Assembly (NCBI RefSeq): GCF_006715305.1
Contig: NZ_VFMY01000002.1
Coordinates: 186,001-250,000, forward strand
Direction of reading: 5' to 3'
Length of the DNA: 64,000 bases
Source: Arthrobacter sp. SLBN-100
GTDB lineage: Bacteria > Actinomycetota > Actinomycetes > Actinomycetales > Micrococcaceae
Within the stretch, counting starts at the first letter, position 1; the number at the start of each line of letters is the position of its first letter. Below are positions 1 to 64,000 of this stretch, in pieces. A program made the position numbers and the translations under genes. Below the pieces are notes generated by a model. The model was not told the DNA's origin and made no database searches. It was given only the letters and a program-made list of their open reading frames with translations.

Positions 1-31
1 TCAGCTGTTAAGCCGCTCGGCCTGAGGGACC

Positions 32-895
32 TCAGCGTCGAGATTTCATTTCATCGCTGGAAGCACGGATCATTCGGGCTACCTCGCCGCGGGTGGATAC
101 GAATTCGGGACGTTCCTTCGTTGATATCTGGTCACGAGGCCACGGGAGGGCGACTGGGAGGTTCGCGATTACGCTGGCCGGGTTCGATGACAGGACGAGG
201 ACTCGGTCCGAGAGATACACGCTTTCGTCCACGTCGTGAGTGACGAACAGGATTGTCATTCCAAGATCGGTTTTGAGCTTCAGGACGAGATCTTCGAGAT
301 CTGAACGGGTTTGAGCGTCCACGGAGGCAAAGGGCTCATCCATTAGAAGAACTTCAGGCTGGTAGGCCAAAGCCCGGGCGATGGCGACGCGTTGCTGCAT
401 GCCTCCTGAAAGCTGCCACGGGTAACGGTCTGCGAATCCCTTGAGTCCCACCTGGGTCAGGCTCTTTTCCACCCTCGATTCGCGCTCCGCTTTGTCCAGC
501 TTCAGCTCTTTGAGCGGAAACATAACGTTCTTGGCTACTGACATCCAGGGGTAGAGTGACCGGCTGTAGTCTTGGAACACGATCGCCAGTTCCTTAGGAA
601 CTGAGGTCACGACTTTACCGAGCATCTTCACCTGGCCTTCAGTCGAAGGCATAAGTCCGGACACTGCCTTAAGCAATGTCGTTTTTCCCGCTCCTGAAGG
701 ACCCACAATGGCCACAAGTTCGCCGCGGGCAATCGAAAAGTTCATATTCTTCAAGGCGACGTGCGCTGTCGGACCAGAGCCGTACGTGTGGCCGAGATCA
801 TTGACTTCTAGAAGGGCGGTCGTGTCTGTCATGACGGGTCCTTGGTTGGATTTGGGGGTGTTTCGTTGATTCGGTCGAAGCAGGGGATTAGCCAT
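32..895 (-). CDS. NitT/TauT-family ABC transporter ATP-binding protein
   Basis: This is the cytoplasmic ATPase of an importer of the nitrate/sulfonate/taurine (SsuB/TauB-like) family. The 287-residue product has a Walker A motif (GPSGAGKTT, about residue 65), a Q-loop (VFQDYSRSLYPW), the signature LSGGMQQRVAIARAL and Walker B (LLMDEPFASVD), followed by a switch histidine in FVTHD. It is the last gene of a seven-gene minus-strand operon and overlaps the upstream permease by 8 bp. The ATG at 895 has GAGGAG about nine bases upstream. An internal ATG at 832 (MTDTTALLEV) has AAGGA upstream and matches the usual family start, so the first 21 residues may not be translated. The substrate cannot be read from the sequence. 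The neighbouring ThDP enzyme, SDR and alcohol dehydrogenase suggest it imports a small organic compound that they degrade. Confidence 0.9.
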   Translation of the reverse strand: MANPLLRPNQRNTPKSNQGPVMTDTTALLEVNDLGHTYGSGPTAHVALKNMNFSIARGELVAIVGPSGAGKTTLLKAVSGLMPSTEGQVKMLGKVVTSVPKELAIVFQDYSRSLYPWMSVAKNVMFPLKELKLDKAERESRVEKSLTQVGLKGFADRYPWQLSGGMQQRVAIARALAYQPEVLLMDEPFASVDAQTRSDLEDLVLKLKTDLGMTILFVTHDVDESVYLSDRVLVLSSNPASVIANLPVALPWPRDQISTKERPEFVSTRGEVARMIRASSDEMKSRR

Positions 896-1739
896 TGTTT
901 CTTGCTCCTCTGTGCCAGCGTAGTGCGCGGTGTTCTATGAGTTGCACGATCTGGTTGAGTAGGAAGCCGAGCACGCTCAACACGATGATGCCTGACCACA
1001 TGTCAACAATTCTGAAGGTGCGCTGGCCCTTGAGAATTTCAAAACCGATGCCATTTGTAGCTGCAACCATTTCTGATATCACCATCAATATGAGGGCCAG
1101 GGAGAGGCTTATCCTCAGCGCAGCGAAAATCTTGGGTAGCGCTGACGGAAGGATGATGTGTGACAGCACCCGACTGCGTCGTATGCCGTATGAGCGCGCC
1201 GTTGAGAGCTGGGTCTGATCTACTGATTGGACGCCGTCAATAGTGTTCAGCAGGATCGGCCAGACGACGGTAGAGGAGATGAAGATGATCTTCATCGAAT
1301 CTCCGACCCCCAGGATCAGAAGGAAAACCGGGATCAGCGCAGTCGGCGGGAGGTTCCTGACGAAGGTCATCGGCGGCTCCACATACCGCGCGAAACGCGG
1401 CAGCAGACCGATTGCAAAACCGACCGCAATACCGACGATGACCGCGATTGCCCAGCCGGCAAGGAGCCGCTCGATGCTGGGAAGCAATTGGGTTGCGGCG
1501 TTGGGTCCGACCCAGAGCATGTACCACGGCCCGTCGAACCATCGGGAGACGGCATTTGCGATGATCCTAGAAGGCGGCGGGAAGTAGGGGAACCGCACGG
1601 CAGTAGTTACGAGTTGCCAGGCAAGGATGAAGAGCAGCACCGCAGCAATCCCGATGAGTGTTTCTGAACTTTTGAAGCTGCCGCGTTTGCGGTTGTTCGA
1701 CCCGCCTTTGCGGCCAATTTTTGTAGAGATGAGCGTCAT
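888..1739 (-). CDS. ABC transporter permease, NitT/TauT family
   Basis: Inner-membrane permease of the importer (283 residues). After a basic N-terminus there are several hydrophobic segments. The cytoplasmic EAA-like loop that contacts the ATPase is visible around LSTARSYGIRRSRVLSHIILP (only its start is conserved in the usual EAAxxLGA form). It overlaps the second permease by 4 bp (ATGA at 1736-1739) and the ATPase gene by 8 bp, so the three are probably translationally coupled. It is homologous to the permease at 1736-2575, and the pair would form a heterodimeric channel. The family assignment is firm and the substrate is unknown. Confidence 0.9.
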   Translation of the reverse strand: MTLISTKIGRKGGSNNRKRGSFKSSETLIGIAAVLLFILAWQLVTTAVRFPYFPPPSRIIANAVSRWFDGPWYMLWVGPNAATQLLPSIERLLAGWAIAVIVGIAVGFAIGLLPRFARYVEPPMTFVRNLPPTALIPVFLLILGVGDSMKIIFISSTVVWPILLNTIDGVQSVDQTQLSTARSYGIRRSRVLSHIILPSALPKIFAALRISLSLALILMVISEMVAATNGIGFEILKGQRTFRIVDMWSGIIVLSVLGFLLNQIVQLIEHRALRWHRGARNNG

Positions 1740-2575
1740 TTGTTCTTCTCCTGCATGAGATGGTGCCAGGGAAACAGCCGTCGCTCGACTAAGGCGAGCA
1801 GTCCGTTAAGTGCCAGGCCCATTAGTCCGGCTATGGTGATGCCTGCAAAAATAAGGCCGGTCTCGCCACTGACGGAACTTACCTTGAGCATCCAGGAGCC
1901 TAAACCGCCGCTGCCTCCGGCAAGGAACTCTGCGCTGATGGCGAGCACCAGGGCGATTGCCGCGGAGACACGGACTCCGGTGGCGATGAACGGTGCAGCG
2001 TGTGGGAGGGTTACCTTCCACAAGGTGCCTAGCCGGTTAACGCCGAAGCTTCGGGCAGTGTCCTTGGCCAGCGGCTCAACATCGTGCGCCCCATAGATGG
2101 CGTTGAAGAGGATAGGCCACACAGAGGCGTAGACAATGAGCGAGACCTTCATATTCAGTCCCCCGCCGTAAAGGAGAATTGCAAGCGGGATGAGCGCGAC
2201 TGATGGGATAGGCCTGAGGAGCTCAACGATTCCGCGTGACGCGGCGTAAGCGATTCTCGATGATCCCATGATGATTCCCAGAGGAATTGAGATCAGCATT
2301 GCCACGGCCAAACCCACCACGGTTGCCCATGCCGTCGTGCCCACATCCCTCAGGAAGAGTGCATCCGTCAGCAGCTCAGCGCAGCGGCCGATAACCAGTG
2401 AGGGTGGCGGAAAATAGCTGTTATCAATGACATTAAAACGTATTGCTATTTCAAGAATCAGGAGGATAGCCAAAGTTCCGATTACGCCAGGCAGTGCGTG
2501 ACGTAACCATCTAGGCGGACCCAGCCTGCTGCCGAGCGTGCCGCTGGGAGCAGTCGTAGTGGGTGTACTTACCAT
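1736..2575 (-). CDS. ABC transporter permease, NitT/TauT family
   Basis: Second inner-membrane permease (279 residues) of the same importer. It shows the same pattern of hydrophobic helices and a cytoplasmic loop, LAKDTARSFGVNRLGTLWKV, of the BPD_transp_1 type. It starts 30 bp after the substrate-binding protein gene ends and runs into the other permease with an ATGA overlap. Two different permeases with one ATPase is less common than one permease in the Ssu/Tau systems, but it occurs in actinobacterial importers for aromatic or heterocyclic compounds. No substrate-specific feature is recognisable. Confidence 0.9.
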   Translation of the reverse strand: MVSTPTTTAPSGTLGSRLGPPRWLRHALPGVIGTLAILLILEIAIRFNVIDNSYFPPPSLVIGRCAELLTDALFLRDVGTTAWATVVGLAVAMLISIPLGIIMGSSRIAYAASRGIVELLRPIPSVALIPLAILLYGGGLNMKVSLIVYASVWPILFNAIYGAHDVEPLAKDTARSFGVNRLGTLWKVTLPHAAPFIATGVRVSAAIALVLAISAEFLAGGSGGLGSWMLKVSSVSGETGLIFAGITIAGLMGLALNGLLALVERRLFPWHHLMQEKNK

Positions 2576-2605
2576 GATGATGAGGCCTTTTCTTGATCCT
2601 GCTGC

Positions 2606-3607
2606 CTATTCAGCAACAGCCACGTCATTGATGTTGATCGAGTTCTCGATGAACTTGTACTTTGTCATCAGATCAAAAACGCGTTGAGTTTCGGACGGCT
2701 TCTGGTTCGGGATGTACTGGATGCTGGCGGCGATGGTGTCAGCGGTTTCAGGACTAACTTTGGCCGCTGTAACAGTGAGCTCAGCAACTCGCTTCTTGTC
2801 CGCCTTAAGGTCTGCCAAGGCAAGGTTCACCGCTGCTGCGAACGACTTCACTACATCGGGGTGTTCGCTGGCGTAGGAACCTGTCGTATAGAAGTTACCG
2901 ATGGGCAGGTTTTTCAGTTCCTCATAGTCATTGAAATCGAAAAGTTTAACCGCAGTTCCTGCCGCGATGGCACTCTGGGCAAAAGGCTGCACGATGTATG
3001 TAGCAGCCGTGTCCCCGCGCTGCATCACCGAGACGGCTTCAGGGAACGCCACTTCGGTGAACTTCACTGACGCTGGGTCCACGCCCTCTGCCTCCAAACC
3101 GACGTTGACACCGAGGGTACCGAGTCCTTGGAGGCCGTTTACCGACACCGTCTTGCCTTGCAGATCTTTTACAGACTTGACAGCGCTGCCTGTTGGGACG
3201 AATACCTGCTGATTGCCGGCTGACACGCTGTCGGCACCCACCGCCAGCTTCAGGTCCAGGCCTTCGGAAATGGCGAGACCGGCGGAAACGTTGTTGGTGT
3301 ACACGAAGTCGATGTCGCCTGCGAGCATGGCAGGAATAGCCGCGGCGCCGCTCGGGTAAGTCTGGTACTCGATCTTTACATTGGGGAGTCCTTCTTGACT
3401 GAAGTAGTCCTTGGCGACGGCTTGGTCAACGGGGAGCTGCCCGAGGGCGACCATTCCGACTTTGACGGTCGACACAGTAGAACCCGATCCTGCCTCGGAG
3501 GAGGGGCTGTCCCCGGAGCATCCGCTCATAGTCAGGGCCAGGGCGGCCGTTGCTGTTAGGGCGGTGGCCGCCTTGAGCGGCTTGCGTGCGATTTTTGAAG
3601 TGAACAT
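2606..3607 (-). CDS. NitT/TauT-type ABC substrate-binding lipoprotein
   Basis: Extracytoplasmic solute-binding protein of 333 residues. The N-terminus has a basic start (MFTSKIARKPLK), a hydrophobic stretch and a lipobox ending at Cys30 (LTMSGC), followed by a Ser/Gly-rich linker, so it is probably a membrane-anchored lipoprotein. The mature part fits the SsuA/NMT1 periplasmic-binding fold: a VGMVALGQLPVDQAVAKDYF opening, a PAMLAGDIDFVYTNN segment, and YTTGSYASEHPDVVKSFAAA near the C-terminus, as in aliphatic sulfonate, nitrate or riboflavin-type binding proteins. It lies between the SDR and the permease genes in one operon. The ligand is unknown. The flanking catabolic enzymes suggest a carbon source rather than nitrate or sulfonate. 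Confidence 0.88.
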   Translation of the reverse strand: MFTSKIARKPLKAATALTATAALALTMSGCSGDSPSSEAGSGSTVSTVKVGMVALGQLPVDQAVAKDYFSQEGLPNVKIEYQTYPSGAAAIPAMLAGDIDFVYTNNVSAGLAISEGLDLKLAVGADSVSAGNQQVFVPTGSAVKSVKDLQGKTVSVNGLQGLGTLGVNVGLEAEGVDPASVKFTEVAFPEAVSVMQRGDTAATYIVQPFAQSAIAAGTAVKLFDFNDYEELKNLPIGNFYTTGSYASEHPDVVKSFAAAVNLALADLKADKKRVAELTVTAAKVSPETADTIAASIQYIPNQKPSETQRVFDLMTKYKFIENSININDVAVAE

Positions 3608-3642
3608 CTTTGTTACTGCCTTCCTCGTTTAGTTCTGATGAA

Positions 3643-4422
3643 TTAGTTGATGACGCGTTCGCTGGATGTCGGATATCTCATGAGCAGACTCCCTCCGTCC
3701 GCGTAGATGGTCTGACCAGTGAGGTAGCTGGCGTCATCAGAGAGCATGAAGGCACAAACAGCTGCTACTTCCTCCGGTTCCGCCGGCCTGCCCAGAAGGA
3801 TGTTCTCAACAAACGCGGTTCTGATGCGTTCGTTCGATAAGAACTTGGCTACCATCGGCGTATTGGCCAGGGCCGGGCCGAGTCCGAGAATCCTGACGCC
3901 GGATGCCGCGAACTCCATTGCCGCGACCTTGGTGAGGACGTCGACAGCGGCTTTGGAAGCACTGTACGCGGAGAGGAGTTCAGCTGGCTGCTCCACATTC
4001 GTGGACGTGAAGTTCACGATTGCACCCCCCGCCCCCTGGTCTGCGAGGAAGACTGCCTGAGCCCTGACCAGGTTGTACATTCCGAATACATTGACCGAAA
4101 ACACCCGCTGAAATTCTTCTGCAGTCTGGTCACGGATCAAGGCGCTGAATCCAAGTCCTGCGGTATTTACCGCGCCGTCGAGCCTGCCGGACCATTCCAC
4201 GATCTTCCCAAGAGCTCCCTCGACAGCGTCGCTGTCGGTTATGTCCGCCTGTATGGCGATGGCGGTATGGCCGAGAGCGCCCGCGGTGGCTTGGGCTGCG
4301 GCCAGGTCCCGGTCAACGACGGCAACGCGGGCGCCTTCGGAGGCAAGCCTGTTGACTGTTGCCTGGCCCATGCCGGATCCGCCGCCGACGACCATGTAAG
4401 TTTTGTTTTCGAACCGAGCCAT
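3643..4422 (-). CDS. SDR-family oxidoreductase
   Basis: Short-chain dehydrogenase/reductase of 259 residues. I chose the ATG at 4422 (MARFENKTYMVVGGGSG) because the nucleotide-binding motif GGGSGMGQ then lies at its usual position, about residue 13. The open frame extends 46 codons further upstream, but only inside the end of the ThDP gene. Catalytic Tyr and Lys are in YSASKAAVD, the active-site Ser is in NFTSTNVEQ, and the C-terminal YLTGQTIYADGG is typical. The cofactor-determining Asp in VVDRD suggests NAD(H). It starts 2 bp after the ThDP gene ends and is probably co-transcribed. Its expected role is oxidation or reduction of an alcohol or ketone next to the bond cleaved by the ThDP enzyme. 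Confidence 0.88.
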   Translation of the reverse strand: MARFENKTYMVVGGGSGMGQATVNRLASEGARVAVVDRDLAAAQATAGALGHTAIAIQADITDSDAVEGALGKIVEWSGRLDGAVNTAGLGFSALIRDQTAEEFQRVFSVNVFGMYNLVRAQAVFLADQGAGGAIVNFTSTNVEQPAELLSAYSASKAAVDVLTKVAAMEFAASGVRILGLGPALANTPMVAKFLSNERIRTAFVENILLGRPAEPEEVAAVCAFMLSDDASYLTGQTIYADGGSLLMRYPTSSERVIN

Positions 4423-4424
4423 GA

Positions 4425-6143
4425 TCAGACCACTTCCAGGATGTCGGCATACGGTACGCGGCTGCCGCCGGCGGGGGAGACCAGCCCATCTGCTGCAGCA
4501 CCGATCATTCGCTTCGTTACGGTAGCGATGTCTTGTCCGTTGGTTATCACATTGATGCACGCAGGCAGCCCTGACGCAAAGGACCTTTCAATCGCTTCGG
4601 GGAGTTGGTCCAGTGATTCGACAAGCTCGCCGTGGGCGCCGAAGCCTTCAGCGACGAGGTCATATCTTGTGTGGCGGAGCTCGGTTACCACCCGGTTTCC
4701 CGGGCCGTAGAGAAGGTCCTGGCCGTGTGAGGACATGGCCCACTGAGCGTCATTGTTGACGATTACAACAATCGGCAGTTCGTGGCGGACCATGGTGTCG
4801 AACTCGCTGATGTTGAATCCTACTGCGCCGTCTCCTGTGAAGCAGACTACTGGACGCTCCGGGTTGCCTGTTTTTGCGCCAACAGCGAGAGGAAGCCCTT
4901 CGCCCATGATGCCCAGGTACCCGTGCGCCAGCCAGCTCCCAGGCCCTGTCACTGAGGCCCGAGGGTCCATCCAGGCAGGTGTCTCCCCGCCGTCGAGAAC
5001 GTAGATCGTGTCCTCCGGGACGAGCTCCGACACCACCGTGGCGAGAGCCTCCGGGCTGATGGCCCCGTTGCCGGACACTTCGGCCTGGGCGGCCTTCGGC
5101 CGCAGAGCCTGTGCCCATGTAGAAAAGTCCGGCCAGTTCACCGTTGATGCCGATTCCAGTGCGGCGCGAAGGAATTCGGATGCATCGGCTACTACTCCAA
5201 GATGTACCTGACCCAGCCGGCCGATTTCCTCCGCAAGTACGTCTACCTGGATGACGGTGGCGCTGGTTGAAATGAGAGGCGTCCGCCGACCCCCCGTGTA
5301 GATTCCCCGTCGAGCTCCGAGCAGGACTACTACGTCGGCGGGAGTTCCTGCCTTGGCGGCACCCGCAAGAGCGCTAAATCCACGACCTGACAGGGGGTGG
5401 TCGGTCGAGATCTCGCCCCTGGCTTTATTGTTTGTCAGGATTGGAACGCCGGTCGTATCGGCGAAACGAGTGAGCAAGGCTCCCGCCTGGGCATAAGCCA
5501 CACCACCACCGGCGAGGATCACCGGACGCTCAGCGGATGAAAGAATCTTGAGGACCGACTCGATTGAGCTGGGGCTAGGGGCTGGCCTGGAGACGGGAAA
5601 CGGTTTGAACGCCAGGCTTGGATCTTCGGAGTCGATGTGCGCAAACATGACGTCACTGGGTATATCGATGTAGACAGGACCGGGACGACCCTGTGTCGCC
5701 CAGTGGAAGGCGCGCGTTACCGTCTCGGACAAAAGCCTGATATCCGTGACCTGCCGGGACCACTTCGTAATGCCCCGCATCACCGACATTTGTTCGTATC
5801 CGCTGTTGACGGGCAACGCGTCCGCATCCATCAGCGGCGGCGCGCCCCCAATGAAGACACTCGGCACGCCGTCCGCGTATGCGTTGGTGATGGCAGTCAC
5901 TAAGTTGGTGACACCGCCGCCGGCGGTGGCAAGAGCAACACCCACCTGTCCGGTGCTGCGTGCGTAGCCGGTGGCCGCAATTCCTGCTGCCTGCTCGTGG
6001 CGTGTATCGACCAGCCGTATACCGGCAGCGTCAGCGGCGGTATAGGCGGGGTCCAGGTGGCCGCCGTGAAGGGTGAACACGGTGCTGACGTCCAGCGACT
6101 GTAGGGCCCGGACGAGTACTTCCCCGCCGTTAATTCTCTTCAT
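4425..6143 (-). CDS. Thiamine diphosphate-dependent enzyme (acetolactate synthase/decarboxylase superfamily)
   Basis: A 572-residue member of the pyruvate-oxidase/acetolactate-synthase-like superfamily. The N-terminal PYR domain carries the catalytic Glu in TRHEQAAGIAATGY (about residue 50). The middle domain includes ILAGGGVAYAQAG. The C-terminal PP domain has the ThDP-Mg motif GDGAVGFNISEF through VNNDAQW. RHEQ plus GDG...NN indicates a lyase or carboligase rather than a kinase-like relative. The true substrate cannot be told: acetolactate synthase, benzoylformate decarboxylase, oxalyl-CoA decarboxylase and diketone hydrolases all share this layout. AAGGAG lies 6-11 bases before the ATG at 6143. 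It overlaps the upstream alcohol dehydrogenase gene by ATGA. It is clearly more distant from the two other ThDP enzymes in this window than those are from each other. Confidence 0.9.
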   Translation of the reverse strand: MKRINGGEVLVRALQSLDVSTVFTLHGGHLDPAYTAADAAGIRLVDTRHEQAAGIAATGYARSTGQVGVALATAGGGVTNLVTAITNAYADGVPSVFIGGAPPLMDADALPVNSGYEQMSVMRGITKWSRQVTDIRLLSETVTRAFHWATQGRPGPVYIDIPSDVMFAHIDSEDPSLAFKPFPVSRPAPSPSSIESVLKILSSAERPVILAGGGVAYAQAGALLTRFADTTGVPILTNNKARGEISTDHPLSGRGFSALAGAAKAGTPADVVVLLGARRGIYTGGRRTPLISTSATVIQVDVLAEEIGRLGQVHLGVVADASEFLRAALESASTVNWPDFSTWAQALRPKAAQAEVSGNGAISPEALATVVSELVPEDTIYVLDGGETPAWMDPRASVTGPGSWLAHGYLGIMGEGLPLAVGAKTGNPERPVVCFTGDGAVGFNISEFDTMVRHELPIVVIVNNDAQWAMSSHGQDLLYGPGNRVVTELRHTRYDLVAEGFGAHGELVESLDQLPEAIERSFASGLPACINVITNGQDIATVTKRMIGAAADGLVSPAGGSRVPYADILEVV

Positions 6144-7129
6144 TGAGTGCTCCTTGTTTCTAAAGTTAGGGCGTCGCCGCTGGAAGGGGGCGCGAAATTC
6201 AGATGGACCTTCGCCGAGCCGGCAGGAGGAGTCGCGGTACCGTCCAGCAGACCAGGCCCGTCCTGAAGCGGGACCAAAGTCACCCAGTCCGTTGACATCT
6301 TTGCGGTGATCGGCAGTGCCTCTACGAAGTCCTGGTGCAAGTAGCCGAAGCTTCCAATCACGCTGCGTTCGAAGGTGACGATGGAGCGTCCATCGAATGC
6401 TGCCGTCGCGTCTGCCAAGCCGACCAGGATGAGGGTTCCTCCGGACCGAACGGCATTCAGGGCGTCCTTCCGGGTAGCTTCAAGACCGACGCATTCGAAT
6501 ACAACGTCATACTCTTCTTCAAGTGAAGCTGAGACTGCTGTTGCGCCGTTCTTCAACGCATGGTCGCGCTTGAGCGGGTCAACGTCAGTAACGCCGATGT
6601 TTGTAGCTCCTTTTTCTGTCGCTACTGAGAGAACGCATAGCCCGATTGCACCAGCTCCCACAATGCCCACCCGGGATCCTGGTCCAAATCCGGCACGATT
6701 CCAGGCGTGTAGGGCAGTAGCAACCGGCTCGGCAATCCCTGCCTGTTCGTCAGTGCACTCCGATGGGACTTCAATGACCTGGTTGTCCGGCACTGACACG
6801 TATTCTGCGAAACCGCCATCCATGTGGACGCCGATGATCTGCAAGGCAGTACACAGGTTCGTGACGCCAGAACGGCAGAAGGAGCAGATACCGCAAGAAA
6901 CTAGCGGGTTAACCACCACACGCCGACCATCGGAGACGCGGACTCCCACGATTTCGTGGCCCATGGTCGTGTTGTCAGTTACTGCCGGGCGGCCCTTCCG
7001 GACTGCTCCTATGTCAGTTCCGCACAAGCCGGTGCGTAGAACCCGGATTTCGGTATGGCCTGGAGCTGCCGCAGGTGCAGCAACGGTACGCGGACGCACC
7101 CTGCCCTCTTCATAAACGAGCGCTTGCAC
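6140..7129 (-). CDS. Zinc-dependent alcohol dehydrogenase (MDR family)
   Basis: Medium-chain alcohol/polyol dehydrogenase of 329 residues. The catalytic zinc site is in GLCGTD and GHEIVG. Four structural-zinc cysteines are in CGICSFCRSGVTNLC. The Rossmann motif is VGIVGAGAIGLCVLS, and Asp in GVTDVDPLK favours NAD. The frame opens with a TTG at 7150, but a GTG at 7129 (MQALVYEEGRVRP) has GGAG eight bases upstream and gives the normal family N-terminus, so I chose it. It is the first gene of the seven-gene operon and overlaps the ThDP gene by ATGA. It probably makes the ketone or aldehyde used by the next enzymes. It closely resembles sorbitol/threonine/butanediol dehydrogenases, so a vicinal diol or 2-hydroxyketone substrate is plausible but unproven. 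Confidence 0.87.
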   Translation of the reverse strand: MQALVYEEGRVRPRTVAAPAAAPGHTEIRVLRTGLCGTDIGAVRKGRPAVTDNTTMGHEIVGVRVSDGRRVVVNPLVSCGICSFCRSGVTNLCTALQIIGVHMDGGFAEYVSVPDNQVIEVPSECTDEQAGIAEPVATALHAWNRAGFGPGSRVGIVGAGAIGLCVLSVATEKGATNIGVTDVDPLKRDHALKNGATAVSASLEEEYDVVFECVGLEATRKDALNAVRSGGTLILVGLADATAAFDGRSIVTFERSVIGSFGYLHQDFVEALPITAKMSTDWVTLVPLQDGPGLLDGTATPPAGSAKVHLNFAPPSSGDALTLETRSTQ

Positions 7130-7165
7130 AGCAACTCCGATCTGTCGCAATCACGACCTTGTGTT

Positions 7166-7202
7166 GTTTCTCTCAGGGAAATGCGTTATCTTTGAGAGAA
7201 AC
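7166..7202. promoter_or_regulatory. Inverted repeat between divergent operon and IclR gene (putative operator)
   Basis: GTTTCTCTCA at 7166-7175 is exactly repeated as its complement, TGAGAGAAAC, at 7193-7202, with a 17-base spacer. It lies between the ADH start (7129) and the IclR start (7305). IclR proteins bind palindromic sites in such divergent promoters, so this is the best operator candidate. A transcribed hairpin in the ADH leader is the alternative. Confidence 0.55.
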
Positions 7203-7304
7203 GGCTTAGATGATCGTTGCATGATGCGGGTCACATGTAAAGATGGTTGGCACCTAAGTGGTCGCGACAAAGCCGTCTGGCACAGATAAAACGGAAGGAC
7301 CACG

Positions 7305-8042
7305 ATGATGTCCCACGCAGAAGAGCCTCCCCAATTCCCTACCGGAGCGAGGTCAGGGAAAGGCCTCCCGTCGTCGCAAGCAACGGAGCGCGTTGTGGAC
7401 ATCCTTGAATTGTTGGCGAGCCAGTCCACCCCGGTGAGCCTTGCTGACGTTGCCGCATCGCTTGGAGTGCACCGCTCCGTTGTCTATCGCGTTTTACGTA
7501 CGCTCACGGACCGCCGGCTGGTTCACAGCTCGAATGGGGGGTACAGGCTGGGAGAACTACTTTTGGTCCTGGCCAACGCCGTACCTAACGACCTACGCGA
7601 TGTAGCTATCTCTGAGCTGACAAAGCTGACCGCCCACTTTGGTGTTACGTCGTTCGTCACCATTGACGATGGCGGCCGGTCCGTATGCCTCCAAACGGTG
7701 GAACCTGACCGGATGTCCCCTCATGTCACCCTCAGGCCCGGCACATGGGGTCCCATGGACGTGGGAGCGCCCGCAATCGCCATCCTCTCCGGACGCGCAG
7801 CTTCGGCGGAAGATCCTGACGAGGTGAAAGCAGCAAGAGCGCGAGGATATGCAACCAGCTCCGGGGAAAGGACAGCGGGCATTCAATGGGTAGCCAGCCC
7901 CATCGCACCTCCTGGACAGGATGCGAACGCATGCTTGGGTGTTCTCTTTCCCAAAGACACACTGAGCCTTGACGAGGTTGGCAAAACGCTACGAGCCAGC
8001 GCAACGCGTATCAGCAAATCATTGGCGGTATCCGCAAGGTGA
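7305..8042 (+). CDS. IclR-family transcriptional regulator
   Basis: A 245-residue regulator. The N-terminal winged helix-turn-helix covers about residues 25-85 (VSLADVAASLGVHRSVVYRV), followed by the effector-binding IclR domain (TSFVTIDDGGRSVCLQTVEP, GVLFPKD). GGAAGG precedes the ATG at 7305; the adjacent ATG at 7308 is also possible. It is divergent from the ADH-ThDP-SDR-ABC operon with a palindrome in between, so it most likely controls that operon in response to the imported compound or a product. Whether it activates or represses cannot be told. Confidence 0.88.
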   Translation: MMSHAEEPPQFPTGARSGKGLPSSQATERVVDILELLASQSTPVSLADVAASLGVHRSVVYRVLRTLTDRRLVHSSNGGYRLGELLLVLANAVPNDLRDVAISELTKLTAHFGVTSFVTIDDGGRSVCLQTVEPDRMSPHVTLRPGTWGPMDVGAPAIAILSGRAASAEDPDEVKAARARGYATSSGERTAGIQWVASPIAPPGQDANACLGVLFPKDTLSLDEVGKTLRASATRISKSLAVSAR

Positions 8043-8118
8043 GTTTTCAGGCTGCCCTTTATCCTGCCGGGAACAGGCTGATTGGGGAGTTGAACGAAAT
8101 GAGCGAAAGCGGTGTGAT

Positions 8119-8862
8119 GTGGCCAACTCAAAGTCCGGCGATTCGGTGGTGGATCGGATAGTTAGCCTTATTTCCGCATTTCCAGAGGGTACGAGCAGCC
8201 TACAACTGTCCGAGCTTGCTCACCGCGCTGACTTGCCATTAACCACTACACATCGCCTTGTCAGGCAGCTCGTGGGTCATGCGCTGCTGGACACCGGTCC
8301 CGGGGGTACCGTGCGGCCGGGGCTCCGCCTGTGGGAGCTCGTTAACCGCACGTCCCCTGCACTGGTGCTGCGGCAGGCGGCGATGCCGTTTATGGAGGAC
8401 ATCCAGCACGTCCTCAACCAGAACGTGAACCTGGCGGTCCTTGATGGCTGGGAGGCGCTTTTTGTCGAGCGGCTGTCCCGGCGGGGTTCCGTGGCCAACC
8501 GCGCCCAGGTGGCCGGGCGGATGCCCATCCACATCTCGTCGGCCGGGCTGGCTTTGATAGCGCACCAGGACAAGGCGCTCCAGGGTGAGTACCTGGACCA
8601 GTTCACGGACCCTGACGGGAAGATCAGCAGGGACGACGTCCGCACCCTGCTGGCCGAAACGGGCCGCCAAGGCTTCGCGCAGCTGAAGGGCGTGGTGGAT
8701 CCGAACACCTGGGGGATCGCCGTCCCCGTGCTCAACAGGAAGCAACGCGCTGTGGCGTCGCTCGGCGTCGTGGTTCCCTTGCGCGAGATGCGCCTGCAGG
8801 CACTCGTGCCCGCGCTGCAAACTGCGGCCCGGGGCATCGCCCGGCGTCTCTCCGATTCCTGA
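8119..8862 (+). CDS. pobR: IclR-family regulator, probably of pobA
   Basis: A 247-residue IclR-type regulator. The wHTH is at residues 8-65 (LQLSELAHRADLPLTTTHRL), followed by an effector domain (VNLAVLDGWEALFVERL, GRMPIHISSAGLALIAH) typical of the PobR/PcaU branch. The GTG at 8119 (MANSKSGDS) gives the family start; the open frame upstream overlaps the previous IclR gene and is not conserved-looking. An ATG at 8099 with GGGGAG upstream opens a different frame of 20 codons starting MSESG. Either this is chance or one base has been lost at the start. The gene lies 116 bp before pobA on the same strand. The gene name rests on this context and is an inference. Confidence 0.8.
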   Translation: MANSKSGDSVVDRIVSLISAFPEGTSSLQLSELAHRADLPLTTTHRLVRQLVGHALLDTGPGGTVRPGLRLWELVNRTSPALVLRQAAMPFMEDIQHVLNQNVNLAVLDGWEALFVERLSRRGSVANRAQVAGRMPIHISSAGLALIAHQDKALQGEYLDQFTDPDGKISRDDVRTLLAETGRQGFAQLKGVVDPNTWGIAVPVLNRKQRAVASLGVVVPLREMRLQALVPALQTAARGIARRLSDS

Positions 8863-8978
8863 AACACCATTCAACGGAATTGCCGTGTCAGCTCTCACCA
8901 CCAGTGGCGCACACTGATTGCCAGACACACCCACCCGGCACCGCCCCTGCGGAGCCCCGCAACGAAGCGAGACATCCA

Positions 8979-10169
8979 ATGGCAACACGCAAGACCATCA
9001 CCACCCAGGTGGCCATCATGGGAGCCGGGCCCGCCGGGCTGATGCTCTCCCACCTGCTGGCAAAATCGGGCATCGAATCCACTGTCATCGAAGTCCGGAG
9101 CCACAAGGACATCTCCGAAACTGTCCGCGCCGGCATCCTGGAGCACGGAACCGTGAACATGCTGGTGGACAGCGGCGTTTCGGACCGGGTACTGCGCGAC
9201 GGCGACCGGCACGACGGCATCGAACTGCGCTTCAACGGGGAGAGCCACCGCGTCGACTTCAAGGAACTGGTGGGGGAGTCCGTGTGGCTCTACCCGCAGA
9301 CGGACGTGTTCCTGGACCTCGCCGCACGCAGGAAGGCCGACGGCGGCGACGTCCGCTACAGCGTCACGGACACCTCCATCCACGATCTCGAGGGAAAGCC
9401 CAGGGTCTGGTTCACCGACGCCGACGGCGTGGAGTATGAGATCCAGGCTGACTTCGTGGTGGGGGCGGACGGTTCCCGCAGCCACTGCCGGTTCCAGATC
9501 CCCGAGGCGCACCGCAAGTGGTACTTCCACGAGTACCCCTTCGCCTGGTTCGGCATCCTGGCCGAGGCCCCGCGCAGCTCCGATGAGCTGATCTACGCCA
9601 ACTCGGCCAACGGATTTGCCCTGATCAGCCAGCGCACCGAGACGGTCCAGCGGATGTACTTCCAGTGCGATCCCAAGGAAAATGTGGCGGAGTGGGACGA
9701 TGAGCGGATCTGGGCCGAGTTCCGCAGCCGGGTCAACGGCAACGGCTTTGAGCTCAAGGAAGGCCCGGTCATCGAAAAGATGGTCCTGCCGTTCCGCAGC
9801 TTCGTCCACACCCCCATGCGTCACGGCAACCTCTTCCTGGCCGGCGACGCCGCGCACACCGTGCCGCCCACCGGCGCCAAGGGTCTGAACCTGGCCATCC
9901 ATGACGTCAAGGTCCTCTTCGAAGGGCTGGACAGCCACTACAACTCCGGCTCGGACCGCCTGCTGGAAACCTACAGCGACAACGCCCTGGAGCGGGTCTG
10001 GAAAGCCCAGCAGTTCTCCTACTGGATGACCACCATGCTGCACACCCCGGCCGACGCGGACGATTTCTCCCGCGCCCGCCAGCTCGGCGAACTGCACTCA
10101 GTGGTCTCGTCCCGGCACGGCATGGCCTACCTCGCCGAGGCCTACACCGGCTGGCCAGGCACGCGATAG
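8979..10169 (+). CDS. pobA: 4-hydroxybenzoate 3-monooxygenase
   Basis: FAD- and NAD(P)H-dependent aromatic hydroxylase that converts 4-hydroxybenzoate to protocatechuate in the cytoplasm. The 396-residue length matches the family (about 394). Motifs are GAGPAGLMLSHLL (FAD dinucleotide fold, residues 13-25), the DG fingerprint VVGADGSRSHCR (about residue 160), and GDAAHTVPPTGAKGLNLA (about 290) for FAD ribityl binding. I chose the ATG at 8979 over the longer open frame because it places the GxGxxG motif normally and has a purine-rich ribosome-binding region. The codon use is more GC-rich than in flanking genes, which suggests a core chromosomal pair with the upstream IclR gene. No protocatechuate-cleavage genes are in this window. 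Confidence 0.95.
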   Translation: MATRKTITTQVAIMGAGPAGLMLSHLLAKSGIESTVIEVRSHKDISETVRAGILEHGTVNMLVDSGVSDRVLRDGDRHDGIELRFNGESHRVDFKELVGESVWLYPQTDVFLDLAARRKADGGDVRYSVTDTSIHDLEGKPRVWFTDADGVEYEIQADFVVGADGSRSHCRFQIPEAHRKWYFHEYPFAWFGILAEAPRSSDELIYANSANGFALISQRTETVQRMYFQCDPKENVAEWDDERIWAEFRSRVNGNGFELKEGPVIEKMVLPFRSFVHTPMRHGNLFLAGDAAHTVPPTGAKGLNLAIHDVKVLFEGLDSHYNSGSDRLLETYSDNALERVWKAQQFSYWMTTMLHTPADADDFSRARQLGELHSVVSSRHGMAYLAEAYTGWPGTR

Positions 10170-10347
10170 GTATCCCGAAGGCGGGCACAAGAGTCGCCTG
10201 TAACTTATCCCTCCAGCAATAGCACCTCGCTTTTCACCGCGAACCGAAACGAACTGGAAGAGATCCTGTGCAGTACACCAAGCTCCGTGACCCGACCGTT
10301 TCCGCTATTGGACTGGGTTGCATGGGTATGTCTCATATCTACACCGG

Positions 10348-10355
10348 CCACAAGC
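10348..10355. repeat. Left 8-bp target-site duplication CCACAAGC
   Basis: CCACAAGC immediately precedes the left terminal inverted repeat of the IS256-family element and recurs at 11739-11746. An 8-bp duplication is normal for this family. Confidence 0.88.
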
Positions 10356-11738
10356 GGGACTGTAAGAAAAACGGTGTGTGAGGGTCCGGCCTGATCCGAA
10401 AGGCGACGGCCGTGTCAGAGTTCACGACCGAGATGACAGGGGTGATGATCGATCCTGTGACGGGAGAGATCATCGATCAGGAGGAGCTTGCGGAGCGGTT
10501 GCTCATGGCAGGCCAAGGAACAGGGCGTGAGCCTCGTAGGCCCGGGCGGGCTGCTGAACCAGCTCACGAGGAATGTGCTGGAGACCGCGCTGGAAGCGGA
10601 ACTGACCGAGCACCTAGGCCATGAGCATGGCCGGACGCCGATCGGAGCCAATATGCGCAACGGCACCAGGTCGAAGACCGTGCTGACCGAGATCGGCCCG
10701 GTCGAGATTGAGGTGCCCCGGGATCGGGACGGGTCTTTCGAGCCGGTGATTGTGCCAAAGCGAAAACGACGTTTGGACGGGATCGACCAGATCGTCCTCT
10801 CGCTGTCCGCCCGGGGATTGACCACGGGGGAAATCGCCGCGCACTTCGAGGAGGTCTACGGGGTCAAGGTCTCCAAAGACACCATCAGCCGCATTACGGA
10901 GAAGGTTGTTGGCGAACTCGCCGAGTGGTCTGCCCGTCCACTGGATTCGGTCTATCCGGTGCTGTTCGTGGACGCGATCGTAGTCAAGGTCCGGGACGGG
11001 CAGGTGCGCAACACCCCGTTTTATGTCGTCATGGGCGTCACCGTGAACGGGGAGCGGGAGATTCTGGGGATCTGGGCCGGTGACGGTGCCGAGGGTGCCC
11101 GGTTCTGGCTCCAGGTGTTCTCGGAGTTGAAGAACCGGGGCGTGGAAGACGTATTCATCGCTGTTTGCGATGGGCTGAAGGGTCTGCCGGAGGCGATTAC
11201 GACTACGTGGGAGCGAACGGTGGTGCAGCAGTGCATCGTGCATCTGATCCGCAACAGCTTCCGCTACGCCGGCCGGCAGCACCGCGACGGGATCGTCAAG
11301 GCCCTCAAGCCGGTCTACACCGCTCCGTCCGAGCAGGCGGCGAAGGACCGGTTCGGCGAGTTCACGGCCGAGTGGGGGCAGCGATATCCGGCAATCGTGC
11401 GGCTCTGGGAGTCCTCCTGGGCGGAGTTCGTGCCGTTCCTGGAGTACGACGTGGAGATCAGGCGGGTGATCCGCACGACGAACGCGATCGAGTCGTTCAA
11501 TGCCCGCTACCGACGGGCTGTCAGGGCCCGGGGGCACTTTCCAAACGAGGCCGCTGCCCTGAAATGCCTGTATTGGTCACCAGGTCTCTTGATCCGACCG
11601 GCGGCGGTCGGGCGCGAGGGGTAATGAGGTGGAAGCCTACGCTAAACGCGTTCGCGATTACCTTCGCCGGACGGTTCGAAAGAACCACTCGCTAATGAAA
11701 ACCGGCCGGACCCACACACCGTTTACCGGACAGCCCCC
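10356..11738 (+). mobile_element. IS256-family insertion sequence, 1,383 bp, with terminal inverted repeats
   Basis: The left end (GGGACTGTAAGAAAAACGGT and onward) and the complement of the right end (GGGGGCTGTCCGGTAAACGG and onward) form imperfect inverted repeats of about 35 bp sharing AAACGGTGTGTG and GGTCCGGCC. The 8-bp duplication CCACAAGC flanks both ends. The host is an aldo/keto reductase gene whose reading frame is restored by excision, which fixes the boundaries to the base. Confidence 0.88.
10412..11695 (+). pseudogene. IS256-family transposase, two frameshifts
   Basis: Mutator-type transposase. The protein starts at GTG 10412 (MSEFTTEMTGVMIDPVTGEI). One extra base near 10507 moves the frame to AKEQGVSLVGPGGLLNQLTR. 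The catalytic core follows: first Asp in PVLFVDAIVVKVRDGQVRN, second in FIAVCDGLKGLPEAI, Glu in RTTNAIESFNARYRRA. One base is missing near 11573 (KCLY-LVTRSLDPTG), after which the C-terminus (MRWKPTLNAFAITF) runs to a stop at 11695. All DDE residues are intact. As sequenced the product would be broken, so the element is probably immobile unless helped by another copy. Confidence 0.85.
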
Positions 11739-11746
11739 CCACAAGC
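11739..11746. repeat. Right 8-bp target-site duplication CCACAAGC
   Basis: Exact copy of 10348-10355 immediately after the right inverted repeat. It marks the element's downstream boundary. Confidence 0.88.
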
Positions 11747-12685
11747 AGCCCGACCAAGATTCAATCCGTACTATCAATCGCACGCTGGAGCTGGGAGTGA
11801 CCCATTTCGACAGCGCGGAGAATTACGGTCCCTACAAGAATGAAGTGCTTCTGGGTAAAGCTCTGAAGGGTCGACGTGACCAGGTCGTTATTACGTCAAA
11901 GTTCGGCATGGTTTCGCATGTGGGGAACGCTGGTCCGTTGGACAGTTCGGCAGCCAACATCCGGTCTGCGGTGGAGGGCTCCCTTAGGCGTCTTGATACC
12001 GACTACATTGACCTCTATTGCGAGCACCGCGTCGACAAAACCGTGCCCATCGAAGAGGTCATCGGTACACTGAAAGAACTCATCGCTGAAGGCAAGATCC
12101 GCCATATTGGGGCTCTCTGAAGCGGGCCCGGACACTATTCGCCGGGCGAACGCTGGTCACCCGATCACAGCGCTTCAGTCGGAATACTCCCTGTGGACAC
12201 GTGACGGTGACGACGGCGCCTTAGAGCTGCTCAAAGAACTCGGCATCGGTTTCGTGGCATACTCGCCGCTCGGGCGAGGCCTCCTCACCGGGACGGTTCT
12301 ATACCTTGACCAGCTGGATAAGGATGACTGGCGCCTGAGTAACCCCCGTTCATGAACGGTGCATTGGAGAAGAACCTCCTGGTGCTGGAGGAAGTGGAAG
12401 CTGTCGCTCAAGAAGCAGGAGCTACGCTTTCCCAAGTCGCGTTGGCCTGGCTGCTCAGTAAAGGCGATGACGGGTCGCCGATTCCTGGCACCATCCGTAT
12501 TTCCCACTTCGAAGAAGATCTGCTCGCCGTGGACGTGAAACTCACGCCGGAACAAGTCGCGGCCCTCGACAACGTCACGCAACCTGTGGGTGACCACCAC
12601 ACTTCCGCCTAGATGAAGCTCTTCGACCGGGAGAATCGTCTCAAAGACCACCGTGCGAATTAGGGTCGTGACCGCGAACCCCAAG

Positions 12686-13180
12686 ATGGTCATCATTGGT
12701 CAAAATGAAACCGAGTCTCAGATTGCTGATCGACTCATTAGGGCCGGCGCCAGTCTCATCAGAATTGATCCCGCGTCCAAGTCTCCCGCCGGAAGCCTTG
12801 AGGAAGCTGTGTCAGGTGCTGACGTGATTCTCGCCATGGATTCTTCCACGGGGCCATCAAGAATCGCGCAACGTGTTGTTTCCCTACACAGGGAGGATGC
12901 GCTCTATGCGGATCTGAACACTGGCACACCGGCAACGAAAAGGCAGCTCGCGGCACTCTTCCCGAATGGTTCTTTTGTGGATGTGGCGATCGTGCAGAAG
13001 GATCGCGTCCCGGCCGGAGGGCTGGTTATGGATGTTGCCGGGACCGGGGTCAGAAGACTGATAGAGCTGCTTGAACCCAGTGGGGATGGACCTCCGGTTT
13101 GTTTCGGAGGTTGCGGGCGAAGCAACGGCGCGGGGCCATACTTCTCGCTCTTTACTTTGTACATCTAATGCTCGGTCAAA
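12686..13180 (+). pseudogene. 6-phosphogluconate dehydrogenase-like NAD-binding protein, decayed
   Basis: From the ATG at 12686 the frame reads MVIIGQNETESQIADRLIRA, a Rossmann opening of the 6-PGDH/3-hydroxyisobutyrate dehydrogenase type. ADVILAMDSS and YADLNTGTPATKRQLA follow, the latter resembling the substrate-binding SG/T motif. Near 13078 an extra base breaks the frame; the other frame continues with VGMDLRFVSEVAGEATARG, the expected next segment (normally followed by a catalytic Lys helix, which is missing here). The C-terminal domain is absent. It lies 70 bp after the broken aldo/keto reductase, so this looks like a small cluster undergoing loss. Confidence 0.7.
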
Positions 13181-13414
13181 ATTCGTGGGCTTTGACGCCT
13201 GCGCTGCGTACCTTTTGCGGGTCCTCTGTGCAGGAGGCCCAAAGGCTACTTCTTCCGCGGCCAGGGAACAGCCACCGGTGCACTGGCCGGCCCTCTGAAA
13301 TCGGAAAGCCGGTATCCAACTGCCTTGCCTTGAAGCAAGGTTACGGGCAAAGTTGGGTCGTCGCGTTTCGGACTGGTTGTTCGCTGTACGTTCGTCTCGT
13401 ATGCAAGTCAATTT

Positions 13415-13966
13415 TCAGGCGAGACCTCCTACATTCATCATTCCCATGCTTGTGACTGTGACCACGCTGAATGTGGCCTCACACATGAGGAGCGTTTTAG
13501 CGGAGGTCCGAGTGGTAGCACACTTCGCCATGATGACAGCTGAAAAAAAGGCATAGGCGCTGCATATGAGGATCGTGGCGCCAGACCCGGCCCCTGATGT
13601 ATGGCCATGGGTGGCCTGAGAGGGAGTTGAACAGGCGGAGCTCATCATTATCAAAATCGCTCCCATGGCAATCATTGAGAAAGACCGGTGCAGCCCTATC
13701 AAGTCGTCTCCGGAGAACGGACTCTCCAGCGCCGGTTTCAGGCGGCCAACAAGTGTCAAGATCGGTGCGCAGAGGATTAATATCGCACCCCAAGCAGGGC
13801 TTGCGAGGATGTCCCACTGTGTTTGAGCCAGATCAATCATGGCGCAAGACATGGCAGCCATGGCTAGTGCACCAGCAAGGGCGGGAATGTCCCTTGCCGT
13901 CGGGAGCACACAAATGACGACGAGGACGGAGCTTAAGACCATCAGCATGCACAGGAAGGAATACAT
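13415..13966 (-). CDS. DUF5134-like polytopic membrane protein
   Basis: A 183-residue Met-rich membrane protein with about five hydrophobic segments (SFLCMLMVLSSVLVVICVLP, ILASPAWGAILILCAPIL, FSMIAMGAILIMMSSAC, ATILICSAYAFFSAVIMA and the C-terminal end). A His-containing loop, THGHTSGAG, lies between helices. GGAGGT precedes the ATG at 13966. The layout resembles the actinobacterial DUF5134 family, members of which often sit near copper-handling genes. It is the last gene of a set with the SCO-like protein and the linalool dehydratase/isomerase homologue, 48 bp after the SCO gene. A copper-related role is an inference from His/Met content and the SCO neighbour. Confidence 0.72.
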   Translation of the reverse strand: MYSFLCMLMVLSSVLVVICVLPTARDIPALAGALAMAAMSCAMIDLAQTQWDILASPAWGAILILCAPILTLVGRLKPALESPFSGDDLIGLHRSFSMIAMGAILIMMSSACSTPSQATHGHTSGAGSGATILICSAYAFFSAVIMAKCATTRTSAKTLLMCEATFSVVTVTSMGMMNVGGLA

Positions 13967-14014
13967 ACTTACCTCCGGTCATTTCCGTCTTAAGGGGCGG
14001 GCGGGCTGTGTGGG

Positions 14015-14515
14015 CTAAGGCGAATTGGAAAGCACTGCGCGGATCCGCTGAGCCATTGTTGAAACCTCCAGCGCATCTACCAGATGTGTACAGTAGGAGC
14101 CGTCGGGGCCAATCACGTAAGTGAATGCCGTATGGGGAAGGGTGTATCCGTCAGGCATTGACGAGTCCTCCGTTCTCTTTACAGAGACGTTGAAGGCGGC
14201 CCGGAGGTCCTCTATCATGTCCGGTGCGCCGGTGAGGCCTGTGAATCTGGGTGCCGCTGATGCCAGGAAGTCCCGAAGTACTTCCGGAGTATCCCGGTCA
14301 GGGTCAACGGTGACGTAAAGGGGGACGAATTCTTCGGCGTTCGGGCCGAGTTCTTCAAGGACCTGGCTGAGTTTTCCGAGAGCCCGGGGACAGACCACTT
14401 GGCAGTTCGTGAACCCGAAGAACATCAGCAGCCACTTGCCACGGAAGTCCTCCTGTGAGGTTTTCTTGCCGTGGTGGTCTACGAGGTCGAACACGGGAAG
14501 GGTAGTGGGTTTCAT
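14015..14515 (-). CDS. SCO1/SenC-family thioredoxin-fold protein without membrane anchor
   Basis: A 166-residue protein of the SCO family (copper chaperones or thiol-disulfide proteins). The CxxxC motif is in FTNCQVVCPRAL (about residues 38-42), the strand LYVTVDPDRDTPEVLRDF follows, and the third ligand-type His is in LPHTAFTYVIGPDG. Usual SCO proteins carry an N-terminal transmembrane helix or lipobox. This one begins directly with the fold (MKPTTLPVFDLVDHHGKKTS) and so looks cytoplasmic. Its ATG overlaps the stop of the linalool dehydratase/isomerase-family gene (ATGA at 14512-14515), so the two are probably co-translated. It may deliver copper or keep the enzyme's cysteine pair reduced; neither is shown by the sequence. 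Confidence 0.85.
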   Translation of the reverse strand: MKPTTLPVFDLVDHHGKKTSQEDFRGKWLLMFFGFTNCQVVCPRALGKLSQVLEELGPNAEEFVPLYVTVDPDRDTPEVLRDFLASAAPRFTGLTGAPDMIEDLRAAFNVSVKRTEDSSMPDGYTLPHTAFTYVIGPDGSYCTHLVDALEVSTMAQRIRAVLSNSP

Positions 14516-16029
14516 GAGGCCTTCCAGGTGGGTGTGTGGATGGTCAGTTCCTCGAGGGTTCCGGGTCGGAGGTGAATGCGCAATAGTCCGTCCTTGTGCG
14601 CCAGTCGGTCCTGCTCGAGCGGCTGCTCTGCTCGAGTGACTATGAAGTCGCCGGGAACGTTGGAAATCGCCAGGCTGGGGTCCCCGTCTCCCGCCGCCTG
14701 AGCTGTCAAGTGAAGTTGGCGGCTTTCCCTGTCAAACCATGCGGTAGTGATGTCGATCCCTGAAGTAGCAGAAACCACGAGGGGCTCCTGGAAGTGGGTT
14801 TCGTCCCACGGTTCGTTGTAGAGCGACCACAGCCCGTCAGGGATGTTCAGTCGTGCGTAGGCCAGTAGCGTGTTGCCTGTCAGCGGTTCCACGAGCGTGC
14901 GGTTGCCGGCAGCGTCGGTAGCTGTATCGTTCCGCGGGTAGTGGAGCGCCCCGTGGTGCCAGGTGGGGTTCATGTAGCGGTCCGCGTGCTTTAGGAGCCC
15001 TTCGAGGGTTTCGTGGTCGCCCATTTCGGAGGCCCACGCAGCAACCCAGCCGAAGTCATTTGTGTCATTGACAACTTCCTGCCCCATCACCTGCCTGGCG
15101 GGAGGAAAAATGACAGATACTTCCCCGTCATCGCCCCGGGTAATCAAACGGTCGCGTTGACTCGGATAGTTGCTATGGACGAACTCGCGGTTCCATGAGT
15201 TCATAAGGGTGCCGCACCAAGCATCCACCCAGGGCGATCCCATTTCATTGGGGCGTACTACCTTGCTGTCCTGGAAGAGCATCACTTGGTAGTGGCCGTT
15301 CTTGTCCAAGCGACCATAATCACGCCACGCGCGCTCATAGCCGGCCACCACGTCCTCTGCCAGACTACCGCCGGTGAGAATGTCGTGCATTCGGAACCCT
15401 ATGATCGCTGGCTGGTTGCAAATTTGAAAAATGCAGTTAGGTTCGCAGGCGATCCCGATATAACCGCTTTTGACCATGTTCCAGTACAGAAGATCAGTGA
15501 GAGAGTCTTGATCGTAGGAAAATTGCTTGGGTTCTCCTCCCCAAAAGAACGACCAGTAATTAAGCGATAGGGCCTCTGGTTTGGCGTACTTGTCGTCTTG
15601 AAACAAGACGTTGTACATCGCGACCATGGATTGCACATACGCGCTGTACATGATGTTGTCCTCGGCGATGGGATCCCAGCGTTCTTGGAGCTGGTCGCTT
15701 AGGTGCGCATTGAACACAGACCCGCCACGACTGACGTCGCGCCAATACAGCCAGACTTGAGGCAGCAGGATCTTACGGATGAGACGATCGAAGGTGTCTT
15801 TGAATACTACTGGGGCGTTGGGAAGTCGATGGCGGTGGGCCAGCGCGAGTGCATAAGACGCGTAGGCGATTTGGAAGCGGTAGCCACCAAAGTCTTCCTG
15901 TCCCGTAGATCTTTGTTGCATCCCGGACCAGTCATTCGGGAGCTGCTTGGCCAGTGCCTGAATGTGCTTTAGATGCCCGAGCTGGGCTTCATCCAGGCCG
16001 TCTAGGTGGGCTGATGTGGACGGTGCCAT
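14512..16029 (-). CDS. Linalool dehydratase/isomerase-family protein
   Basis: A 505-residue protein that I assign to the linalool dehydratase/isomerase (LDI) family, whose founding member from Castellaniella interconverts myrcene, linalool and geraniol without a cofactor. The all-helical (alpha/alpha)6 core is suggested by RFQIAYASYALALAHRHRLP and DNIMYSAYVQSMVAMYNVLF. IACEPNCIFQICNQPAI contains two cysteines nine residues apart (Cys195, Cys204), the same spacing as the active-site pair of LDI. The founding enzyme is periplasmic, but no signal peptide is visible here. I chose the ATG at 16029 (MAPSTSAHLDG, with AGGAAG upstream); the frame is open further upstream only across the MFS remnant. 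It overlaps the next gene by ATGA. The substrate could be a tertiary allylic alcohol such as linalool or 2-methyl-3-buten-2-ol; this is inferred. Confidence 0.82.
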   Translation of the reverse strand: MAPSTSAHLDGLDEAQLGHLKHIQALAKQLPNDWSGMQQRSTGQEDFGGYRFQIAYASYALALAHRHRLPNAPVVFKDTFDRLIRKILLPQVWLYWRDVSRGGSVFNAHLSDQLQERWDPIAEDNIMYSAYVQSMVAMYNVLFQDDKYAKPEALSLNYWSFFWGGEPKQFSYDQDSLTDLLYWNMVKSGYIGIACEPNCIFQICNQPAIIGFRMHDILTGGSLAEDVVAGYERAWRDYGRLDKNGHYQVMLFQDSKVVRPNEMGSPWVDAWCGTLMNSWNREFVHSNYPSQRDRLITRGDDGEVSVIFPPARQVMGQEVVNDTNDFGWVAAWASEMGDHETLEGLLKHADRYMNPTWHHGALHYPRNDTATDAAGNRTLVEPLTGNTLLAYARLNIPDGLWSLYNEPWDETHFQEPLVVSATSGIDITTAWFDRESRQLHLTAQAAGDGDPSLAISNVPGDFIVTRAEQPLEQDRLAHKDGLLRIHLRPGTLEELTIHTPTWKAS

Positions 16030-16343
16030 TACTTTCTTCTTCCTGAGATCGAGTCTTGTGGCTTTAGCGAACCGACTGGACCGTCGCTGAGGCGGGTGAC
16101 GACTTTCCGCAGCCCAATCCGGTCGATGAACCTTCCCAGGAAGGGAGACGTAATCGCTGCGGCGATGGAGCAAGTGGTCAACGCCGCAGAGATCTGCCCG
16201 CGTGTCCATCCAAAGTCCTTGGAAATCGGGCCCATGAAGAAGCCCATCGTCGTCATAATCAGCGGTCCCACGGCTACGGTCAAGGCGAGCATGCTTCCGC
16301 CACCGACCCACCAAGGGCTTCTTGTGATTCTTGCAATGGCCAT
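16029..16343 (-). pseudogene. MFS transporter, N-terminal fragment
   Basis: Only the first three transmembrane helices of a major-facilitator (oxalate/formate antiporter or monocarboxylate-type) protein remain: WWVGGGSMLALTVAVGPLIM, FMGPISKDFGWTRGQISAAL and FLGRFIDRIGLRKVV, the last being the conserved loop 2-3. After IGLRKVV the sequence changes to an unrelated tail ending in GRRK. The stop TAA overlaps the ATG of the LDI-family gene (TAATG). A deletion has probably joined the 5' end of a transporter gene to the LDI-family gene, leaving its promoter and possibly translational coupling in place. A normal member has about 420 residues. Confidence 0.75.
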
Positions 16344-16346
16344 CAA

Positions 16347-16653
16347 ATATCCATTCGTATGCGTGCGCTGACAGCACTGTCAGCGGTTAGCGTGTGGGGG
16401 CGTACCTGCACCAATTACAGGATTCGCGAGGGTGAATCTAGATCTTCGAAAAAGTTAGCGGATTCGAAAGTGTTCCAGACCACATGTTCCGTCTAGTGGA
16501 ACCGCCCATGGCTTCCAATTCTGCCGGGCGAAGATGGAAGGTTGCACGGAGGAGGAAGAGACCGCTGGCCGCCTGGTGCAATTGCCAGCGAGGAGCAGCG
16601 AGACCGCTCAACGGGACGCTTCCTAAGTCCCAAGGGGGAGTGGCGCTGCAACG
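16347..16653. other. Intergenic region, no gene recognised
   Basis: Separates the MFS/LDI unit from the IclR gene, both on the minus strand. I see no convincing coding region. It must hold the promoter of the MFS-LDI-SCO-DUF5134 unit and may hold an IclR binding site. Confidence 0.4.
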
Positions 16654-17469
16654 CTACCTGTCTTGGGGGAAGATGATCTCGGGATAACTATCCAGGCGAG
16701 CAGAGTAATCGGCGGTGATGCGCTCGATGGCCGTTGTCAGAGCCGCTACGAGTCCCGCATCGATTTGACGGGATGAGGCAATTCCGAGGGAGATGGCCGC
16801 GACCGGAAACCCTGTGGCGACGATCGCCGCGCCTACGCACGTTAGACCGTCGTAAGCCTCGTTCGCCGAGACGATAATCCCGCGTCGTCGCACTTGTCGA
16901 AGCTCGGAGATTAAATCGTCAGTCGAGATCTGTCCGTCACCGAGGGCACCCGGCAAGGTTGCGGGCAGGCTCCTCCGGAGCTCTGCGAGGTCGCTCCGCG
17001 ACATGATTGCCTTACCGGCTGCGGTCAGATGGGCAGGGAGTTTTTGTCCGATCGCAACTGTCGGCCAAGAACAATTGGTGGGAGTAAGAACCTCAACGTA
17101 ACGGACATCTAGGTGCCGAAGGACAGCGAAATGAACCGATGCGCCCGTAACCGCGCTTAGTTCCATCATGTGTCCGAGGGCTAGGTTTCTTACCAGACTG
17201 ATCGGCGCAAACGATCCAATGCGAAGCATCTCAACACCGATCTTGTAGCCCGAACGGTGTTTCTCTAGCGCGCCCTCGGCAATCAGGGTTGCTATGAGCC
17301 TGTGGGCTGTCGACTTCGGCAGGCCCGTCTTGCGGGCTATCTGGGTAAGCGATTGGACGGGAGTCCCTTCGAAAGACCTGAGCACTTTGAAGGCGCGCGA
17401 TAGGAGGGATGAATCTCCGACGCTATCACTCCCGAAGCTCGGTAGAGGGTCTTGAGAATGAGACCGCAT
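16654..17469 (-). CDS. IclR-family transcriptional regulator
   Basis: A 271-residue regulator. The wHTH is at about residues 25-85 (QSLTQIARKTGLPKSTAHRL), followed by the ligand domain (GASVHFAVLRHLDVRYVEVL, LPAHLTAAGKAIMSR, VGAAIVATGFPVAAISLGI). It lies directly upstream of the MFS/LDI-family unit in the same orientation and is the likely regulator of that unit. No clean palindrome is obvious in the 307-bp gap. The start at 17469 gives a 20-residue tail before the wHTH; a later start is possible. Confidence 0.86.
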   Translation of the reverse strand: MRSHSQDPLPSFGSDSVGDSSLLSRAFKVLRSFEGTPVQSLTQIARKTGLPKSTAHRLIATLIAEGALEKHRSGYKIGVEMLRIGSFAPISLVRNLALGHMMELSAVTGASVHFAVLRHLDVRYVEVLTPTNCSWPTVAIGQKLPAHLTAAGKAIMSRSDLAELRRSLPATLPGALGDGQISTDDLISELRQVRRRGIIVSANEAYDGLTCVGAAIVATGFPVAAISLGIASSRQIDAGLVAALTTAIERITADYSARLDSYPEIIFPQDR

Positions 17470-18038
17470 ATTTCTGGCACCTCCCCTGCTCCGTGCGAGT
17501 ACTTAGTCCTGAAACTGGGCCGATTCAGACTAGCCCACGAAGGGACAGACGGCGGTAAAATACCGAGTCGGTGCATTGCCGCCGCTGTTACCCGTTCTCC
17601 CACAATCAGTATCCCCTCACAGTTCCAGCTGGCCGGGAACTGTGAGGTCCTTCGACTGCAAACGCATGTCTTTGATTCCAAGGAAGGCCGATGTCTGACA
17701 GAAAGGGGCTGCCTTCCGCCATTACTAGCCGATGGAGATTGCTCCGTCGCTGGGGATCAAAGTGCTGGAGCACGATCCGGTCGCGTGTTCCTTCGGACAA
17801 ATTTCCTAAACGGGTCTGGAGTGCCTGCGCCGTCCCTACTTCCGCTGCAATATCCGCCTCGATAATGGCCAATCTAGGGTGGCGGTAGGAAACCGAGGAA
17901 AAATGTGGCAAATGATGGCAGCGGCCGGCCCCCTATGCCAAGCACTCCCCTGCCTATTTCCAAAGGCCGATAATTGACCTTCCGTCAACCTGCCGCGGTT
18001 CCATATATGGCATGTCAGCCTTGGCGGCGGGGGAGTGT
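17470..18038. other. Intergenic region, no secure gene
   Basis: No recognisable gene. A minus-strand frame at 17606-17911 (101 codons, ADIAAEVGTAQALQTRLGNL) has a protein-like composition but no match I recognise and no good ribosome-binding site. It may be a remnant. Confidence 0.35.
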
Positions 18039-18605
18039 CTAGTCCAGCTTGGCGTGGCGCAGGTATTGGTAGACCGTTTCCCTGCTGATTCCGTAGTCCC
18101 GGGCCAGGTCGGCTTTCGGAACACCGCTGCCGGCGCGCTGGGCCAGTTCGGCCGCTTGTTCCGGTGTGAGGATCTTTTTCCGTCCTTTGTAGGCGCCCCG
18201 CTGCTTGGCCAGGGCGATGCCTTCCCGCTGCCGCTCCCTGATGAGGGAGCGTTCGAATTCAGCGAAAGCACCCATGACGGAGAGCATGAGGTTGGCCATG
18301 GGGGAGTCCTCACCGGTGAAGACCAGGCTCTCCTTGACGAACTCCACCCGCACCCCCTTGCGTGTCAGGCCCTGGACGAGCGCGCGTAAGTCGTCGAGGT
18401 TGCGGGCGAGCCGGTCCATGCTGTGCACCACGACAATGTCCCCGTCGCGGGCGAACCGCAGCAGTTCTGTGAGCTCCGGCCTGGCTGTGTCCCTGCCGGA
18501 GGCCTTGTCCGTGAAAACCCTGTCAAGGACTTGGCCTTCGAGTTGGCGTTTCTCGTTTTGATCTAACGTGCTCACGCGCACGTACCCGATCCGCTGTCCG
18601 CTCAC
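18039..18605 (-). CDS. Serine resolvase/invertase (Tn3-type TnpR-like)
   Basis: A 188-residue site-specific recombinase. The catalytic Ser is in RIGYVRVSTLDQN (about residue 13), the conserved arginines are in HSMDRLARNLDDL and FERSLIRERQREG, and the C-terminal helix-turn-helix is KADLARDYGISRETVYQYLR. I chose the GTG at 18605, which has GGAGG seven bases upstream; the frame opens at a TTG at 18617. No Tn3 transposase gene is nearby, so it is solitary. It may be left from a transposon and could still act on a res-like site upstream. Confidence 0.9.
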   Translation of the reverse strand: MSGQRIGYVRVSTLDQNEKRQLEGQVLDRVFTDKASGRDTARPELTELLRFARDGDIVVVHSMDRLARNLDDLRALVQGLTRKGVRVEFVKESLVFTGEDSPMANLMLSVMGAFAEFERSLIRERQREGIALAKQRGAYKGRKKILTPEQAAELAQRAGSGVPKADLARDYGISRETVYQYLRHAKLD

Positions 18606-18782
18606 CCGTGCCTCCAACCCTTCTACTGTCAGGTTGAGTTCTAGGCTCGTACCAGAAGAAAGTCAAGGCCTACTGCGCAGGATCGTCAGGTTAGCGTGTG
18701 CCTCAATCTTGATAGGCCTATAGCGTCCCGAAATTGTCGTCCACCTCTGCCCGTAGGAGCACCCTGCAGAACGGCCGGCTGG

Positions 18783-19733
18783 CTATTTGATACTCCGCGT
18801 TTCATCTTGGCTCGAACCTCGGGGTTCAGTGTTCGCCAAGCGGCGAAGCCGCTCACGCGCAGCCTGCTCACTTGGTGCCATTCGTCCTAAGGCAAGATGT
18901 ACGACGCCGAGAGTGACCCGGGTGGCAAAATTTATGGGGAGGGGAATGGGTCCGAGCTGGGGACTCTTCAGGCCTAGCAAGGACCGGTACTTCGGCTCAA
19001 GGCTGGTCACTGCAGCGGCAAAAAGCATCCGGTAGCCGACCCTGAGCACCGGGTGTAGAGGTGGATTACGAATAAACGCTACGGTTTCTGCGACCCTTTC
19101 ATCAGAACAGAGCTCGCCGTTGTCATACCACCGGTCCAATTGCTGACGCATGTCCTTCTCACTGAGCGGCGGGGACTCTACGCCCATCAGCAAACCGGCG
19201 CGGGACCACTCCCGCACATAAGCATCCGGTCCTCCAGGAATGCGGCCTCCCCATAATTTGTGAGCGGTCAGGAAGGCATCGGCGAAAGCGATGTGGACCC
19301 AGCGGAGCAATTCAGGATCATTTGCCGCATAGGAGCGGGATCTGCCGGAGCCATCCAAGTATTCGCCGCGTACGTGTTCATGGAGACCCCGTACCCAGTC
19401 GGAAGCTGCTTGCGCCGCGTCCGTCGAGCCATAGGAGACAGTGAAGACCCATTGGATAGTCCCAGCCAGGCGGCCCAGCGGGTCTTCCCTGAAGCGGGAG
19501 TGATCATGCACTCCCGCTAAAGCCCCAGGGTGAAGCGCTTGCATTAGCAATGCCCGAATTCCAGCAACGATCGTTGGCATACCACCGTGCACCGCCCAAA
19601 CGGCCGAACCCGGCAGAAAATAGCCCGCGTCATCACCATCCGCTAGGCGAGTTACCCAGTCTGGGACAGCATCCGGCGTCCCCGTGAAGGTCCGTTTCAG
19701 CTCTCCCTGCCATTTCCCAAGGAAGTTGTACAT
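18783..19733 (-). CDS. MpaB/latex-clearing-protein-related oxygenase (DUF2236)
   Basis: A 316-residue member of the DUF2236 (ER-bound oxygenase MpaB/Lcp) family. Features include AVWAVHGGMPTIVAGIRALLMQ (quoted in part: the conserved LLMQALHPGALAGVHDHSRF block with His residues that bind b-type heme in characterised members), RTIQW-like GTIQWVFTVSYG, and WVHIAFADAFLTAHK with a second conserved His. Lcp cleaves rubber (polyisoprene), and MpaB cleaves a farnesyl side chain, so this fold is known for oxidative cleavage of isoprenoids. There is no signal peptide, unlike Lcp, so a smaller intracellular substrate is likely. It stands alone, 1.3 kb from the IclR/LDI cluster. Functional assignment beyond the family is uncertain. 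Confidence 0.82.
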   Translation of the reverse strand: MYNFLGKWQGELKRTFTGTPDAVPDWVTRLADGDDAGYFLPGSAVWAVHGGMPTIVAGIRALLMQALHPGALAGVHDHSRFREDPLGRLAGTIQWVFTVSYGSTDAAQAASDWVRGLHEHVRGEYLDGSGRSRSYAANDPELLRWVHIAFADAFLTAHKLWGGRIPGGPDAYVREWSRAGLLMGVESPPLSEKDMRQQLDRWYDNGELCSDERVAETVAFIRNPPLHPVLRVGYRMLFAAAVTSLEPKYRSLLGLKSPQLGPIPLPINFATRVTLGVVHLALGRMAPSEQAARERLRRLANTEPRGSSQDETRSIK

Positions 19734-20014
19734 GCCCCCATCCTTTCCAGCCCGCTCGTATTATCTCTTATGTGTACGGGCTGTCGGTCAGGGAACGGAT
19801 CTGGCGCGACAAGAGGGAACCGCGCCTCGGTGTTCGCGCACGGGATCTCCTCTCCTCATGACCCTCGCGAGCAGCTGGGCGCGCGGCGCCGCCCTCGCCG
19901 ATGACGAATCGCTCGAGGTGGCTCACATCCAGCCGAAGAGACGGGAAGCTCCATTCGCCGTGACCCTTGGCGGTGGGATTGGGGCAACGGCAGCGGTTTC
20001 GACCGGTGCAAGCG

Positions 20015-20292
20015 CTGTTGTCGGTTTTTTGGTCTTCATGGCCAGTTCGGGGAGCCGCTGTGGTTGCATTCGTGAGGGTGATGTCTGGCATCACCGCTTG
20101 TCACGCGAGAATGCTTGTTTCCCCAGGTGTCCTCACCTTGAATAGTTCTAGGACGTAGATCACGACCGTCCACCTCGTACACGCGTTACGTTTTCTGCCG
20201 AAGTGTTCCGCGGCCAAAGGCGGCCCGGCATCTGGAATTTTGTGGCCGGATTGCGCCGCGTGTGCCGGGACGAGCCAAGGAGACTTTTTATT
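20015..20292 (+). promoter_or_regulatory. Shared leader/promoter region, copy 1
   Basis: About 280 bp found in three places: here, at 24873-25160 before the MHS transporter, and at 54674-54951. Conserved blocks include GGGGAGCCGCTGTG, AATAG...TAGGACGTAGATCAC, GTTACGTTTTCTGCC, AAAGGCGGCCCGGCATCT and the ribosome-binding CCAAGGAGACTTTTT. Similarity continues into the first 14 codons of each gene, so both promoter and start region were copied. Confidence 0.75.
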
Positions 20293-22398
20293 ATGGTAAG
20301 TGCTACGCCAACCACGCAGCCGACGGCACGAAAAGAAGAGACCCCGGCCGCCATTGATGGTGCGTGGGATCTCACGATTCGCCCCGCGGCGGCTCCCGCG
20401 CAGAAGCTTGTGGTGAACTTTTCCAGTGACGGCAGCTCGGTCTCTGCGGAGATGGAAGGTCCTTTCGGCCGCGCCGTGGGTCAAGGCATTGCCTCTGACC
20501 GTGACGTCTCTTGGACGGTGACCCTTGAGGGCTTGCCGGGGCCGTCGCGGTTCCGCGCCGACGTCGATGGTGATGTGTTGCTTGGCGACATGACGGTCGA
20601 GATGGGTGTCTCCAAGATGACCTGGAGTCTGGAGGGTGTCCGTAGTGGTTCTGAAGCCCGGATTAAGTCGCGGGAGGGTTCAGATGCGCTCGTCGAGACG
20701 CTGGTTTCGAGCGGCGTCGAGTACGTGTTCGGCTTCACCGGAGGGGTGTCGACAGCACTGGAACGGAGCTTCGCCGGAAGCGGCCTTAAAGACTTGAACG
20801 CCCGTACCGAGCTGTCGGCGGCATGGATGTCCTATGGCTATAACCGTGTGAAGCGGCGGCCTGCCTCGGCCGTGCTCACTTGGGTCGTGGGAGCTCTGCA
20901 CGCATCCCCCGTGGTGCACGCGGCGAAGCTCGACACGACACCGCTGCTGATGATGTTCATGGAGAGCGCGGCAGCTTGGGATGCCCGTGATGTCTTGCAG
21001 GACGGCACCGACCTTTATCCAGCGTTCAAGCCGTTGTCCAAGTACATCAGGCGGGTTGTCGATGGTGAGGACATTCCCCTGGTCGTTCGCCAGGCGGTCC
21101 TCGCGGCCGGCACCGGCAAGTTCGGGCCGGCGGTGCTCGACCTGACGCAGGAGGCGATGTACCAGCGGACGACCGTTAAGACAGAGGCGCTTTCGTGGCC
21201 CTCACCGCCGGCCGCTGACGAGGACTCACTGCAGCGCGCCGTAGACCTAATCAAGTCCGCAAAAAGGCCGGTGATCCTGGCCGGTGCAGGCGTGCACCTG
21301 TCGGACGCGACCGCCGAGTTGCGCCGCTTTGTCGAGGCCACGGGCATCCCGGTCGTGTCAAGCGGCCCTGGCGGGCGCGGCGTCCTTCCGGATGACCACC
21401 CACTTTACGCCGGGGATATGGGCCAGTGGGGCTATTTCGAGACCGGAACGGAGTTTGCTGAAGAGGCCGACCTCTGGATTGCCGTCGGATTCTCCTTCTC
21501 GCAGACAGCGACAATGTCCTGGACCGTCAAAAAGCCCGATCAGGTCATCCACGTGGACGTCGATCCGACGCAGCTAGGCCGGATTTTCCAACCGACGGTC
21601 AGCATTGTCTCGGACGCTAAGATGTTCCTTGGCCAACTACACCGCGCTACGCAGGTTTCGGGCCTGAATCGACCTGCGGAAGGCGACGCGGACACGCTCG
21701 CAAAGATCGCTCAGGCCAAGAGCGCCCACTTTGAAATGCTGCGCTCCTTCGTCGGGGCAGACCCAATAATGCCCGCTGCCGTTGGTCAAGCCCTCGCGGC
21801 GGAACTTCCTCCCGAGACCATCATCGTCAACGACGAGGGCTTCATGGCCCCAGGTATGGTCTTCACCGAAGACAAATATCCAGCAGGGTTCGCCTCTCCG
21901 CTTGGGTTCCACTACGATTCGCTGGGATCGACACTGCCGGTGGCAATCGGCGCAGCACTCGCCGCGCCCGACCATCTGGTCGTCAGTGTCGGCGGTGACG
22001 GTGGCTTTTTCTACGACCTCAGCGATCTGGCAGTGCTTGCCGAGAACAACCTGAAGGTCATTTGTATCAAGTTCAACAACGGTGGTCTGTACGGCGGTAA
22101 GACCGGTCGTGCCCAAGGAGGCACCGCCGCTGTCCCACACGATCACTGGACAAACTACGCCGACGTGGATTACGCCGGCGTTGCCAGGGCAATGGGCGTA
22201 GCCGCTGAGCGTGTCGAAAAGGCAGATGAGCTGAACGCGGCAATTCGCCGGGGCGTCGAGGCGGACGGCCCATACTTCATCGAAGTCGCAGCAGGAGGAA
22301 GCACACTGCACCTCATTCTGAGCTCATGGGCTGGTCCGAACGCGCCGCGCAAATTCGGTCATGGCGATCGATCCGTCGAAGGCTCCTGGCCGAACTAA
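20293..22398 (+). CDS. ThDP-dependent enzyme with extra N-terminal beta domain (copy 1)
   Basis: A 701-residue protein. Residues 1-14 (MVSATPTTQPTARK) match the transporter start at 25161. Residues about 20-125 form a beta-rich module (GAWDLTIRP, VNFSSDGSSVSAEMEGPFGR, FRADVDGDVLLGDM) resembling small lipocalin-like domains. The remainder is a ThDP enzyme: PYR-domain Glu in ARTELSAAWMSYGYNRVKRR, middle domain RPVILAGAGVHLSDA, and ThDP-Mg motif GGDGGFFYDLSDL through IKFNNGGLYGG. AAGGAG lies about 12 bases before ATG 20293. It is closely related to the enzyme at 46526-48316, which lacks the extra domain. The substrate is unknown; the neighbouring SDR suggests an alpha-hydroxyketone or diketone. 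An identical copy lies at 54952. Confidence 0.9.
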   Translation: MVSATPTTQPTARKEETPAAIDGAWDLTIRPAAAPAQKLVVNFSSDGSSVSAEMEGPFGRAVGQGIASDRDVSWTVTLEGLPGPSRFRADVDGDVLLGDMTVEMGVSKMTWSLEGVRSGSEARIKSREGSDALVETLVSSGVEYVFGFTGGVSTALERSFAGSGLKDLNARTELSAAWMSYGYNRVKRRPASAVLTWVVGALHASPVVHAAKLDTTPLLMMFMESAAAWDARDVLQDGTDLYPAFKPLSKYIRRVVDGEDIPLVVRQAVLAAGTGKFGPAVLDLTQEAMYQRTTVKTEALSWPSPPAADEDSLQRAVDLIKSAKRPVILAGAGVHLSDATAELRRFVEATGIPVVSSGPGGRGVLPDDHPLYAGDMGQWGYFETGTEFAEEADLWIAVGFSFSQTATMSWTVKKPDQVIHVDVDPTQLGRIFQPTVSIVSDAKMFLGQLHRATQVSGLNRPAEGDADTLAKIAQAKSAHFEMLRSFVGADPIMPAAVGQALAAELPPETIIVNDEGFMAPGMVFTEDKYPAGFASPLGFHYDSLGSTLPVAIGAALAAPDHLVVSVGGDGGFFYDLSDLAVLAENNLKVICIKFNNGGLYGGKTGRAQGGTAAVPHDHWTNYADVDYAGVARAMGVAAERVEKADELNAAIRRGVEADGPYFIEVAAGGSTLHLILSSWAGPNAPRKFGHGDRSVEGSWPN

Positions 22399-22873
22399 AA
22401 ACCAGCACCAAAGCCCAACCGATGACCACGTACCAGAACGAGCAACGATTGAGGCCCCTGGCTTCCCCGGCGTCCTGCAAGGCGCCGAGGAGGCCCGCCC
22501 GTTCACCAGCAGCGGCATCGAGGCCAATCCTCATCCACCTTGACGCACCTCACTGGCTCACGCCTGCCGCGATGCCCAACCCGGCGGCAATCCCCTTGAC
22601 CAAAAAGGAAACCCGCCGAGGACACCAACCTGATATCCATGAGACGCGTTAACATCAACCCCTTCTCAACGGACTCATGGTGCCGACGGCTGTCGCGCCA
22701 GTAGCTCATAGTGGCGCCTGAGCTTCAGTTTCGCGAGCGTCAGGGTGGGGGAGTCGGCGAAATAGAAGTCCTATCCCGCGAAGCGACTCCGTGTCGATGG
22801 GTGTTCGACGGGAACAATCACTCTCGTGCAGTGACCTAGTTGTCACATAATTTCACTGAAAAAGGAGCTCAGC
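22399..22873. other. Downstream tail of repeat and SDR promoter region
   Basis: Bases up to 22682 belong to the 2.67-kb repeat; the rest is unique. GTGAC and GTCAC half-sites at about 22830-22845, 25-45 bp before the SDR start, could be a small operator. No gene is seen. Confidence 0.4.
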
Positions 22874-23632
22874 ATGCGTGGGTTAAAAAACAAGGTAGCG
22901 ATCGTAACCGGTGGCGCCTCCGGAATCGGTGCCGCCACGGCGAGGCGGCTGACGGAGGAAGGTGCCCTCGTTGCGGTCGCTGACATCAATGTCAACGGGG
23001 CGCGTGAGGTCGCCAACGAGATCGGGAGTGAAACAGCGTTTGCATATGATGCGAGGGACGAGGCTTCGATCGCAGACCTTGTGGCGGCCGTGGTTGCGCA
23101 CTTCGGCAGACTGGACATCTTGCACAATAACGCCGGGGCGTTAAGCCCGGGCGACACGAACGTCCTGGACACCTCGCTGGAGACGTGGGACGCCGCGATG
23201 GCGCTGAACTCCCGTGCGTACTTCGCCGGCGCCAAGCACGCGATTCCCCACATGATCTTGAGTGGTGGCGGCGTGATCATAAACACGGCGTCCAGCTCGG
23301 CACTGGCCGGACAGATGGCCCAGACTGCATACGGTAGCTCGAAAGCGGGGATCATCGCGCTGACCCAATACATCGCTACGCAGTATGGTCGGCAAAACAT
23401 ACGCGCCAACTCGATCTCCCCAGGCATAATCATGACACCACCCATCCGCAAGATGGCGCCTGAGCTGGGCGCGACCATGGGCCCCACTCTTCTGACTGAT
23501 TACCTTGGTGCTCCCGAGGACGTAGCCGCGACAGTGGCATTCCTAGCATCAGAAGACGCGCGCTACATTACGGGACAGAACCTGTGTGTGGACGGCGGGC
23601 TGTTCGCCCATGCCCCCTACGTCACCTTCTGA
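22874..23632 (+). CDS. SDR-family oxidoreductase
   Basis: A 252-residue classical SDR. The cofactor motif is TGGASGIGAATARRL (residues 12-26), Asp in AVADINVNG favours NAD(H), NAG is in LHNNAGALSPGD, Ser in NTASSSALAGQ, and the catalytic YGSSKAG follows. The C-terminal YITGQNLCVDGGLF is typical. AAAGGAG precedes ATG 22874. It follows the ThDP gene on the same strand after 475 bp that end in unique sequence, so it may have its own promoter. Copy 2 of the ThDP gene is not followed by this SDR. Its likely role is oxidising the hydroxyl next to the bond the ThDP enzyme cleaves. Confidence 0.9.
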   Translation: MRGLKNKVAIVTGGASGIGAATARRLTEEGALVAVADINVNGAREVANEIGSETAFAYDARDEASIADLVAAVVAHFGRLDILHNNAGALSPGDTNVLDTSLETWDAAMALNSRAYFAGAKHAIPHMILSGGGVIINTASSSALAGQMAQTAYGSSKAGIIALTQYIATQYGRQNIRANSISPGIIMTPPIRKMAPELGATMGPTLLTDYLGAPEDVAATVAFLASEDARYITGQNLCVDGGLFAHAPYVTF

Positions 23633-24117
23633 TTGTCCCAATGCATTCCCGGCCGAAAGGACCGGCGTCACAGCCTAGGCCTACCGGCGGCGCGGACGAA
23701 AGGATCTTGGACGTTGAAAGAGAGCACCGGCGGTGTGGAGCGGAGCCAAACCCATAGGGTCGCGCCGACGAAGCCAGACCGGAGCGGGGCGAGGATGGAA
23801 TGAAGGTTTGGCGGCACGGCGGCAACCTCCTGCTCGACCTCGAGCCATGCAACGCATGAAAGGGTAGCCAGCGCACCGCTAACTTCTCCCGAAGTCGCAG
23901 GGCCGGTTCCAAGTCGAGGAAGGCTTCGCTGGGCCTACGGCTGTATCCCAATTCGGCGTTGGCTAGATTGTGCCTATGGAGCGCGACTTGCCCAACAATG
24001 ACAACGAGAGTTCCTGGCTCGAACCACAAATGCCGGGCCGGCCGGTAGTAGGGAATTTCCGGGCCATGAGCCCCAGACTCAAGCAAAACAGTGAACGGCG
24101 ATGCGAAAGGCGGTTCC
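23633..24117. other. Intergenic region, no gene recognised
   Basis: Open frames here (for example minus 23622-24119) have Arg/Pro/Ser-rich, low-complexity products typical of non-coding frames in GC-rich DNA. Nothing else is recognised. Confidence 0.4.
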
Positions 24118-24333
24118 ATGAGAGACCATGCAGATTGGAAGGATTTGGCCGGACGGCAGGTCCAGGTTCAGATAGGAGACGAAATTATCCGCACCGGGTA
24201 TGTCAAGGACGTAGCCGTTACTGGGGACGCTCTCTGGCTGGAAGTCTACGGTGTCGAACCTCGAACCCTGTACGAAAAAACGCAGGGCTATACGGCCCTA
24301 CCCGTGCCACCCAGGGAGGCAAGCAAGTCATGA
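24118..24333 (+). CDS. Small conserved-looking protein, unknown function
   Basis: A 71-residue acidic protein from ATG 24118 (MRDHADWKDLAGRQVQVQIG). The composition and pattern of alternating hydrophobics (VQVQIGDEIIRTGYVKDVAV) suggest a small beta-barrel, SH3-like fold. An upstream GTG at 24091 would add nine residues. The stop overlaps the start of the next small gene (ATGA at 24330-24333), a strong sign that both are translated. I do not recognise the family. Confidence 0.62.
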   Translation: MRDHADWKDLAGRQVQVQIGDEIIRTGYVKDVAVTGDALWLEVYGVEPRTLYEKTQGYTALPVPPREASKS

Positions 24334-24557
24334 ACATGCAGCATGTGGAACCCATCGAAATCAAGGTCCGCGACAGATCCTCGATGGACTACTGCATTAC
24401 TGCGGCGGTCGACCGCATGATCGAGAGCGCCAAACGGCAACGGACGCGCGGCATCCTGGTGAGCCGTCTCGGAGACGGGCACTTCGTCGTCAGCCTCAGT
24501 GATACAGTCTCATTTGGCTACACGGAACAACTAGATTTCCGACGCCAAACCGCCTGA
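24330..24557 (+). CDS. Small conserved-looking protein, unknown function
   Basis: A 75-residue protein (MNMQHVEPIEIKVRDRSSMD onward). It contains a predicted helix, AAVDRMIESAKRQRTRGILV, followed by strands (HFVVSLSDTVSFGYTEQLDF). It is translationally coupled by a 4-bp overlap to the preceding gene, and the two probably act together. No catalytic motif or membrane segment is visible. The pair may belong to a plasmid or phage accessory set, but I cannot name it. Confidence 0.6.
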   Translation: MNMQHVEPIEIKVRDRSSMDYCITAAVDRMIESAKRQRTRGILVSRLGDGHFVVSLSDTVSFGYTEQLDFRRQTA

Positions 24558-24872
24558 CTGAATGCCGGAACTGTTCACGCCCTTCCATCCACTCGGACCC
24601 AAAGTTACTTATTGGAGACACTCCCTAGGCGCTTTCCGGTACATCTCTGCGCATTCACGAGGCGCGCGGCGCAGGTCAGCTGCGGGTCAACGATATGCGC
24701 CTCGACGAGTCCTTCGGCGAGCGTAAGTGCTTCTCCTCGGGCGATCATCCCGGCTTCGTGCACCAATCCCTCGGTGGCCGAACCGTTCAACGTGGCCGGC
24801 AAGTCCGGGTGTCATCGATAACGTGACCCCTTTCGGGTGCTGCCGGACGCGATTCTTCAGGTTTTTGGCCGC

Positions 24873-25160
24873 TGCAAGCGCTGTTGTCGGTTTTTTGGTC
24901 TTCATTGCCAGTTCGGGGAGCCGCTGTGTAATTGTATTCGTGAGGGTGATGTCTGCCATCATCGCTTGTCACACGAGAATGCTTGTATCCCGAGGCGCAC
25001 TCACCTTCAATAGATATAGGACGTAGATCACACCCGTCCACCCCGCACAAGCGTTACGTTTTCTGCCCAAGTTATTCCGTGGCTAAAGGCGGCCCGGCAT
25101 CTCGAATTGTTTGGCCGGATGCGCCACGTGTGCCGGGAAGAACCAAGGAGACTTTTTGAT
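24873..25160 (+). promoter_or_regulatory. Shared leader/promoter region before the MHS transporter
   Basis: Diverged relative of the leaders at 20015 and 54674 (roughly 85-90% by eye). It keeps TAGGACGTAGATCAC, GTTACGTTTTCTGCC, GGCGGCCCGGCATCT and CCAAGGAGACTTTTT. Because the N-terminal codons after it are native to MHS transporters, this is probably the source locus of the leader. Confidence 0.7.
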
Positions 25161-26503
25161 ATGGCAAGAACTACGCCAACCGCGTCACCGACCGCACGAA
25201 AAGTAGCCGTTGCTACATTCGTGGGCACAACAATTGAGTGGTACGACTTCTTTATTTATGGAGTTGCCGCAGCTTTTGTATTCGGTCCTCAATTTTTTCC
25301 CGCTCTATCTCCCACAACTGCACTTATAGCCTCCTTCGGAACCTTTGCAGCAGGATTTATTGCCCGCCCTGTGGGCGGGCTTTTATTCGGGCACTTCGGC
25401 GACAGGCTAGGACGCAAGCAGACTCTCGTTTCTCCCTCCTATTGATGGGCATCGGGACCTTCTTGATTGCCCTATTGCCGAACTTCGACCAGATTGGGAT
25501 CGCGGCGCCAGTGCTGCTGGTTACGCTGCGGCTTATTCAGGGACTCGGTGTGGGGGGTGAGTGGGGCGGTGCCGTCCTGATGGCGGCTGAGCATGCCCCG
25601 CCTGGCAAACGCGGCTTCTATTCCTCGTTCCCACAGATGGGGATGCCAGCTGGCATCATCTTGGCAAACCTGGTTTTTCTGGTTATTAGCTCCGTTCTCG
25701 CACCAGAACACTTCGCGGCCTGGGGTTGGCGGATCCCGTTCTTGTTTAGCGCGCTTATGGTAATTGTTGCCTTGTTCATTCGTATGAACCTTGAGGAAAG
25801 CCCGGAGTTTGAAAAGCCAAGCAATGCTTCCACAACGCGTCGTCTGCCGGTTTTGGAGGTCTTGCAGACAGGGTGGAAGAGTGTGCTCTGTGGCATGGGC
25901 GTCTCACTGGCCCCGTCAGCGCTAGGTTACTTGTTCTCTGTGTATCTTCTTTCCTATGGGGCACAACTCGGGTTAGATCGTCAAGTACTTCTCATTTTGT
26001 TGATCATCGCGTCCGTTTTCTATCTCTTATTTGTGGGCATTTCTGGAAAGATTGCGGACAAGGTCGGGGCCGTTCGTATATTTACGATTTCTATGATTCT
26101 CTCCACCGTTGCGGTCTTCGCATGCTTCTGGCTGTTCGACACAGTGACAATTGCTGGCGCCTTCATGGCGTTCTTGATTCTCACGGTACCGATGGGCCTA
26201 TCCGCGGGTGTGCAAGCGGTGATCATTTCTGGGTCATTCCCTGTGCGTTTACGATACACAGGCTCTTCCCTGTCATTTCAAATGGGTTCTGTTCTCGGCG
26301 GCGGTCTGACGCCTATGATCGCGACTGCTATTTACGCGGCGACGGGCTCCTCCCAAGGTATTGCGATCTACTTGGCTGTCATGGTGATCGTGTCTGCGTT
26401 CAGCGTGCTGATTCTGTCTAAGATTTCGTACGCTACAGAGGTGGGTGACGCCCGAGAAGACATAGTCTTGGCGAGTCCCAAGCCTGAGCACGGGAACGCC
26501 TAG
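25161..26503 (+). pseudogene. MHS-family (metabolite:H+ symporter) MFS transporter, one frameshift
   Basis: A membrane transporter of the ShiA/ProP-like MHS group. The N-terminus MARTTPTASPTARKVAVATF leads to GTTIEWYDFFIYG, the family hallmark, then GHFGDRLGRKQTLV (loop 2-3 motif). One base is missing near 25430, so the first frame stops at 25445. The other frame continues with LLLMGIGTFLIALLPNF, GLGVGGEWGGAVLMAAEHAP and the remaining helices to 26503. The complete protein would be about 446 residues, a normal length. With the shift only about 95 residues are made. A sequencing error cannot be excluded. MHS members carry aromatic acids, dicarboxylates or betaines. Confidence 0.85.
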
Positions 26504-27418
26504 TTACAGTCATTTCATTTCTGCATGTCGGCGTTCCGACCGGATTCGGGCCACGACTTGTGAGTGCGGTGATGTTCGCTTGGTGGGTGTGCGATTGGTT
26601 CTGGAGCCGTCCTCGTATTAATGTTCCGTGATCGGGTACTTCCCACTATCCTCGCGGTCCCGATTTACCAAAGGTCCTGGCCAGAGGCGAATAAGTTAGG
26701 GCACGGAAAAGTGCACCCGTCGGGCGGTTGTGGATTCAATTGACCGCCCGGCGGTTCCGTTCTGACGCGTCTGATGCCGTGGCATCGGCCGACCACGTGG
26801 GGAGTCGTGTTTAGGCACCTCGGGGCAAAGGACGGGAAGTTCGATTGTGTGTTTCTGGTTCTCAGCTGCAATCTGCCGGAAGCGCAGAAGACACCATGTT
26901 TAACTCGCACATCCGCGGGTGCGTCCAGGGGCGGGATCGCCGTCATCCGATTATCTGTTGAGGACGCTTTTCAGACCGACAAAGGTGACTCCTCGACTTC
27001 CAGGAGAGTCGATACACCCGCGGGCACTGGTAGGCCGGCTTGTCGTTGCGAATCCGAGGCTTTCTCGCCTGAGGCAAGGCTAGGCGCAGGGAACTAGAAA
27101 TTGGGCAGGAAAGCATTCGTGGTGCTCCAGCTCGGACATCCGGTCGCCCGCTCATAACCCGTGTGGCCCGGACAAACCTCGCGGATTAACCGCTGCCAAT
27201 GCGTGCAGGCTGGCTGCGGCAGCACAGCTACCGGAAACGGCAAGGATGAAGTGAACTCGACGGCAATGAGAAACGGCGTTCGTCAGCGCGGCTGCTGGCG
27301 TTTGCGTAAGCGGAAGGTGGGATAGCTATTGCCGAGTTGTGTTGGGATATACGCGGCCTTCGGCAGTGCATGATCAGATCCGGCACGTGCGGCTCAATTG
27401 TTGGAACCTAGTCCCAGA
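26504..27418. other. Intergenic region of 915 bp, no gene recognised
   Basis: No open frame looks like a real protein, and no RNA gene is recognised. It separates the frameshifted transporter from the left inverted repeat. Degenerate coding remnants are possible. Confidence 0.4.
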
Positions 27419-28701
27419 TGTTGCTTGAACGGAGAGCACCGTGAGGAACCTATACGGGGTTGATCTTAACCTGCTCGTAGCTTTGGAGGCGCTGCTGAAC
27501 GAGCGCAACGTGACACGTGCGGGTGAACAGTTGGGCGTGAGCCAATCCGCGATGAGCAACACGCTCGGACGGTTGCGGCGTTTGCTTGATGACGACATTC
27601 TTATCAGGGTCGGACGAGAGTGGCAGGTGACTCCTCGGGCAGCTTCCCTGCAGGAGCCGCTGTCTCGTATGCTCGCTATCACCCGGGAGGAAGTCCTCGG
27701 TCATCTTCCTTTCGATGCGGCCTCCTCGCGGAGACGTTTCCGTATCGCCACGGCTAACGCAGCCGCAGTATTGCTTGTCGCTCCCCTGGTAACTCGCCTG
27801 ATGCGCGAAGCGCCAGGGGTAGTCATTCAGATTGAACCCATCGGGCAACCCCGAAACGAGCTCGTGGAGCGCCAAGGCATTGATTTGGTTTTGCTTCCTG
27901 ACACGTACGGCATCACCCACCCCAACCAGCAGGTCCTTTCACTGGAATGGACGTGCGTTGTTGACCGCGACCACCCATTCGTGGGCTATCGGTTTGACGC
28001 TGACTCATTCAAGAAGTTTCCGCACGTGGTGTATGAGCATCATGGGATGGCAACTAATGCCCATTCCTCCATCATTGCCGCAGGCCTTGGGAATGATCAG
28101 GTCATTGTCGACGATTTCGTTGTGATTCCCTTTTTGATTCGAAGAAACAGCCTGGTGGGCCTGCTCCAGGACAAGCTCGCTGAAGAGTTCACTCGTGACG
28201 GCAATTTCAGGACTGTCGCTCCACCTCTTGAATTGCCCTCCGTGCGCATGCACATGTACTGGCATGCCCGCAACGACAAGGACCCAGGCAATCGATGGTT
28301 GAGATCGCGGTTCCTTGAGATCGGCAATGAAATCATGAACCCTTCCGCCTAAAAGGCGCCCGACAGGGTGAGGCTGAGTCTGGGAGGGGTTATCAGAGAG
28401 CACTTGGTATCTGTTCCAGCCATGGTTGGCATTCACACAAACCGTTGGTGCTGCTGGTCCTCTTTGAAATAGTTTAAAGATATCGAAGTGGAGTGCCGTC
28501 TTCTGGCGACGCCGGTATATCGATGTCCCGACGATCCAAACGCTGATAAGCGCATTAACCGGATATTGTCCGGAGGAGCCAACTATGCCATTTTCTACCA
28601 AGGCTGGTATTTTCACAGCCACCGATGAACAACTGATTGCTGCCCTAGAGGACGCGGACTTGCCTTCGTTGATTCCTGCTCTGGCACATCTCACCGGGGA
28701 C
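27419..28701 (+). repeat. 1,283-bp inverted repeat, left copy (LysR gene plus BVMO promoter and first 39 codons)
   Basis: Matches the complement of 37764-39046 without any length change. I noticed only the substitutions that turn Tyr156 (TAC at 27906) into Phe (TTT) in the other LysR. The boundaries are sharp: TGTTGCTTGAACGG on one side and ACCGGGGAC inside the BVMO gene on the other. Confidence 0.92.
27441..28352 (+). CDS. LysR-family transcriptional regulator, left copy
   Basis: A 303-residue LysR-type (NodD/LinR-like) regulator. The helix-turn-helix is in ALLNERNVTRAGEQLGVSQS with SAMSNTLGRLRRLLDDDILI. The effector domain includes FRIATANAAAVLLVAPLV and ends in MHMYWHARNDKDPGNRWLR, the usual C-terminal segment of the PcaQ/NahR-like subgroup. 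GTG 27441 has GGAGAG upstream. It is oriented in line with the BVMO gene that follows after 232 bp, rather than divergently. It probably activates the BVMO/esterase unit. The copy at 38113 differs at one residue that I can see (Tyr156 to Phe). Confidence 0.9.
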   Translation: MRNLYGVDLNLLVALEALLNERNVTRAGEQLGVSQSAMSNTLGRLRRLLDDDILIRVGREWQVTPRAASLQEPLSRMLAITREEVLGHLPFDAASSRRRFRIATANAAAVLLVAPLVTRLMREAPGVVIQIEPIGQPRNELVERQGIDLVLLPDTYGITHPNQQVLSLEWTCVVDRDHPFVGYRFDADSFKKFPHVVYEHHGMATNAHSSIIAAGLGNDQVIVDDFVVIPFLIRRNSLVGLLQDKLAEEFTRDGNFRTVAPPLELPSVRMHMYWHARNDKDPGNRWLRSRFLEIGNEIMNPSA

Positions 28702-30567
28702 ATGAGCTTGATACACCGGGAGGAACTGCGTCCCAAAATTCATGTGGAAGGAGCTGCCCTTGCACCCCAGGGTGGTCTCTCAATCGAGGAGCAGCAACTC
28801 GCCAGGGAACTTGCGGCCCAGTCCATCAAAATGCACAGGAATTCGGAAAGTGCTAGCGAACGCACCGATGAAATCGATCAGTTGCGTCAGCTTATCCGGT
28901 TCATCACGGGTGAAGTCGCAGAAGACTACGAGTCCCTGCTGCTGCATGAACTTGGACTGGGAGAGAGCACTGCTCCCCCCGCTTCCCCTGTACCAGTCGA
29001 CATTCCAGAAGACTTCTCCGTGATGATCATTGGAGCGGGCATGTCCGGTCTACTCGCAGCTCATCGCCTGCATGCAAGTGGTATTCCGACTATCATTGTC
29101 GAGCGAAACACTGACGTCGGGGGCGTATGGTTGGAGAACAATTACCCGGGATGCAGGCTTGACACAAATAACTTTGCCTATAGTTACTCCTTCGCTCAGA
29201 AGAGCGACTGGACTCATCAATATTCCACGCGCGATTCAATATATGCTTATTTCCAAAATGCTGCCGATCGCTTCGGGCTATATGACAAAATCCTCTTTGG
29301 AACTGAAGTGGTGTCGGCGAAGTACGATGAAACCCGTTGCCGCTGGACTGTAACGACCCGTTCTGAAGACGGCGGGGAGCAGACTTATGAAACCAACGCT
29401 GTCATTAGCGCAGTCGGTCAACTGAACCAGCCGTCTATCCCGAACTTTTCTGGCAAGAACACATTCGGCGGAGCTTCTTTTCACACGGCACGCTGGGATC
29501 ACAGTGTCGACCTGAGCGGAAAACGAGTCGCGGTCATAGGCACTGGGGCGAGCTCCTACCAGGTCATCCCGGAAATCGCGGAGCGAACAGAACACCTTTA
29601 TGTTATGCAACGCACTGCCCCCTGGGCCCTGCCGGCCCCTGCATATCATGAAGAATTGCGTCCGGGACTGAAATGGCTTTTTGAGAATATTCCTGACTAC
29701 CATCGATGGTTCCGTTTCAATCAGTTTTGGATCGCGGTTGATGGGATGCGGCGGTTCGCAGTTGTCGACCCCGCGTGGAGCCGGCAGGATTCAGTTTCCC
29801 AGAAGAATTACGATTTGCGAAACGCCTTGGAAAAGCACATTTCGTCCCAGTACGTTGACCGGCCCGACTTGTTGCAAAAGGTAATTCCGGATTATCCTCC
29901 TTATTCAAAGCGCATGCTGCGTGATAACGGCGGCTGGGCGCGGACTCTGCAGAAGGACAATGTGTCGCTCATAGGCGACAAGATCCTAGGCATTACGGAA
30001 AAGGGAATCATCACTGAAAACGGAGACGAACTTGACGTCAATGTAATCATTTACGGCACCGGCTTCAAGGCCTCGAAATTCTTATCTCCAATGCAGATCG
30101 TTGGTCGCGACGGAGTGGACCTTCGCGAGTGGTGGGGTGAAGATCCTAGGGCTTTCTTAGGCATCACGGTTCCCGGTTTCCCCAATTTTTTCTGCCTATA
30201 TGGGCCGAATACGAACCTGGTGTTGAACGGGAGCATCATCATGTTTTCCGAACTGGCGATGAACCATGTGATGAAATGCATCGCATCGCTGGCGTCGAGG
30301 GAGCGGGGAAGCCTGGAGCCCAAATCCGAATCGTTCCTCGAGTACAACATGAGGATCGACCGCGGCAACGAGCAGATGGCGTGGGGAATAGAAGGCGTGA
30401 ACAACTGGTACAAAAGTTCATCGGGGCGGGTATCACAGAACTGGCCCTTTAGTACCGTCGAATACTGGCGCCTCACAAAGGACTTCCGAGAAGAGGACTA
30501 TGTCTATGCCACTCCCGACGGGAGCGGACAAGAAGCATCCGATGCTTGTAAGGAGGTCGTGGCGTGA
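28585..30567 (+). CDS. Baeyer-Villiger monooxygenase, 4-hydroxyacetophenone monooxygenase type
   Basis: A 660-residue FAD/NADPH enzyme that inserts oxygen next to a ketone carbonyl. The first ~140 residues are the N-terminal extension typical of 4-hydroxyacetophenone monooxygenase (about 640 residues). The FAD fold GAGMSGLLAAHRL (about residue 153) follows, with the ENNYPGCRLDT motif. The BVMO fingerprint FGGASFHTARW fits FxGxxxHxxxW, and the NADPH fold is VAVIGTGASSYQV. GGAGGAGCC precedes ATG 28585. It overlaps the esterase gene by GTGA. Likely substrates are acetophenones, converted to phenyl acetates. The promoter and first 39 codons are duplicated at 37764-37880. Confidence 0.92.
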   Translation: MPFSTKAGIFTATDEQLIAALEDADLPSLIPALAHLTGDMSLIHREELRPKIHVEGAALAPQGGLSIEEQQLARELAAQSIKMHRNSESASERTDEIDQLRQLIRFITGEVAEDYESLLLHELGLGESTAPPASPVPVDIPEDFSVMIIGAGMSGLLAAHRLHASGIPTIIVERNTDVGGVWLENNYPGCRLDTNNFAYSYSFAQKSDWTHQYSTRDSIYAYFQNAADRFGLYDKILFGTEVVSAKYDETRCRWTVTTRSEDGGEQTYETNAVISAVGQLNQPSIPNFSGKNTFGGASFHTARWDHSVDLSGKRVAVIGTGASSYQVIPEIAERTEHLYVMQRTAPWALPAPAYHEELRPGLKWLFENIPDYHRWFRFNQFWIAVDGMRRFAVVDPAWSRQDSVSQKNYDLRNALEKHISSQYVDRPDLLQKVIPDYPPYSKRMLRDNGGWARTLQKDNVSLIGDKILGITEKGIITENGDELDVNVIIYGTGFKASKFLSPMQIVGRDGVDLREWWGEDPRAFLGITVPGFPNFFCLYGPNTNLVLNGSIIMFSELAMNHVMKCIASLASRERGSLEPKSESFLEYNMRIDRGNEQMAWGIEGVNNWYKSSSGRVSQNWPFSTVEYWRLTKDFREEDYVYATPDGSGQEASDACKEVVA

Positions 30568-31439
30568 CGGCTCCGCCGCTGGAAGAAAAGTGGGCCTTCG
30601 CCGGGTCCTTTCGTACACGCTACTTTGAGGGCGGTCGGTACGACGCTCCTGTACTCGTGCTACTGCACGATGGCGCTTGGGGAGGAAGCGCTCCTGTAAC
30701 TTGGGGAGCCCTGGCTCCGCTCTTGACGCAGGACTACCGCGTGATAGCCCCCGATCTTCTTGGCTTCGGGGGCACTGATAAGGCTGTGTTCTTAAGCGAA
30801 TCACCCTACGATTTCCGGATCCGGCACATCTTCGATCTCCTCAAAGCCCTAGATGTAAAAGGACCAATTCATCTGATGGGCAACTCCTTTGGAGGCTCGC
30901 TAGCCCTGCGTGCGGCAGCCCAACAATCTCAGTCGAACGCAGAAATTTTCCAAATACGGTCTGTTGTAAGCGTTAACGGGTCAGGTGGACCCTGGCGCAC
31001 CGACCTGGCACTAAGTGAGTTGGGCCGCTGGGATGGCACCAAAAATGACCTGTCCAGGATTGTCAGTCTCCTAATCGACGACGGCCCGCACTTCGCCGCT
31101 CAAGTTGACCTCAGAGTTGCTGAAGCACAAAAGAACGGGCACTATCGAGCAGTTAAAGCAGCAACGATTCCGTTGCCGGAAACTTTGCGAGTTCCACGGT
31201 CCGATGAGGAGTGGCCGAGTGCTCTAAGCAACAGCACGACTCCGATCCTGCTTATAGGAGGTTCCCGCGATCCTCTCCTTAAACCGGAATGGATGCAGAA
31301 AATAAAATCAGCTGTACCGAACTGTGAGTCTAGCGAACTGGACTGCAAGCACGCTCCTAACATTGACCACGTCGATGAACTGATGGCGGTGATTACTCCT
31401 TTCCTAAGCCAGCAAACGAACTCGCAGCTCATCCGATAA
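30564..31439 (+). CDS. Alpha/beta hydrolase, probable ester hydrolase
   Basis: A 291-residue alpha/beta-hydrolase starting at GTG 30564, overlapping the BVMO stop by 4 bp. An oxyanion-type LLHDGAWGG lies near residue 33, the nucleophile elbow is GNSFGGSLALRA (Ser about 113), the acid Asp is in LIGGSRDPLL, and a His is available in KHAPNIDHVDE. It resembles meta-cleavage-product hydrolases and small-ester esterases. Coupling to a BVMO suggests it hydrolyses the aryl ester made by that enzyme to a phenol plus acetate, as in acetophenone degradation. Confidence 0.87.
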   Translation: MTAPPLEEKWAFAGSFRTRYFEGGRYDAPVLVLLHDGAWGGSAPVTWGALAPLLTQDYRVIAPDLLGFGGTDKAVFLSESPYDFRIRHIFDLLKALDVKGPIHLMGNSFGGSLALRAAAQQSQSNAEIFQIRSVVSVNGSGGPWRTDLALSELGRWDGTKNDLSRIVSLLIDDGPHFAAQVDLRVAEAQKNGHYRAVKAATIPLPETLRVPRSDEEWPSALSNSTTPILLIGGSRDPLLKPEWMQKIKSAVPNCESSELDCKHAPNIDHVDELMAVITPFLSQQTNSQLIR

Positions 31440-31694
31440 CGCGAAATTTTTATTTGCCTCGGGTCAAGCTCACAGTCTGATGTCCGCGGCCACAGGACTC
31501 TCTGATCGGCGCTCCAGGAAAAAAGAGACGCGATGCGTCCCACCTCGACCGCTCACGGCAATACCGCGCTGTGGAGATGGCTGACTTGATCATCGCCGAG
31601 GGCTGGACTGGATTGGTCTCTTCCAGTTCTGCAGGCGACCGGTCAAGGAGTTCCTGAACTTCAACCAGACCTAGACCCAGGGAAGCACCGACTA

Positions 31695-32531
31695 ATGCGC
31701 CTCACCACACTACGCACCCCCACAGGAAACGTCGCCGTCCGCCAAGATGGGAACACTTACACCGAAATCCTCGGCTTCGCCGACGTCGCAGAGCTGCTCC
31801 GCGACCCCAACTGGAAAGCGGTTGCTAATGCGGCGGCCGGACCCGTGCACCCGGTTGTCGGCGCAGACCTGGCCCCTGTGGTCACCACCCCGGGCAAGAT
31901 CATTTGCGTAGGACTTAATTACCGCAAGCACATATTAGAAATGGGCCGGGACCTGCCGCAGTACCCAACGCTGTTTTCCAAGTACCCGGAGACGCTGATC
32001 GGCCCAAACGACCAGCTCGAACTGCCGGCCGAGGACAAAGCGATCGATTGGGAGGCAGAGCTGGCCGTCATCATCGGCAAAGCCGGCCGCCGCATCCCCC
32101 AGGAGGAGGCGCCCAGGCACATCGCCGGCTATTCCATCTGCAATGACATATCCATGCGGACCTGGCAGTTCCGTACGAAGGAGTGGCTGCAGGGCAAGAA
32201 CTGGGAAAAATCTACCCCGCTGGGTCCGGTGCTGGTCACCACGGATGAGTGGGCCCCTGGCGGCACTATCCGCACCGTCCTAGATGGGGAGGTTATGCAG
32301 GAGGCCTCTACCGGGGACCTGCTCTTCCGACCGGAGTTCCTCATCTCATACATCTCCACAATGATCACATTGAACCCGGGCGATGTCATCATCACCGGCA
32401 CCCCGGGCGGGGTGGGACGCGCTCGGACCCCCGAGATGTACATCACCGAGGGGCAGACTTTGGAAACCAGCATCGAGGGCATCGGTACCTTGGTCAACCG
32501 GGCCGTCGACACCGTAAGCTCGGCCGTTTAG
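31695..32531 (+). CDS. Fumarylacetoacetate hydrolase-family protein (putative fumarylpyruvate hydrolase)
   Basis: A 278-residue FAH-superfamily enzyme. The core begins at GKIICVGLNYRKHILEMG (about residue 73). Metal ligands lie in DWEAELAVIIGKAGR (two Glu) and CNDISMRTWQ (Asp). The C-terminal ITLNPGDVIITGTPGGVG is characteristic. With the maleylpyruvate isomerase next door and gentisate dioxygenase nearby, cleavage of fumarylpyruvate (or maleylpyruvate) to fumarate (or maleate) and pyruvate is likely. It starts 255 bp after the esterase gene, so an independent promoter is possible. A second member of the family lies at 36856-37743. Confidence 0.88.
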   Translation: MRLTTLRTPTGNVAVRQDGNTYTEILGFADVAELLRDPNWKAVANAAAGPVHPVVGADLAPVVTTPGKIICVGLNYRKHILEMGRDLPQYPTLFSKYPETLIGPNDQLELPAEDKAIDWEAELAVIIGKAGRRIPQEEAPRHIAGYSICNDISMRTWQFRTKEWLQGKNWEKSTPLGPVLVTTDEWAPGGTIRTVLDGEVMQEASTGDLLFRPEFLISYISTMITLNPGDVIITGTPGGVGRARTPEMYITEGQTLETSIEGIGTLVNRAVDTVSSAV

Positions 32532-32661
32532 ATACTTGCACTACTTTGCAGTAAGTCCGCGCGCTCCGGCCTTTTCCCCAGAGCTCGGGCCGCGCCTACC
32601 GCACGGCCCTGTCTAGCCCCAACGGTTGGGCCGCGCCTCAACTTATCCTAGGAGACCCTTT

Positions 32662-33420
32662 ATGGCTGCGCGCCAAGACCTGACCGACGACCATACCCTG
32701 TTGACTGAACTGCTTACGGTCCGCCGTGGGACCGCATTCTTCAGCCGCCACTTGGCCATCCTCGCTGACTCTGAGCTTGACGGCCCCTCATTGTTGCCCG
32801 GCTGGAGTCGCAGGCACATCGTGGCCCACGTCGGCTATAACGCCCGGGCGCTCACTCGGCTTGTCGAGTGGGCCAACACGGGCGTGGAAACCCCGATGTA
32901 TTCATCGCCCGAGGCTCGGGACGAGGAGATCGAGGCCGGGGCCACGCTGCCTGTGCACGCCCTGCGCCACCTGCACGAACACGCGGCTATAACACTTGAC
33001 GTCACCTGGCGCGACACTCCGCCCCCGGTTTGGGCCCGCGAGGTCAAAACTGCCCATGGGCGCGCCGTTACGGCCTCGGAAACGGTCTGGATGCGCACCC
33101 GCGAAATCTTGGTTCACACCGTGGACCTGGATAGCGGCGCCTCATTCGCCGACTTCCCGGTCCACGTCAACGAGCGGCTTCTGACCGACGTCGCCGCGAC
33201 CTGGAGGGCCCGCGGCCAGGATAGAGGCTTGCGCTTGATAATCACCGGAACCCCTAGCACCACGAGGCCGAACACTTCGGAATGGGGCGACTTTGACGCC
33301 GTTGACCCTGAAATCGTCTCAGGCACCCTGCCGGCACTTACCGGCTGGGCCCTAGGACGCAGCCGCGACGGCATAAGCTCCAGCCGGCGCGATCATCCGG
33401 TTGCTCCGCGCTGGATTTGA
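32662..33420 (+). CDS. Mycothiol-dependent maleylpyruvate isomerase family protein
   Basis: A 252-residue member of the mycothiol-dependent maleylpyruvate isomerase family (DinB-like four-helix bundle plus C-terminal domain). Metal ligands are expected in LLPGWSRRHIVAHVGYNARA (the first His), the central Glu region and REILVHTVDL (second His). I chose ATG 32662 (MAARQDLTDDH, with AGGAG upstream) over a frame 12 codons longer. It acts after gentisate ring cleavage, isomerising maleylpyruvate to fumarylpyruvate. Mycothiol use restricts this to Actinobacteria, supporting the host assignment. It follows the FAH gene after 130 bp. Confidence 0.9.
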   Translation: MAARQDLTDDHTLLTELLTVRRGTAFFSRHLAILADSELDGPSLLPGWSRRHIVAHVGYNARALTRLVEWANTGVETPMYSSPEARDEEIEAGATLPVHALRHLHEHAAITLDVTWRDTPPPVWAREVKTAHGRAVTASETVWMRTREILVHTVDLDSGASFADFPVHVNERLLTDVAATWRARGQDRGLRLIITGTPSTTRPNTSEWGDFDAVDPEIVSGTLPALTGWALGRSRDGISSSRRDHPVAPRWI

Positions 33421-34335
33421 AGCAGAAACCTCTTGCCAAGTGAATTTTCCGAGTCTGATTAGGGCCTGCCCTGCCTAATTAAATCCCAAGCTCCTTTGCG
33501 TCTTAGGCCAAGCCAGGACACAAGCCAACCCACTCCTGCTGATAACTTGGGCGTGATCGCTGGGTATTTTCTCAAATAGGTCCGCACGGGAGTCAGGTTT
33601 CCCTTGGCACTTTAGGCTCAATTCCTCTCGCCAGTGCCAGGCAATGATGCGCATCTTGGGACCCTTATCGACACGAGTCCGTCACTTGCGAAGCAATTTT
33701 AGGCGCAAGGGAGCATCCCACTTGTTCCTGGGATGCGACCGGCCCCGCCTCCACAAATCCCTTTTCACGCACGCATTTGAACCGGAACCGGTAGGCGCTT
33801 TGGACGTGGAGCGGTATTCCAGCAGGCCCCCTCAGTCAGCGACGTGTGCGATGAAGGCACCGCACACTTGTGATGCATAACCGAACCGGATGCGTACCGC
33901 GACAGCAATAGGTAGGCGCCTCAGCGGCTCTGACCCGCCCAGATGCATCAGGCGTATTAAGATGCTGTCCATCCCGTAGACCGCGTAGCGGCGCACTGCT
34001 CCTCAGCGGCCATTGCGGCGCTCGAGGAAGTCGAAAAGTATGCCACTGCAGCTGATACCGACCTCGCACGGTCGTCGGTCGAGGTCGATGTCATATTGGT
34101 CTGCGCGATAGCTTGGTCGCGCGCCAAGTTAGTTTGGTGGTCATCGAGGAAGGGGCCGAACTGGACAGCGCGTTCGAGTTCCACGCGTCTGAATTCAATG
34201 AAGCTCCGTGTAAAGGAGTCCGTGACACGCGATGCCCGAGGACTTCCAGCCGGCATTACGATAGATGACCAGCCCCTTGACGAAAATGACGAATCCCGGC
34301 CTTATCACCGGCGCTACTGCTGACGTGGCAAGGGA
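33421..34335. other. Intergenic region of 915 bp between convergent units
   Basis: No convincing gene. It separates the plus-strand isomerase from the minus-strand alcohol dehydrogenase, so transcription converges here. Frames on both strands around 33960-34260 have helix-like composition but no recognisable family and may be relics. Confidence 0.4.
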
Positions 34336-35376
34336 TCACCCGGGAGCATTCCCACCAGGGACCAGCACCGCTCGGCCGAGGATCTTGCCGGCCTCTAGGC
34401 GTGCGAAGACGTCATTGATCTCCTCTAACGGGAAGCGCTCAATATGCGAGACCAGCGCTCCCCGAGCCGCCATCGACAGCACCTCCTCGAGTTCATTCCG
34501 TGATCCCCAGTTGCTCTTCGTGAGTGTCGCCCCTGGAGCGATCCCAAAGAAGGAGAAGGGGACGGAACCTCCGGCCAGCCCCACGAGGACGAAGAGACCC
34601 AGTCTCCCGACCACTGCAGTACCCATGGTCATCGTCGCGTCGATCCCGACAAAGTCCAGCACTGCTGCCGCGCCCTGTCCCGCCGTCGCATCCATGATCT
34701 TTCCGACCGCATCATCACTGCTCGGGTCTACGACGACATCCGCACCGAGTTGCAGGGCAAGGTCCCGTTTCCTGGCGTCAGTCTCGACCACGATCACCGT
34801 TGCCGGGGACAGGAGCTTAAGGAATTGCACGCCGTACTGGCCCAGCCCGCCAGCACCGATCAGAACCGCGCTCGTACCGGGTACGAGATAGGGAAGTGTC
34901 TTCTTGACCGCGGAATACGGCGTGAGCGCCGCGTCGGTCAGCGTCGCCGCGTCCACAGGGTCCAAGCCACCCGACGGCAGCAGTTGGCGAATAGAGGGCA
35001 CGACCATGTACTCCGCATATCCCCCTTCCGGGCCCATGCCGCCCCAGAGGAAGGTATCGCAGAGCTGTTCCTGGCCGCCGAGACAGACGCGGCAGTGCCC
35101 GCAGCCCCACCCGCCGAAGACCACCACGGCGTCACCGAGCTCAAAGCCCTGGCCTTCGGTGCCCGGGCCGAAGGCATCGACCCACCCGGCATTTTCATGG
35201 CCAAGAGTGTGCGGCAGCGCAACCCCTTGCACCTCACCCGTTTTGATATGCAGATCGGAATGGCATGCCCCTGCGCCCGCGATCCGAATACGGACCTGCC
35301 CAGGGCCGGGTTCAGGTACCGGAACGTCGTCCAGCACAAAATCGGAATTCGCAGTATGCAGTCGTGCAGCTTTCAT
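34336..35376 (-). CDS. Zinc-dependent alcohol dehydrogenase
   Basis: A 346-residue medium-chain dehydrogenase. The catalytic zinc site is GACHSDLH and GHENAG. The structural-zinc cysteines are in CGHCRVCLGGQEQLC, the NAD fold is AVLIGAGGLGQYGVQFL, and VVVETDARK gives NAD preference. Actinobacterial enzymes of this type oxidise aryl alcohols such as 1-phenylethanol or benzyl alcohol. It could produce the ketone for the BVMO. It is separated from gentisate dioxygenase by 127 bp on the same strand. Confidence 0.88.
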   Translation of the reverse strand: MKAARLHTANSDFVLDDVPVPEPGPGQVRIRIAGAGACHSDLHIKTGEVQGVALPHTLGHENAGWVDAFGPGTEGQGFELGDAVVVFGGWGCGHCRVCLGGQEQLCDTFLWGGMGPEGGYAEYMVVPSIRQLLPSGGLDPVDAATLTDAALTPYSAVKKTLPYLVPGTSAVLIGAGGLGQYGVQFLKLLSPATVIVVETDARKRDLALQLGADVVVDPSSDDAVGKIMDATAGQGAAAVLDFVGIDATMTMGTAVVGRLGLFVLVGLAGGSVPFSFFGIAPGATLTKSNWGSRNELEEVLSMAARGALVSHIERFPLEEINDVFARLEAGKILGRAVLVPGGNAPG

Positions 35377-35503
35377 CAGTTTTCTGCTCTCAATGAGATT
35401 GCGTTCAGCCTTCTCTGGCTGTACTTACGATTGTCGGGTCAGCGGCTTACATGACGATCAGCACGCTGGTCTCTTGACCGCGGGGAGACCGTGACCAGGT
35501 CCT

Positions 35504-36637
35504 TCAGCCGCGGCTGCCGTGCAGGAAGCGCCCGGCCTCCGGGAGGTACGTGCGCTGGAAATGCAGCCGCTCCACGATGGGCGCGTCGGAGTAGCGGAAT
35601 AAGTCCAACTGGCCTTCGGCCTGGAGGGACCACGACACCCAAGAGGGAACCACAAAAACATCGCCCCGGACGATCTGGCGCGGTTTACCGTTGAGAACGA
35701 CCGTTCCCTCGCCGTCGAAGACCTGCCAGATGGAGGATCCCACCTCTTGACGGGTGGCCGTGGCGGTTCTTGCACGCAAACGGTGGAACTCGCAGCGGAT
35801 GGTGGGCAACACGTCTCCGCCATTGGTGGGATTGGTGTATTTAACCGCGGCATGGCCCGGCTCAACAGTGGCTGGGTGGCCTTCGTCCTCGAGCGTCAAC
35901 TGCTCGGTCAGAGCGCGGTCGGTGTGCTCCCACCTGTAGGCGGCGATCGGCGTCGAGACGTGTTCTTGCTGGGACACCAGCGGGGTCAGCCCCGGGTGGG
36001 CCCACAGTCGTTCTGAGCGGGAGATTTCCGGGGAGGCCTCATCGGTGACCCGCTCAGAGCCGAACTCAAAGAATCCTAGGTCCATGTCGTGGGCGAAAGG
36101 AACGTCGAGTCCGTCGATCCACGCCATTGGCCGGTCGGTGTCATTGTGGTGGCCGTGAAAGTTCCACCCGGGGGTCAAGAGCAGGTCGCCTCGACGCATA
36201 GCCACGGGATCGCCGTTAACCACGGTCCAAACACCTTCGCCTTCGACGACGAAGCGGAAGGCGTTCTGGGCATGGCGATGTTCGGGAGCGGTCTCGTGCG
36301 GCCCGAGCCACTGGATGGCGCACCATAAGGTGGGAGTGGCGTAGGCGGTGGGAGCAAGCCCGGGGTTGGCTAGTCCGATCGCCCGTCGTTCTCCGCCGCG
36401 TCCGACGGGCACAAGGTCCCCGGCGCGCTGGGCGACGCTGAGCAGTTCGGACCACTTCCACACGAACGGCACCGCTGACGGCTGCGGGGCCAGGGGCATC
36501 AGGTCATTGGTCTGAGTCCACAGGGGTGCCATGGAATTGCGAGTGAAGTCGGCATAGAGCTGATCCAGGGCTTCGCTGGGCTCGGGCTGGCCTTCGGTGG
36601 CGTCAAGGGGCGCTTCGGTCACGTCGTGCTGTGTCAT
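35504..36637 (-). CDS. Gentisate 1,2-dioxygenase
   Basis: A 377-residue bicupin, the usual length for gentisate dioxygenase, which opens 2,5-dihydroxybenzoate to maleylpyruvate using Fe(II). The first cupin carries the iron ligands in APEHRHAQNAFRFVVEGEG and a later His in WNFHGHHND. The second cupin (SSIWQVFDGEGTVVLNG) is degenerate. I chose ATG 36637 (MTQHDVTEAPL, with AGGA upstream); the open frame extends 28 codons further. It stands between the alcohol dehydrogenase and the second FAH gene. The whole gentisate route (dioxygenase, isomerase, hydrolase) is present between the inverted repeats. Confidence 0.92.
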   Translation of the reverse strand: MTQHDVTEAPLDATEGQPEPSEALDQLYADFTRNSMAPLWTQTNDLMPLAPQPSAVPFVWKWSELLSVAQRAGDLVPVGRGGERRAIGLANPGLAPTAYATPTLWCAIQWLGPHETAPEHRHAQNAFRFVVEGEGVWTVVNGDPVAMRRGDLLLTPGWNFHGHHNDTDRPMAWIDGLDVPFAHDMDLGFFEFGSERVTDEASPEISRSERLWAHPGLTPLVSQQEHVSTPIAAYRWEHTDRALTEQLTLEDEGHPATVEPGHAAVKYTNPTNGGDVLPTIRCEFHRLRARTATATRQEVGSSIWQVFDGEGTVVLNGKPRQIVRGDVFVVPSWVSWSLQAEGQLDLFRYSDAPIVERLHFQRTYLPEAGRFLHGSRG

Positions 36638-36855
36638 GGATTGTCGTCCTTTCAGAAGGGGATGGGCGCCGGGACTCTCTTCCGGCCATAAGCGCGAGGA
36701 ATGGTCACCCGCCAGGAGCAATGGTCAGCGTTGCCGTCCCGCAAAGGGGCAGCACCAGGACAACTGCCGCGCAAAGGAGCAAAGGCCAAGAAGACTAACT
36801 ACAGGCCCATATGCTGCTGCTTCTTTGGGCCACTGGAGGTCTACGGTTCCTGCTT

Positions 36856-37743
36856 TTAGCCGTCCTGAAGAATTCGTACCTCCTGGCGCGCGCCTGGCCT
36901 GTCGGCGTAGGCGATAGCTTTGTCTGCGGTTGCCGTCACCTCAAGCGTGCCGATGTTCTCGATTGTGAGCCGTACGGGGGAGCCGTCCTGGAGCGGGCCT
37001 ACTCCAGCAGGCGTGCCCGTGGCGATGACGTCGCCTGGGTGTAGGGTCATAACGGAGCTGGCGTAGGCCACTAGGGCGGCGACGTCGAAGATCAACTCTG
37101 ACGTGTTTGTGTCCTGCCGGAGATCCCCGTCCACCCAGCATTGCAACGAGAGGCAGTCGGCGTTACCGACTTCGTCCGAGGTGACAATCCAAGGCCCTAA
37201 CGGGGTAAAGGTGTCGAAGGATTTGCGGGTGGAGCGGTCCTCGGTGGATCGCACGGTGATGTCCAGAACTCCGGTGTAGCCAAAGACGTAGTCCAAGGCT
37301 TCGTCCACTCCGATGTGTCGGGCCTTGCGCCCGATCACGATGGCCAGCTCTCCCTCTTGGTCGGTGCGCTTGTCGGTGTAGGGCAGCTTGATCTGTTCCC
37401 CGGGGCCGATGACGGAGGTATTAGCTTTGAGGAAGACACCGTACTCGGCAATGGTCTTCTGCTCGGACATCTCTACCTTGTGATCAAGGTAGTTCACCGG
37501 GGCGGCTACGATCTTCCCCGGCCGCGACAGCGGTGCCTTGAGCTGGACGTCATCCAGGGGTTGCTGGGGGCAGGACGAAAGATCGAGCTGCTGCAGTTGC
37601 TCCACGGTTCCGCCCTCCTCCAGCCAGGGAAGCCAAGGCCCGCCGTGCCGGCCTGCGCGAGTGGGCAGCTGATCGGTGACGTCGTACACGACCGAGTCAA
37701 TCACCACGACGGCACGGTCACCGTCAAGTACAGCCAGTTTCAT
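36856..37743 (-). CDS. Fumarylacetoacetate hydrolase-family protein (second copy of family)
   Basis: A 295-residue FAH-superfamily protein, not closely similar to the one at 31695. The core begins GKIVAAPVNYLDHKVEM, with metal-ligand region QEGELAVVIGRKARHIG and DITVRSTEDRSTRKSFDTF, and C-terminal LHPGDVIATGTPAGVG. The usual Asp-Trp before Glu is Asp-Gln. It may act on a differently substituted acylpyruvate, or be a 2-hydroxyhepta-dienedioate isomerase-like enzyme. Its ATG overlaps the stop of a 46-codon leader derived from the BVMO gene. AGGAG lies nine bases upstream. It is therefore likely to be under the duplicated LysR/BVMO promoter. Confidence 0.88.
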   Translation of the reverse strand: MKLAVLDGDRAVVVIDSVVYDVTDQLPTRAGRHGGPWLPWLEEGGTVEQLQQLDLSSCPQQPLDDVQLKAPLSRPGKIVAAPVNYLDHKVEMSEQKTIAEYGVFLKANTSVIGPGEQIKLPYTDKRTDQEGELAIVIGRKARHIGVDEALDYVFGYTGVLDITVRSTEDRSTRKSFDTFTPLGPWIVTSDEVGNADCLSLQCWVDGDLRQDTNTSELIFDVAALVAYASSVMTLHPGDVIATGTPAGVGPLQDGSPVRLTIENIGTLEVTATADKAIAYADRPGARQEVRILQDG

Positions 37744-37880
37744 AGCGGTGCTCCTAAGCTTAGGTCCCCGGTGAGATGTGCCAGAGCAGGAATCAACGAA
37801 GGCAAGTCCGCGTCCTCTAGGGCAGCAATCAGTTGTTCATCGGTGGCTGTGAAAATACCAGCCTTGGTAGAAAATGGCAT
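37740..37880 (-). pseudogene. 46-codon remnant of the BVMO N-terminus, overlapping the FAH start
   Basis: The frame starts with the BVMO start (MPFSTKAGIFTATDEQLIAA), follows it for 39-40 residues, then ends with DLSLGAPL and a TGA that overlaps the FAH ATG (CTATGA). The same ribosome-binding region precedes it as at 28585. It may now work as a leader peptide that couples translation to the FAH gene. The junction holds the 12-bp palindrome CCTAAGCTTAGG (37753-37764). Confidence 0.75.
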
Positions 37881-39046
37881 AGTTGGCTCCTCCGGACAAT
37901 ATCCGGTTAATGCGCTTATCAGCGTTTGGATCGTCGGGACATCGATATACCGGCGTCGCCAGAAGACGGCACTCCACTTCGATATCTTTAAACTATTTCA
38001 AAGAGGACCAGCAGCACCAACGGTTTGTGTGAATGCCAACCATGGCTGGAACAGATACCAAGTGCTCTCTGATAACCCCTCCCAGACTCAGCCTCACCCT
38101 GTCGGGCGCCTTTTAGGCGGAAGGGTTCATGATTTCATTGCCGATCTCAAGGAACCGCGATCTCAACCATCGATTGCCTGGGTCCTTGTCGTTGCGGGCA
38201 TGCCAGTACATGTGCATGCGCACGGAGGGCAATTCAAGAGGTGGAGCGACAGTCCTGAAATTGCCGTCACGAGTGAACTCTTCAGCGAGCTTGTCCTGGA
38301 GCAGGCCCACCAGGCTGTTTCTTCGAATCAAAAAGGGAATCACAACGAAATCGTCGACAATGACCTGATCATTCCCAAGGCCTGCGGCAATGATGGAGGA
38401 ATGGGCATTAGTTGCCATCCCATGATGCTCATACACCACGTGCGGAAACTTCTTGAATGAGTCAGCGTCAAACCGATAGCCCACGAATGGGTGGTCGCGG
38501 TCAACAACGCACGTCCATTCCAGTGAAAGGACCTGCTGGTTGGGGTGGGTGATGCCAAACGTGTCAGGAAGCAAAACCAAATCAATGCCTTGGCGCTCCA
38601 CGAGCTCGTTTCGGGGTTGCCCGATGGGTTCAATCTGAATGACTACCCCTGGCGCTTCGCGCATCAGGCGAGTTACCAGGGGAGCGACAAGCAATACTGC
38701 GGCTGCGTTAGCCGTGGCGATACGGAAACGTCTCCGCGAGGAGGCCGCATCGAAAGGAAGATGACCGAGGACTTCCTCCCGGGTGATAGCGAGCATACGA
38801 GACAGCGGCTCCTGCAGGGAAGCTGCCCGAGGAGTCACCTGCCACTCTCGTCCGACCCTGATAAGAATGTCGTCATCAAGCAAACGCCGCAACCGTCCGA
38901 GCGTGTTGCTCATCGCGGATTGGCTCACGCCCAACTGTTCACCCGCACGTGTCACGTTGCGCTCGTTCAGCAGCGCCTCCAAAGCTACGAGCAGGTTAAG
39001 ATCAACCCCGTATAGGTTCCTCACGGTGCTCTCCGTTCAAGCAACA
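37764..39046 (-). repeat. 1,283-bp inverted repeat, right copy
   Basis: Complement of 27419-28701, carrying LysR, the BVMO promoter and the first BVMO codons. Together the two copies bracket about 9.1 kb of catabolic genes. Confidence 0.92.
38113..39024 (-). CDS. LysR-family transcriptional regulator, right copy
   Basis: A 303-residue LysR-type regulator, identical to the one at 27441 except that residue 156 reads Phe (LPDTFGITH) in place of Tyr in the effector domain. It lies upstream of the FAH gene at 36856 in the same orientation, with the duplicated BVMO promoter between. Both copies have intact frames, so both may be functional and share targets. Confidence 0.9.
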   Translation of the reverse strand: MRNLYGVDLNLLVALEALLNERNVTRAGEQLGVSQSAMSNTLGRLRRLLDDDILIRVGREWQVTPRAASLQEPLSRMLAITREEVLGHLPFDAASSRRRFRIATANAAAVLLVAPLVTRLMREAPGVVIQIEPIGQPRNELVERQGIDLVLLPDTFGITHPNQQVLSLEWTCVVDRDHPFVGYRFDADSFKKFPHVVYEHHGMATNAHSSIIAAGLGNDQVIVDDFVVIPFLIRRNSLVGLLQDKLAEEFTRDGNFRTVAPPLELPSVRMHMYWHARNDKDPGNRWLRSRFLEIGNEIMNPSA

Positions 39047-39195
39047 ATCGAATGCGATCCGCAGCTATGGTCAGCGAAAACATTTGCACAGCCAGAGATC
39101 GCCCCGACGGGGATTCCGCGAAGCGTAAGGCCTAGCGTTCCAATGAATGACTGAGTCCAACGTACTGGGTCCAGCAAGGAAATGCGATTGTGCTA

Positions 39196-39254
39196 GGGCA
39201 GGTGGGTTGTTCATAGCCATGAGCAGCAATGGAGTGCCGTCCTGCTTCACGGCG
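39196..39254. repeat. 59-bp stray fragment of the ThDP gene at 46526
   Basis: Matches 47944-48002 in the same orientation with two mismatches (the stretch encoding LLLMAMNNPPA on the minus strand). It stands alone between unrelated sequences and marks a past short duplication or template switch. Confidence 0.8.
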
Positions 39255-39299
39255 CAGCGCCTGTCCGGCGACCGGGTTGAACCGACGCGGAATATGCAG

Positions 39300-39640
39300 C
39301 CATCCGGCTCGGCTGCTGAAGCTGGGTGAGGTCACCGGGGTAAGAATTCCCTCAGCAGATCAGGAAGCAGACCGTGATCTTGTCCGCTCCGCGCAGAAGT
39401 CGATGCGTCGGTTGGACAGCCGTGTTCGATGGGAGCAAGAATCGATTTCCTGGTATCGCATGACGCAGCGTTGCAACTTGGGTGCTTCGATGGGTCGGAG
39501 CAGGAAGACCAACCGGATTACTTCCTTGAGCAGGTAGGCCCCGGTGCAGCAGAGTGGAGGTCTTGGCCATCCAGTGGGTGTGGCGGCCTCCATCAATTTG
39601 ACGGTTCAGGCTTGGCGGGCACAGGATTTGGTCCGGCTGG
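39300..39640. pseudogene. Insertion-sequence remnants (IS110-like, then ISL3-like)
   Basis: On the plus strand 39315-39390 encodes LLKLGEVTGVRIPSADQEAD then RDLVRSAQK, a segment typical of IS110-family transposases. A related fragment is at 50510-50580. On the minus strand 39360-39596 encodes GAYLLKEVIRLVFLLRPIEA, which resembles the C-terminal part of ISL3-family transposases. Both are short and frameshifted. The IS110 call is moderately secure and the ISL3 call is weak. Confidence 0.5.
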
Positions 39641-39777
39641 GCTGTGGGCACGGCGAAGTCCACTTCTGTTCACACCACAGCTGGGAAGCCGTCTCCTGAA
39701 AGCCCGGTACAAGCCACATGTGGACCCGCCGCGTGCGCTGATGGAGGCGACCCTGGACTGGTTTTCGGTCAAGCCAT

Positions 39778-40378
39778 ATGAAAATGCTCCTTTCGTACCA
39801 TTTTGGTGGCAGGAGGGGACTGTTCGTTGCGGCGATCCAGCAGGCGCGGACTGAGCTCGCAGCGTTTGGTTCCCCCTGGAACACGGTGGTGGCGCCATGG
39901 GGACGGGTGCGGGGTATCTGTCGAGGCATTTCGAGTACGTGCGCAGGCATCCGCAGCGGTTGCGGCCCGATGCGGATGCCTGAAATACCGACGCCGAGGG
40001 GATGACCCTGTGACACGAAGCGCGGCGTGAGGCGCTATTTGATTCGCCGCGGGCTTAGATTGTTCGACAGATCCCCGACTCGGATGCGCACGGCGCTTAG
40101 GGTTGGGCTGGCTACATCGATACGGTCACGCGGGAATCAAATACCGACGCGAGGGGATGACGCTGTGACACGAAGCGCGGCGTGAGGCGCTATTTGATTC
40201 GCCGCGGGCTTAGATTGTTCGACAGATCCCCGACTCGGATGCGCACGGCGCTTAGGGTTGGGCTGGCTACATCGATACGGTCACGCGGGAATATCCCGAA
40301 GAGGACGAACTACAAATCGCCGAGGTCATCGATGTGTTTATACAGGTTCTCGTGGAATTAGTGGACAACCAGGGATGA
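39778..40378 (+). pseudogene. TetR-family regulator remnant with internal tandem duplication
   Basis: 39790-39850 encodes LLSYHFGGRRGLFVAAIQQA, matching the end of the DNA-binding domain of the TetR gene at 49471 (VSYYFGGKRGLFTAAVEKAW). After a frameshift, GAGYLSRHFEYVRRHPQRLR continues the match (IRRHFEYVHGNPKRF). Near the end GWAGYIDTVTREYPEEDELQ resembles the C-terminal part of the same protein. The N-terminal helix-turn-helix is missing and a 155-bp tandem repeat disrupts the middle. Confidence 0.68.
39983..40292. repeat. Tandem duplication, two copies of about 155 bp
   Basis: 39983-40137 is repeated at 40139-40292 with one missing base (GACGCCGAGG versus GACGCGAGG) and a C/G change (GATGACCC versus GATGACGC). 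Each unit ends in CACGCGGGAAT. It lies inside the TetR remnant. Confidence 0.88.
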
Positions 40379-40672
40379 CGCCTTGGACGCGTCGGCCGAG
40401 CTCGACATACTCAGTCGTGCCACCAGGCCGGACCACTCGGCATGAAAGCCGCAGCTGGGTAGGAGCGAATTCAGATTCAGACATCGGTCGGCACATCCCT
40501 CTATCCATCGGTCCGGACCTCGTTTGGAGCCCGCAAGTTGGTGTCGACGTCGCCATATGCGGGGCGAAAGAGTTGCCCATTCCGCCGTTTCGTCTGCACG
40601 GCCACTCACGATCGCGCGTTTGACGTCCACCGTGACTTCAGATCCCCGGCTGGGTCAACCCCGGTGCTCTAC

Positions 40673-40921
40673 CTATCCGTCATCATCGCCGCGTCCTACT
40701 GAGGAGCGAAGAAATCCGGAAAAGACTTCTTTGGGCTGCCAAGTGAGTCCCTCCAACTGCAAGGAGTCAAGGAGTATCTCGTGGCCGCGGCGGCGGCTCT
40801 CGATCTTGAGCCTTTCGCCGTTGCGGGTGTGCACCTTCCGGACCAGAATTTCGGCGAACTCGTTCGATATGACGATCGACTGCTCCGCACAGTCGTCCCC
40901 CGGGGCGTCTGTTGCTGTCAC
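40673..40921 (-). CDS. Small protein coupled to the dioxygenase beta subunit
   Basis: An 82-residue protein starting at GTG 40921, which overlaps the beta-subunit stop by 4 bp (GTGA). The sequence ISNEFAEILVRKVHTRNGER and RGHEILLDSLQLEGLTWQPK resembles small proteins of about 70-90 residues found after ring-hydroxylating dioxygenase genes in actinobacteria, sometimes labelled dihydrodiol dehydrogenase without evidence. No cofactor motif is visible. The overlap and conserved-looking composition argue for a real gene. It could be an assembly or regulatory factor of the oxygenase. Confidence 0.7.
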   Translation of the reverse strand: MTATDAPGDDCAEQSIVISNEFAEILVRKVHTRNGERLKIESRRRGHEILLDSLQLEGLTWQPKEVFSGFLRSSVGRGDDDG

Positions 40922-41442
40922 AGGATAATCCCGAGATTAGCGGTCGGCAAAATCGTATGGTTGAGATAGACCGTACGTTGCACCAGTCGCCATTGACCGC
41001 TCTCGAGGCGAAGTCGGTCCTCACGGCCGGCGGCCAGGAGATCGTACTTGTGCGTATCCCATTGCGACCTGTGAACCAGCAAATTGCTCTTCACGGTCAC
41101 CTCGTTCCCATCGATTTCGGCCACACGGATGTTGGTAACGAATCGTTTTGTACGGGAAGGGGGATCCTCGGCCCAAGCATGCTCCGTACGCATGCGGTCC
41201 ACGCGCAATTTGATACCTCTGTAACGATCATTCACGTGGAAACCGTTTGTACTGAATTCTGATACGCCGCGCTGCCTAGTGAGGCGAATTGGGATGACAT
41301 ATTCAATGTCGGTTGATATGCAGCGCTCGAACCAGCCCGAATAATCGTTATTGTCCAGGAGTTCGGCCTCTAAGAAGAGGAATTGTGCACAGGAAAACTC
41401 CTTGTGAAGGTCAGTAGAGTTTTCCACTGTCTCGATGTTCAT
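40918..41442 (-). CDS. Aromatic-ring-hydroxylating dioxygenase beta subunit
   Basis: A 174-residue small subunit of the NTF2-like fold. Recognisable parts are FLFLEAELLDNNDYSGWFER near the N-terminus, YVIPIRLTRQRG, and RTKRFVTNIRVAEIDGNEVT with the final VYLNHTILPTANLGI. I chose ATG 41442 (MNIETVENSTD); the open frame reaches back into the alpha-subunit gene. It starts 16 bp after the alpha subunit ends. The beta subunit stabilises the alpha3beta3 hexamer. Confidence 0.9.
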   Translation of the reverse strand: MNIETVENSTDLHKEFSCAQFLFLEAELLDNNDYSGWFERCISTDIEYVIPIRLTRQRGVSEFSTNGFHVNDRYRGIKLRVDRMRTEHAWAEDPPSRTKRFVTNIRVAEIDGNEVTVKSNLLVHRSQWDTHKYDLLAAGREDRLRLESGQWRLVQRTVYLNHTILPTANLGIIL

Positions 41443-41458
41443 GATTGATCCCGTCGTT

Positions 41459-42826
41459 TCAGTGTTCGTCGGCCAGTACGTCGCGCCAGTGCTGCCAGAA
41501 CGCGCGCTGGTTGAATTCCCCGTATCCCGTCGTGCGCGCCAGGCCAGGGCCAGGCCAGTCAGAAACGACCTCATGGTCACTCATTCCATTAAGCCCCATC
41601 TGGTAGTTGAGTTTCATGAAGCGTCGAGCGAACGGGGAACTGCCGACCCCCGGGCCACCGCTCCACGCCACAGTGTCGTCTTGCTCGAATAACCCGGCGG
41701 CACCAAAATTCTGAACGGATGCCCCCTGCGAAGCGTCTTTGTCCGACTGGTGCGCTGCAGCAACGACCATCGGCCACGACCACACCTCGAACTCTGCCGG
41801 TCCCTGTGGCTGCCACTGTCGGAGCGACATGTAACGGATAAACTCACCGTCGCGCTCCCCTGGGGCGAGCGTCTGCACCATGGAAAGATTTGGGAAGACG
41901 TTGAATCCGATCATGCTGTACTGTTCGGCGAATTTGCGTTGGTCGTCGGTGAGCCGGTCCAGGTCAAACGTCTCTGCTACCTCAAGCGGGTAGTCAAGGG
42001 CGCCGAGGCCGGGAAGCCCTGTCGCCTCTCCCACCAACACCCCGTGGCCGTTCTCCAGCTCAACGAGCTTGACGCCGGCGACAGCGGCTTGCAGATCGCC
42101 GGCGACACCGATCTCTTGAGTCGAGGCATGGGCGGTCGTGATGTGGTAACCATCGCCCGAGAAATTGTCGCCACCGGACTTCCAGTTTCCGGGCACAATC
42201 CACCGTTGCACCTCACCTGCGACTTCCATGCCTCGCTCGTGCAGACCGAATGTCATATCGAGGTACCAAGCCATGTCGCCGAGGTACTCTCGCAACGAGA
42301 CGGCATCAGGATCGAGACAGGCGAAGATCAGTCCGTGGTACGTGTCAATATGTGGTGCCTTCTGAAGTCCCCACTTCTCCGGTTCGAGTTTGCGATAGGC
42401 GCGCGCACGCGCCGGCGCACCGTTCCATTGACCGGTATTCTTGTAGATCCAACCGTGATAAGGGCATCGGAAGTGCGAAGCGTTGCCCTTCTCAGCGCGG
42501 CATACCGGTGCGCCGCGGTGAGCGCAGTGGTTGAGCATCAGCTGGAACTCGCCGTTCTCGTCGCGAGCGAGGATGAACTGGTCTTCGCCGACGTAACGCA
42601 GCAGGTAATCACCCGGCTCAGGTATTTCTGATACGTGACCGACGTAAACCCAGCAACGGGTGAAGATTCTATCAAGTTCAGCTGCGTGGACGTCCGGGTC
42701 GTTCATCACCTGCGGCGAGAGCATCCCGGCTGCCAGATCGTTATTGACGGTGGCGAGAAGTTGCGCCAACGGTTTCGTAGCTGGTGCGCTTTTCTCGTTC
42801 TCGGACAGATTATTCAAGGTTGGCAT
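41459..42826 (-). CDS. Aromatic-ring-hydroxylating dioxygenase alpha subunit (Rieske)
   Basis: The 455-residue catalytic subunit. The Rieske [2Fe-2S] motif is CAHRGAPVCRAEKG through CPYHGW (CxH...CxxH, about residues 99-124). The mononuclear iron site is in the GDNFSGDGYHITTAHASTQE region (two His after Asp), with a later Asp expected. It hydroxylates an aromatic ring to a cis-dihydrodiol, using electrons from the ferredoxin and reductase encoded just upstream. ATG 42826 has AGGAGAAATCCC before it. The substrate is not evident; the family includes phthalate-, phenylpropionate- and biphenyl-type enzymes. Confidence 0.93.
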   Translation of the reverse strand: MPTLNNLSENEKSAPATKPLAQLLATVNNDLAAGMLSPQVMNDPDVHAAELDRIFTRCWVYVGHVSEIPEPGDYLLRYVGEDQFILARDENGEFQLMLNHCAHRGAPVCRAEKGNASHFRCPYHGWIYKNTGQWNGAPARARAYRKLEPEKWGLQKAPHIDTYHGLIFACLDPDAVSLREYLGDMAWYLDMTFGLHERGMEVAGEVQRWIVPGNWKSGGDNFSGDGYHITTAHASTQEIGVAGDLQAAVAGVKLVELENGHGVLVGEATGLPGLGALDYPLEVAETFDLDRLTDDQRKFAEQYSMIGFNVFPNLSMVQTLAPGERDGEFIRYMSLRQWQPQGPAEFEVWSWPMVVAAAHQSDKDASQGASVQNFGAAGLFEQDDTVAWSGGPGVGSSPFARRFMKLNYQMGLNGMSDHEVVSDWPGPGLARTTGYGEFNQRAFWQHWRDVLADEH

Positions 42827-42858
42827 GGGATTTCTCCTGGATTTCTATGGCGACTGAT

Positions 42859-44073
42859 TCAGTTGGCGAACTGGTTTGCTTCCTTGAGGATGACTGAGCG
42901 CGCCCTGTCGGCGAGAAGCCGTCTCACCTGGAGAAGGCTTCGCGAAGCGTTTACGGCCAGCGCCCCGCTCACGATGCCGTCGCGCTCGAAATGTGCAAGA
43001 TACTTCCGGTCAGCGATGCTTCCTTCGACGACGCGGACATTGTCATCTGGTTGCACCCGGCCGACGATTTCGATCTTGACGCCGTGCTGCTCGGACCAGA
43101 CGTAAGGCACCGAAGCGAAGGCGCCGCTAGAGGGCGTGTCAAGAAGCGCTCCTGCCACAAAATCGGCTTGCTCTGAGGCACTCGTCCAATGTTCGACACG
43201 CGTGTGACTACCCGACACCGGGTCAAACCAGCGCGCAACGTCGCCTGCAGCGAAAACATCAGGCACGGAGGTACGGCCCCGCTGATCACACACGATTCCA
43301 TCGTGGAGGTCCATCCCCGAGCCGACAAGCCATCCCGTCTCCGGACGCGTCCCGATGCCCACGACGACGACATCAGCATCGATCGTCTCGCCACCGCGCA
43401 GCCTTACTCGCTCGACTCGCTGGGCTCCGTCGATGCTCTCGACGCTCTGGTTACAATAGAGGCGGACTCCGGCGTCAAGGTGTATAGAGGCCAACTCCGA
43501 GGAAATGTTCGGTCCTAGCGCACGGGCCATCGGTGCCTCGAGTGGCTCGACTATGGATACGTCGCAGCCCATACTGCGGGCAGTGGCGGCGACTTCGCAG
43601 CCGATGAACCCGCCCCCGACGATGACGACTCGCGCAGAACTCGACAGGTCTCGCCTCAACGCCAAACTGTCGTCCAGGGTTCGGAGTGTGTGGACACCAC
43701 GGAGACCACGCCACTCCTCGGGTAGACGCGGAGCCACGCCCGTTGCGATCACCAGTTTGTCGTAAGCGATGGTGGAGCCGTCTTCGAGGGCGATTTCCTT
43801 GAGGGACGGATCGAGTGACTCGGCGCGTTGCCCCAGTCGTAGATCGACATCGAGTCCTTCGAACCGCTCAGTGGTGAGCACCATCAGGTCGGCTGCAGCC
43901 ACGGTTCCGCCCAGCAACCCCTTCGACAAAGGCGGCCGGTTGTACGGCAGATGTGGTTCGGCTCCGACTAAAATTAACTTGCCATCGAATCCCTTGTCGC
44001 GCAGTCCCTGTACCGTTCTAGCGCCTGCAATCGAGGCACCCACGACGACAATGCGATCGGGCGAAGCCATCAT
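42859..44073 (-). CDS. Ferredoxin reductase (FAD, NADH) of the dioxygenase system
   Basis: A 404-residue pyridine-nucleotide-disulfide-type ferredoxin reductase. The FAD fold is VVVGASIAGARTVQGL at the N-terminus, PYNRPPLSKGLLGG is the family motif, the NADH fold is VVIVGGGFIGCEVAATARSM, and VFAAGDVARW is the second FAD motif. It overlaps the ferredoxin gene by ATGA. It moves electrons from NADH to the ferredoxin at 44070. The first ATG or the second (MASPDRIV) could be the start. Confidence 0.92.
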   Translation of the reverse strand: MMASPDRIVVVGASIAGARTVQGLRDKGFDGKLILVGAEPHLPYNRPPLSKGLLGGTVAAADLMVLTTERFEGLDVDLRLGQRAESLDPSLKEIALEDGSTIAYDKLVIATGVAPRLPEEWRGLRGVHTLRTLDDSLALRRDLSSSARVVIVGGGFIGCEVAATARSMGCDVSIVEPLEAPMARALGPNISSELASIHLDAGVRLYCNQSVESIDGAQRVERVRLRGGETIDADVVVVGIGTRPETGWLVGSGMDLHDGIVCDQRGRTSVPDVFAAGDVARWFDPVSGSHTRVEHWTSASEQADFVAGALLDTPSSGAFASVPYVWSEQHGVKIEIVGRVQPDDNVRVVEGSIADRKYLAHFERDGIVSGALAVNASRSLLQVRRLLADRARSVILKEANQFAN

Positions 44074-44264
44074 GCCTCCAGGGAAAGGGCCTGCTCAGGA
44101 CACTCACGTACGGCCTGCGCGACGTCCGACTGCAAGGTGTCACTGATTTCTTCTTGTAGAAGAAGTATTTTTCCTTTGGCATCTAGGTCAAAGACCGCCG
44201 GTGCTACAAAACTGCACGTGCCATACCCGTTGCACTTTTCATAATCGACGACTACTTTCATCAT
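44070..44264 (-). CDS. Single-cluster ferredoxin ([3Fe-4S] or [4Fe-4S])
   Basis: A 64-residue ferredoxin. The cysteines are in EKCNGYGTCSFVAP and RECPEQAL. The spacing CxxxxxC...CP, lacking the central Cys of the CxxCxxC motif, suggests a [3Fe-4S] cluster like the ferredoxins that serve cytochromes P450 and some actinobacterial ring dioxygenases. GAGGAAATG overlaps the start. It lies between the SDR and the reductase genes. Confidence 0.92.
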   Translation of the reverse strand: MMKVVVDYEKCNGYGTCSFVAPAVFDLDAKGKILLLQEEISDTLQSDVAQAVRECPEQALSLEA

Positions 44265-44489
44265 TTCCTCATCTCAAGTTGGGGGAGAATCTTTCGTGTG
44301 ACAGCGTTGGACACCCTCATTGACCTCCAACTCCGGAGGCCTACGGTCGACGACCTGGCGCTGGTCGGTATCGCGAGTCCCGGCGAAGAAGACTCCACCG
44401 GCTGTCTGGATCGGTTTCCCTAAATAGGAACGGCCCAATGCGGTGCTTCTCCGGGTCGGATGGCGTGGTGTTAGGGGATGGGAAGCAGG

Positions 44490-45254
44490 TCAGTGGGCGC
44501 CAGCCATGCTGCTGACGGCGTAGGTCTGGCCGTTGATCCACTGAGTTTCGTCGGAAAAGAGGAAAGCGACCATGGCCGCGATCTCGGCCGGCTCGCCGTA
44601 TCGCGGTGCGCGTACCGTCGGTAATATCGAATCTCGCAGTTCCTCTGGTACGGAAGCCATCTGGTTTTCCGTGAGAGTGATTCCAGGATCGACGGCATTG
44701 GAGCGGATTCCGTCCTTTCCCCATCGTGCTGCGATGTGTCGACTCAGCGCGATAATTCCGCCCTTGGAAGCACCGTAGGCGGCAAACATTGGAAGACCTA
44801 GGACGACCCCGGAGGTCATGTGAACGATGCTGCCACCACCCGAATCGAGCATGGCTGGGATTGCATGTCGGCTCGTGTTGAAGTAGCCAAACAGATTCAC
44901 CTCGATCGTGTGTTTTAGGACGTCAAGTGGTAGCGACACGACGTCACTGTCCCGTCCAAGATTCCCCGGTGAGAGATCGGCGGCAACGTTGTAAAGGCCG
45001 TCAATACGATCCCAGCGGTCCGTGGCAGCCGTCATGAGATCCCTGCATGACTCCTCGTCGGCGATGTCGAAGGCAAACGCCTCGGCGATACCGCCCGCGT
45101 CGATGATAGATTTCGTTGTCCTGGCGGCGCCGTCGCCGTCAAGGTCGCCAACGAGGACGCGTGCCCCCTCTTTACCAAGGCGTTCGGCGGTTGCTGCACC
45201 GAGCCCGTTGGCGCCACCGGCGACGACGATGACCTTGTCCTGTAAACCATGCAT
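44490..45254 (-). CDS. SDR-family oxidoreductase (possible cis-dihydrodiol dehydrogenase)
   Basis: A 254-residue SDR. The cofactor motif is AGGANGLGAATAERL, Asp in LVGDLDGDG favours NAD, the active-site Ser is in HMTSGVVLG, and the catalytic YGASKGG follows. The C-terminus INGQTYAVSSMAG lacks the usual DGG. Its position in the dioxygenase operon suggests it re-aromatises the cis-dihydrodiol to a catechol. Equally it could work with the ThDP enzyme upstream. Confidence 0.87.
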   Translation of the reverse strand: MHGLQDKVIVVAGGANGLGAATAERLGKEGARVLVGDLDGDGAARTTKSIIDAGGIAEAFAFDIADEESCRDLMTAATDRWDRIDGLYNVAADLSPGNLGRDSDVVSLPLDVLKHTIEVNLFGYFNTSRHAIPAMLDSGGGSIVHMTSGVVLGLPMFAAYGASKGGIIALSRHIAARWGKDGIRSNAVDPGITLTENQMASVPEELRDSILPTVRAPRYGEPAEIAAMVAFLFSDETQWINGQTYAVSSMAGAH

Positions 45255-45548
45255 GTATGTTCAACCTTTGTTTCTTGGGGGAATAGGGGTTGCTCACCGG
45301 ACTACTTGCACTACTACTTCACCTCTTAGATGCTTGGCTCTGGGTGCCGGGCGACCTGCAAGGGGAGAGGGTCAAGTATTCAGTGGTTATTTGAGGGAAT
45401 CACCATCTCCGTTATGTGGAACACGTTCTGAGCTTTACGCTCAGGGTTGAACCTTCCAGAGGTGGGCTAGCGATAAGTGCACCAATCTTCTCTGCAGACA
45501 CGCCTCGAGTGCCAGGATCCAAGCACCTGTCCCGATCGGCCTTGATCC

Positions 45549-46448
45549 TCACGGTGTTGATAGTGAGGTAGTGCTGGCTCTCTCGGTGGGGAGCTTCGAT
45601 GCGGTGTGCCGGACTTTCTCGTCGAATGCGCGCAGGCGGGCCAGCCCAGCTACCTCCCCAGTCTCGTCCGGAGCCAACCACTCATGTTCGAAGTCAACTA
45701 GACCTGTATAGCCGCGGGCGATGGCGTTGGCCGCCAGCTCGACCAAGGGTAGAGTCCCTGCGCCGGGCTCGATGCGTCCCGGGGCATCTACGAGTTGGAG
45801 GAGGGCGACATGCTCGGCACAGGCTGCGTAGGCTCGAAGGATGTCTCCGTCCATAGCGGCGACGTGTGCGGTGTCGAAGATGAGCCCAAGCGCAGGGTGG
45901 TCAGCTCGTTCAATCAGCCGAACGGTGTCCCCTGTGGTCGTTGTCAGCATGCCGGGCAGGGCGACCATCGGCTCAATAGCGAGGGTCATCCCGTGGTCGG
46001 CGGCGATGCTCGCCATGGCGTTGAGGTTTGACGCGGTGTCGTCGAGTTGGGACTCGGAATCCCGTTCGGGATCCGCGGTGATCAAGGCCGCGAGAACCGT
46101 CGAACCGAGCGAGGCCGCCACGTTCGCGGCCTTGGCGACATGGCGTCCGAGTGCCGCCTTTCCGTCGGCAGTTCCGCTGGTCCAGGGCCCCCCGAATGTC
46201 GACTGAAGGGGAACCGCGACGATGCAGCTGCAAGCGAGGTCATTGGAGGAAAGTGCTTGTCGGACCTCTCGAACTTCTTCGGGGGGTCGTTCTGCCGCCC
46301 AAGGGTAGAGCACGCCAGACAGGCCGAGCCGGGCGGCGTACTCGATGTTTGGCACCAGAGCAGTCGATCCGGTAGTGGCCGAGAACTGCGGCCGAAAATC
46401 GGGCGGTAAATATCCGAGATGGGTGGTGTATGACATTGACCAGGTCAT
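45549..46448 (-). CDS. Sugar phosphate isomerase/epimerase-type TIM-barrel protein
   Basis: A 299-residue xylose-isomerase-like TIM barrel (AP endonuclease 2 family, hydroxypyruvate-isomerase-like). Probable metal ligands are Glu in LAIEPMVALPG, Asp-x-x-His in IFDTAHVAAMDG and Glu in LVDFEHEWLAP. It lies between the ThDP enzyme (77 bp upstream) and the SDR (294 bp downstream). In other catabolic operons such proteins isomerise 2-hydroxyaldehydes or 3-ketoacids, which would fit products of a ThDP lyase. The first ATG or the one four codons on (MSYTTHLGYL) may be used. Confidence 0.85.
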   Translation of the reverse strand: MTWSMSYTTHLGYLPPDFRPQFSATTGSTALVPNIEYAARLGLSGVLYPWAAERPPEEVREVRQALSSNDLACSCIVAVPLQSTFGGPWTSGTADGKAALGRHVAKAANVAASLGSTVLAALITADPERDSESQLDDTASNLNAMASIAADHGMTLAIEPMVALPGMLTTTTGDTVRLIERADHPALGLIFDTAHVAAMDGDILRAYAACAEHVALLQLVDAPGRIEPGAGTLPLVELAANAIARGYTGLVDFEHEWLAPDETGEVAGLARLRAFDEKVRHTASKLPTERASTTSLSTP

Positions 46449-46525
46449 GGATAATTCTCGATTCGGTAGAGGGACGGGCTGGCTGCGGATCTACGAACGT
46501 CCGCAGCCAGCGCCGGCTGCCGGGA

Positions 46526-48316
46526 TTAACTGGGCCAGGATCCTTCGATCACCTCGGCCAGGTGGCCAGACTTGGGCGTCCTGTCGCCGACGATCGGGAT
46601 AACGTTGGTCAGCGCACGGACGATGCGTAGACCGGGCTCCGTGCGCACGTCGAGGACGTAGCTGCCTTCGGATGCAAGCGCCCTCTGGATAGCGGGGATC
46701 AGTTGATCCGGCGTATCGACCCGCTCTCCTTCGACTCCGAGGCCACGGGCCACGGTTACAAAGTCGGTGTCTGGCAGGTCGACCCATGGGTTGTCGATGC
46801 CCATTGCCTTCGCTGAGGCGCGGTTGGCCAGCAGGCATCCGTTATTGTCGATTATGACGATGACCTTGAGGCCGTGCTCGGCCAAGTTCGAGAGCTCCAC
46901 GAGGTCGTAGTAAAAGCCCCCGTCGCCGTGGTAGCTAACGACGGTTCGCTCGGGGGCGGCGAGCTTCGCGCCGATGGCGACTGGAAGACTCGCCCCAAGG
47001 GACATGTAGCGCCCGCCGGTCGCCAGCGGGGTCACGGTTTTGTACTGGAACGCTCGGTACATGGCGAACGCGTTGCCGCCGGAGTCCGCCACGACCAAGG
47101 TATCCTCAGGCAGCTGCTCAGATAGTGTGCGGATGAGGAAGTACTGGTTGATGGGCACCTCGGTGCCGTCGAACCAAGCGTCCATCTCCGTTAGCCATTC
47201 GCTCTTAGACGCAGTTACCTGGGCCCTCCACGGGATCAGGCTAGACGACAGTTCGTCGTTGGCCTGCTGCCGGGCATAGGTCAGCAACTGCTTGATGAAG
47301 ACCTTCGCATCGGCGACCACGCCGACAGTGGGCTGAAAAATCTTAGCGATTTCGCGTGGGTCGGAGTCGACGTGGATGACGTCGGTCGGCTTCTCGAGGG
47401 TCCAGGATCCGGTGCTCATCTGAGTGAAGGAAGTGCCGATGGCGAGCCACAAGTCGGAGTGCTGTAGCGCGTCGTTTCCGGAGCGCCAACCGAAGTTGCC
47501 CGATGCCCCGGCATAGAGCTCGTGGTCGTCCGGGAGAACCCCGCGGCCACCCCAGGAGGTGGATACAACCGGCACTCCAAGAAGTTCGGCCAATTCCCTC
47601 AGCTCGTCAGCGGCATCGGATACGTGCACACCCGCCCCAATGTAAATTACCGGGCGCTCTGCGTTCTGCAGAAGCTTCCAGATACGTACTACATCCTCCT
47701 CCTGCGCGGCAGAGGGACTCGGGAACTCCAGCTTCTCGACCTTCATGGTGGTGGTCTGGAACATCGCTGTCTGAGCAAGATCGAGAACCGCCGGGCCGAA
47801 CCGTCCCGTGCTGGCTTCTTTTACCGCCTGACGGACGATGACGGGAAGATCAGCCGCGTCGGTAACCTTTTTGATGTACTTCGAGAGCGGCTTCAACGCT
47901 GGATAGAGCTCCACTGCATCCTGCAACATGTCGCGAGCTTCGAGGGCAGGTGGGTTGTTCATAGCCATAAGCAGCAATGGAGTGCCGTCCTGCTTCGCGG
48001 CGTAAACGACGGGAGCAGTGTGCAGGGCACCGACGACCCAGCTCACCACGGCCGATGCCGCCCGCCGCTTTACCCGGTTATATCCGTAAGACATCCAGGC
48101 AGCGGTGATTTCAGTCCGGCCCCCGAAATCAGCCAATCCCCGCGAAAACAGACTCTGCGTGAGTGAAGGGACCGACCCACCCGTGTAACCAAATACAATT
48201 TCCACTCCGGAGGCGACGAGTGCATCAGCGATTGCCTCGGAGCCTTGTCGGACGACTACGTCAGAGGTTGGGGAGGGGACATCCGCGTCCACCGGGCTAG
48301 TTGTCTCAATAGTCAT
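46526..48316 (-). CDS. ThDP-dependent enzyme, paralogue of the duplicated enzyme
   Basis: A 596-residue ThDP enzyme from ATG 48316, with AGGAG five bases upstream; a GTG two codons earlier is the alternative. The PYR-domain Glu is in GGRTEITAAWMSYGYNRVKR, the middle domain has RPVIYIGAGVHVSDA, and the ThDP-Mg motif is YHGDGGFYYDLVEL through IDNNGCLL. It shares long runs with the 701-residue enzymes (for example WMSYGYNRVKRR and LKPLSKYI), so they probably act on related compounds. It lacks their N-terminal beta domain and leader. It is the first gene of the operon that includes the ring-hydroxylating dioxygenase. An operator-like palindrome lies 277 bp upstream. Confidence 0.9.
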   Translation of the reverse strand: MTIETTSPVDADVPSPTSDVVVRQGSEAIADALVASGVEIVFGYTGGSVPSLTQSLFSRGLADFGGRTEITAAWMSYGYNRVKRRAASAVVSWVVGALHTAPVVYAAKQDGTPLLLMAMNNPPALEARDMLQDAVELYPALKPLSKYIKKVTDAADLPVIVRQAVKEASTGRFGPAVLDLAQTAMFQTTTMKVEKLEFPSPSAAQEEDVVRIWKLLQNAERPVIYIGAGVHVSDAADELRELAELLGVPVVSTSWGGRGVLPDDHELYAGASGNFGWRSGNDALQHSDLWLAIGTSFTQMSTGSWTLEKPTDVIHVDSDPREIAKIFQPTVGVVADAKVFIKQLLTYARQQANDELSSSLIPWRAQVTASKSEWLTEMDAWFDGTEVPINQYFLIRTLSEQLPEDTLVVADSGGNAFAMYRAFQYKTVTPLATGGRYMSLGASLPVAIGAKLAAPERTVVSYHGDGGFYYDLVELSNLAEHGLKVIVIIDNNGCLLANRASAKAMGIDNPWVDLPDTDFVTVARGLGVEGERVDTPDQLIPAIQRALASEGSYVLDVRTEPGLRIVRALTNVIPIVGDRTPKSGHLAEVIEGSWPS

Positions 48317-48329
48317 GTGCACTCCTGCT

Positions 48330-48560
48330 TGTTGGTTATCAGTCGAAGGGATCGCTGAGCCGATCGCCGGCCATAGCGGGCCGGTCGCGCTTGGTTTCCG
48401 CGAGGGAATGAAAGGGACGATGGAGGTGTCGGCGAACCGAAGTCCAGTGGCCCCGCCTTATGTGTCACCAGCTTGGAGGAGCAGCACCGCTCTGTTGCTC
48501 CGCTCGCTCAGATTCAGAACCCCGCTCGTCTTCGTGCGGGGTGGTTGAAAAGAAGTTGTT
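48330..48560 (-). pseudogene. GMC oxidoreductase remnant (both ends joined, centre deleted)
   Basis: Minus-strand reading gives LNLSERSNRAVLLLQAGDT (the FAD-fold end of the GMC N-terminus; compare LSERTTRSVLLLEAGD in the gene at 52946), one stop, then GLRFADTSIVPFIPSRKPSA, which is the conserved GMC C-terminal motif. About 450 codons in between are missing. It sits directly upstream of the ThDP gene, between it and the palindrome at 48593, so the ThDP gene may use the old GMC promoter. Confidence 0.8.
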
Positions 48561-48592
48561 GTGATGGGGGTTGAGAAAAAGCTTAGCGAACT

Positions 48593-48607
48593 TTGACTCC
48601 AAGTCAA
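48593..48607. promoter_or_regulatory. Palindromic operator TTGACTCCAAGTCAA
   Basis: One of three near-identical 15-bp palindromes (others at 54560 and 59612). It lies just upstream of the GMC remnant and the ThDP/dioxygenase operon. It differs from the perfect form TTGACTTCAAGTCAA at one base. Confidence 0.72.
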
Positions 48608-48768
48608 TAGGTGATCAAGTTCACTTTGGGATGTTCGCGAAAGGAGTTTACAGAGCTGGGACATCCTGGGTGACGTGATGATCAGTCGTATTGGGGATCG
48701 CCGACTGTTCCGCGGGAGTTCTAACTGAGGCGCCATACTGGTTAGCGAGCGGTGTGCCCGAGGAATCA

Positions 48769-49300
48769 TGTCAAGATGCCCGCCTCGGTTGCTTCGTGGA
48801 GTCGTTTGATTTTTGCCCGGATGGCCGGCCGTGTTTTGAGGCCTTGTTTGGCGGTGCTGACGGTGCCCGGTGACGGCCCCGGTGCGCTGGAGGTGGCTGG
48901 CGGATCGTATTCTTGCTGACTTTGGCGCTGGCCGGACGTTCGCGACGAGTTTTTGCTGCGGCACAAGTTTGTTGGTCAGCAGTCTTTGCAGCAGTGGTAG
49001 CCGGCGGTCTGGCGGATGATGTGCCAGTTCTTCTGCTCCACGTGGGCACCGTCGTTCTTGTTCCCGGACCGGGACCGGGTGAACGCGAGTGCCTCCTGTT
49101 CCCACCAGCGTAAAAGCTCCTAGTTGATGAACTCTGAGCAGGTGTCCGAGTCGATGCCCAGGACCGGAAAAGGGGCACAAAGCGGTGGCATCTTTGATGG
49201 CGGCGAACACCCATTTCTGGGCCTTGTTCCTGCCGAGCGGCTTCCGTCCAATCGGTCGCGATGTCGGTGATATCAAAGGGTGAAGCAGAACTTCCCAAGG
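48769..49300 (-). pseudogene. Integrase-core transposase remnant
   Basis: Three minus-strand frames give one decayed DDE (rve-type) transposase: FDITDIATDWTEAA, then NKAQKWVFAAIKDATALCPF, then ALAFTRSRSGNKNDGAHVEQ with KNWHIIRQTAGYH, and finally RAIRAKIKRLHEATEAG-like residues. At least three frameshifts are present and no full frame survives. It separates the TetR gene from the ThDP/dioxygenase operon, which may once have been direct divergent neighbours. Confidence 0.7.
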
Positions 49301-49470
49301 GTGTTTGAATGAGTGGGCAAGCGCGTTGACTCATCGAAAGCGCCATGGCTCACAGTGCCGACGCGGCAGGGCGCCGTCCCGGCGGCCATGCCGCTACGCG
49401 GGCATCTTTGATTACTATGACCCCAGTCCCGGTTAACCCGGCCGACACGTCGAACACGTAGAGTGGGTTC

Positions 49471-50121
49471 ATGCGCAGTCAGGATAGTCCCCGTATTGCA
49501 ACGAGAGCGCAAGCCCGCAGAGAGGCCATCGTCGAGGTCGCGATGGCGCAGTTTTCTGAGCGCCGATACGAAGAAGTCTTCATAGACGACGTATGTCGTG
49601 AGGCGGGAATCGCACACGGACTTGTGTCGTACTACTTTGGCGGAAAACGCGGGTTGTTCACTGCCGCCGTCGAGAAGGCCTGGCAGGAAATGCTCGAATA
49701 TGAAAAGCCGCATGAGGGCGAAGTCACCGCTACGGATAAAATCAATGGCTACATTCGCCGCCACTTCGAGTACGTGCACGGCAATCCGAAGCGCTTCACA
49801 ATCCTCATGCACAGTGACAGCGGTGACTCAAGGATTCGCGAGATCGCGCACGCCGCCCGGGACACCGCCGTGGCGCAGCTCATGACCAGCATCGGCTGCC
49901 CCGTCAGTCCACCGCCGAGACTACGACTGGCGATAAAGGGGTGGGCTGGGTTCCTGGACAGCGCAACGCTAGATTGGGTGGCCCATGAGACGTGCCCCAT
50001 TGAAGAAGTTACCGAAATCTGCAGGGAAACACTCATGGCAGCCGTTGGGGTTGCGATCGGCGATCGCGACGGAGAAATGACAGAAGAGCAGACTTTGCGC
50101 CAGGTCGCAAGAATCGCGTAG
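49471..50121 (+). CDS. TetR-family transcriptional regulator
   Basis: A 216-residue TetR regulator. The DNA-binding domain is at about residues 12-60 (AMAQFSERRYEEVFIDDVCR through AHGLVSYYFGGKRGLF). The C-terminal ligand domain begins with the linker INGYIRRHFEYVHGNPKRF. It is divergent from the ThDP/dioxygenase operon, with the palindrome at 48593 in between, and so is a candidate for the protein that binds the 15-bp palindromes. The palindrome is not found in its own promoter. A decayed relative lies at 39778-40378. Confidence 0.9.
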   Translation: MRSQDSPRIATRAQARREAIVEVAMAQFSERRYEEVFIDDVCREAGIAHGLVSYYFGGKRGLFTAAVEKAWQEMLEYEKPHEGEVTATDKINGYIRRHFEYVHGNPKRFTILMHSDSGDSRIREIAHAARDTAVAQLMTSIGCPVSPPPRLRLAIKGWAGFLDSATLDWVAHETCPIEEVTEICRETLMAAVGVAIGDRDGEMTEEQTLRQVARIA

Positions 50122-50489
50122 CTCGATCTGATTAGCGTCGACACGGAAGCGGAGGCTTCATTGAACCGGACCTTGGCTGACCATTTCTGCGTACGGAACT
50201 TTTTGAGGGAAAGGCCGCTAGACGATATGTAGCAGGAAGTGACCGCTCCGGCGGTCTGGTCCTTCAAAAGGCCCATTGTCGCCGGACTGATTCCGATGCT
50301 GATGGCGCTCTGTCAGAAGGCCGACGAAGTGTGGTCCGGAAGGTCTGCCTCCTGCCACCGTCCTCAAAGTCGTTGACCAGGCAGGCACAACGGCTTCGGC
50401 CGGGCCCTTTTCCTGCTGCGCTCAGGGATCGCCCCAGTGGTCGCGGCGCCCGTCCGGATAACGGGTGAAAAAAGCGTTGTCAAAAAATG
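50122..50489. other. Intergenic region, no gene recognised
   Basis: Follows the TetR gene. No open frame looks like a known protein. It leads into IS remnants. Confidence 0.4.
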
Positions 50490-50725
50490 CGCTGCAGCTG
50501 GCCCGGCTGCCGAAGCTGGGTGAGGTCGGGGTAAGAATTCCCTCAGTAAATCAGGAAGCAGCCCGTAACTATTCCGCTCCCGCGAAGACGTCCGCGGAAC
50601 CCTACAGCGTTCCCGGCACCGGATCTCCGAGTTCTCATTGCGTCAAGGCGTCCTTTTTCGGCGGGTATGGCTGGACAGGCGTTCATGAACTGTGGCTGTC
50701 CGCCAACACTTCGGTGCACCGGTAG
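50490..50725 (+). pseudogene. IS110-family transposase remnant
   Basis: Encodes LARLPKLGEVGVRIPSVNQE and, after changes of frame, GYGWTGVHELWLSA, both typical of IS110-family transposases. It is related to the fragment at 39315-39390. It is too short and frameshifted to be active. Confidence 0.58.
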
Positions 50726-50823
50726 GAGAGTGGACCTATGGATTGTCGGTGACGATCGAAAAGTGAGCCATTGGTGACGGTTGAAAACTGGGCTACCCGT
50801 TCCAAACGATTGGGTGGGTGATC

Positions 50824-51850
50824 ACAGTGGAGGATTGTGCGCTTATTCGGCGGTTCCCTGTGGCCGAGGGTGAATCGTATGAGGTCGATGGTGCCGCGGT
50901 TGGGGATCTCCAGGGATACGGTCGCGAAGGCAGCCACTTCTGACGGTCCTCCAGGGCGCTGTTCCGCAGCGCCTGATCTGGGATAACGAAACCTCCATCG
51001 GCCGCCGGAACACCTACGCCACTGAGAGTCGCGGGTGTTCGCCGGGGTCTTGGCCACCCGGATCGTGCAGGTAAAACCCTACGACCCGGAAAGCAGGGCG
51101 TGGTCGAGCGGACCAACCAGTCATGGAAACGCCGTTCCTGCCGGGCGGGTCTTCAGCTCACCAGAGGACTTCAACCTCCAGCTCGCGCAGTGGCCGCCGA
51201 CGGCCAACGCCCGGCTCCACAAGCTTACTGGCACCCGCTTGGACCTGCTGGCTGCGGACAAAGCGGCAATGCTGGCGCTGCCTCCCGTTCCACCGGTTAT
51301 TGGGTTCACTTCACGGGTCCGGCTCCCTGAGGACTACTACGTCCGGATGGGATCCAACGACTACTTCTCCGTTCACCCAGAAGCCATCGCCTCTTCGTCG
51401 ACGTCACCGTCGACCTCGGAACCGTCACGATCACCCTGGACGCCAGGCCCGTCGGCACCCACCCCCGGTTCTGAGGAACCGGACTCACCATCGACCCAGA
51501 CCACGTTGAGGCGGTAAAGTCACTGCGGATGGCCTTCAAAATCCCGGTGGGTGAACCAACCGGGCTGCCCGACCTGGCCGACTACGACCGGGCATTCGGC
51601 GTCATGTTAGACGATGGCAGGTCGCTTATTGGCCGAGGCTAAGAAAACCAATGGCCGGACCAGTACTACTCCCGGGCGATAGAAGCACCTCGGATCCGTG
51701 AAGCAGCAACCGGCTCGCTTACCTTGCCCGTGAAGGCTGCTGGACCCGCGAGCAATACCTCGCCGGTGTCCTGTCCGGCCCCGGGCCGCCGGGTTCCCGG
51801 CCTGGAAGTCACTCGAGGACTTCAACTTCGATCACCAGCCCGGCCTTAAA
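50824..51850 (+). pseudogene. IS21-family istA/istB remnants
   Basis: 50828-50945 gives VEDCALIRRFPVAEGE and, in another frame, MRSMVPRLGISRDTVAKA (the IstA helix-turn-helix). A deletion follows. Then 51030-51520 gives RSFTSPEDFN-like VFSSPEDFNLQLAQWPPTAN, LLAADKAAMLALPPVPPVIG and RVRLPEDYYVRMGSNDY, the C-terminal part of IstA. 51650-51850 carries IstB N-terminal pieces (EAPRIREAAT, EGCWTREQYLAGVL). Several frameshifts make both inactive. Just after it, 51990-52023 reads VSYVAHANPN, resembling the start of another IS transposase. Confidence 0.7.
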
Positions 51851-52033
51851 AGTGACGCCACGCGCACCTGGCCCCGGCCTGAACTCACGCACCTCCCAGC
51901 TAGTACGTCTGGAACAGCGTGGCGTAAGTAAAGGGCGGGGCCTCCGGTATCAATTTTGGGCTACCACACTCATCGACGCCCGGAGGCCCCCGTGTCCTAC
52001 GTTGCCCATGCCAATCCGAACTGACATCCAGGG

Positions 52034-52846
52034 TCAGTTGTGCCGGACTAGAACTCCACCATCGACAACAAAAACAGCGCCTGTGATAAAGGAGGACGCA
52101 GGGGAAGATAGCAGGAGTGCGAGCCCCTCGATTTCTTCCGGCTGGGCCAGTCGACCCAATGCCGTTGCCCGGCGGAGTTCGGCGAGCATGTCATCGTTCC
52201 CAGGATTGTTGCGCCCAATTGCCGTCAAGAACGACCCAGGTGCGATGGCGTTGACGTTTATCCGCCGCGCCGCCAATTCTGCCGCTGCATTGCGCACTAA
52301 GTGAGAAACGGCAGCCTTCGACGCTGAGTACGCGTAGCCCACAAGCGGATCCGCGCGGTGTCCTGCGATGGAGGAGGTGACTACGATGCGGCCTCCGTCA
52401 TTCATCCGCGCGGCTCCTGCGCGGATCGTGTGCATGGTGCCCGTCAAATTCGTCTCAATTACCCGCTGCCAGCGTTCGTCGTCAACGTTCTCTAGGGTGC
52501 CGACCCCGAATTCACGCCCGAGGCCGGCGGATATTCCCGCATTCGCAAACACTATGTCGAGTCCGTCGCTCCATTCTGCCGCTGCCTGAACTGCCGCTTC
52601 GACCGCAGAGCGATCACGGATGTCGGCCGTCACTCCCCGTACGGAGCATCCTTCGTTTGCTAGAGCTTCCACGGCCCCGTCAAGGGCTTCTGAGTCTAGG
52701 TCAGCCAGCACCACCCGCGCGCCGTTTCGGGCCAGCACGCGGGCGAATGCCAGACCGAGCCCAGACGCTGCCCCTGTAACCAAGGCGCCTCGACCGGCCA
52801 CGTCGAACATTCGCGCTGGATCGGAATTGTGGTGAGCCGTGGTCAC
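52034..52846 (-). CDS. SDR-family oxidoreductase
   Basis: A 270-residue SDR. The cofactor motif is VTGAASGLGLAFARVL, Asp in LADLDSEAL favours NAD, the active-site Ser is in VTSSIAGHR, and catalytic Tyr/Lys are in YSASKAAVSH. The C-terminal FITGAVFVVDGG is typical. It lies 99 bp after the GMC oxidoreductase gene on the same strand, so they are probably co-transcribed. Both enzymes would act on alcohols. The GMC promoter carries the 15-bp palindrome, putting this SDR in the same proposed regulon. Confidence 0.88.
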   Translation of the reverse strand: MTTAHHNSDPARMFDVAGRGALVTGAASGLGLAFARVLARNGARVVLADLDSEALDGAVEALANEGCSVRGVTADIRDRSAVEAAVQAAAEWSDGLDIVFANAGISAGLGREFGVGTLENVDDERWQRVIETNLTGTMHTIRAGAARMNDGGRIVVTSSIAGHRADPLVGYAYSASKAAVSHLVRNAAAELAARRINVNAIAPGSFLTAIGRNNPGNDDMLAELRRATALGRLAQPEEIEGLALLLSSPASSFITGAVFVVDGGVLVRHN

Positions 52847-52945
52847 TGCGGCTTCCCTTCACCTAAGTCGACTAAGCGCCGGAAATTCCGGGTGCGACTG
52901 TCGGTCGTTTCGTTCTCCTCATCGAACATCACTTCGGCAGTCGCT

Positions 52946-54511
52946 CTATCGTGCCTGGTTGTCATCAAAGAACGCGCTAATCCGCTCGCCCACCATGAAG
53001 GCGGTCGCGTTCGGCCCGCGCGAGGTGATCTCAGGGTAGATCGAAGTGTCGGCGACTCGTACGCCTTGGAGGCCGTGCACCCGCCCGAATTGGTCGACCA
53101 CTGCGGTGCGGTCAGACTCGGGACCCATGCGACACGTGCACGATGGGTGACCCACCCCAAATAGATTCGACCGAATCCAGGTGTCTGCGGCTTGGTCACC
53201 TTCGATATCGGACTTGGCGAGGTTCAGCATGCGCCCCCCAATTTCCTTCATCGCTTTCCCGTCAAACAGCTCAGCCGCGGTCCTCACGGCTTCTCGAAGA
53301 CGACGAAGATCGCTTTCCTCGGCGAGCAGGTTCCAGTTCAGGTCTGGCTGTTCGTACGGATCGGCGGACTTCAGCGAAAGCTTTCCTCGGCTGTCTTGCT
53401 GTTGGAGGATGATCACGATCATGGGATTACCGATTGTTGCATCCTGAACATCCCGAGGCAGCCCCATCATGTCGCCAACCGAGGAAACAAACGGCAGCAG
53501 CTCAAGATCTCCTTCTCTGCTGGACCCATACGACGTCCAGTTCAGGGCGCTCGTCATGACGCCGCTACCCGGAATATACGGAGACCTGCCATCAAATTCG
53601 TACTGCAGGGCCAGCTGTGGGTGGTCTGTGAGGTTCATCCCGACGCCTGGCAGATCCTGAACCACTTCAATACCCAGCTCCCGGAGTTGATCCGCCGGAC
53701 CGACACCGGAAAGCAAGAGAATCTGCGGGGAGCGGAGTGCGCCAGCAGATATCACGGTCTCCGCTGCTCGGAACTCACGACGCTCACCGGCGACGTCAGC
53801 TTCAACACCAACACATACCTTCCCCTCGAAGAGAAGCCTGAGTACGCGGGCATTGCCTTGGACTGTGAGATTCTGCCGTTGCATCGCTGGTAGAACGTAT
53901 GAGTAGCCTGCACTCGCACGATTTTTGCCGTCGATATTCAGCGGGACGGGTCCAACGCCATCCGCGCCTACTTCGTTCTTATCGGGCACATCCGCGTGGC
54001 CTAAGTCTTGACAGGCCGCGGAAAACGCCTGAGTGAATTCAGGCGCTCTATCAGCGGGCTCGCGACGCACCGTGACAGGCCCCTGCTTTCCATGGGCGTC
54101 TCCTCCGAAATCAAGATCATTCTCGAGCTTTTTGAAGTACGGGAGGACCTCCTCATACGACCAGGCGCTATTCCCCCACGAGGCCCACCGGTCAAAGTCA
54201 TTCTTTGTACCCCGCTGGAAGTATGCCAGGTTCACAGCGCCGGAACCTCCGATGCCGCTGCCACGCGCCACCATCGCTTCCCGGCCCGGCATCAGGGTCC
54301 CTCCTACTTGATAGTTGTGAGGGCCACCCGGGATGATTCCGTTCAAGCTTGACGGATCGAGAACAGCCTCCGGAAATTTACTAAGGTCACCGTCATATAC
54401 GTCACCTGCCTCCAACAGCAGGACTGACCTTGTGGTGCGTTCACTCAATCGGGCGGCCAGAACCGAGCCGCTTGAACCTGAGCCAACCACGATTACGTCG
54501 TACTCAACCAT
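52946..54511 (-). CDS. GMC-family FAD-dependent oxidoreductase (alcohol oxidase/dehydrogenase)
   Basis: A 521-residue GMC enzyme. The FAD fold is VIVVGSGSSGSVLAARLSER, followed by the signature around ARGSGIGGSGAVNLAYFQRG and the second signature GALRSPQILLLSGVGP. At the C-terminus, GHPSCTCRMG (with the active-site His) and GVRVADTSIYPEITSRGPNA are seen; the usual catalytic Asn follows in GPNATA. I chose ATG 54511 (MVEYDVIVVG, with AGGA upstream); another ATG lies four codons earlier. Substrates of such enzymes include choline, aryl alcohols and polyethylene glycol. A shredded relative lies at 48330. Confidence 0.9.
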   Translation of the reverse strand: MVEYDVIVVGSGSSGSVLAARLSERTTRSVLLLEAGDVYDGDLSKFPEAVLDPSSLNGIIPGGPHNYQVGGTLMPGREAMVARGSGIGGSGAVNLAYFQRGTKNDFDRWASWGNSAWSYEEVLPYFKKLENDLDFGGDAHGKQGPVTVRREPADRAPEFTQAFSAACQDLGHADVPDKNEVGADGVGPVPLNIDGKNRASAGYSYVLPAMQRQNLTVQGNARVLRLLFEGKVCVGVEADVAGERREFRAAETVISAGALRSPQILLLSGVGPADQLRELGIEVVQDLPGVGMNLTDHPQLALQYEFDGRSPYIPGSGVMTSALNWTSYGSSREGDLELLPFVSSVGDMMGLPRDVQDATIGNPMIVIILQQQDSRGKLSLKSADPYEQPDLNWNLLAEESDLRRLREAVRTAAELFDGKAMKEIGGRMLNLAKSDIEGDQAADTWIRSNLFGVGHPSCTCRMGPESDRTAVVDQFGRVHGLQGVRVADTSIYPEITSRGPNATAFMVGERISAFFDDNQAR

Positions 54512-54559
54512 GTTAATCCTCATTGATATATGGATAGTGGTTCAGATAGAACCCTAGTT

Positions 54560-54574
54560 CTGACTTGAAGTCAA
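54560..54574. promoter_or_regulatory. Palindromic operator CTGACTTGAAGTCAA
   Basis: Second copy of the 15-bp palindrome, 49-63 bp upstream of the GMC start, so within the promoter region. It differs from the perfect form on the other strand (TTGACTTCAAGTCAA) at the last base. Confidence 0.75.
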
Positions 54575-54673
54575 TAGCGGCTTTGTGGACTGGATACTAA
54601 CGGTCGCTTAAGCGGTGGGGACTGGACGGGGGGCTGACGCCGCCTCGGGGCATCACAAGTTGATATGGGCCCA

Positions 54674-54951
54674 CTGTTGTCGGTTTTTTGGTTTTCATGG
54701 CCAGTTCGGGGAGCCGCTGTGGTTGCATTCGTGAGGGTGATGTCTGGCATCACCGCTTGTCACGCGAGAATGCTTGTTTCCCCAGGTGTCCTCACCTTGA
54801 ATAGTTCTAGGACGTAGATCACGACCGTCCACCTCGTACACGCGTTACGTTTTCTGCCGAAGTGTTCCGCGGCCAAAGGCGGCCCGGCATCTGGAATTTT
54901 GTGGCCGGATTGCGCCGCGTGTGCCGGGACGAGCCAAGGAGACTTTTTATT
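54674..54951 (+). promoter_or_regulatory. Shared leader/promoter region, copy 3
   Basis: Same as 20015-20292 apart from one base (T at 54693). It includes CCAAGGAGACTTTTT before the ThDP start at 54952. Confidence 0.75.
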
Positions 54952-57057
54952 ATGGTAAGTGCTACGCCAACCACGCAGCCGACGGCACGAAAAGAAGAGA
55001 CCCCGGCCGCCATTGATGGTGCGTGGGATCTCACGATTCGCCCCGCGGCGGCTCCCGCGCAGAAGCTTGTGGTGAACTTTTCCAGTGACGGCAGCTCGGT
55101 CTCTGCGGAGATGGAAGGTCCTTTCGGCCGCGCCGTGGGTCAAGGCATTGCCTCTGACCGTGACGTCTCTTGGACGGTGACCCTTGAGGGCTTGCCGGGG
55201 CCGTCGCGGTTCCGCGCCGACGTCGATGGTGATGTGTTGCTTGGCGACATGACGGTCGAGATGGGTGTCTCCAAGATGACCTGGAGTCTGGAGGGTGTCC
55301 GTAGTGGTTCTGAAGCCCGGATTAAGTCGCGGGAGGGTTCAGATGCGCTCGTCGAGACGCTGGTTTCGAGCGGCGTCGAGTACGTGTTCGGCTTCACCGG
55401 AGGGGTGTCGACAGCACTGGAACGGAGCTTCGCCGGAAGCGGCCTTAAAGACTTGAACGCCCGTACCGAGCTGTCGGCGGCATGGATGTCCTATGGCTAT
55501 AACCGTGTGAAGCGGCGGCCTGCCTCGGCCGTGCTCACTTGGGTCGTGGGAGCTCTGCACGCATCCCCCGTGGTGCACGCGGCGAAGCTCGACACGACAC
55601 CGCTGCTGATGATGTTCATGGAGAGCGCGGCAGCTTGGGATGCCCGTGATGTCTTGCAGGACGGCACCGACCTTTATCCAGCGTTCAAGCCGTTGTCCAA
55701 GTACATCAGGCGGGTTGTCGATGGTGAGGACATTCCCCTGGTCGTTCGCCAGGCGGTCCTCGCGGCCGGCACCGGCAAGTTCGGGCCGGCGGTGCTCGAC
55801 CTGACGCAGGAGGCGATGTACCAGCGGACGACCGTTAAGACAGAGGCGCTTTCGTGGCCCTCACCGCCGGCCGCTGACGAGGACTCACTGCAGCGCGCCG
55901 TAGACCTAATCAAGTCCGCAAAAAGGCCGGTGATCCTGGCCGGTGCAGGCGTGCACCTGTCGGACGCGACCGCCGAGTTGCGCCGCTTTGTCGAGGCCAC
56001 GGGCATCCCGGTCGTGTCAAGCGGCCCTGGCGGGCGCGGCGTCCTTCCGGATGACCACCCACTTTACGCCGGGGATATGGGCCAGTGGGGCTATTTCGAG
56101 ACCGGAACGGAGTTTGCTGAAGAGGCCGACCTCTGGATTGCCGTCGGATTCTCCTTCTCGCAGACAGCGACAATGTCCTGGACCGTCAAAAAGCCCGATC
56201 AGGTCATCCACGTGGACGTCGATCCGACGCAGCTAGGCCGGATTTTCCAACCGACGGTCAGCATTGTCTCGGACGCTAAGATGTTCCTTGGCCAACTACA
56301 CCGCGCTACGCAGGTTTCGGGCCTGAATCGACCTGCGGAAGGCGACGCGGACACGCTCGCAAAGATCGCTCAGGCCAAGAGCGCCCACTTTGAAATGCTG
56401 CGCTCCTTCGTCGGGGCAGACCCAATAATGCCCGCTGCCGTTGGTCAAGCCCTCGCGGCGGAACTTCCTCCCGAGACCATCATCGTCAACGACGAGGGCT
56501 TCATGGCCCCAGGTATGGTCTTCACCGAAGACAAATATCCAGCAGGGTTCGCCTCTCCGCTTGGGTTCCACTACGATTCGCTGGGATCGACACTGCCGGT
56601 GGCAATCGGCGCAGCACTCGCCGCGCCCGACCATCTGGTCGTCAGTGTCGGCGGTGACGGTGGCTTTTTCTACGACCTCAGCGATCTGGCAGTGCTTGCC
56701 GAGAACAACCTGAAGGTCATTTGTATCAAGTTCAACAACGGTGGTCTGTACGGCGGTAAGACCGGTCGTGCCCAAGGAGGCACCGCCGCTGTCCCACACG
56801 ATCACTGGACAAACTACGCCGACGTGGATTACGCCGGCGTTGCCAGGGCAATGGGCGTAGCCGCTGAGCGTGTCGAAAAGGCAGATGAGCTGAACGCGGC
56901 AATTCGCCGGGGCGTCGAGGCGGACGGCCCATACTTCATCGAAGTCGCAGCAGGAGGAAGCACACTGCACCTCATTCTGAGCTCATGGGCTGGTCCGAAC
57001 GCGCCGCGCAAATTCGGTCATGGCGATCGATCCGTCGAAGGCTCCTGGCCGAACTAA
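54952..57057 (+). CDS. ThDP-dependent enzyme with extra N-terminal beta domain (copy 2)
   Basis: The 701-residue translation is identical to copy 1 at 20293 (N-terminal MVSATPTTQPTARK, beta domain, PYR domain with ARTELSAAW, and GGDGGFFYDL through FNNGGLYGG). The complete lack of change over 2.1 kb indicates a recent duplication or gene conversion. Here the neighbours are GMC oxidoreductase (divergent) and acyl-CoA ligase (downstream, same strand). Two copies would raise the dose of this enzyme. Confidence 0.92.
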   Translation: MVSATPTTQPTARKEETPAAIDGAWDLTIRPAAAPAQKLVVNFSSDGSSVSAEMEGPFGRAVGQGIASDRDVSWTVTLEGLPGPSRFRADVDGDVLLGDMTVEMGVSKMTWSLEGVRSGSEARIKSREGSDALVETLVSSGVEYVFGFTGGVSTALERSFAGSGLKDLNARTELSAAWMSYGYNRVKRRPASAVLTWVVGALHASPVVHAAKLDTTPLLMMFMESAAAWDARDVLQDGTDLYPAFKPLSKYIRRVVDGEDIPLVVRQAVLAAGTGKFGPAVLDLTQEAMYQRTTVKTEALSWPSPPAADEDSLQRAVDLIKSAKRPVILAGAGVHLSDATAELRRFVEATGIPVVSSGPGGRGVLPDDHPLYAGDMGQWGYFETGTEFAEEADLWIAVGFSFSQTATMSWTVKKPDQVIHVDVDPTQLGRIFQPTVSIVSDAKMFLGQLHRATQVSGLNRPAEGDADTLAKIAQAKSAHFEMLRSFVGADPIMPAAVGQALAAELPPETIIVNDEGFMAPGMVFTEDKYPAGFASPLGFHYDSLGSTLPVAIGAALAAPDHLVVSVGGDGGFFYDLSDLAVLAENNLKVICIKFNNGGLYGGKTGRAQGGTAAVPHDHWTNYADVDYAGVARAMGVAAERVEKADELNAAIRRGVEADGPYFIEVAAGGSTLHLILSSWAGPNAPRKFGHGDRSVEGSWPN

Positions 57058-57342
57058 AAACCAGCACCAAAGCCCAACCGATGACCACGTACCAGAACGA
57101 GCAACGATTGAGGCCCCTGGCTTCCCCGGCGTCCTGCAAGGCGCCGAGGAGGCCCGCCCGTTCACCAGCAGCGGCATCGAGGCCAATCCTCATCCACCTT
57201 GACGCACCCTCACTGGCTCACGCCTGCCGCGATGCCCAACCCGGCGGCAATCCCCTTGACCAAAAAGTAAACCCGCCGAGGACACCAACCTGATATCCAT
57301 GAGACGCGTTAACATCAACCCCTTCTCAACGGACTCATGGTG

Positions 57343-57647
57343 GGAGGAAACTCTACTTTTCGACGGCCCCCGCCCTGACGCTCGCCGGCTTAGGGCCGGG
57401 GCTCCGCTATGAGGGCACTTGTGACGTGGCGGGCCCTCGGCTAACGCCCACAACTGGGGCGGGCGCTGGCTTGCAGATCTCATTTTCCGACCGTCTTCAA
57501 CTCGAACAAGACTCTCGCCGTCTACACGAAAAATTCGATGTGAAATTCCTGTAAGGCCCCTACGCAATTTTGGCAGTCGACGTTAACGGTCCAACGCAAC
57601 TTGAAGGTTGCGTTGTAACGTTCCCGTCGGCCTCCGGAGAGGTTCCC
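57343..57647. other. Intergenic region with acyl-CoA ligase promoter
   Basis: Unique sequence after the repeat. No gene is seen. It contains the strong palindrome at 57592-57615 and the ribosome-binding GGAGAGG of the next gene. Confidence 0.45.
57592..57615. promoter_or_regulatory. Palindrome CAACGCAAC-N6-GTTGCGTTG (putative operator)
   Basis: Perfect 9-base arms around TTGAAG, centred about 45 bp before the acyl-CoA ligase start. I found no second copy of this motif in the window. It is a likely site for a dimeric regulator. Confidence 0.62.
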
Positions 57648-59414
57648 ATGTCTGACCAGTCCCCCGCCGAGATCCTACGCCAGGCCCGCGACCAGCTCCT
57701 GGCTTGCCGGACCGAGCCGGAGACCGCCCACCGCACCTTTTCCTGGCCCCGGTTCGAGCACTTCAACTTCGCCTCGGACTGGATCGATGACATCGCATCC
57801 GGGGCCCGCGCGGGGCAGCCCGCCTTGGTAATCGTTGAGGAGGATGGCTCTGCGGAACGGCGCAGTTACCGGGAATTAGCCCGACGCTCTCATCAGGTGG
57901 CCGCTTGGCTTGCCGGCCTTGGTATGCAGCGCGGAGACCACGTCATCGTCATGCTGGGTAACCAGGTCGAACTCTGGGAGACCATGCTGGCCTGCATCCG
58001 CATCGGTGCGCCCGTTATCCCGTCCACCGTGATGCTCAGCCCAGTTGACCTTGCCGACAGGGTCGAACGCGGCCAAGCATCCTGGGTCGTCACCGCCGGT
58101 TCTGAGGCTGCCAAGTTCGATGACGTCCCCGGCGACTTTCATATCGTGCAGATCGGCGCCCGAATAGAAGGCGGCACCACTGACCGGGCGGTGCACGACT
58201 GGCAGGACTCCTTCGCCGCCCCCCACGACTTCCGCATCGAGGAGCCGACACGTGCAGATGAGACGATGCTGCTGTACTTCACCTCGGGGACGACCTCCAT
58301 GGCGAAGCTCGTGGAACACACCCATACGTCTTATCCCGTGGGCCACCTCTCCACTATGTATTGGATCGGTCTCGAGCCCGGGGACGTGCACCTGAACGTC
58401 GCCTCCCCCGGATGGGCCAAGCACGCTTGGTCCAACTTCTTTGCTCCGTTTATCGCTGAGGCGACTGTTTTCATTTACAACTACCGCCGTTTCGATGCAA
58501 AGTCCCTGATGAACCAGATGGACCGGGAGGGCGTCACGAGCTTCTGCGCACCGCCCACCGTCTGGCGTATGCTGATCCAGGCCGACCTGTCCCAGTTGGA
58601 AAACCCGCCAACCAAGATCGTGGCGGCCGGCGAACCCCTCAACCCCGAGGTCATCGCCCAGGTGGAGAAGGCTTGGGGCAACCAAATTCGGGACGGCTTC
58701 GGGCAGACGGAGTCTACCCTGCAAGTTGCCAACACCCCGGGACAACCGGTGCGCCCGGGGGCTATGGGCCGCCCGTTGCCGGGCTACGACGTCGTGCTGA
58801 TCGACCCGGACACGGGCGAGGAGTCCGCACAAGCCGGTGAACTGTGCCTGCGCCTGGATCCCCGGCCGGTCGGGTTGACGGTGGGCTACTGGGGCGATCC
58901 GGAGCGGACGGCCGACGCCTTCAGGGACGGCATCTATCACACGGGTGACTTGGTGTCCCGCGATGCGGACGGCATCATCACCTACGTGGGGCGCAATGAC
59001 GACGTGTTCAAGGCCTCCGATTACCGCCTTTCCCCCTTCGAACTCGAGTCCGCTGTGATGGAACATCCGGCCGTCGCCGAGGTGGCCGTGGTTCCTTCTC
59101 CCGATCCCATCCGGTTGGCAGTCCCCAAGGCCTATGTCCGGCTCGCGGAAGGCTGGGAACCCAACGAGGAAACCGCCCGTTCCATCCTCCAGCACTGCCG
59201 GGACAGGCTCGCCGCATACAAGCGGATCCGGCGCCTAGAGTTCCACGAGCTGCCGAAAACAATCTCCGGCAAGATTCGCCGCGTCGAACTGCGCCGACGG
59301 GAAGAACAGATTCATACACATGGCGGGATCGTAACGGCCAAGCCAGATAGTCAAGACCTCGGGGTCGAGTACAGCGACGAACTACTGCGGCAGAGACAGG
59401 AGGTCGACAACTGA
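57648..59414 (+). CDS. AMP-forming acyl-CoA synthetase (aromatic acid-CoA ligase-like)
   Basis: A 588-residue member of the acyl-activating superfamily. The P-loop is LLYFTSGTTSMAKLVEHTH (usual TSGTTGxPK; the Gly is Ser here). DGFGQTEST is motif A5, YHTGDLVSRDADGIITYVGR includes the ATP-binding Asp, and the C-terminal catalytic Lys is in LPKTISGKIRRVELR. I chose ATG 57648 (MSDQSPAEIL, with GGAGAGG upstream). It resembles 2-aminobenzoate/benzoate/medium-chain acid ligases. Activation of salicylate or benzoate for the gentisate route is conceivable, but it stands 20 kb from those genes. A 25-residue C-terminal tail follows the Lys domain. Confidence 0.9.
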   Translation: MSDQSPAEILRQARDQLLACRTEPETAHRTFSWPRFEHFNFASDWIDDIASGARAGQPALVIVEEDGSAERRSYRELARRSHQVAAWLAGLGMQRGDHVIVMLGNQVELWETMLACIRIGAPVIPSTVMLSPVDLADRVERGQASWVVTAGSEAAKFDDVPGDFHIVQIGARIEGGTTDRAVHDWQDSFAAPHDFRIEEPTRADETMLLYFTSGTTSMAKLVEHTHTSYPVGHLSTMYWIGLEPGDVHLNVASPGWAKHAWSNFFAPFIAEATVFIYNYRRFDAKSLMNQMDREGVTSFCAPPTVWRMLIQADLSQLENPPTKIVAAGEPLNPEVIAQVEKAWGNQIRDGFGQTESTLQVANTPGQPVRPGAMGRPLPGYDVVLIDPDTGEESAQAGELCLRLDPRPVGLTVGYWGDPERTADAFRDGIYHTGDLVSRDADGIITYVGRNDDVFKASDYRLSPFELESAVMEHPAVAEVAVVPSPDPIRLAVPKAYVRLAEGWEPNEETARSILQHCRDRLAAYKRIRRLEFHELPKTISGKIRRVELRRREEQIHTHGGIVTAKPDSQDLGVEYSDELLRQRQEVDN

Positions 59415-59769
59415 GGGCGGAGGCTCATGCATGGGGAATCTTTGGCCTCGGCGTGTTGCGTGTGCTCCCATCGAAGCCAGGCGCCCCAAGCTGCTTTTCC
59501 TCAACAGGACCAGAGACTTCAAGCGCTACGCAACGCACTCCTCGGACGGCCTCTAAAGCCGTTGTTTAACGCACAGCTAAGCGGAAGCTTCTTGTGAGCC
59601 GACATGGTTGATTGACTTCAAGTCAACTACGGCATAGCATCTGGGAACGTGCTCGCGGCCACATTTTCTTGGCCAGCCTCAGTTCACCAGTTGGTGCCGG
59701 CACCTCGACGTATTACCCGATAAATCCACGTCTTTAATCCGATAAATCCACGTCTGCAATGAGGGAGAC
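59415..59769. other. Intergenic region before the ABC importer
   Basis: No gene. It contains the palindrome at 59612-59626 and a small direct repeat (GATAAATCCACGTCT at about 59720 and 59740) just before the ribosome-binding GAGGGAGAC. Confidence 0.5.
59612..59626. promoter_or_regulatory. Palindromic operator TTGACTTCAAGTCAA (perfect copy)
   Basis: Perfect 15-bp palindrome (arms TTGACTT and AAGTCAA) about 145 bp before the substrate-binding protein start. It matches the copies at 48593 and 54560. Confidence 0.75.
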
Positions 59770-61047
59770 ATGACCAAAATTTTCGCGTCCCGCCACACTC
59801 ACATAAGCACGATTCTCACCCTCCTGCTTGTTGGCGGTGTAGTTTCAGGCTGCTCAACCGATGCAAGCGAATCACCCGATGGCACTGCTGGATCGTCAGA
59901 CGACATCCTTATCGGGACCATGGCACCAATCGGAACGCCTCAGGCCGATCTCGGTGGAATACCGGCGGCACTCGAGGCCGCCGCTGCCGATGTCAACAAG
60001 AACGGGGGCATCAACGGTCGCAACGTGCGGATAGTCACGTGCAACACTCAGTACGGGTCGAACCAAGAACTTGCCTGTGCTCGCCAGCTCGTTAAGGATG
60101 GGGTCGTCGCCGTCGCTGGTATGAACAACGTCTTCCAGGGTGCAGCGGTGGAAAAGATCTTCGCCGATGCTGACATCGCCGACATAGCGAATACTGGTCC
60201 GCTCGTCGAGGCATATCAGGGGACGAATACGTTTCCGCTGACTTGGGAAACAGGTAGCTTCATCCCGTGCGCGAGTTCCCCGATTGCGGAAGCAACTGGT
60301 GGCAAGGTCGTACAGTTGGTTGCTTTCCAAGATCCTGCTTCCGAGCAGTTCGCCAAACTGATGCAACGGAGCGCTGAAGCCTCGGGGTTGAAGTGGAACG
60401 ACCCTATATTTAATCCGCCTACTGTTTCAGACTTTTCGCCGTATGTTGCAAGGGCACAGGCCTCGGGTGCCGACATTGTAGTGATTATGCAGCTTGGCTC
60501 AGGGCCGCAGGCGTTCGTGAAGGCGGCCAGCGCTGTTGAGGCCGACTTTGCAATCTGTACTGCACTGGGCCTCTCGGGCGCGGGTGGATGGGACGGTCTT
60601 GGAAGCGCAGAGGAAAACCTTTACGTTGGCGCGACGTTCAGGCCGTTGAGCGAGAGCACAACTGTGCCGATGTTGGAGCGCTTGGTTAATTCTTACGCGG
60701 ACCTCCAGGCTTCCAGTAGCGACTACGCTGCATACTCCTCTACTAATCCTGCGGACATGCAAGCCCAAGGGGTGGCGGCATGGCTTGGAGTGCAAGCTCT
60801 TGCTCAGGTAGCGCGAACAATCGAAGGCGACGTCACTCCGACTAGCGTTATCGGAGCGCTTCCCACCGCAAAGGTGAGCATGGGGGGGATTATCCCCGAC
60901 ATCGATTTTACGAAACTGACGAGCGCGGGTGAATACGAACGTGTGTTCAACTCCGACGCCTACCTGTGGAAGTGGGATGCCAGCAACAATGACTACACGC
61001 TTGCCGGTGAAGTCGCGGACACGCTTGAACTGACATCGGGTCGATGA
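59770..61047 (+). CDS. Branched-chain amino acid-type ABC substrate-binding lipoprotein
   Basis: A 425-residue solute-binding protein of the LivJ/type-1 periplasmic fold. The lipobox ends at Cys28 (GGVVSGC), followed by a Ser/Asp-rich linker. Family features are GTMAPIGTPQADLGGIPAAL, VNKNGGINGRNVRIVTCNTQ and QLVKDGVVAVAGMNN. GAGGGAGAC lies just before ATG 59770. LivJ-like proteins in catabolic islands often bind aromatic acids or amides rather than amino acids. It starts an operon with two more importer genes and carries the 15-bp palindrome upstream. Confidence 0.9.
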   Translation: MTKIFASRHTHISTILTLLLVGGVVSGCSTDASESPDGTAGSSDDILIGTMAPIGTPQADLGGIPAALEAAAADVNKNGGINGRNVRIVTCNTQYGSNQELACARQLVKDGVVAVAGMNNVFQGAAVEKIFADADIADIANTGPLVEAYQGTNTFPLTWETGSFIPCASSPIAEATGGKVVQLVAFQDPASEQFAKLMQRSAEASGLKWNDPIFNPPTVSDFSPYVARAQASGADIVVIMQLGSGPQAFVKAASAVEADFAICTALGLSGAGGWDGLGSAEENLYVGATFRPLSESTTVPMLERLVNSYADLQASSSDYAAYSSTNPADMQAQGVAAWLGVQALAQVARTIEGDVTPTSVIGALPTAKVSMGGIIPDIDFTKLTSAGEYERVFNSDAYLWKWDASNNDYTLAGEVADTLELTSGR

Positions 61048-61102
61048 TGTGGGCGCATATGTTTTTCCGGACCAACGGCGGACCTAGTGACAGGACGATC
61101 AG

Positions 61103-61837
61103 GTGACTACGACTGACTCAAGCACTCCCCTGATGGAAGCGGTGAAGGTTTCGTCTGGTTATGGATCAGGATTGGCAATCCGCGACGTCAGCCTGGAGGT
61201 AAGGCGCGGCGAAGTTGTAGCGGTGTTGGGGGCCAACGGCGCCGGCAAAACCACGACGCTACTGACGATGGTTGGGGAATTGAAGCCGGCCAAGGGCGAC
61301 GTTCTCTGGCAGGGCGCGAAAGCACAGCTTCCATTGCATCGACTGGCCCGAAAGGGACTTTGCTTCGTTCCCGATGACGGCGGTGTTTTCCGCGGGCTAA
61401 CGACGCGTCAGAACCTTGCTCTGTCTCGGCACGATGACCGCGACAGCGCGTTAAACACCTTTCCTGAATTGCGTCGCATGCTTGATCGACGTGCCGGCCT
61501 GCTTTCGGGCGGAGAACAACGCATGTTATCAGTCGGCCGTGCGCTTAGTTCGCATACCGAACTGATGATTGCCGATGAGCTCTCCCTCGGATTGGCACCC
61601 ATGACTGTTGGGGTGCTTCTGCGGGCGATTCGACAGGCCGCCGACAAAGGTTTGGGTGCACTCATTGTCGAGCAGCATGTGCATCGGATTTTGGATATTG
61701 CCGATCGCGTGTATGTCATGCAGCGCGGCCGGGTGACGCTGTCCATGGACGGGGCAACTGCACGTAAGAACATCGCGGAAATTCAGGCCCAGTACCTCGT
61801 ATCACCCGATAGCGGAATGAGTAAGGAAAACGCATGA
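61103..61837 (+). CDS. ABC transporter ATP-binding protein, LivF type
   Basis: A 244-residue ATPase starting at GTG 61103. Walker A is LGANGAGKTTTLL, the Q-loop region is CFVPDDGGVFRGLT, the signature is LSGGEQRMLSVGRAL, Walker B is LMIADELSLGLAP, and the switch His is in VEQHVHRIL. It is typical of LivF in branched-chain-type importers. A 23-codon frame (61834-61905) overlaps its stop but does not look like a gene. Confidence 0.9.
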   Translation: MTTTDSSTPLMEAVKVSSGYGSGLAIRDVSLEVRRGEVVAVLGANGAGKTTTLLTMVGELKPAKGDVLWQGAKAQLPLHRLARKGLCFVPDDGGVFRGLTTRQNLALSRHDDRDSALNTFPELRRMLDRRAGLLSGGEQRMLSVGRALSSHTELMIADELSLGLAPMTVGVLLRAIRQAADKGLGALIVEQHVHRILDIADRVYVMQRGRVTLSMDGATARKNIAEIQAQYLVSPDSGMSKENA

Positions 61838-61897
61838 CGACACTGACTCGTGCCCATTGGCACGTCCTCTTCAACGGCCAGGGATGGGTAGCCTCAG

Positions 61898-64000
61898 ATG
61901 GGTGAAGTACTTCAGTTTGCCATCATCGGTCTGGGTCCCGGGGCCATCATTGGGCTACTAGCCGTGGGCCTGGTGATGATTTTCCGAGGCGCCGGGGTAG
62001 TCAACCTGTCGCATGGTGCGTGCGCCATGTTCAGTGGCTATGTGTACGCGCATCTTCGCGGTAGCGATCTGCCGGTCGCGGCGAGTCTCATCTTGGCAGT
62101 AGTGATCGCCGCGCTCATTGGTCTGGCGACCGACCAGCTGCTTCTGCGTAGGCTGCGCAACTCCTCTGCGCTCACTCGGCTGATCGCCACCATGGGAGTG
62201 CTCCTGCTTCTCCAGTCAGTTAGCGCAAAGATCTGGGGAGTTGTTCCGAAGACGGTCGAATCGATTCTTCCGTCCAGTGCGATACACCTCGGTGGCGTGT
62301 CTTTCTCGTCGGACAGGTTGTGGTTGCTGCTCATCGCAATTGTTGTCACGACGATCATTGCCGTTGTTTGGCGGTTCACTCGTCTGGGCTGGATTGCCGA
62401 AGGGGCATCCGAGAATCAGCGCCTGGCTTCGACGTTGGGGTGGTCGCCGGAGTTGGTATCCGGAATGACCTGGACTATTGGTGCAGGGCTAGCAGGGCTA
62501 GCAGGTATCCTGATTGCGCCCATCTCACAGCTGGACACTCGAACGCTCCCCCTTCTCGTTGTGCCTGCATTGGCCGCAGCGCTGATCGGTGGCTTCAGAT
62601 CATTCCCGATCACGTTGATCGGCGCCGTTGGCATCGGAATTGCGCAATCTGAGACCGCGCAGTTTGTGAATGTCCCTGGCGCCCCGGATGCCTTGCCGTT
62701 CCTCGTCATCGTGATTGGCCTGATGGTGAAGGGTTCCGCTCTGCCTCTTCGGGGCCACTCGTCGGATAGGTTGCCTCGAGTGGGTTCGGGCCGGGTACGG
62801 TGGATACCTTTGCTTATCGTGAGCGCCGGCGTTATCGCATTGCTAACCGCTGTGAACTCACTCGACTGGCTCGCTGCACTCACCAGCACAATCGCAGTCG
62901 CAACGATCTTGCTGTCATTCATTGTGCTGATTGGTTACACGGGGCAGGTCTCCTTGGCGCAGTACGCCATCGCGGGATTCGGCGCGCTAATTGCCGCTCA
63001 ACTATCTAAAGCCGGCACGCCCTTCGTTCTAGCGCTGCTTATCGGAGCCGTCGGCGCTGCCATCGTCGGACTCGTATTCGCGGTACCAGCGCTGAGAACT
63101 CGAGGCGTCAATTTGGCGATTGTAACGCTGGGACTTGCTGTGGCAGCGTATAGCCTTATTTTCACCAGCACGAGCTTCGCCGGTGGCGTCGGAGGGATCC
63201 TAGTCGAGTCCCCTACGATTCTTGGCTTTAGTATTGACCCTGTCCTATATCCCCAGCGCTATGCCGTGTTCGCGTTCGTGATGTTCGTCTTGCTGGCACT
63301 GGGTGTCGCAAGACTTCGCCGCAGCAGCGTAGGACGAATGCTTCTCGCCATTAGGGACAACGAGCAGGCTGCTGCGTCCAACGGTGTGAACATCCTGGGT
63401 GGAAAACTGGTCGGCTTCGGCATTGCAGGCGCGATAGCGGGAGTGGGCGGCATCGTGCTTTCTTTCCAGTCGCAGGCGATCGCCTTCGGTGGCTACGATC
63501 CCTTAAGTTCGATCAGCATGATGGCCTACTCGGTACTTGGGGGCGTGGGATATCTATTCGGGCCACTCTTCGGGGCTACGTTGTCCCCAGGCTCGCTGGG
63601 GGCGATCATCTCCCTGAACTACCCGGAGACCACCTCGTGGCTGCCGATTATCGGCGCTGTCGCTCTCCTGCTGACGATCCTGATAAGCCCCCATGGCTGG
63701 GTACATGATGCGCTTAAGCCGTTTAGTGCAGTTGCGCGATGGTGGGATTTTCATGTGTCGGTCGGGTTGGCAAAGCTGGGCCGGACGGATCGCGACACTG
63801 GCGTGAAGGTCAATGCCACCGATGCGACTTCTGATACTTCTCGACCACTGCCAAAGGGTCTGAGCGTGGGCGACATCACGGTTCGCTACGGTGGAAACAT
63901 TGCCGTCAATGCGGTTGGGCTCGCTGTGTCTCCTGGAAAGATCGTCGGGCTTATCGGCCCAAATGGTGCGGGCAAGACATCTTTCATGGACGCAGTGACT
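61898..64000 (+). CDS. Fused LivH-LivM-LivG ABC transporter permease/ATPase (cut by window end)
   Basis: One open frame of at least 701 codons from ATG 61898 to the end of the window. The LivH part (residues 1-295) begins FAIIGLGPGAIIGLLAVGLV and has RGAGVVNLSHGACAMFSGYV. A spacer leads to the LivM part (about 310-600), with IGYTGQVSLAQYAIAGFGAL and the cytoplasmic loop VGRMLLAIRDNEQAAASNGV. A linker of about 40 residues is followed by the LivG ATPase, starting with LSVGDITVRYGGNIAVNAVG and its Walker A GLIGPNGAGKTS. With the LivF gene upstream this would complete the importer. The ribosome-binding site is weak (AGGGATGG). Confidence 0.88.
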   Translation, partial: MGEVLQFAIIGLGPGAIIGLLAVGLVMIFRGAGVVNLSHGACAMFSGYVYAHLRGSDLPVAASLILAVVIAALIGLATDQLLLRRLRNSSALTRLIATMGVLLLLQSVSAKIWGVVPKTVESILPSSAIHLGGVSFSSDRLWLLLIAIVVTTIIAVVWRFTRLGWIAEGASENQRLASTLGWSPELVSGMTWTIGAGLAGLAGILIAPISQLDTRTLPLLVVPALAAALIGGFRSFPITLIGAVGIGIAQSETAQFVNVPGAPDALPFLVIVIGLMVKGSALPLRGHSSDRLPRVGSGRVRWIPLLIVSAGVIALLTAVNSLDWLAALTSTIAVATILLSFIVLIGYTGQVSLAQYAIAGFGALIAAQLSKAGTPFVLALLIGAVGAAIVGLVFAVPALRTRGVNLAIVTLGLAVAAYSLIFTSTSFAGGVGGILVESPTILGFSIDPVLYPQRYAVFAFVMFVLLALGVARLRRSSVGRMLLAIRDNEQAAASNGVNILGGKLVGFGIAGAIAGVGGIVLSFQSQAIAFGGYDPLSSISMMAYSVLGGVGYLFGPLFGATLSPGSLGAIISLNYPETTSWLPIIGAVALLLTILISPHGWVHDALKPFSAVARWWDFHVSVGLAKLGRTDRDTGVKVNATDATSDTSRPLPKGLSVGDITVRYGGNIAVNAVGLAVSPGKIVGLIGPNGAGKTSFMDAVT

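Follow-up and report, generated by a model that had tools for sequence, protein, structure and literature searches.

In Azoarcus sp. CIB, the TetR-family repressor MbdR controls several promoters of a single catabolic cluster, that of the anaerobic 3-methylbenzoate pathway, by way of one palindromic operator; an ABC importer is among its targets, as is a CoA ligase (PMC4424350). The operators overlap promoter elements, and MbdR is released by the pathway intermediate 3-methylbenzoyl-CoA (PMC4424350). By analogy, the regulon that we propose here would work like that of MbdR, with another operator: the MbdR operator is ATAC-N10-GTAT, whereas ours is TTGAC-N5-GTCAA, and MbdR also has operators at its own promoter, whereas none is seen at the promoter of our candidate regulator.

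The DNA analysed is a stretch of 64,000 nt from Arthrobacter sp. SLBN-100 (GCF_006715305.1, contig NZ_VFMY01000002.1, positions 186,001-250,000), which we call the window. The genome comprises two contigs totalling 4,942,454 bp, and the window (C2:186001-250000) lies on the 325,900-bp contig C2, which looks plasmid-like and mosaic. Duplications and relics are frequent in this region. It is absent from plasmid records, the sole match being 48 bp long; the substrate-binding protein of the importer found one distant plasmid match (31%), and all plasmid matches to the TetR protein fall below 60% identity (about 26-30% among the 20 matches listed). Of 205 other genomes of the genus, five hold matches to the GMC oxidoreductase at E≤1e-100, with identities of only 43-45%, and a TetR profile matched nothing beyond its own genome among 395 genomes of the family (E≤1e-25) or 396 of the order (E≤1e-28).

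The original prediction placed three copies of a 15-bp palindrome at 48593, 54560 and 59612, and a search of the window at up to three mismatches returned exactly these. The first, TTGACTCCAAGTCAA (48593..48607, plus strand, one change), precedes the operon of the GMC relic, ThDP1 and the Rieske dioxygenase; the second, TTGACTTCAAGTCAG on the minus strand (54560..54574, one change), lies between the GMC gene and ThDP2; and the third, a perfect TTGACTTCAAGTCAA (59612..59626), precedes the Liv-type importer. Counted by strand these are six matches, a number reached by none of 100 shuffles (mean 1.12, maximum 5). Many unrelated copies in the genome would have spoken against a shared operator, but across all 4,942,454 bp the motif occurs at one mismatch or fewer at these three places only; two mismatches add two further places, with a reversed control about equally frequent. 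Exact copies of the core TGACTNNNAGTCA (TGACT-N3-AGTCA) number three genome-wide, all of them here within 11 kb; with one mismatch allowed, the core has 48 places and its reversed control 60, so it stands out only when exact. TTGAC-N5-GTCAA is exact at five places in the genome, three of them in the window, and its reversed control at four. A possible fourth, weak site at 17974 (TTGACCTTCCGTCAA) was dropped; its inner bases differ and no clear gene was seen for it. Elsewhere in the genus, single copies at one mismatch or fewer in 7 of 149 other genomes do not exceed the reversed control (17 hits in 15 genomes) and are thus background rather than a genus-wide motif.

Judged blind, the palindrome family has modest significance within the window. 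Among 300 Markov shuffles of the window, nine produced a perfect 7-bp-arm palindrome with at least two further near-copies, and families of 5-bp half-sites reached three or more members in 58 of 60 shuffles. The case therefore rests on the position of the sites and on comparison with other genomes.

The gene contents ascribed to the three units proved correct by Pfam matches. Below the first site, all on the minus strand, lie the thiamine-diphosphate enzyme ThDP1 (46526..48322), a TIM-barrel isomerase-like protein (45549..46448), the short-chain dehydrogenase SDR1 (44490..45254), a ferredoxin reductase-like protein (42859..44073) and the alpha (41459..42826) and beta (40918..41580) subunits of a Rieske dioxygenase. 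The GMC remnant claimed in front of ThDP1 is real as well, on the same strand at 48383..48511, with an N-terminal piece at 48452-48511 and a C-terminal piece at 48383-48454; it is invisible to a search at E≤1e-3 and was found by a focused one. These pieces lie in the leader of the ThDP promoter, so that GMC promoters, past or present, account for two of the three operators. The second site precedes the minus-strand GMC oxidoreductase (52946..54523), which scores 450.8 bits against NCBIfam MftG (cut-off 387.45), followed by the short-chain dehydrogenase SDR2 (52034..52846); divergent from GMC on the plus strand, and possibly also under this operator copy, is ThDP2 (54862..57057), with an AMP-forming acyl-CoA ligase (57570..59414) downstream. 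The importer, also on the plus strand, consists of a Liv-type substrate-binding protein (59770..61047), a Liv-type ATPase (61103..61837) and a permease frame that runs into an ATPase domain and continues beyond the window end (61898..64000). Among proteins of solved structure, the best match to ThDP2 is cyclohexane-1,2-dione hydrolase and the best to the Rieske alpha subunit a naphthalene dioxygenase. As a set, these genes would fit a ring-degradation route, and synteny makes a single coherent route across the three units plausible.

All three sites lie outside genes with Pfam matches, the one at 48593 falling within a 272-aa ORF that has no match at all, and each, read in the direction of its genes, starts with TTGACT. 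This hexamer can be read in all three promoters as a usable −35 box, 16-17 bp before a weak, putative −10 box: TTGACT-17-TAGCAT for the importer (59612..59640, plus strand), TTGACT-17-TTCTAT for GMC (54546..54574, minus strand) and TTGACT-16-TAAGCT for the ThDP operon (48580..48607, minus strand). A consensus promoter scan of the region gave three promoter-like sites against a shuffle mean of 4.5; the importer promoter is the only one of the proposed three among them, and the other two were missed by the scan and read by eye. Since the left half of the palindrome coincides with the −35 box, a bound protein would block the promoter, as a repressor does.

That same overlap could have another origin. 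If TTGACT is merely the −35 consensus, the resemblance of the sites could stem from it together with common descent in a duplicated mosaic region, the palindrome being a matter of chance and no operator being shared. The sites in front of the GMC gene and the GMC relic may have a common origin, and both the modest blind significance and the wealth of duplications and relics in the region agree with this explanation. Against it, an alignment of the three promoter regions shows little similarity outside the 15 bp, and the importer promoter belongs to no GMC gene. Together with the comparisons with other genomes given below, these points make it very improbable that no operator is shared.

As owner of the operator we favour the TetR-family regulator encoded at 49471..50121 on the plus strand, an intact gene whose product is a member of the TetR/AcrR family, with an N-terminal helix-turn-helix (PF00440, TetR_N; 38.7 bits, cut-off 24) and a C-terminal ligand domain (PF21943, TetR_C_46; 33.7 bits, cut-off 27). 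It is the sole TetR_N match on the 326-kb contig C2, the genome holding 34 (150 of 165 candidates scored), and in an alignment of eight proteins its recognition helix is of the AHGL type. RutR and BetI belong to the same domain family, and the RutR operator contains TTGAC half-sites. Identity with either was rejected on NCBIfam scores, which reach 24.9 of 368 and 25.9 of 230 for RutR and 47.9 of 201.3 and 42.2 of 118 for BetI (score of cut-off).

This gene had been put forward as the nearest regulator candidate on the grounds of its divergent orientation to the 48593 site. That orientation holds, though the two are about 860 bp apart, with a decayed transposase between them (an insertion-sequence relic at about 48757-49412, minus strand, with 70-78% DNA matches to transposase-bearing plasmids). 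We suspect that the two once formed a single TetR-operator region, broken up by an insertion sequence. In a 15-mer search of the window no operator copy was found at the start of the TetR gene itself, the nearest site being that same one about 860 bp upstream, so the operator arrangement of a locally autoregulated TetR is not seen here, whereas many relatives do carry an upstream site.

The missing site at its own promoter would also be expected if the operator were real and shared but another regulator switched the three promoters alike. Candidates exist in the genome: IclR-type proteins at 7305 or 16654, the LysR-type protein at 27441/38113, a MarR-like protein at C2 172325-172858 (by translation reading) and any of the 33 TetR proteins on contig C1. 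What bears on this question is the DNA beside relatives of the 49471 protein. A protein search with the TetR gave 16 proteins at E≤1e-10, itself included, the next five being 52-63% identical. The eight-protein alignment was then used to scan species genomes, and 80 of 116 confirmed loci were kept. Six of them (L023-L028) match most of the TetR at 30-45% identity, and the other 74 served as controls, one of which (L029, 25%) also matches it over most of its length. Within these 20-kb loci, TTGAC-N5-GTCAA is exact in three of the six relatives and in none of the 74 controls. Allowing one mismatch anywhere in the loci separates the two groups poorly (5/6 against 25/74).

To the six we added the 29 best relatives returned as loci, of about 110 matches in 394 genomes of the class. 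Within 1 kb upstream of where the matched TetR starts, the motif at one mismatch or fewer is present in 15 of these 35 loci as against 1 of 53 controls, and the exact motif in five as against none. The control count of 1/53 is preferred to that of 0/62 taken near position 10000, since at least three of those 62 loci (L067, L069, L097) have their TetR elsewhere. The 35 loci do not count as independent samples: L026 and L105, equal in length and with the same sites, look like a single contig, and a single genus supplies 7 of the 15 hits. Other half-site spacings (0 to 12) occur upstream in 0-4 of the 35, leaving spacing 5 alone enriched, which speaks against an explanation by −35 consensus and descent. 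As far as can be judged from these loci, the upstream motif tracks the recognition helix: grouped by eye, it accompanies AHGL in 5/7, AKGL in 1/1, SRGL in 8/9, AYGL in 1/3 and ASRAL in 0/15. Williamsia soli (L025) carries one site some 300 bp upstream of its TetR match; a second precedes, by 84 bp, a gene that resembles an FAD hydroxylase by translation reading. Because the spacing-5 motif recurs next to genes related to the 49471 TetR and follows their recognition helix, the other regulators are disfavoured as owners of the operator, in a test that covered TetR relatives only; we regard such an owner as unlikely, if less so than the absence of any shared operator.

The two AHGL loci that lack an upstream site are those of Streptomyces coacervatus (L023) and S. 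griseoruber (L024), and each has two palindromes between its ThDP and GMC genes. Their TetR proteins are 44-45% identical to that of the window, their ThDP genes 65-67% identical to ThDP2 (54862-57057) and their GMC genes, divergent from ThDP, 47% identical to the window GMC; the window thus shares with both the divergent GMC-ThDP2 pair around site 54560. The S. coacervatus locus also encodes another ThDP2 relative (64%), together with a Rieske alpha subunit (61%) and an acyl-CoA ligase (41%). Unlike in the window, the TetR gene is convergent with ThDP in both, and neither 20-kb locus holds a matched Liv importer (E≤1e-12). In the ThDP-GMC intergenic region the first palindrome is CTGACTGCCAGTCAG in both species, and the second, some 160 bp further along, is TTGACTGCCAGTCAG in S. 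coacervatus and CTGACTGCCAGTCAG in S. griseoruber. They have the window's core, TGACT-N3-AGTCA, but with inner bases GCC. Because the two intergenic regions are 92% identical overall, conservation of the palindrome between the two species adds little. By eye, these palindromes seem to lie outside any −35 box, unlike the window sites, which again argues against an explanation by −35 consensus and descent.

Taken together, the TTGAC-N5-GTCAA motif upstream of the relatives, its agreement with the recognition helix and the TetR-ThDP-GMC neighbourhood in Streptomyces support the original prediction of one regulon under the TetR at 49471, and we put at about 0.8 the probability that this protein represses the importer, GMC/SDR and ThDP/Rieske units through the palindrome. 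The palindrome would be its operator, with a dimer binding the 15-bp site and, lying over the −35 box, excluding RNA polymerase from the three promoters. Its targets would be the Liv-type importer, GMC/SDR, perhaps together with the divergent ThDP2/acyl-CoA ligase, and the unit of ThDP1, SDR and Rieske dioxygenase. Release of TetR from the DNA would then be triggered by a pathway substrate or intermediate. Binding by this TetR, repression rather than activation, and release by an inducer are what we infer from sequence comparison.

No title retrieved from the open-licence literature deals with the TetR-ThDP-GMC cluster of the Streptomyces type or with the TTGAC-N5-GTCAA operator. The repressor itself is probably a fairly ordinary TetR type. 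We tentatively suggest, at somewhat less than even odds, that TetR proteins with an AHGL(V/L)SY helix and the TTGAC-N5-GTCAA operator constitute an undescribed actinobacterial module that moves between genera with a ring-degradation route, one that would employ a GMC oxidoreductase, a Rieske dioxygenase and a pair of ThDP enzymes akin to cyclohexane-1,2-dione hydrolase. In this Arthrobacter, the mosaic, plasmid-like contig would hold one regulon, with a named candidate regulator and operator, in place of three separate units. The DNA signature of TTGAC-N5-GTCAA beside an AHGL-type TetR could locate the same pathway in other actinobacteria, and the identity of the inducer would reveal what the importer and this unusual set of enzymes degrade.

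Upstream of the relatives of TetR, the regulator encoded at 49471..50121, seven loci from one genus, g36 (L120, L125, L126, L128, L130, L131 and L132), carry TTGAAC-N3-CGTCAA 52-61 bp before the matched TetR start, and the TetR proteins at these loci have a recognition helix of the SRGL type. This motif is likely a related autoregulatory operator in that genus. In the SLBN-100 genome, exact TTGAC-N5-GTCAA occurs at five places, one of which, TTGACCTTCCGTCAA at 17974-17988, is possibly a weak additional site, with no clear target gene seen for it.

The region also contains several duplications. A 2.67-kb segment that includes the entire gene for the thiamine-diphosphate enzyme ThDP2 is present in two copies (54674-57342 and 20015-22682) with 99.9% identity, and its 5' part recurs a third time, incompletely, at 24863-25203 (87% identity). 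Because the duplication begins 100 bp past the candidate operator at 54560-54574, the operator is absent from the copy at 20 kb. An inverted duplication of 1.29 kb (27419-28709 and 37756-39046; 99.7% identity) contains a gene for a LysR-type regulator.

The stretch at 39176-40292 is a decayed copy of the same TetR/ThDP module: a second TetR of the 49471 kind (39787-40130) is now a relic, interrupted by stops and containing a tandem repeat of 155 bp, and of the ThDP1 gene a short piece remains at 39176-39286.

Further along the contig, 18 kb past the window, lies a second GMC oxidoreductase gene (contig C2 267673-269268; L013:17673-19268) that is 43% identical, with no exact core motif (TGACT-N3-AGTCA) near it. 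Within the window, the protein encoded at 14512-16377 has a strong linalool dehydratase/isomerase domain match (PF18566, 370 bits), which hints at terpenoid degradation in this region.
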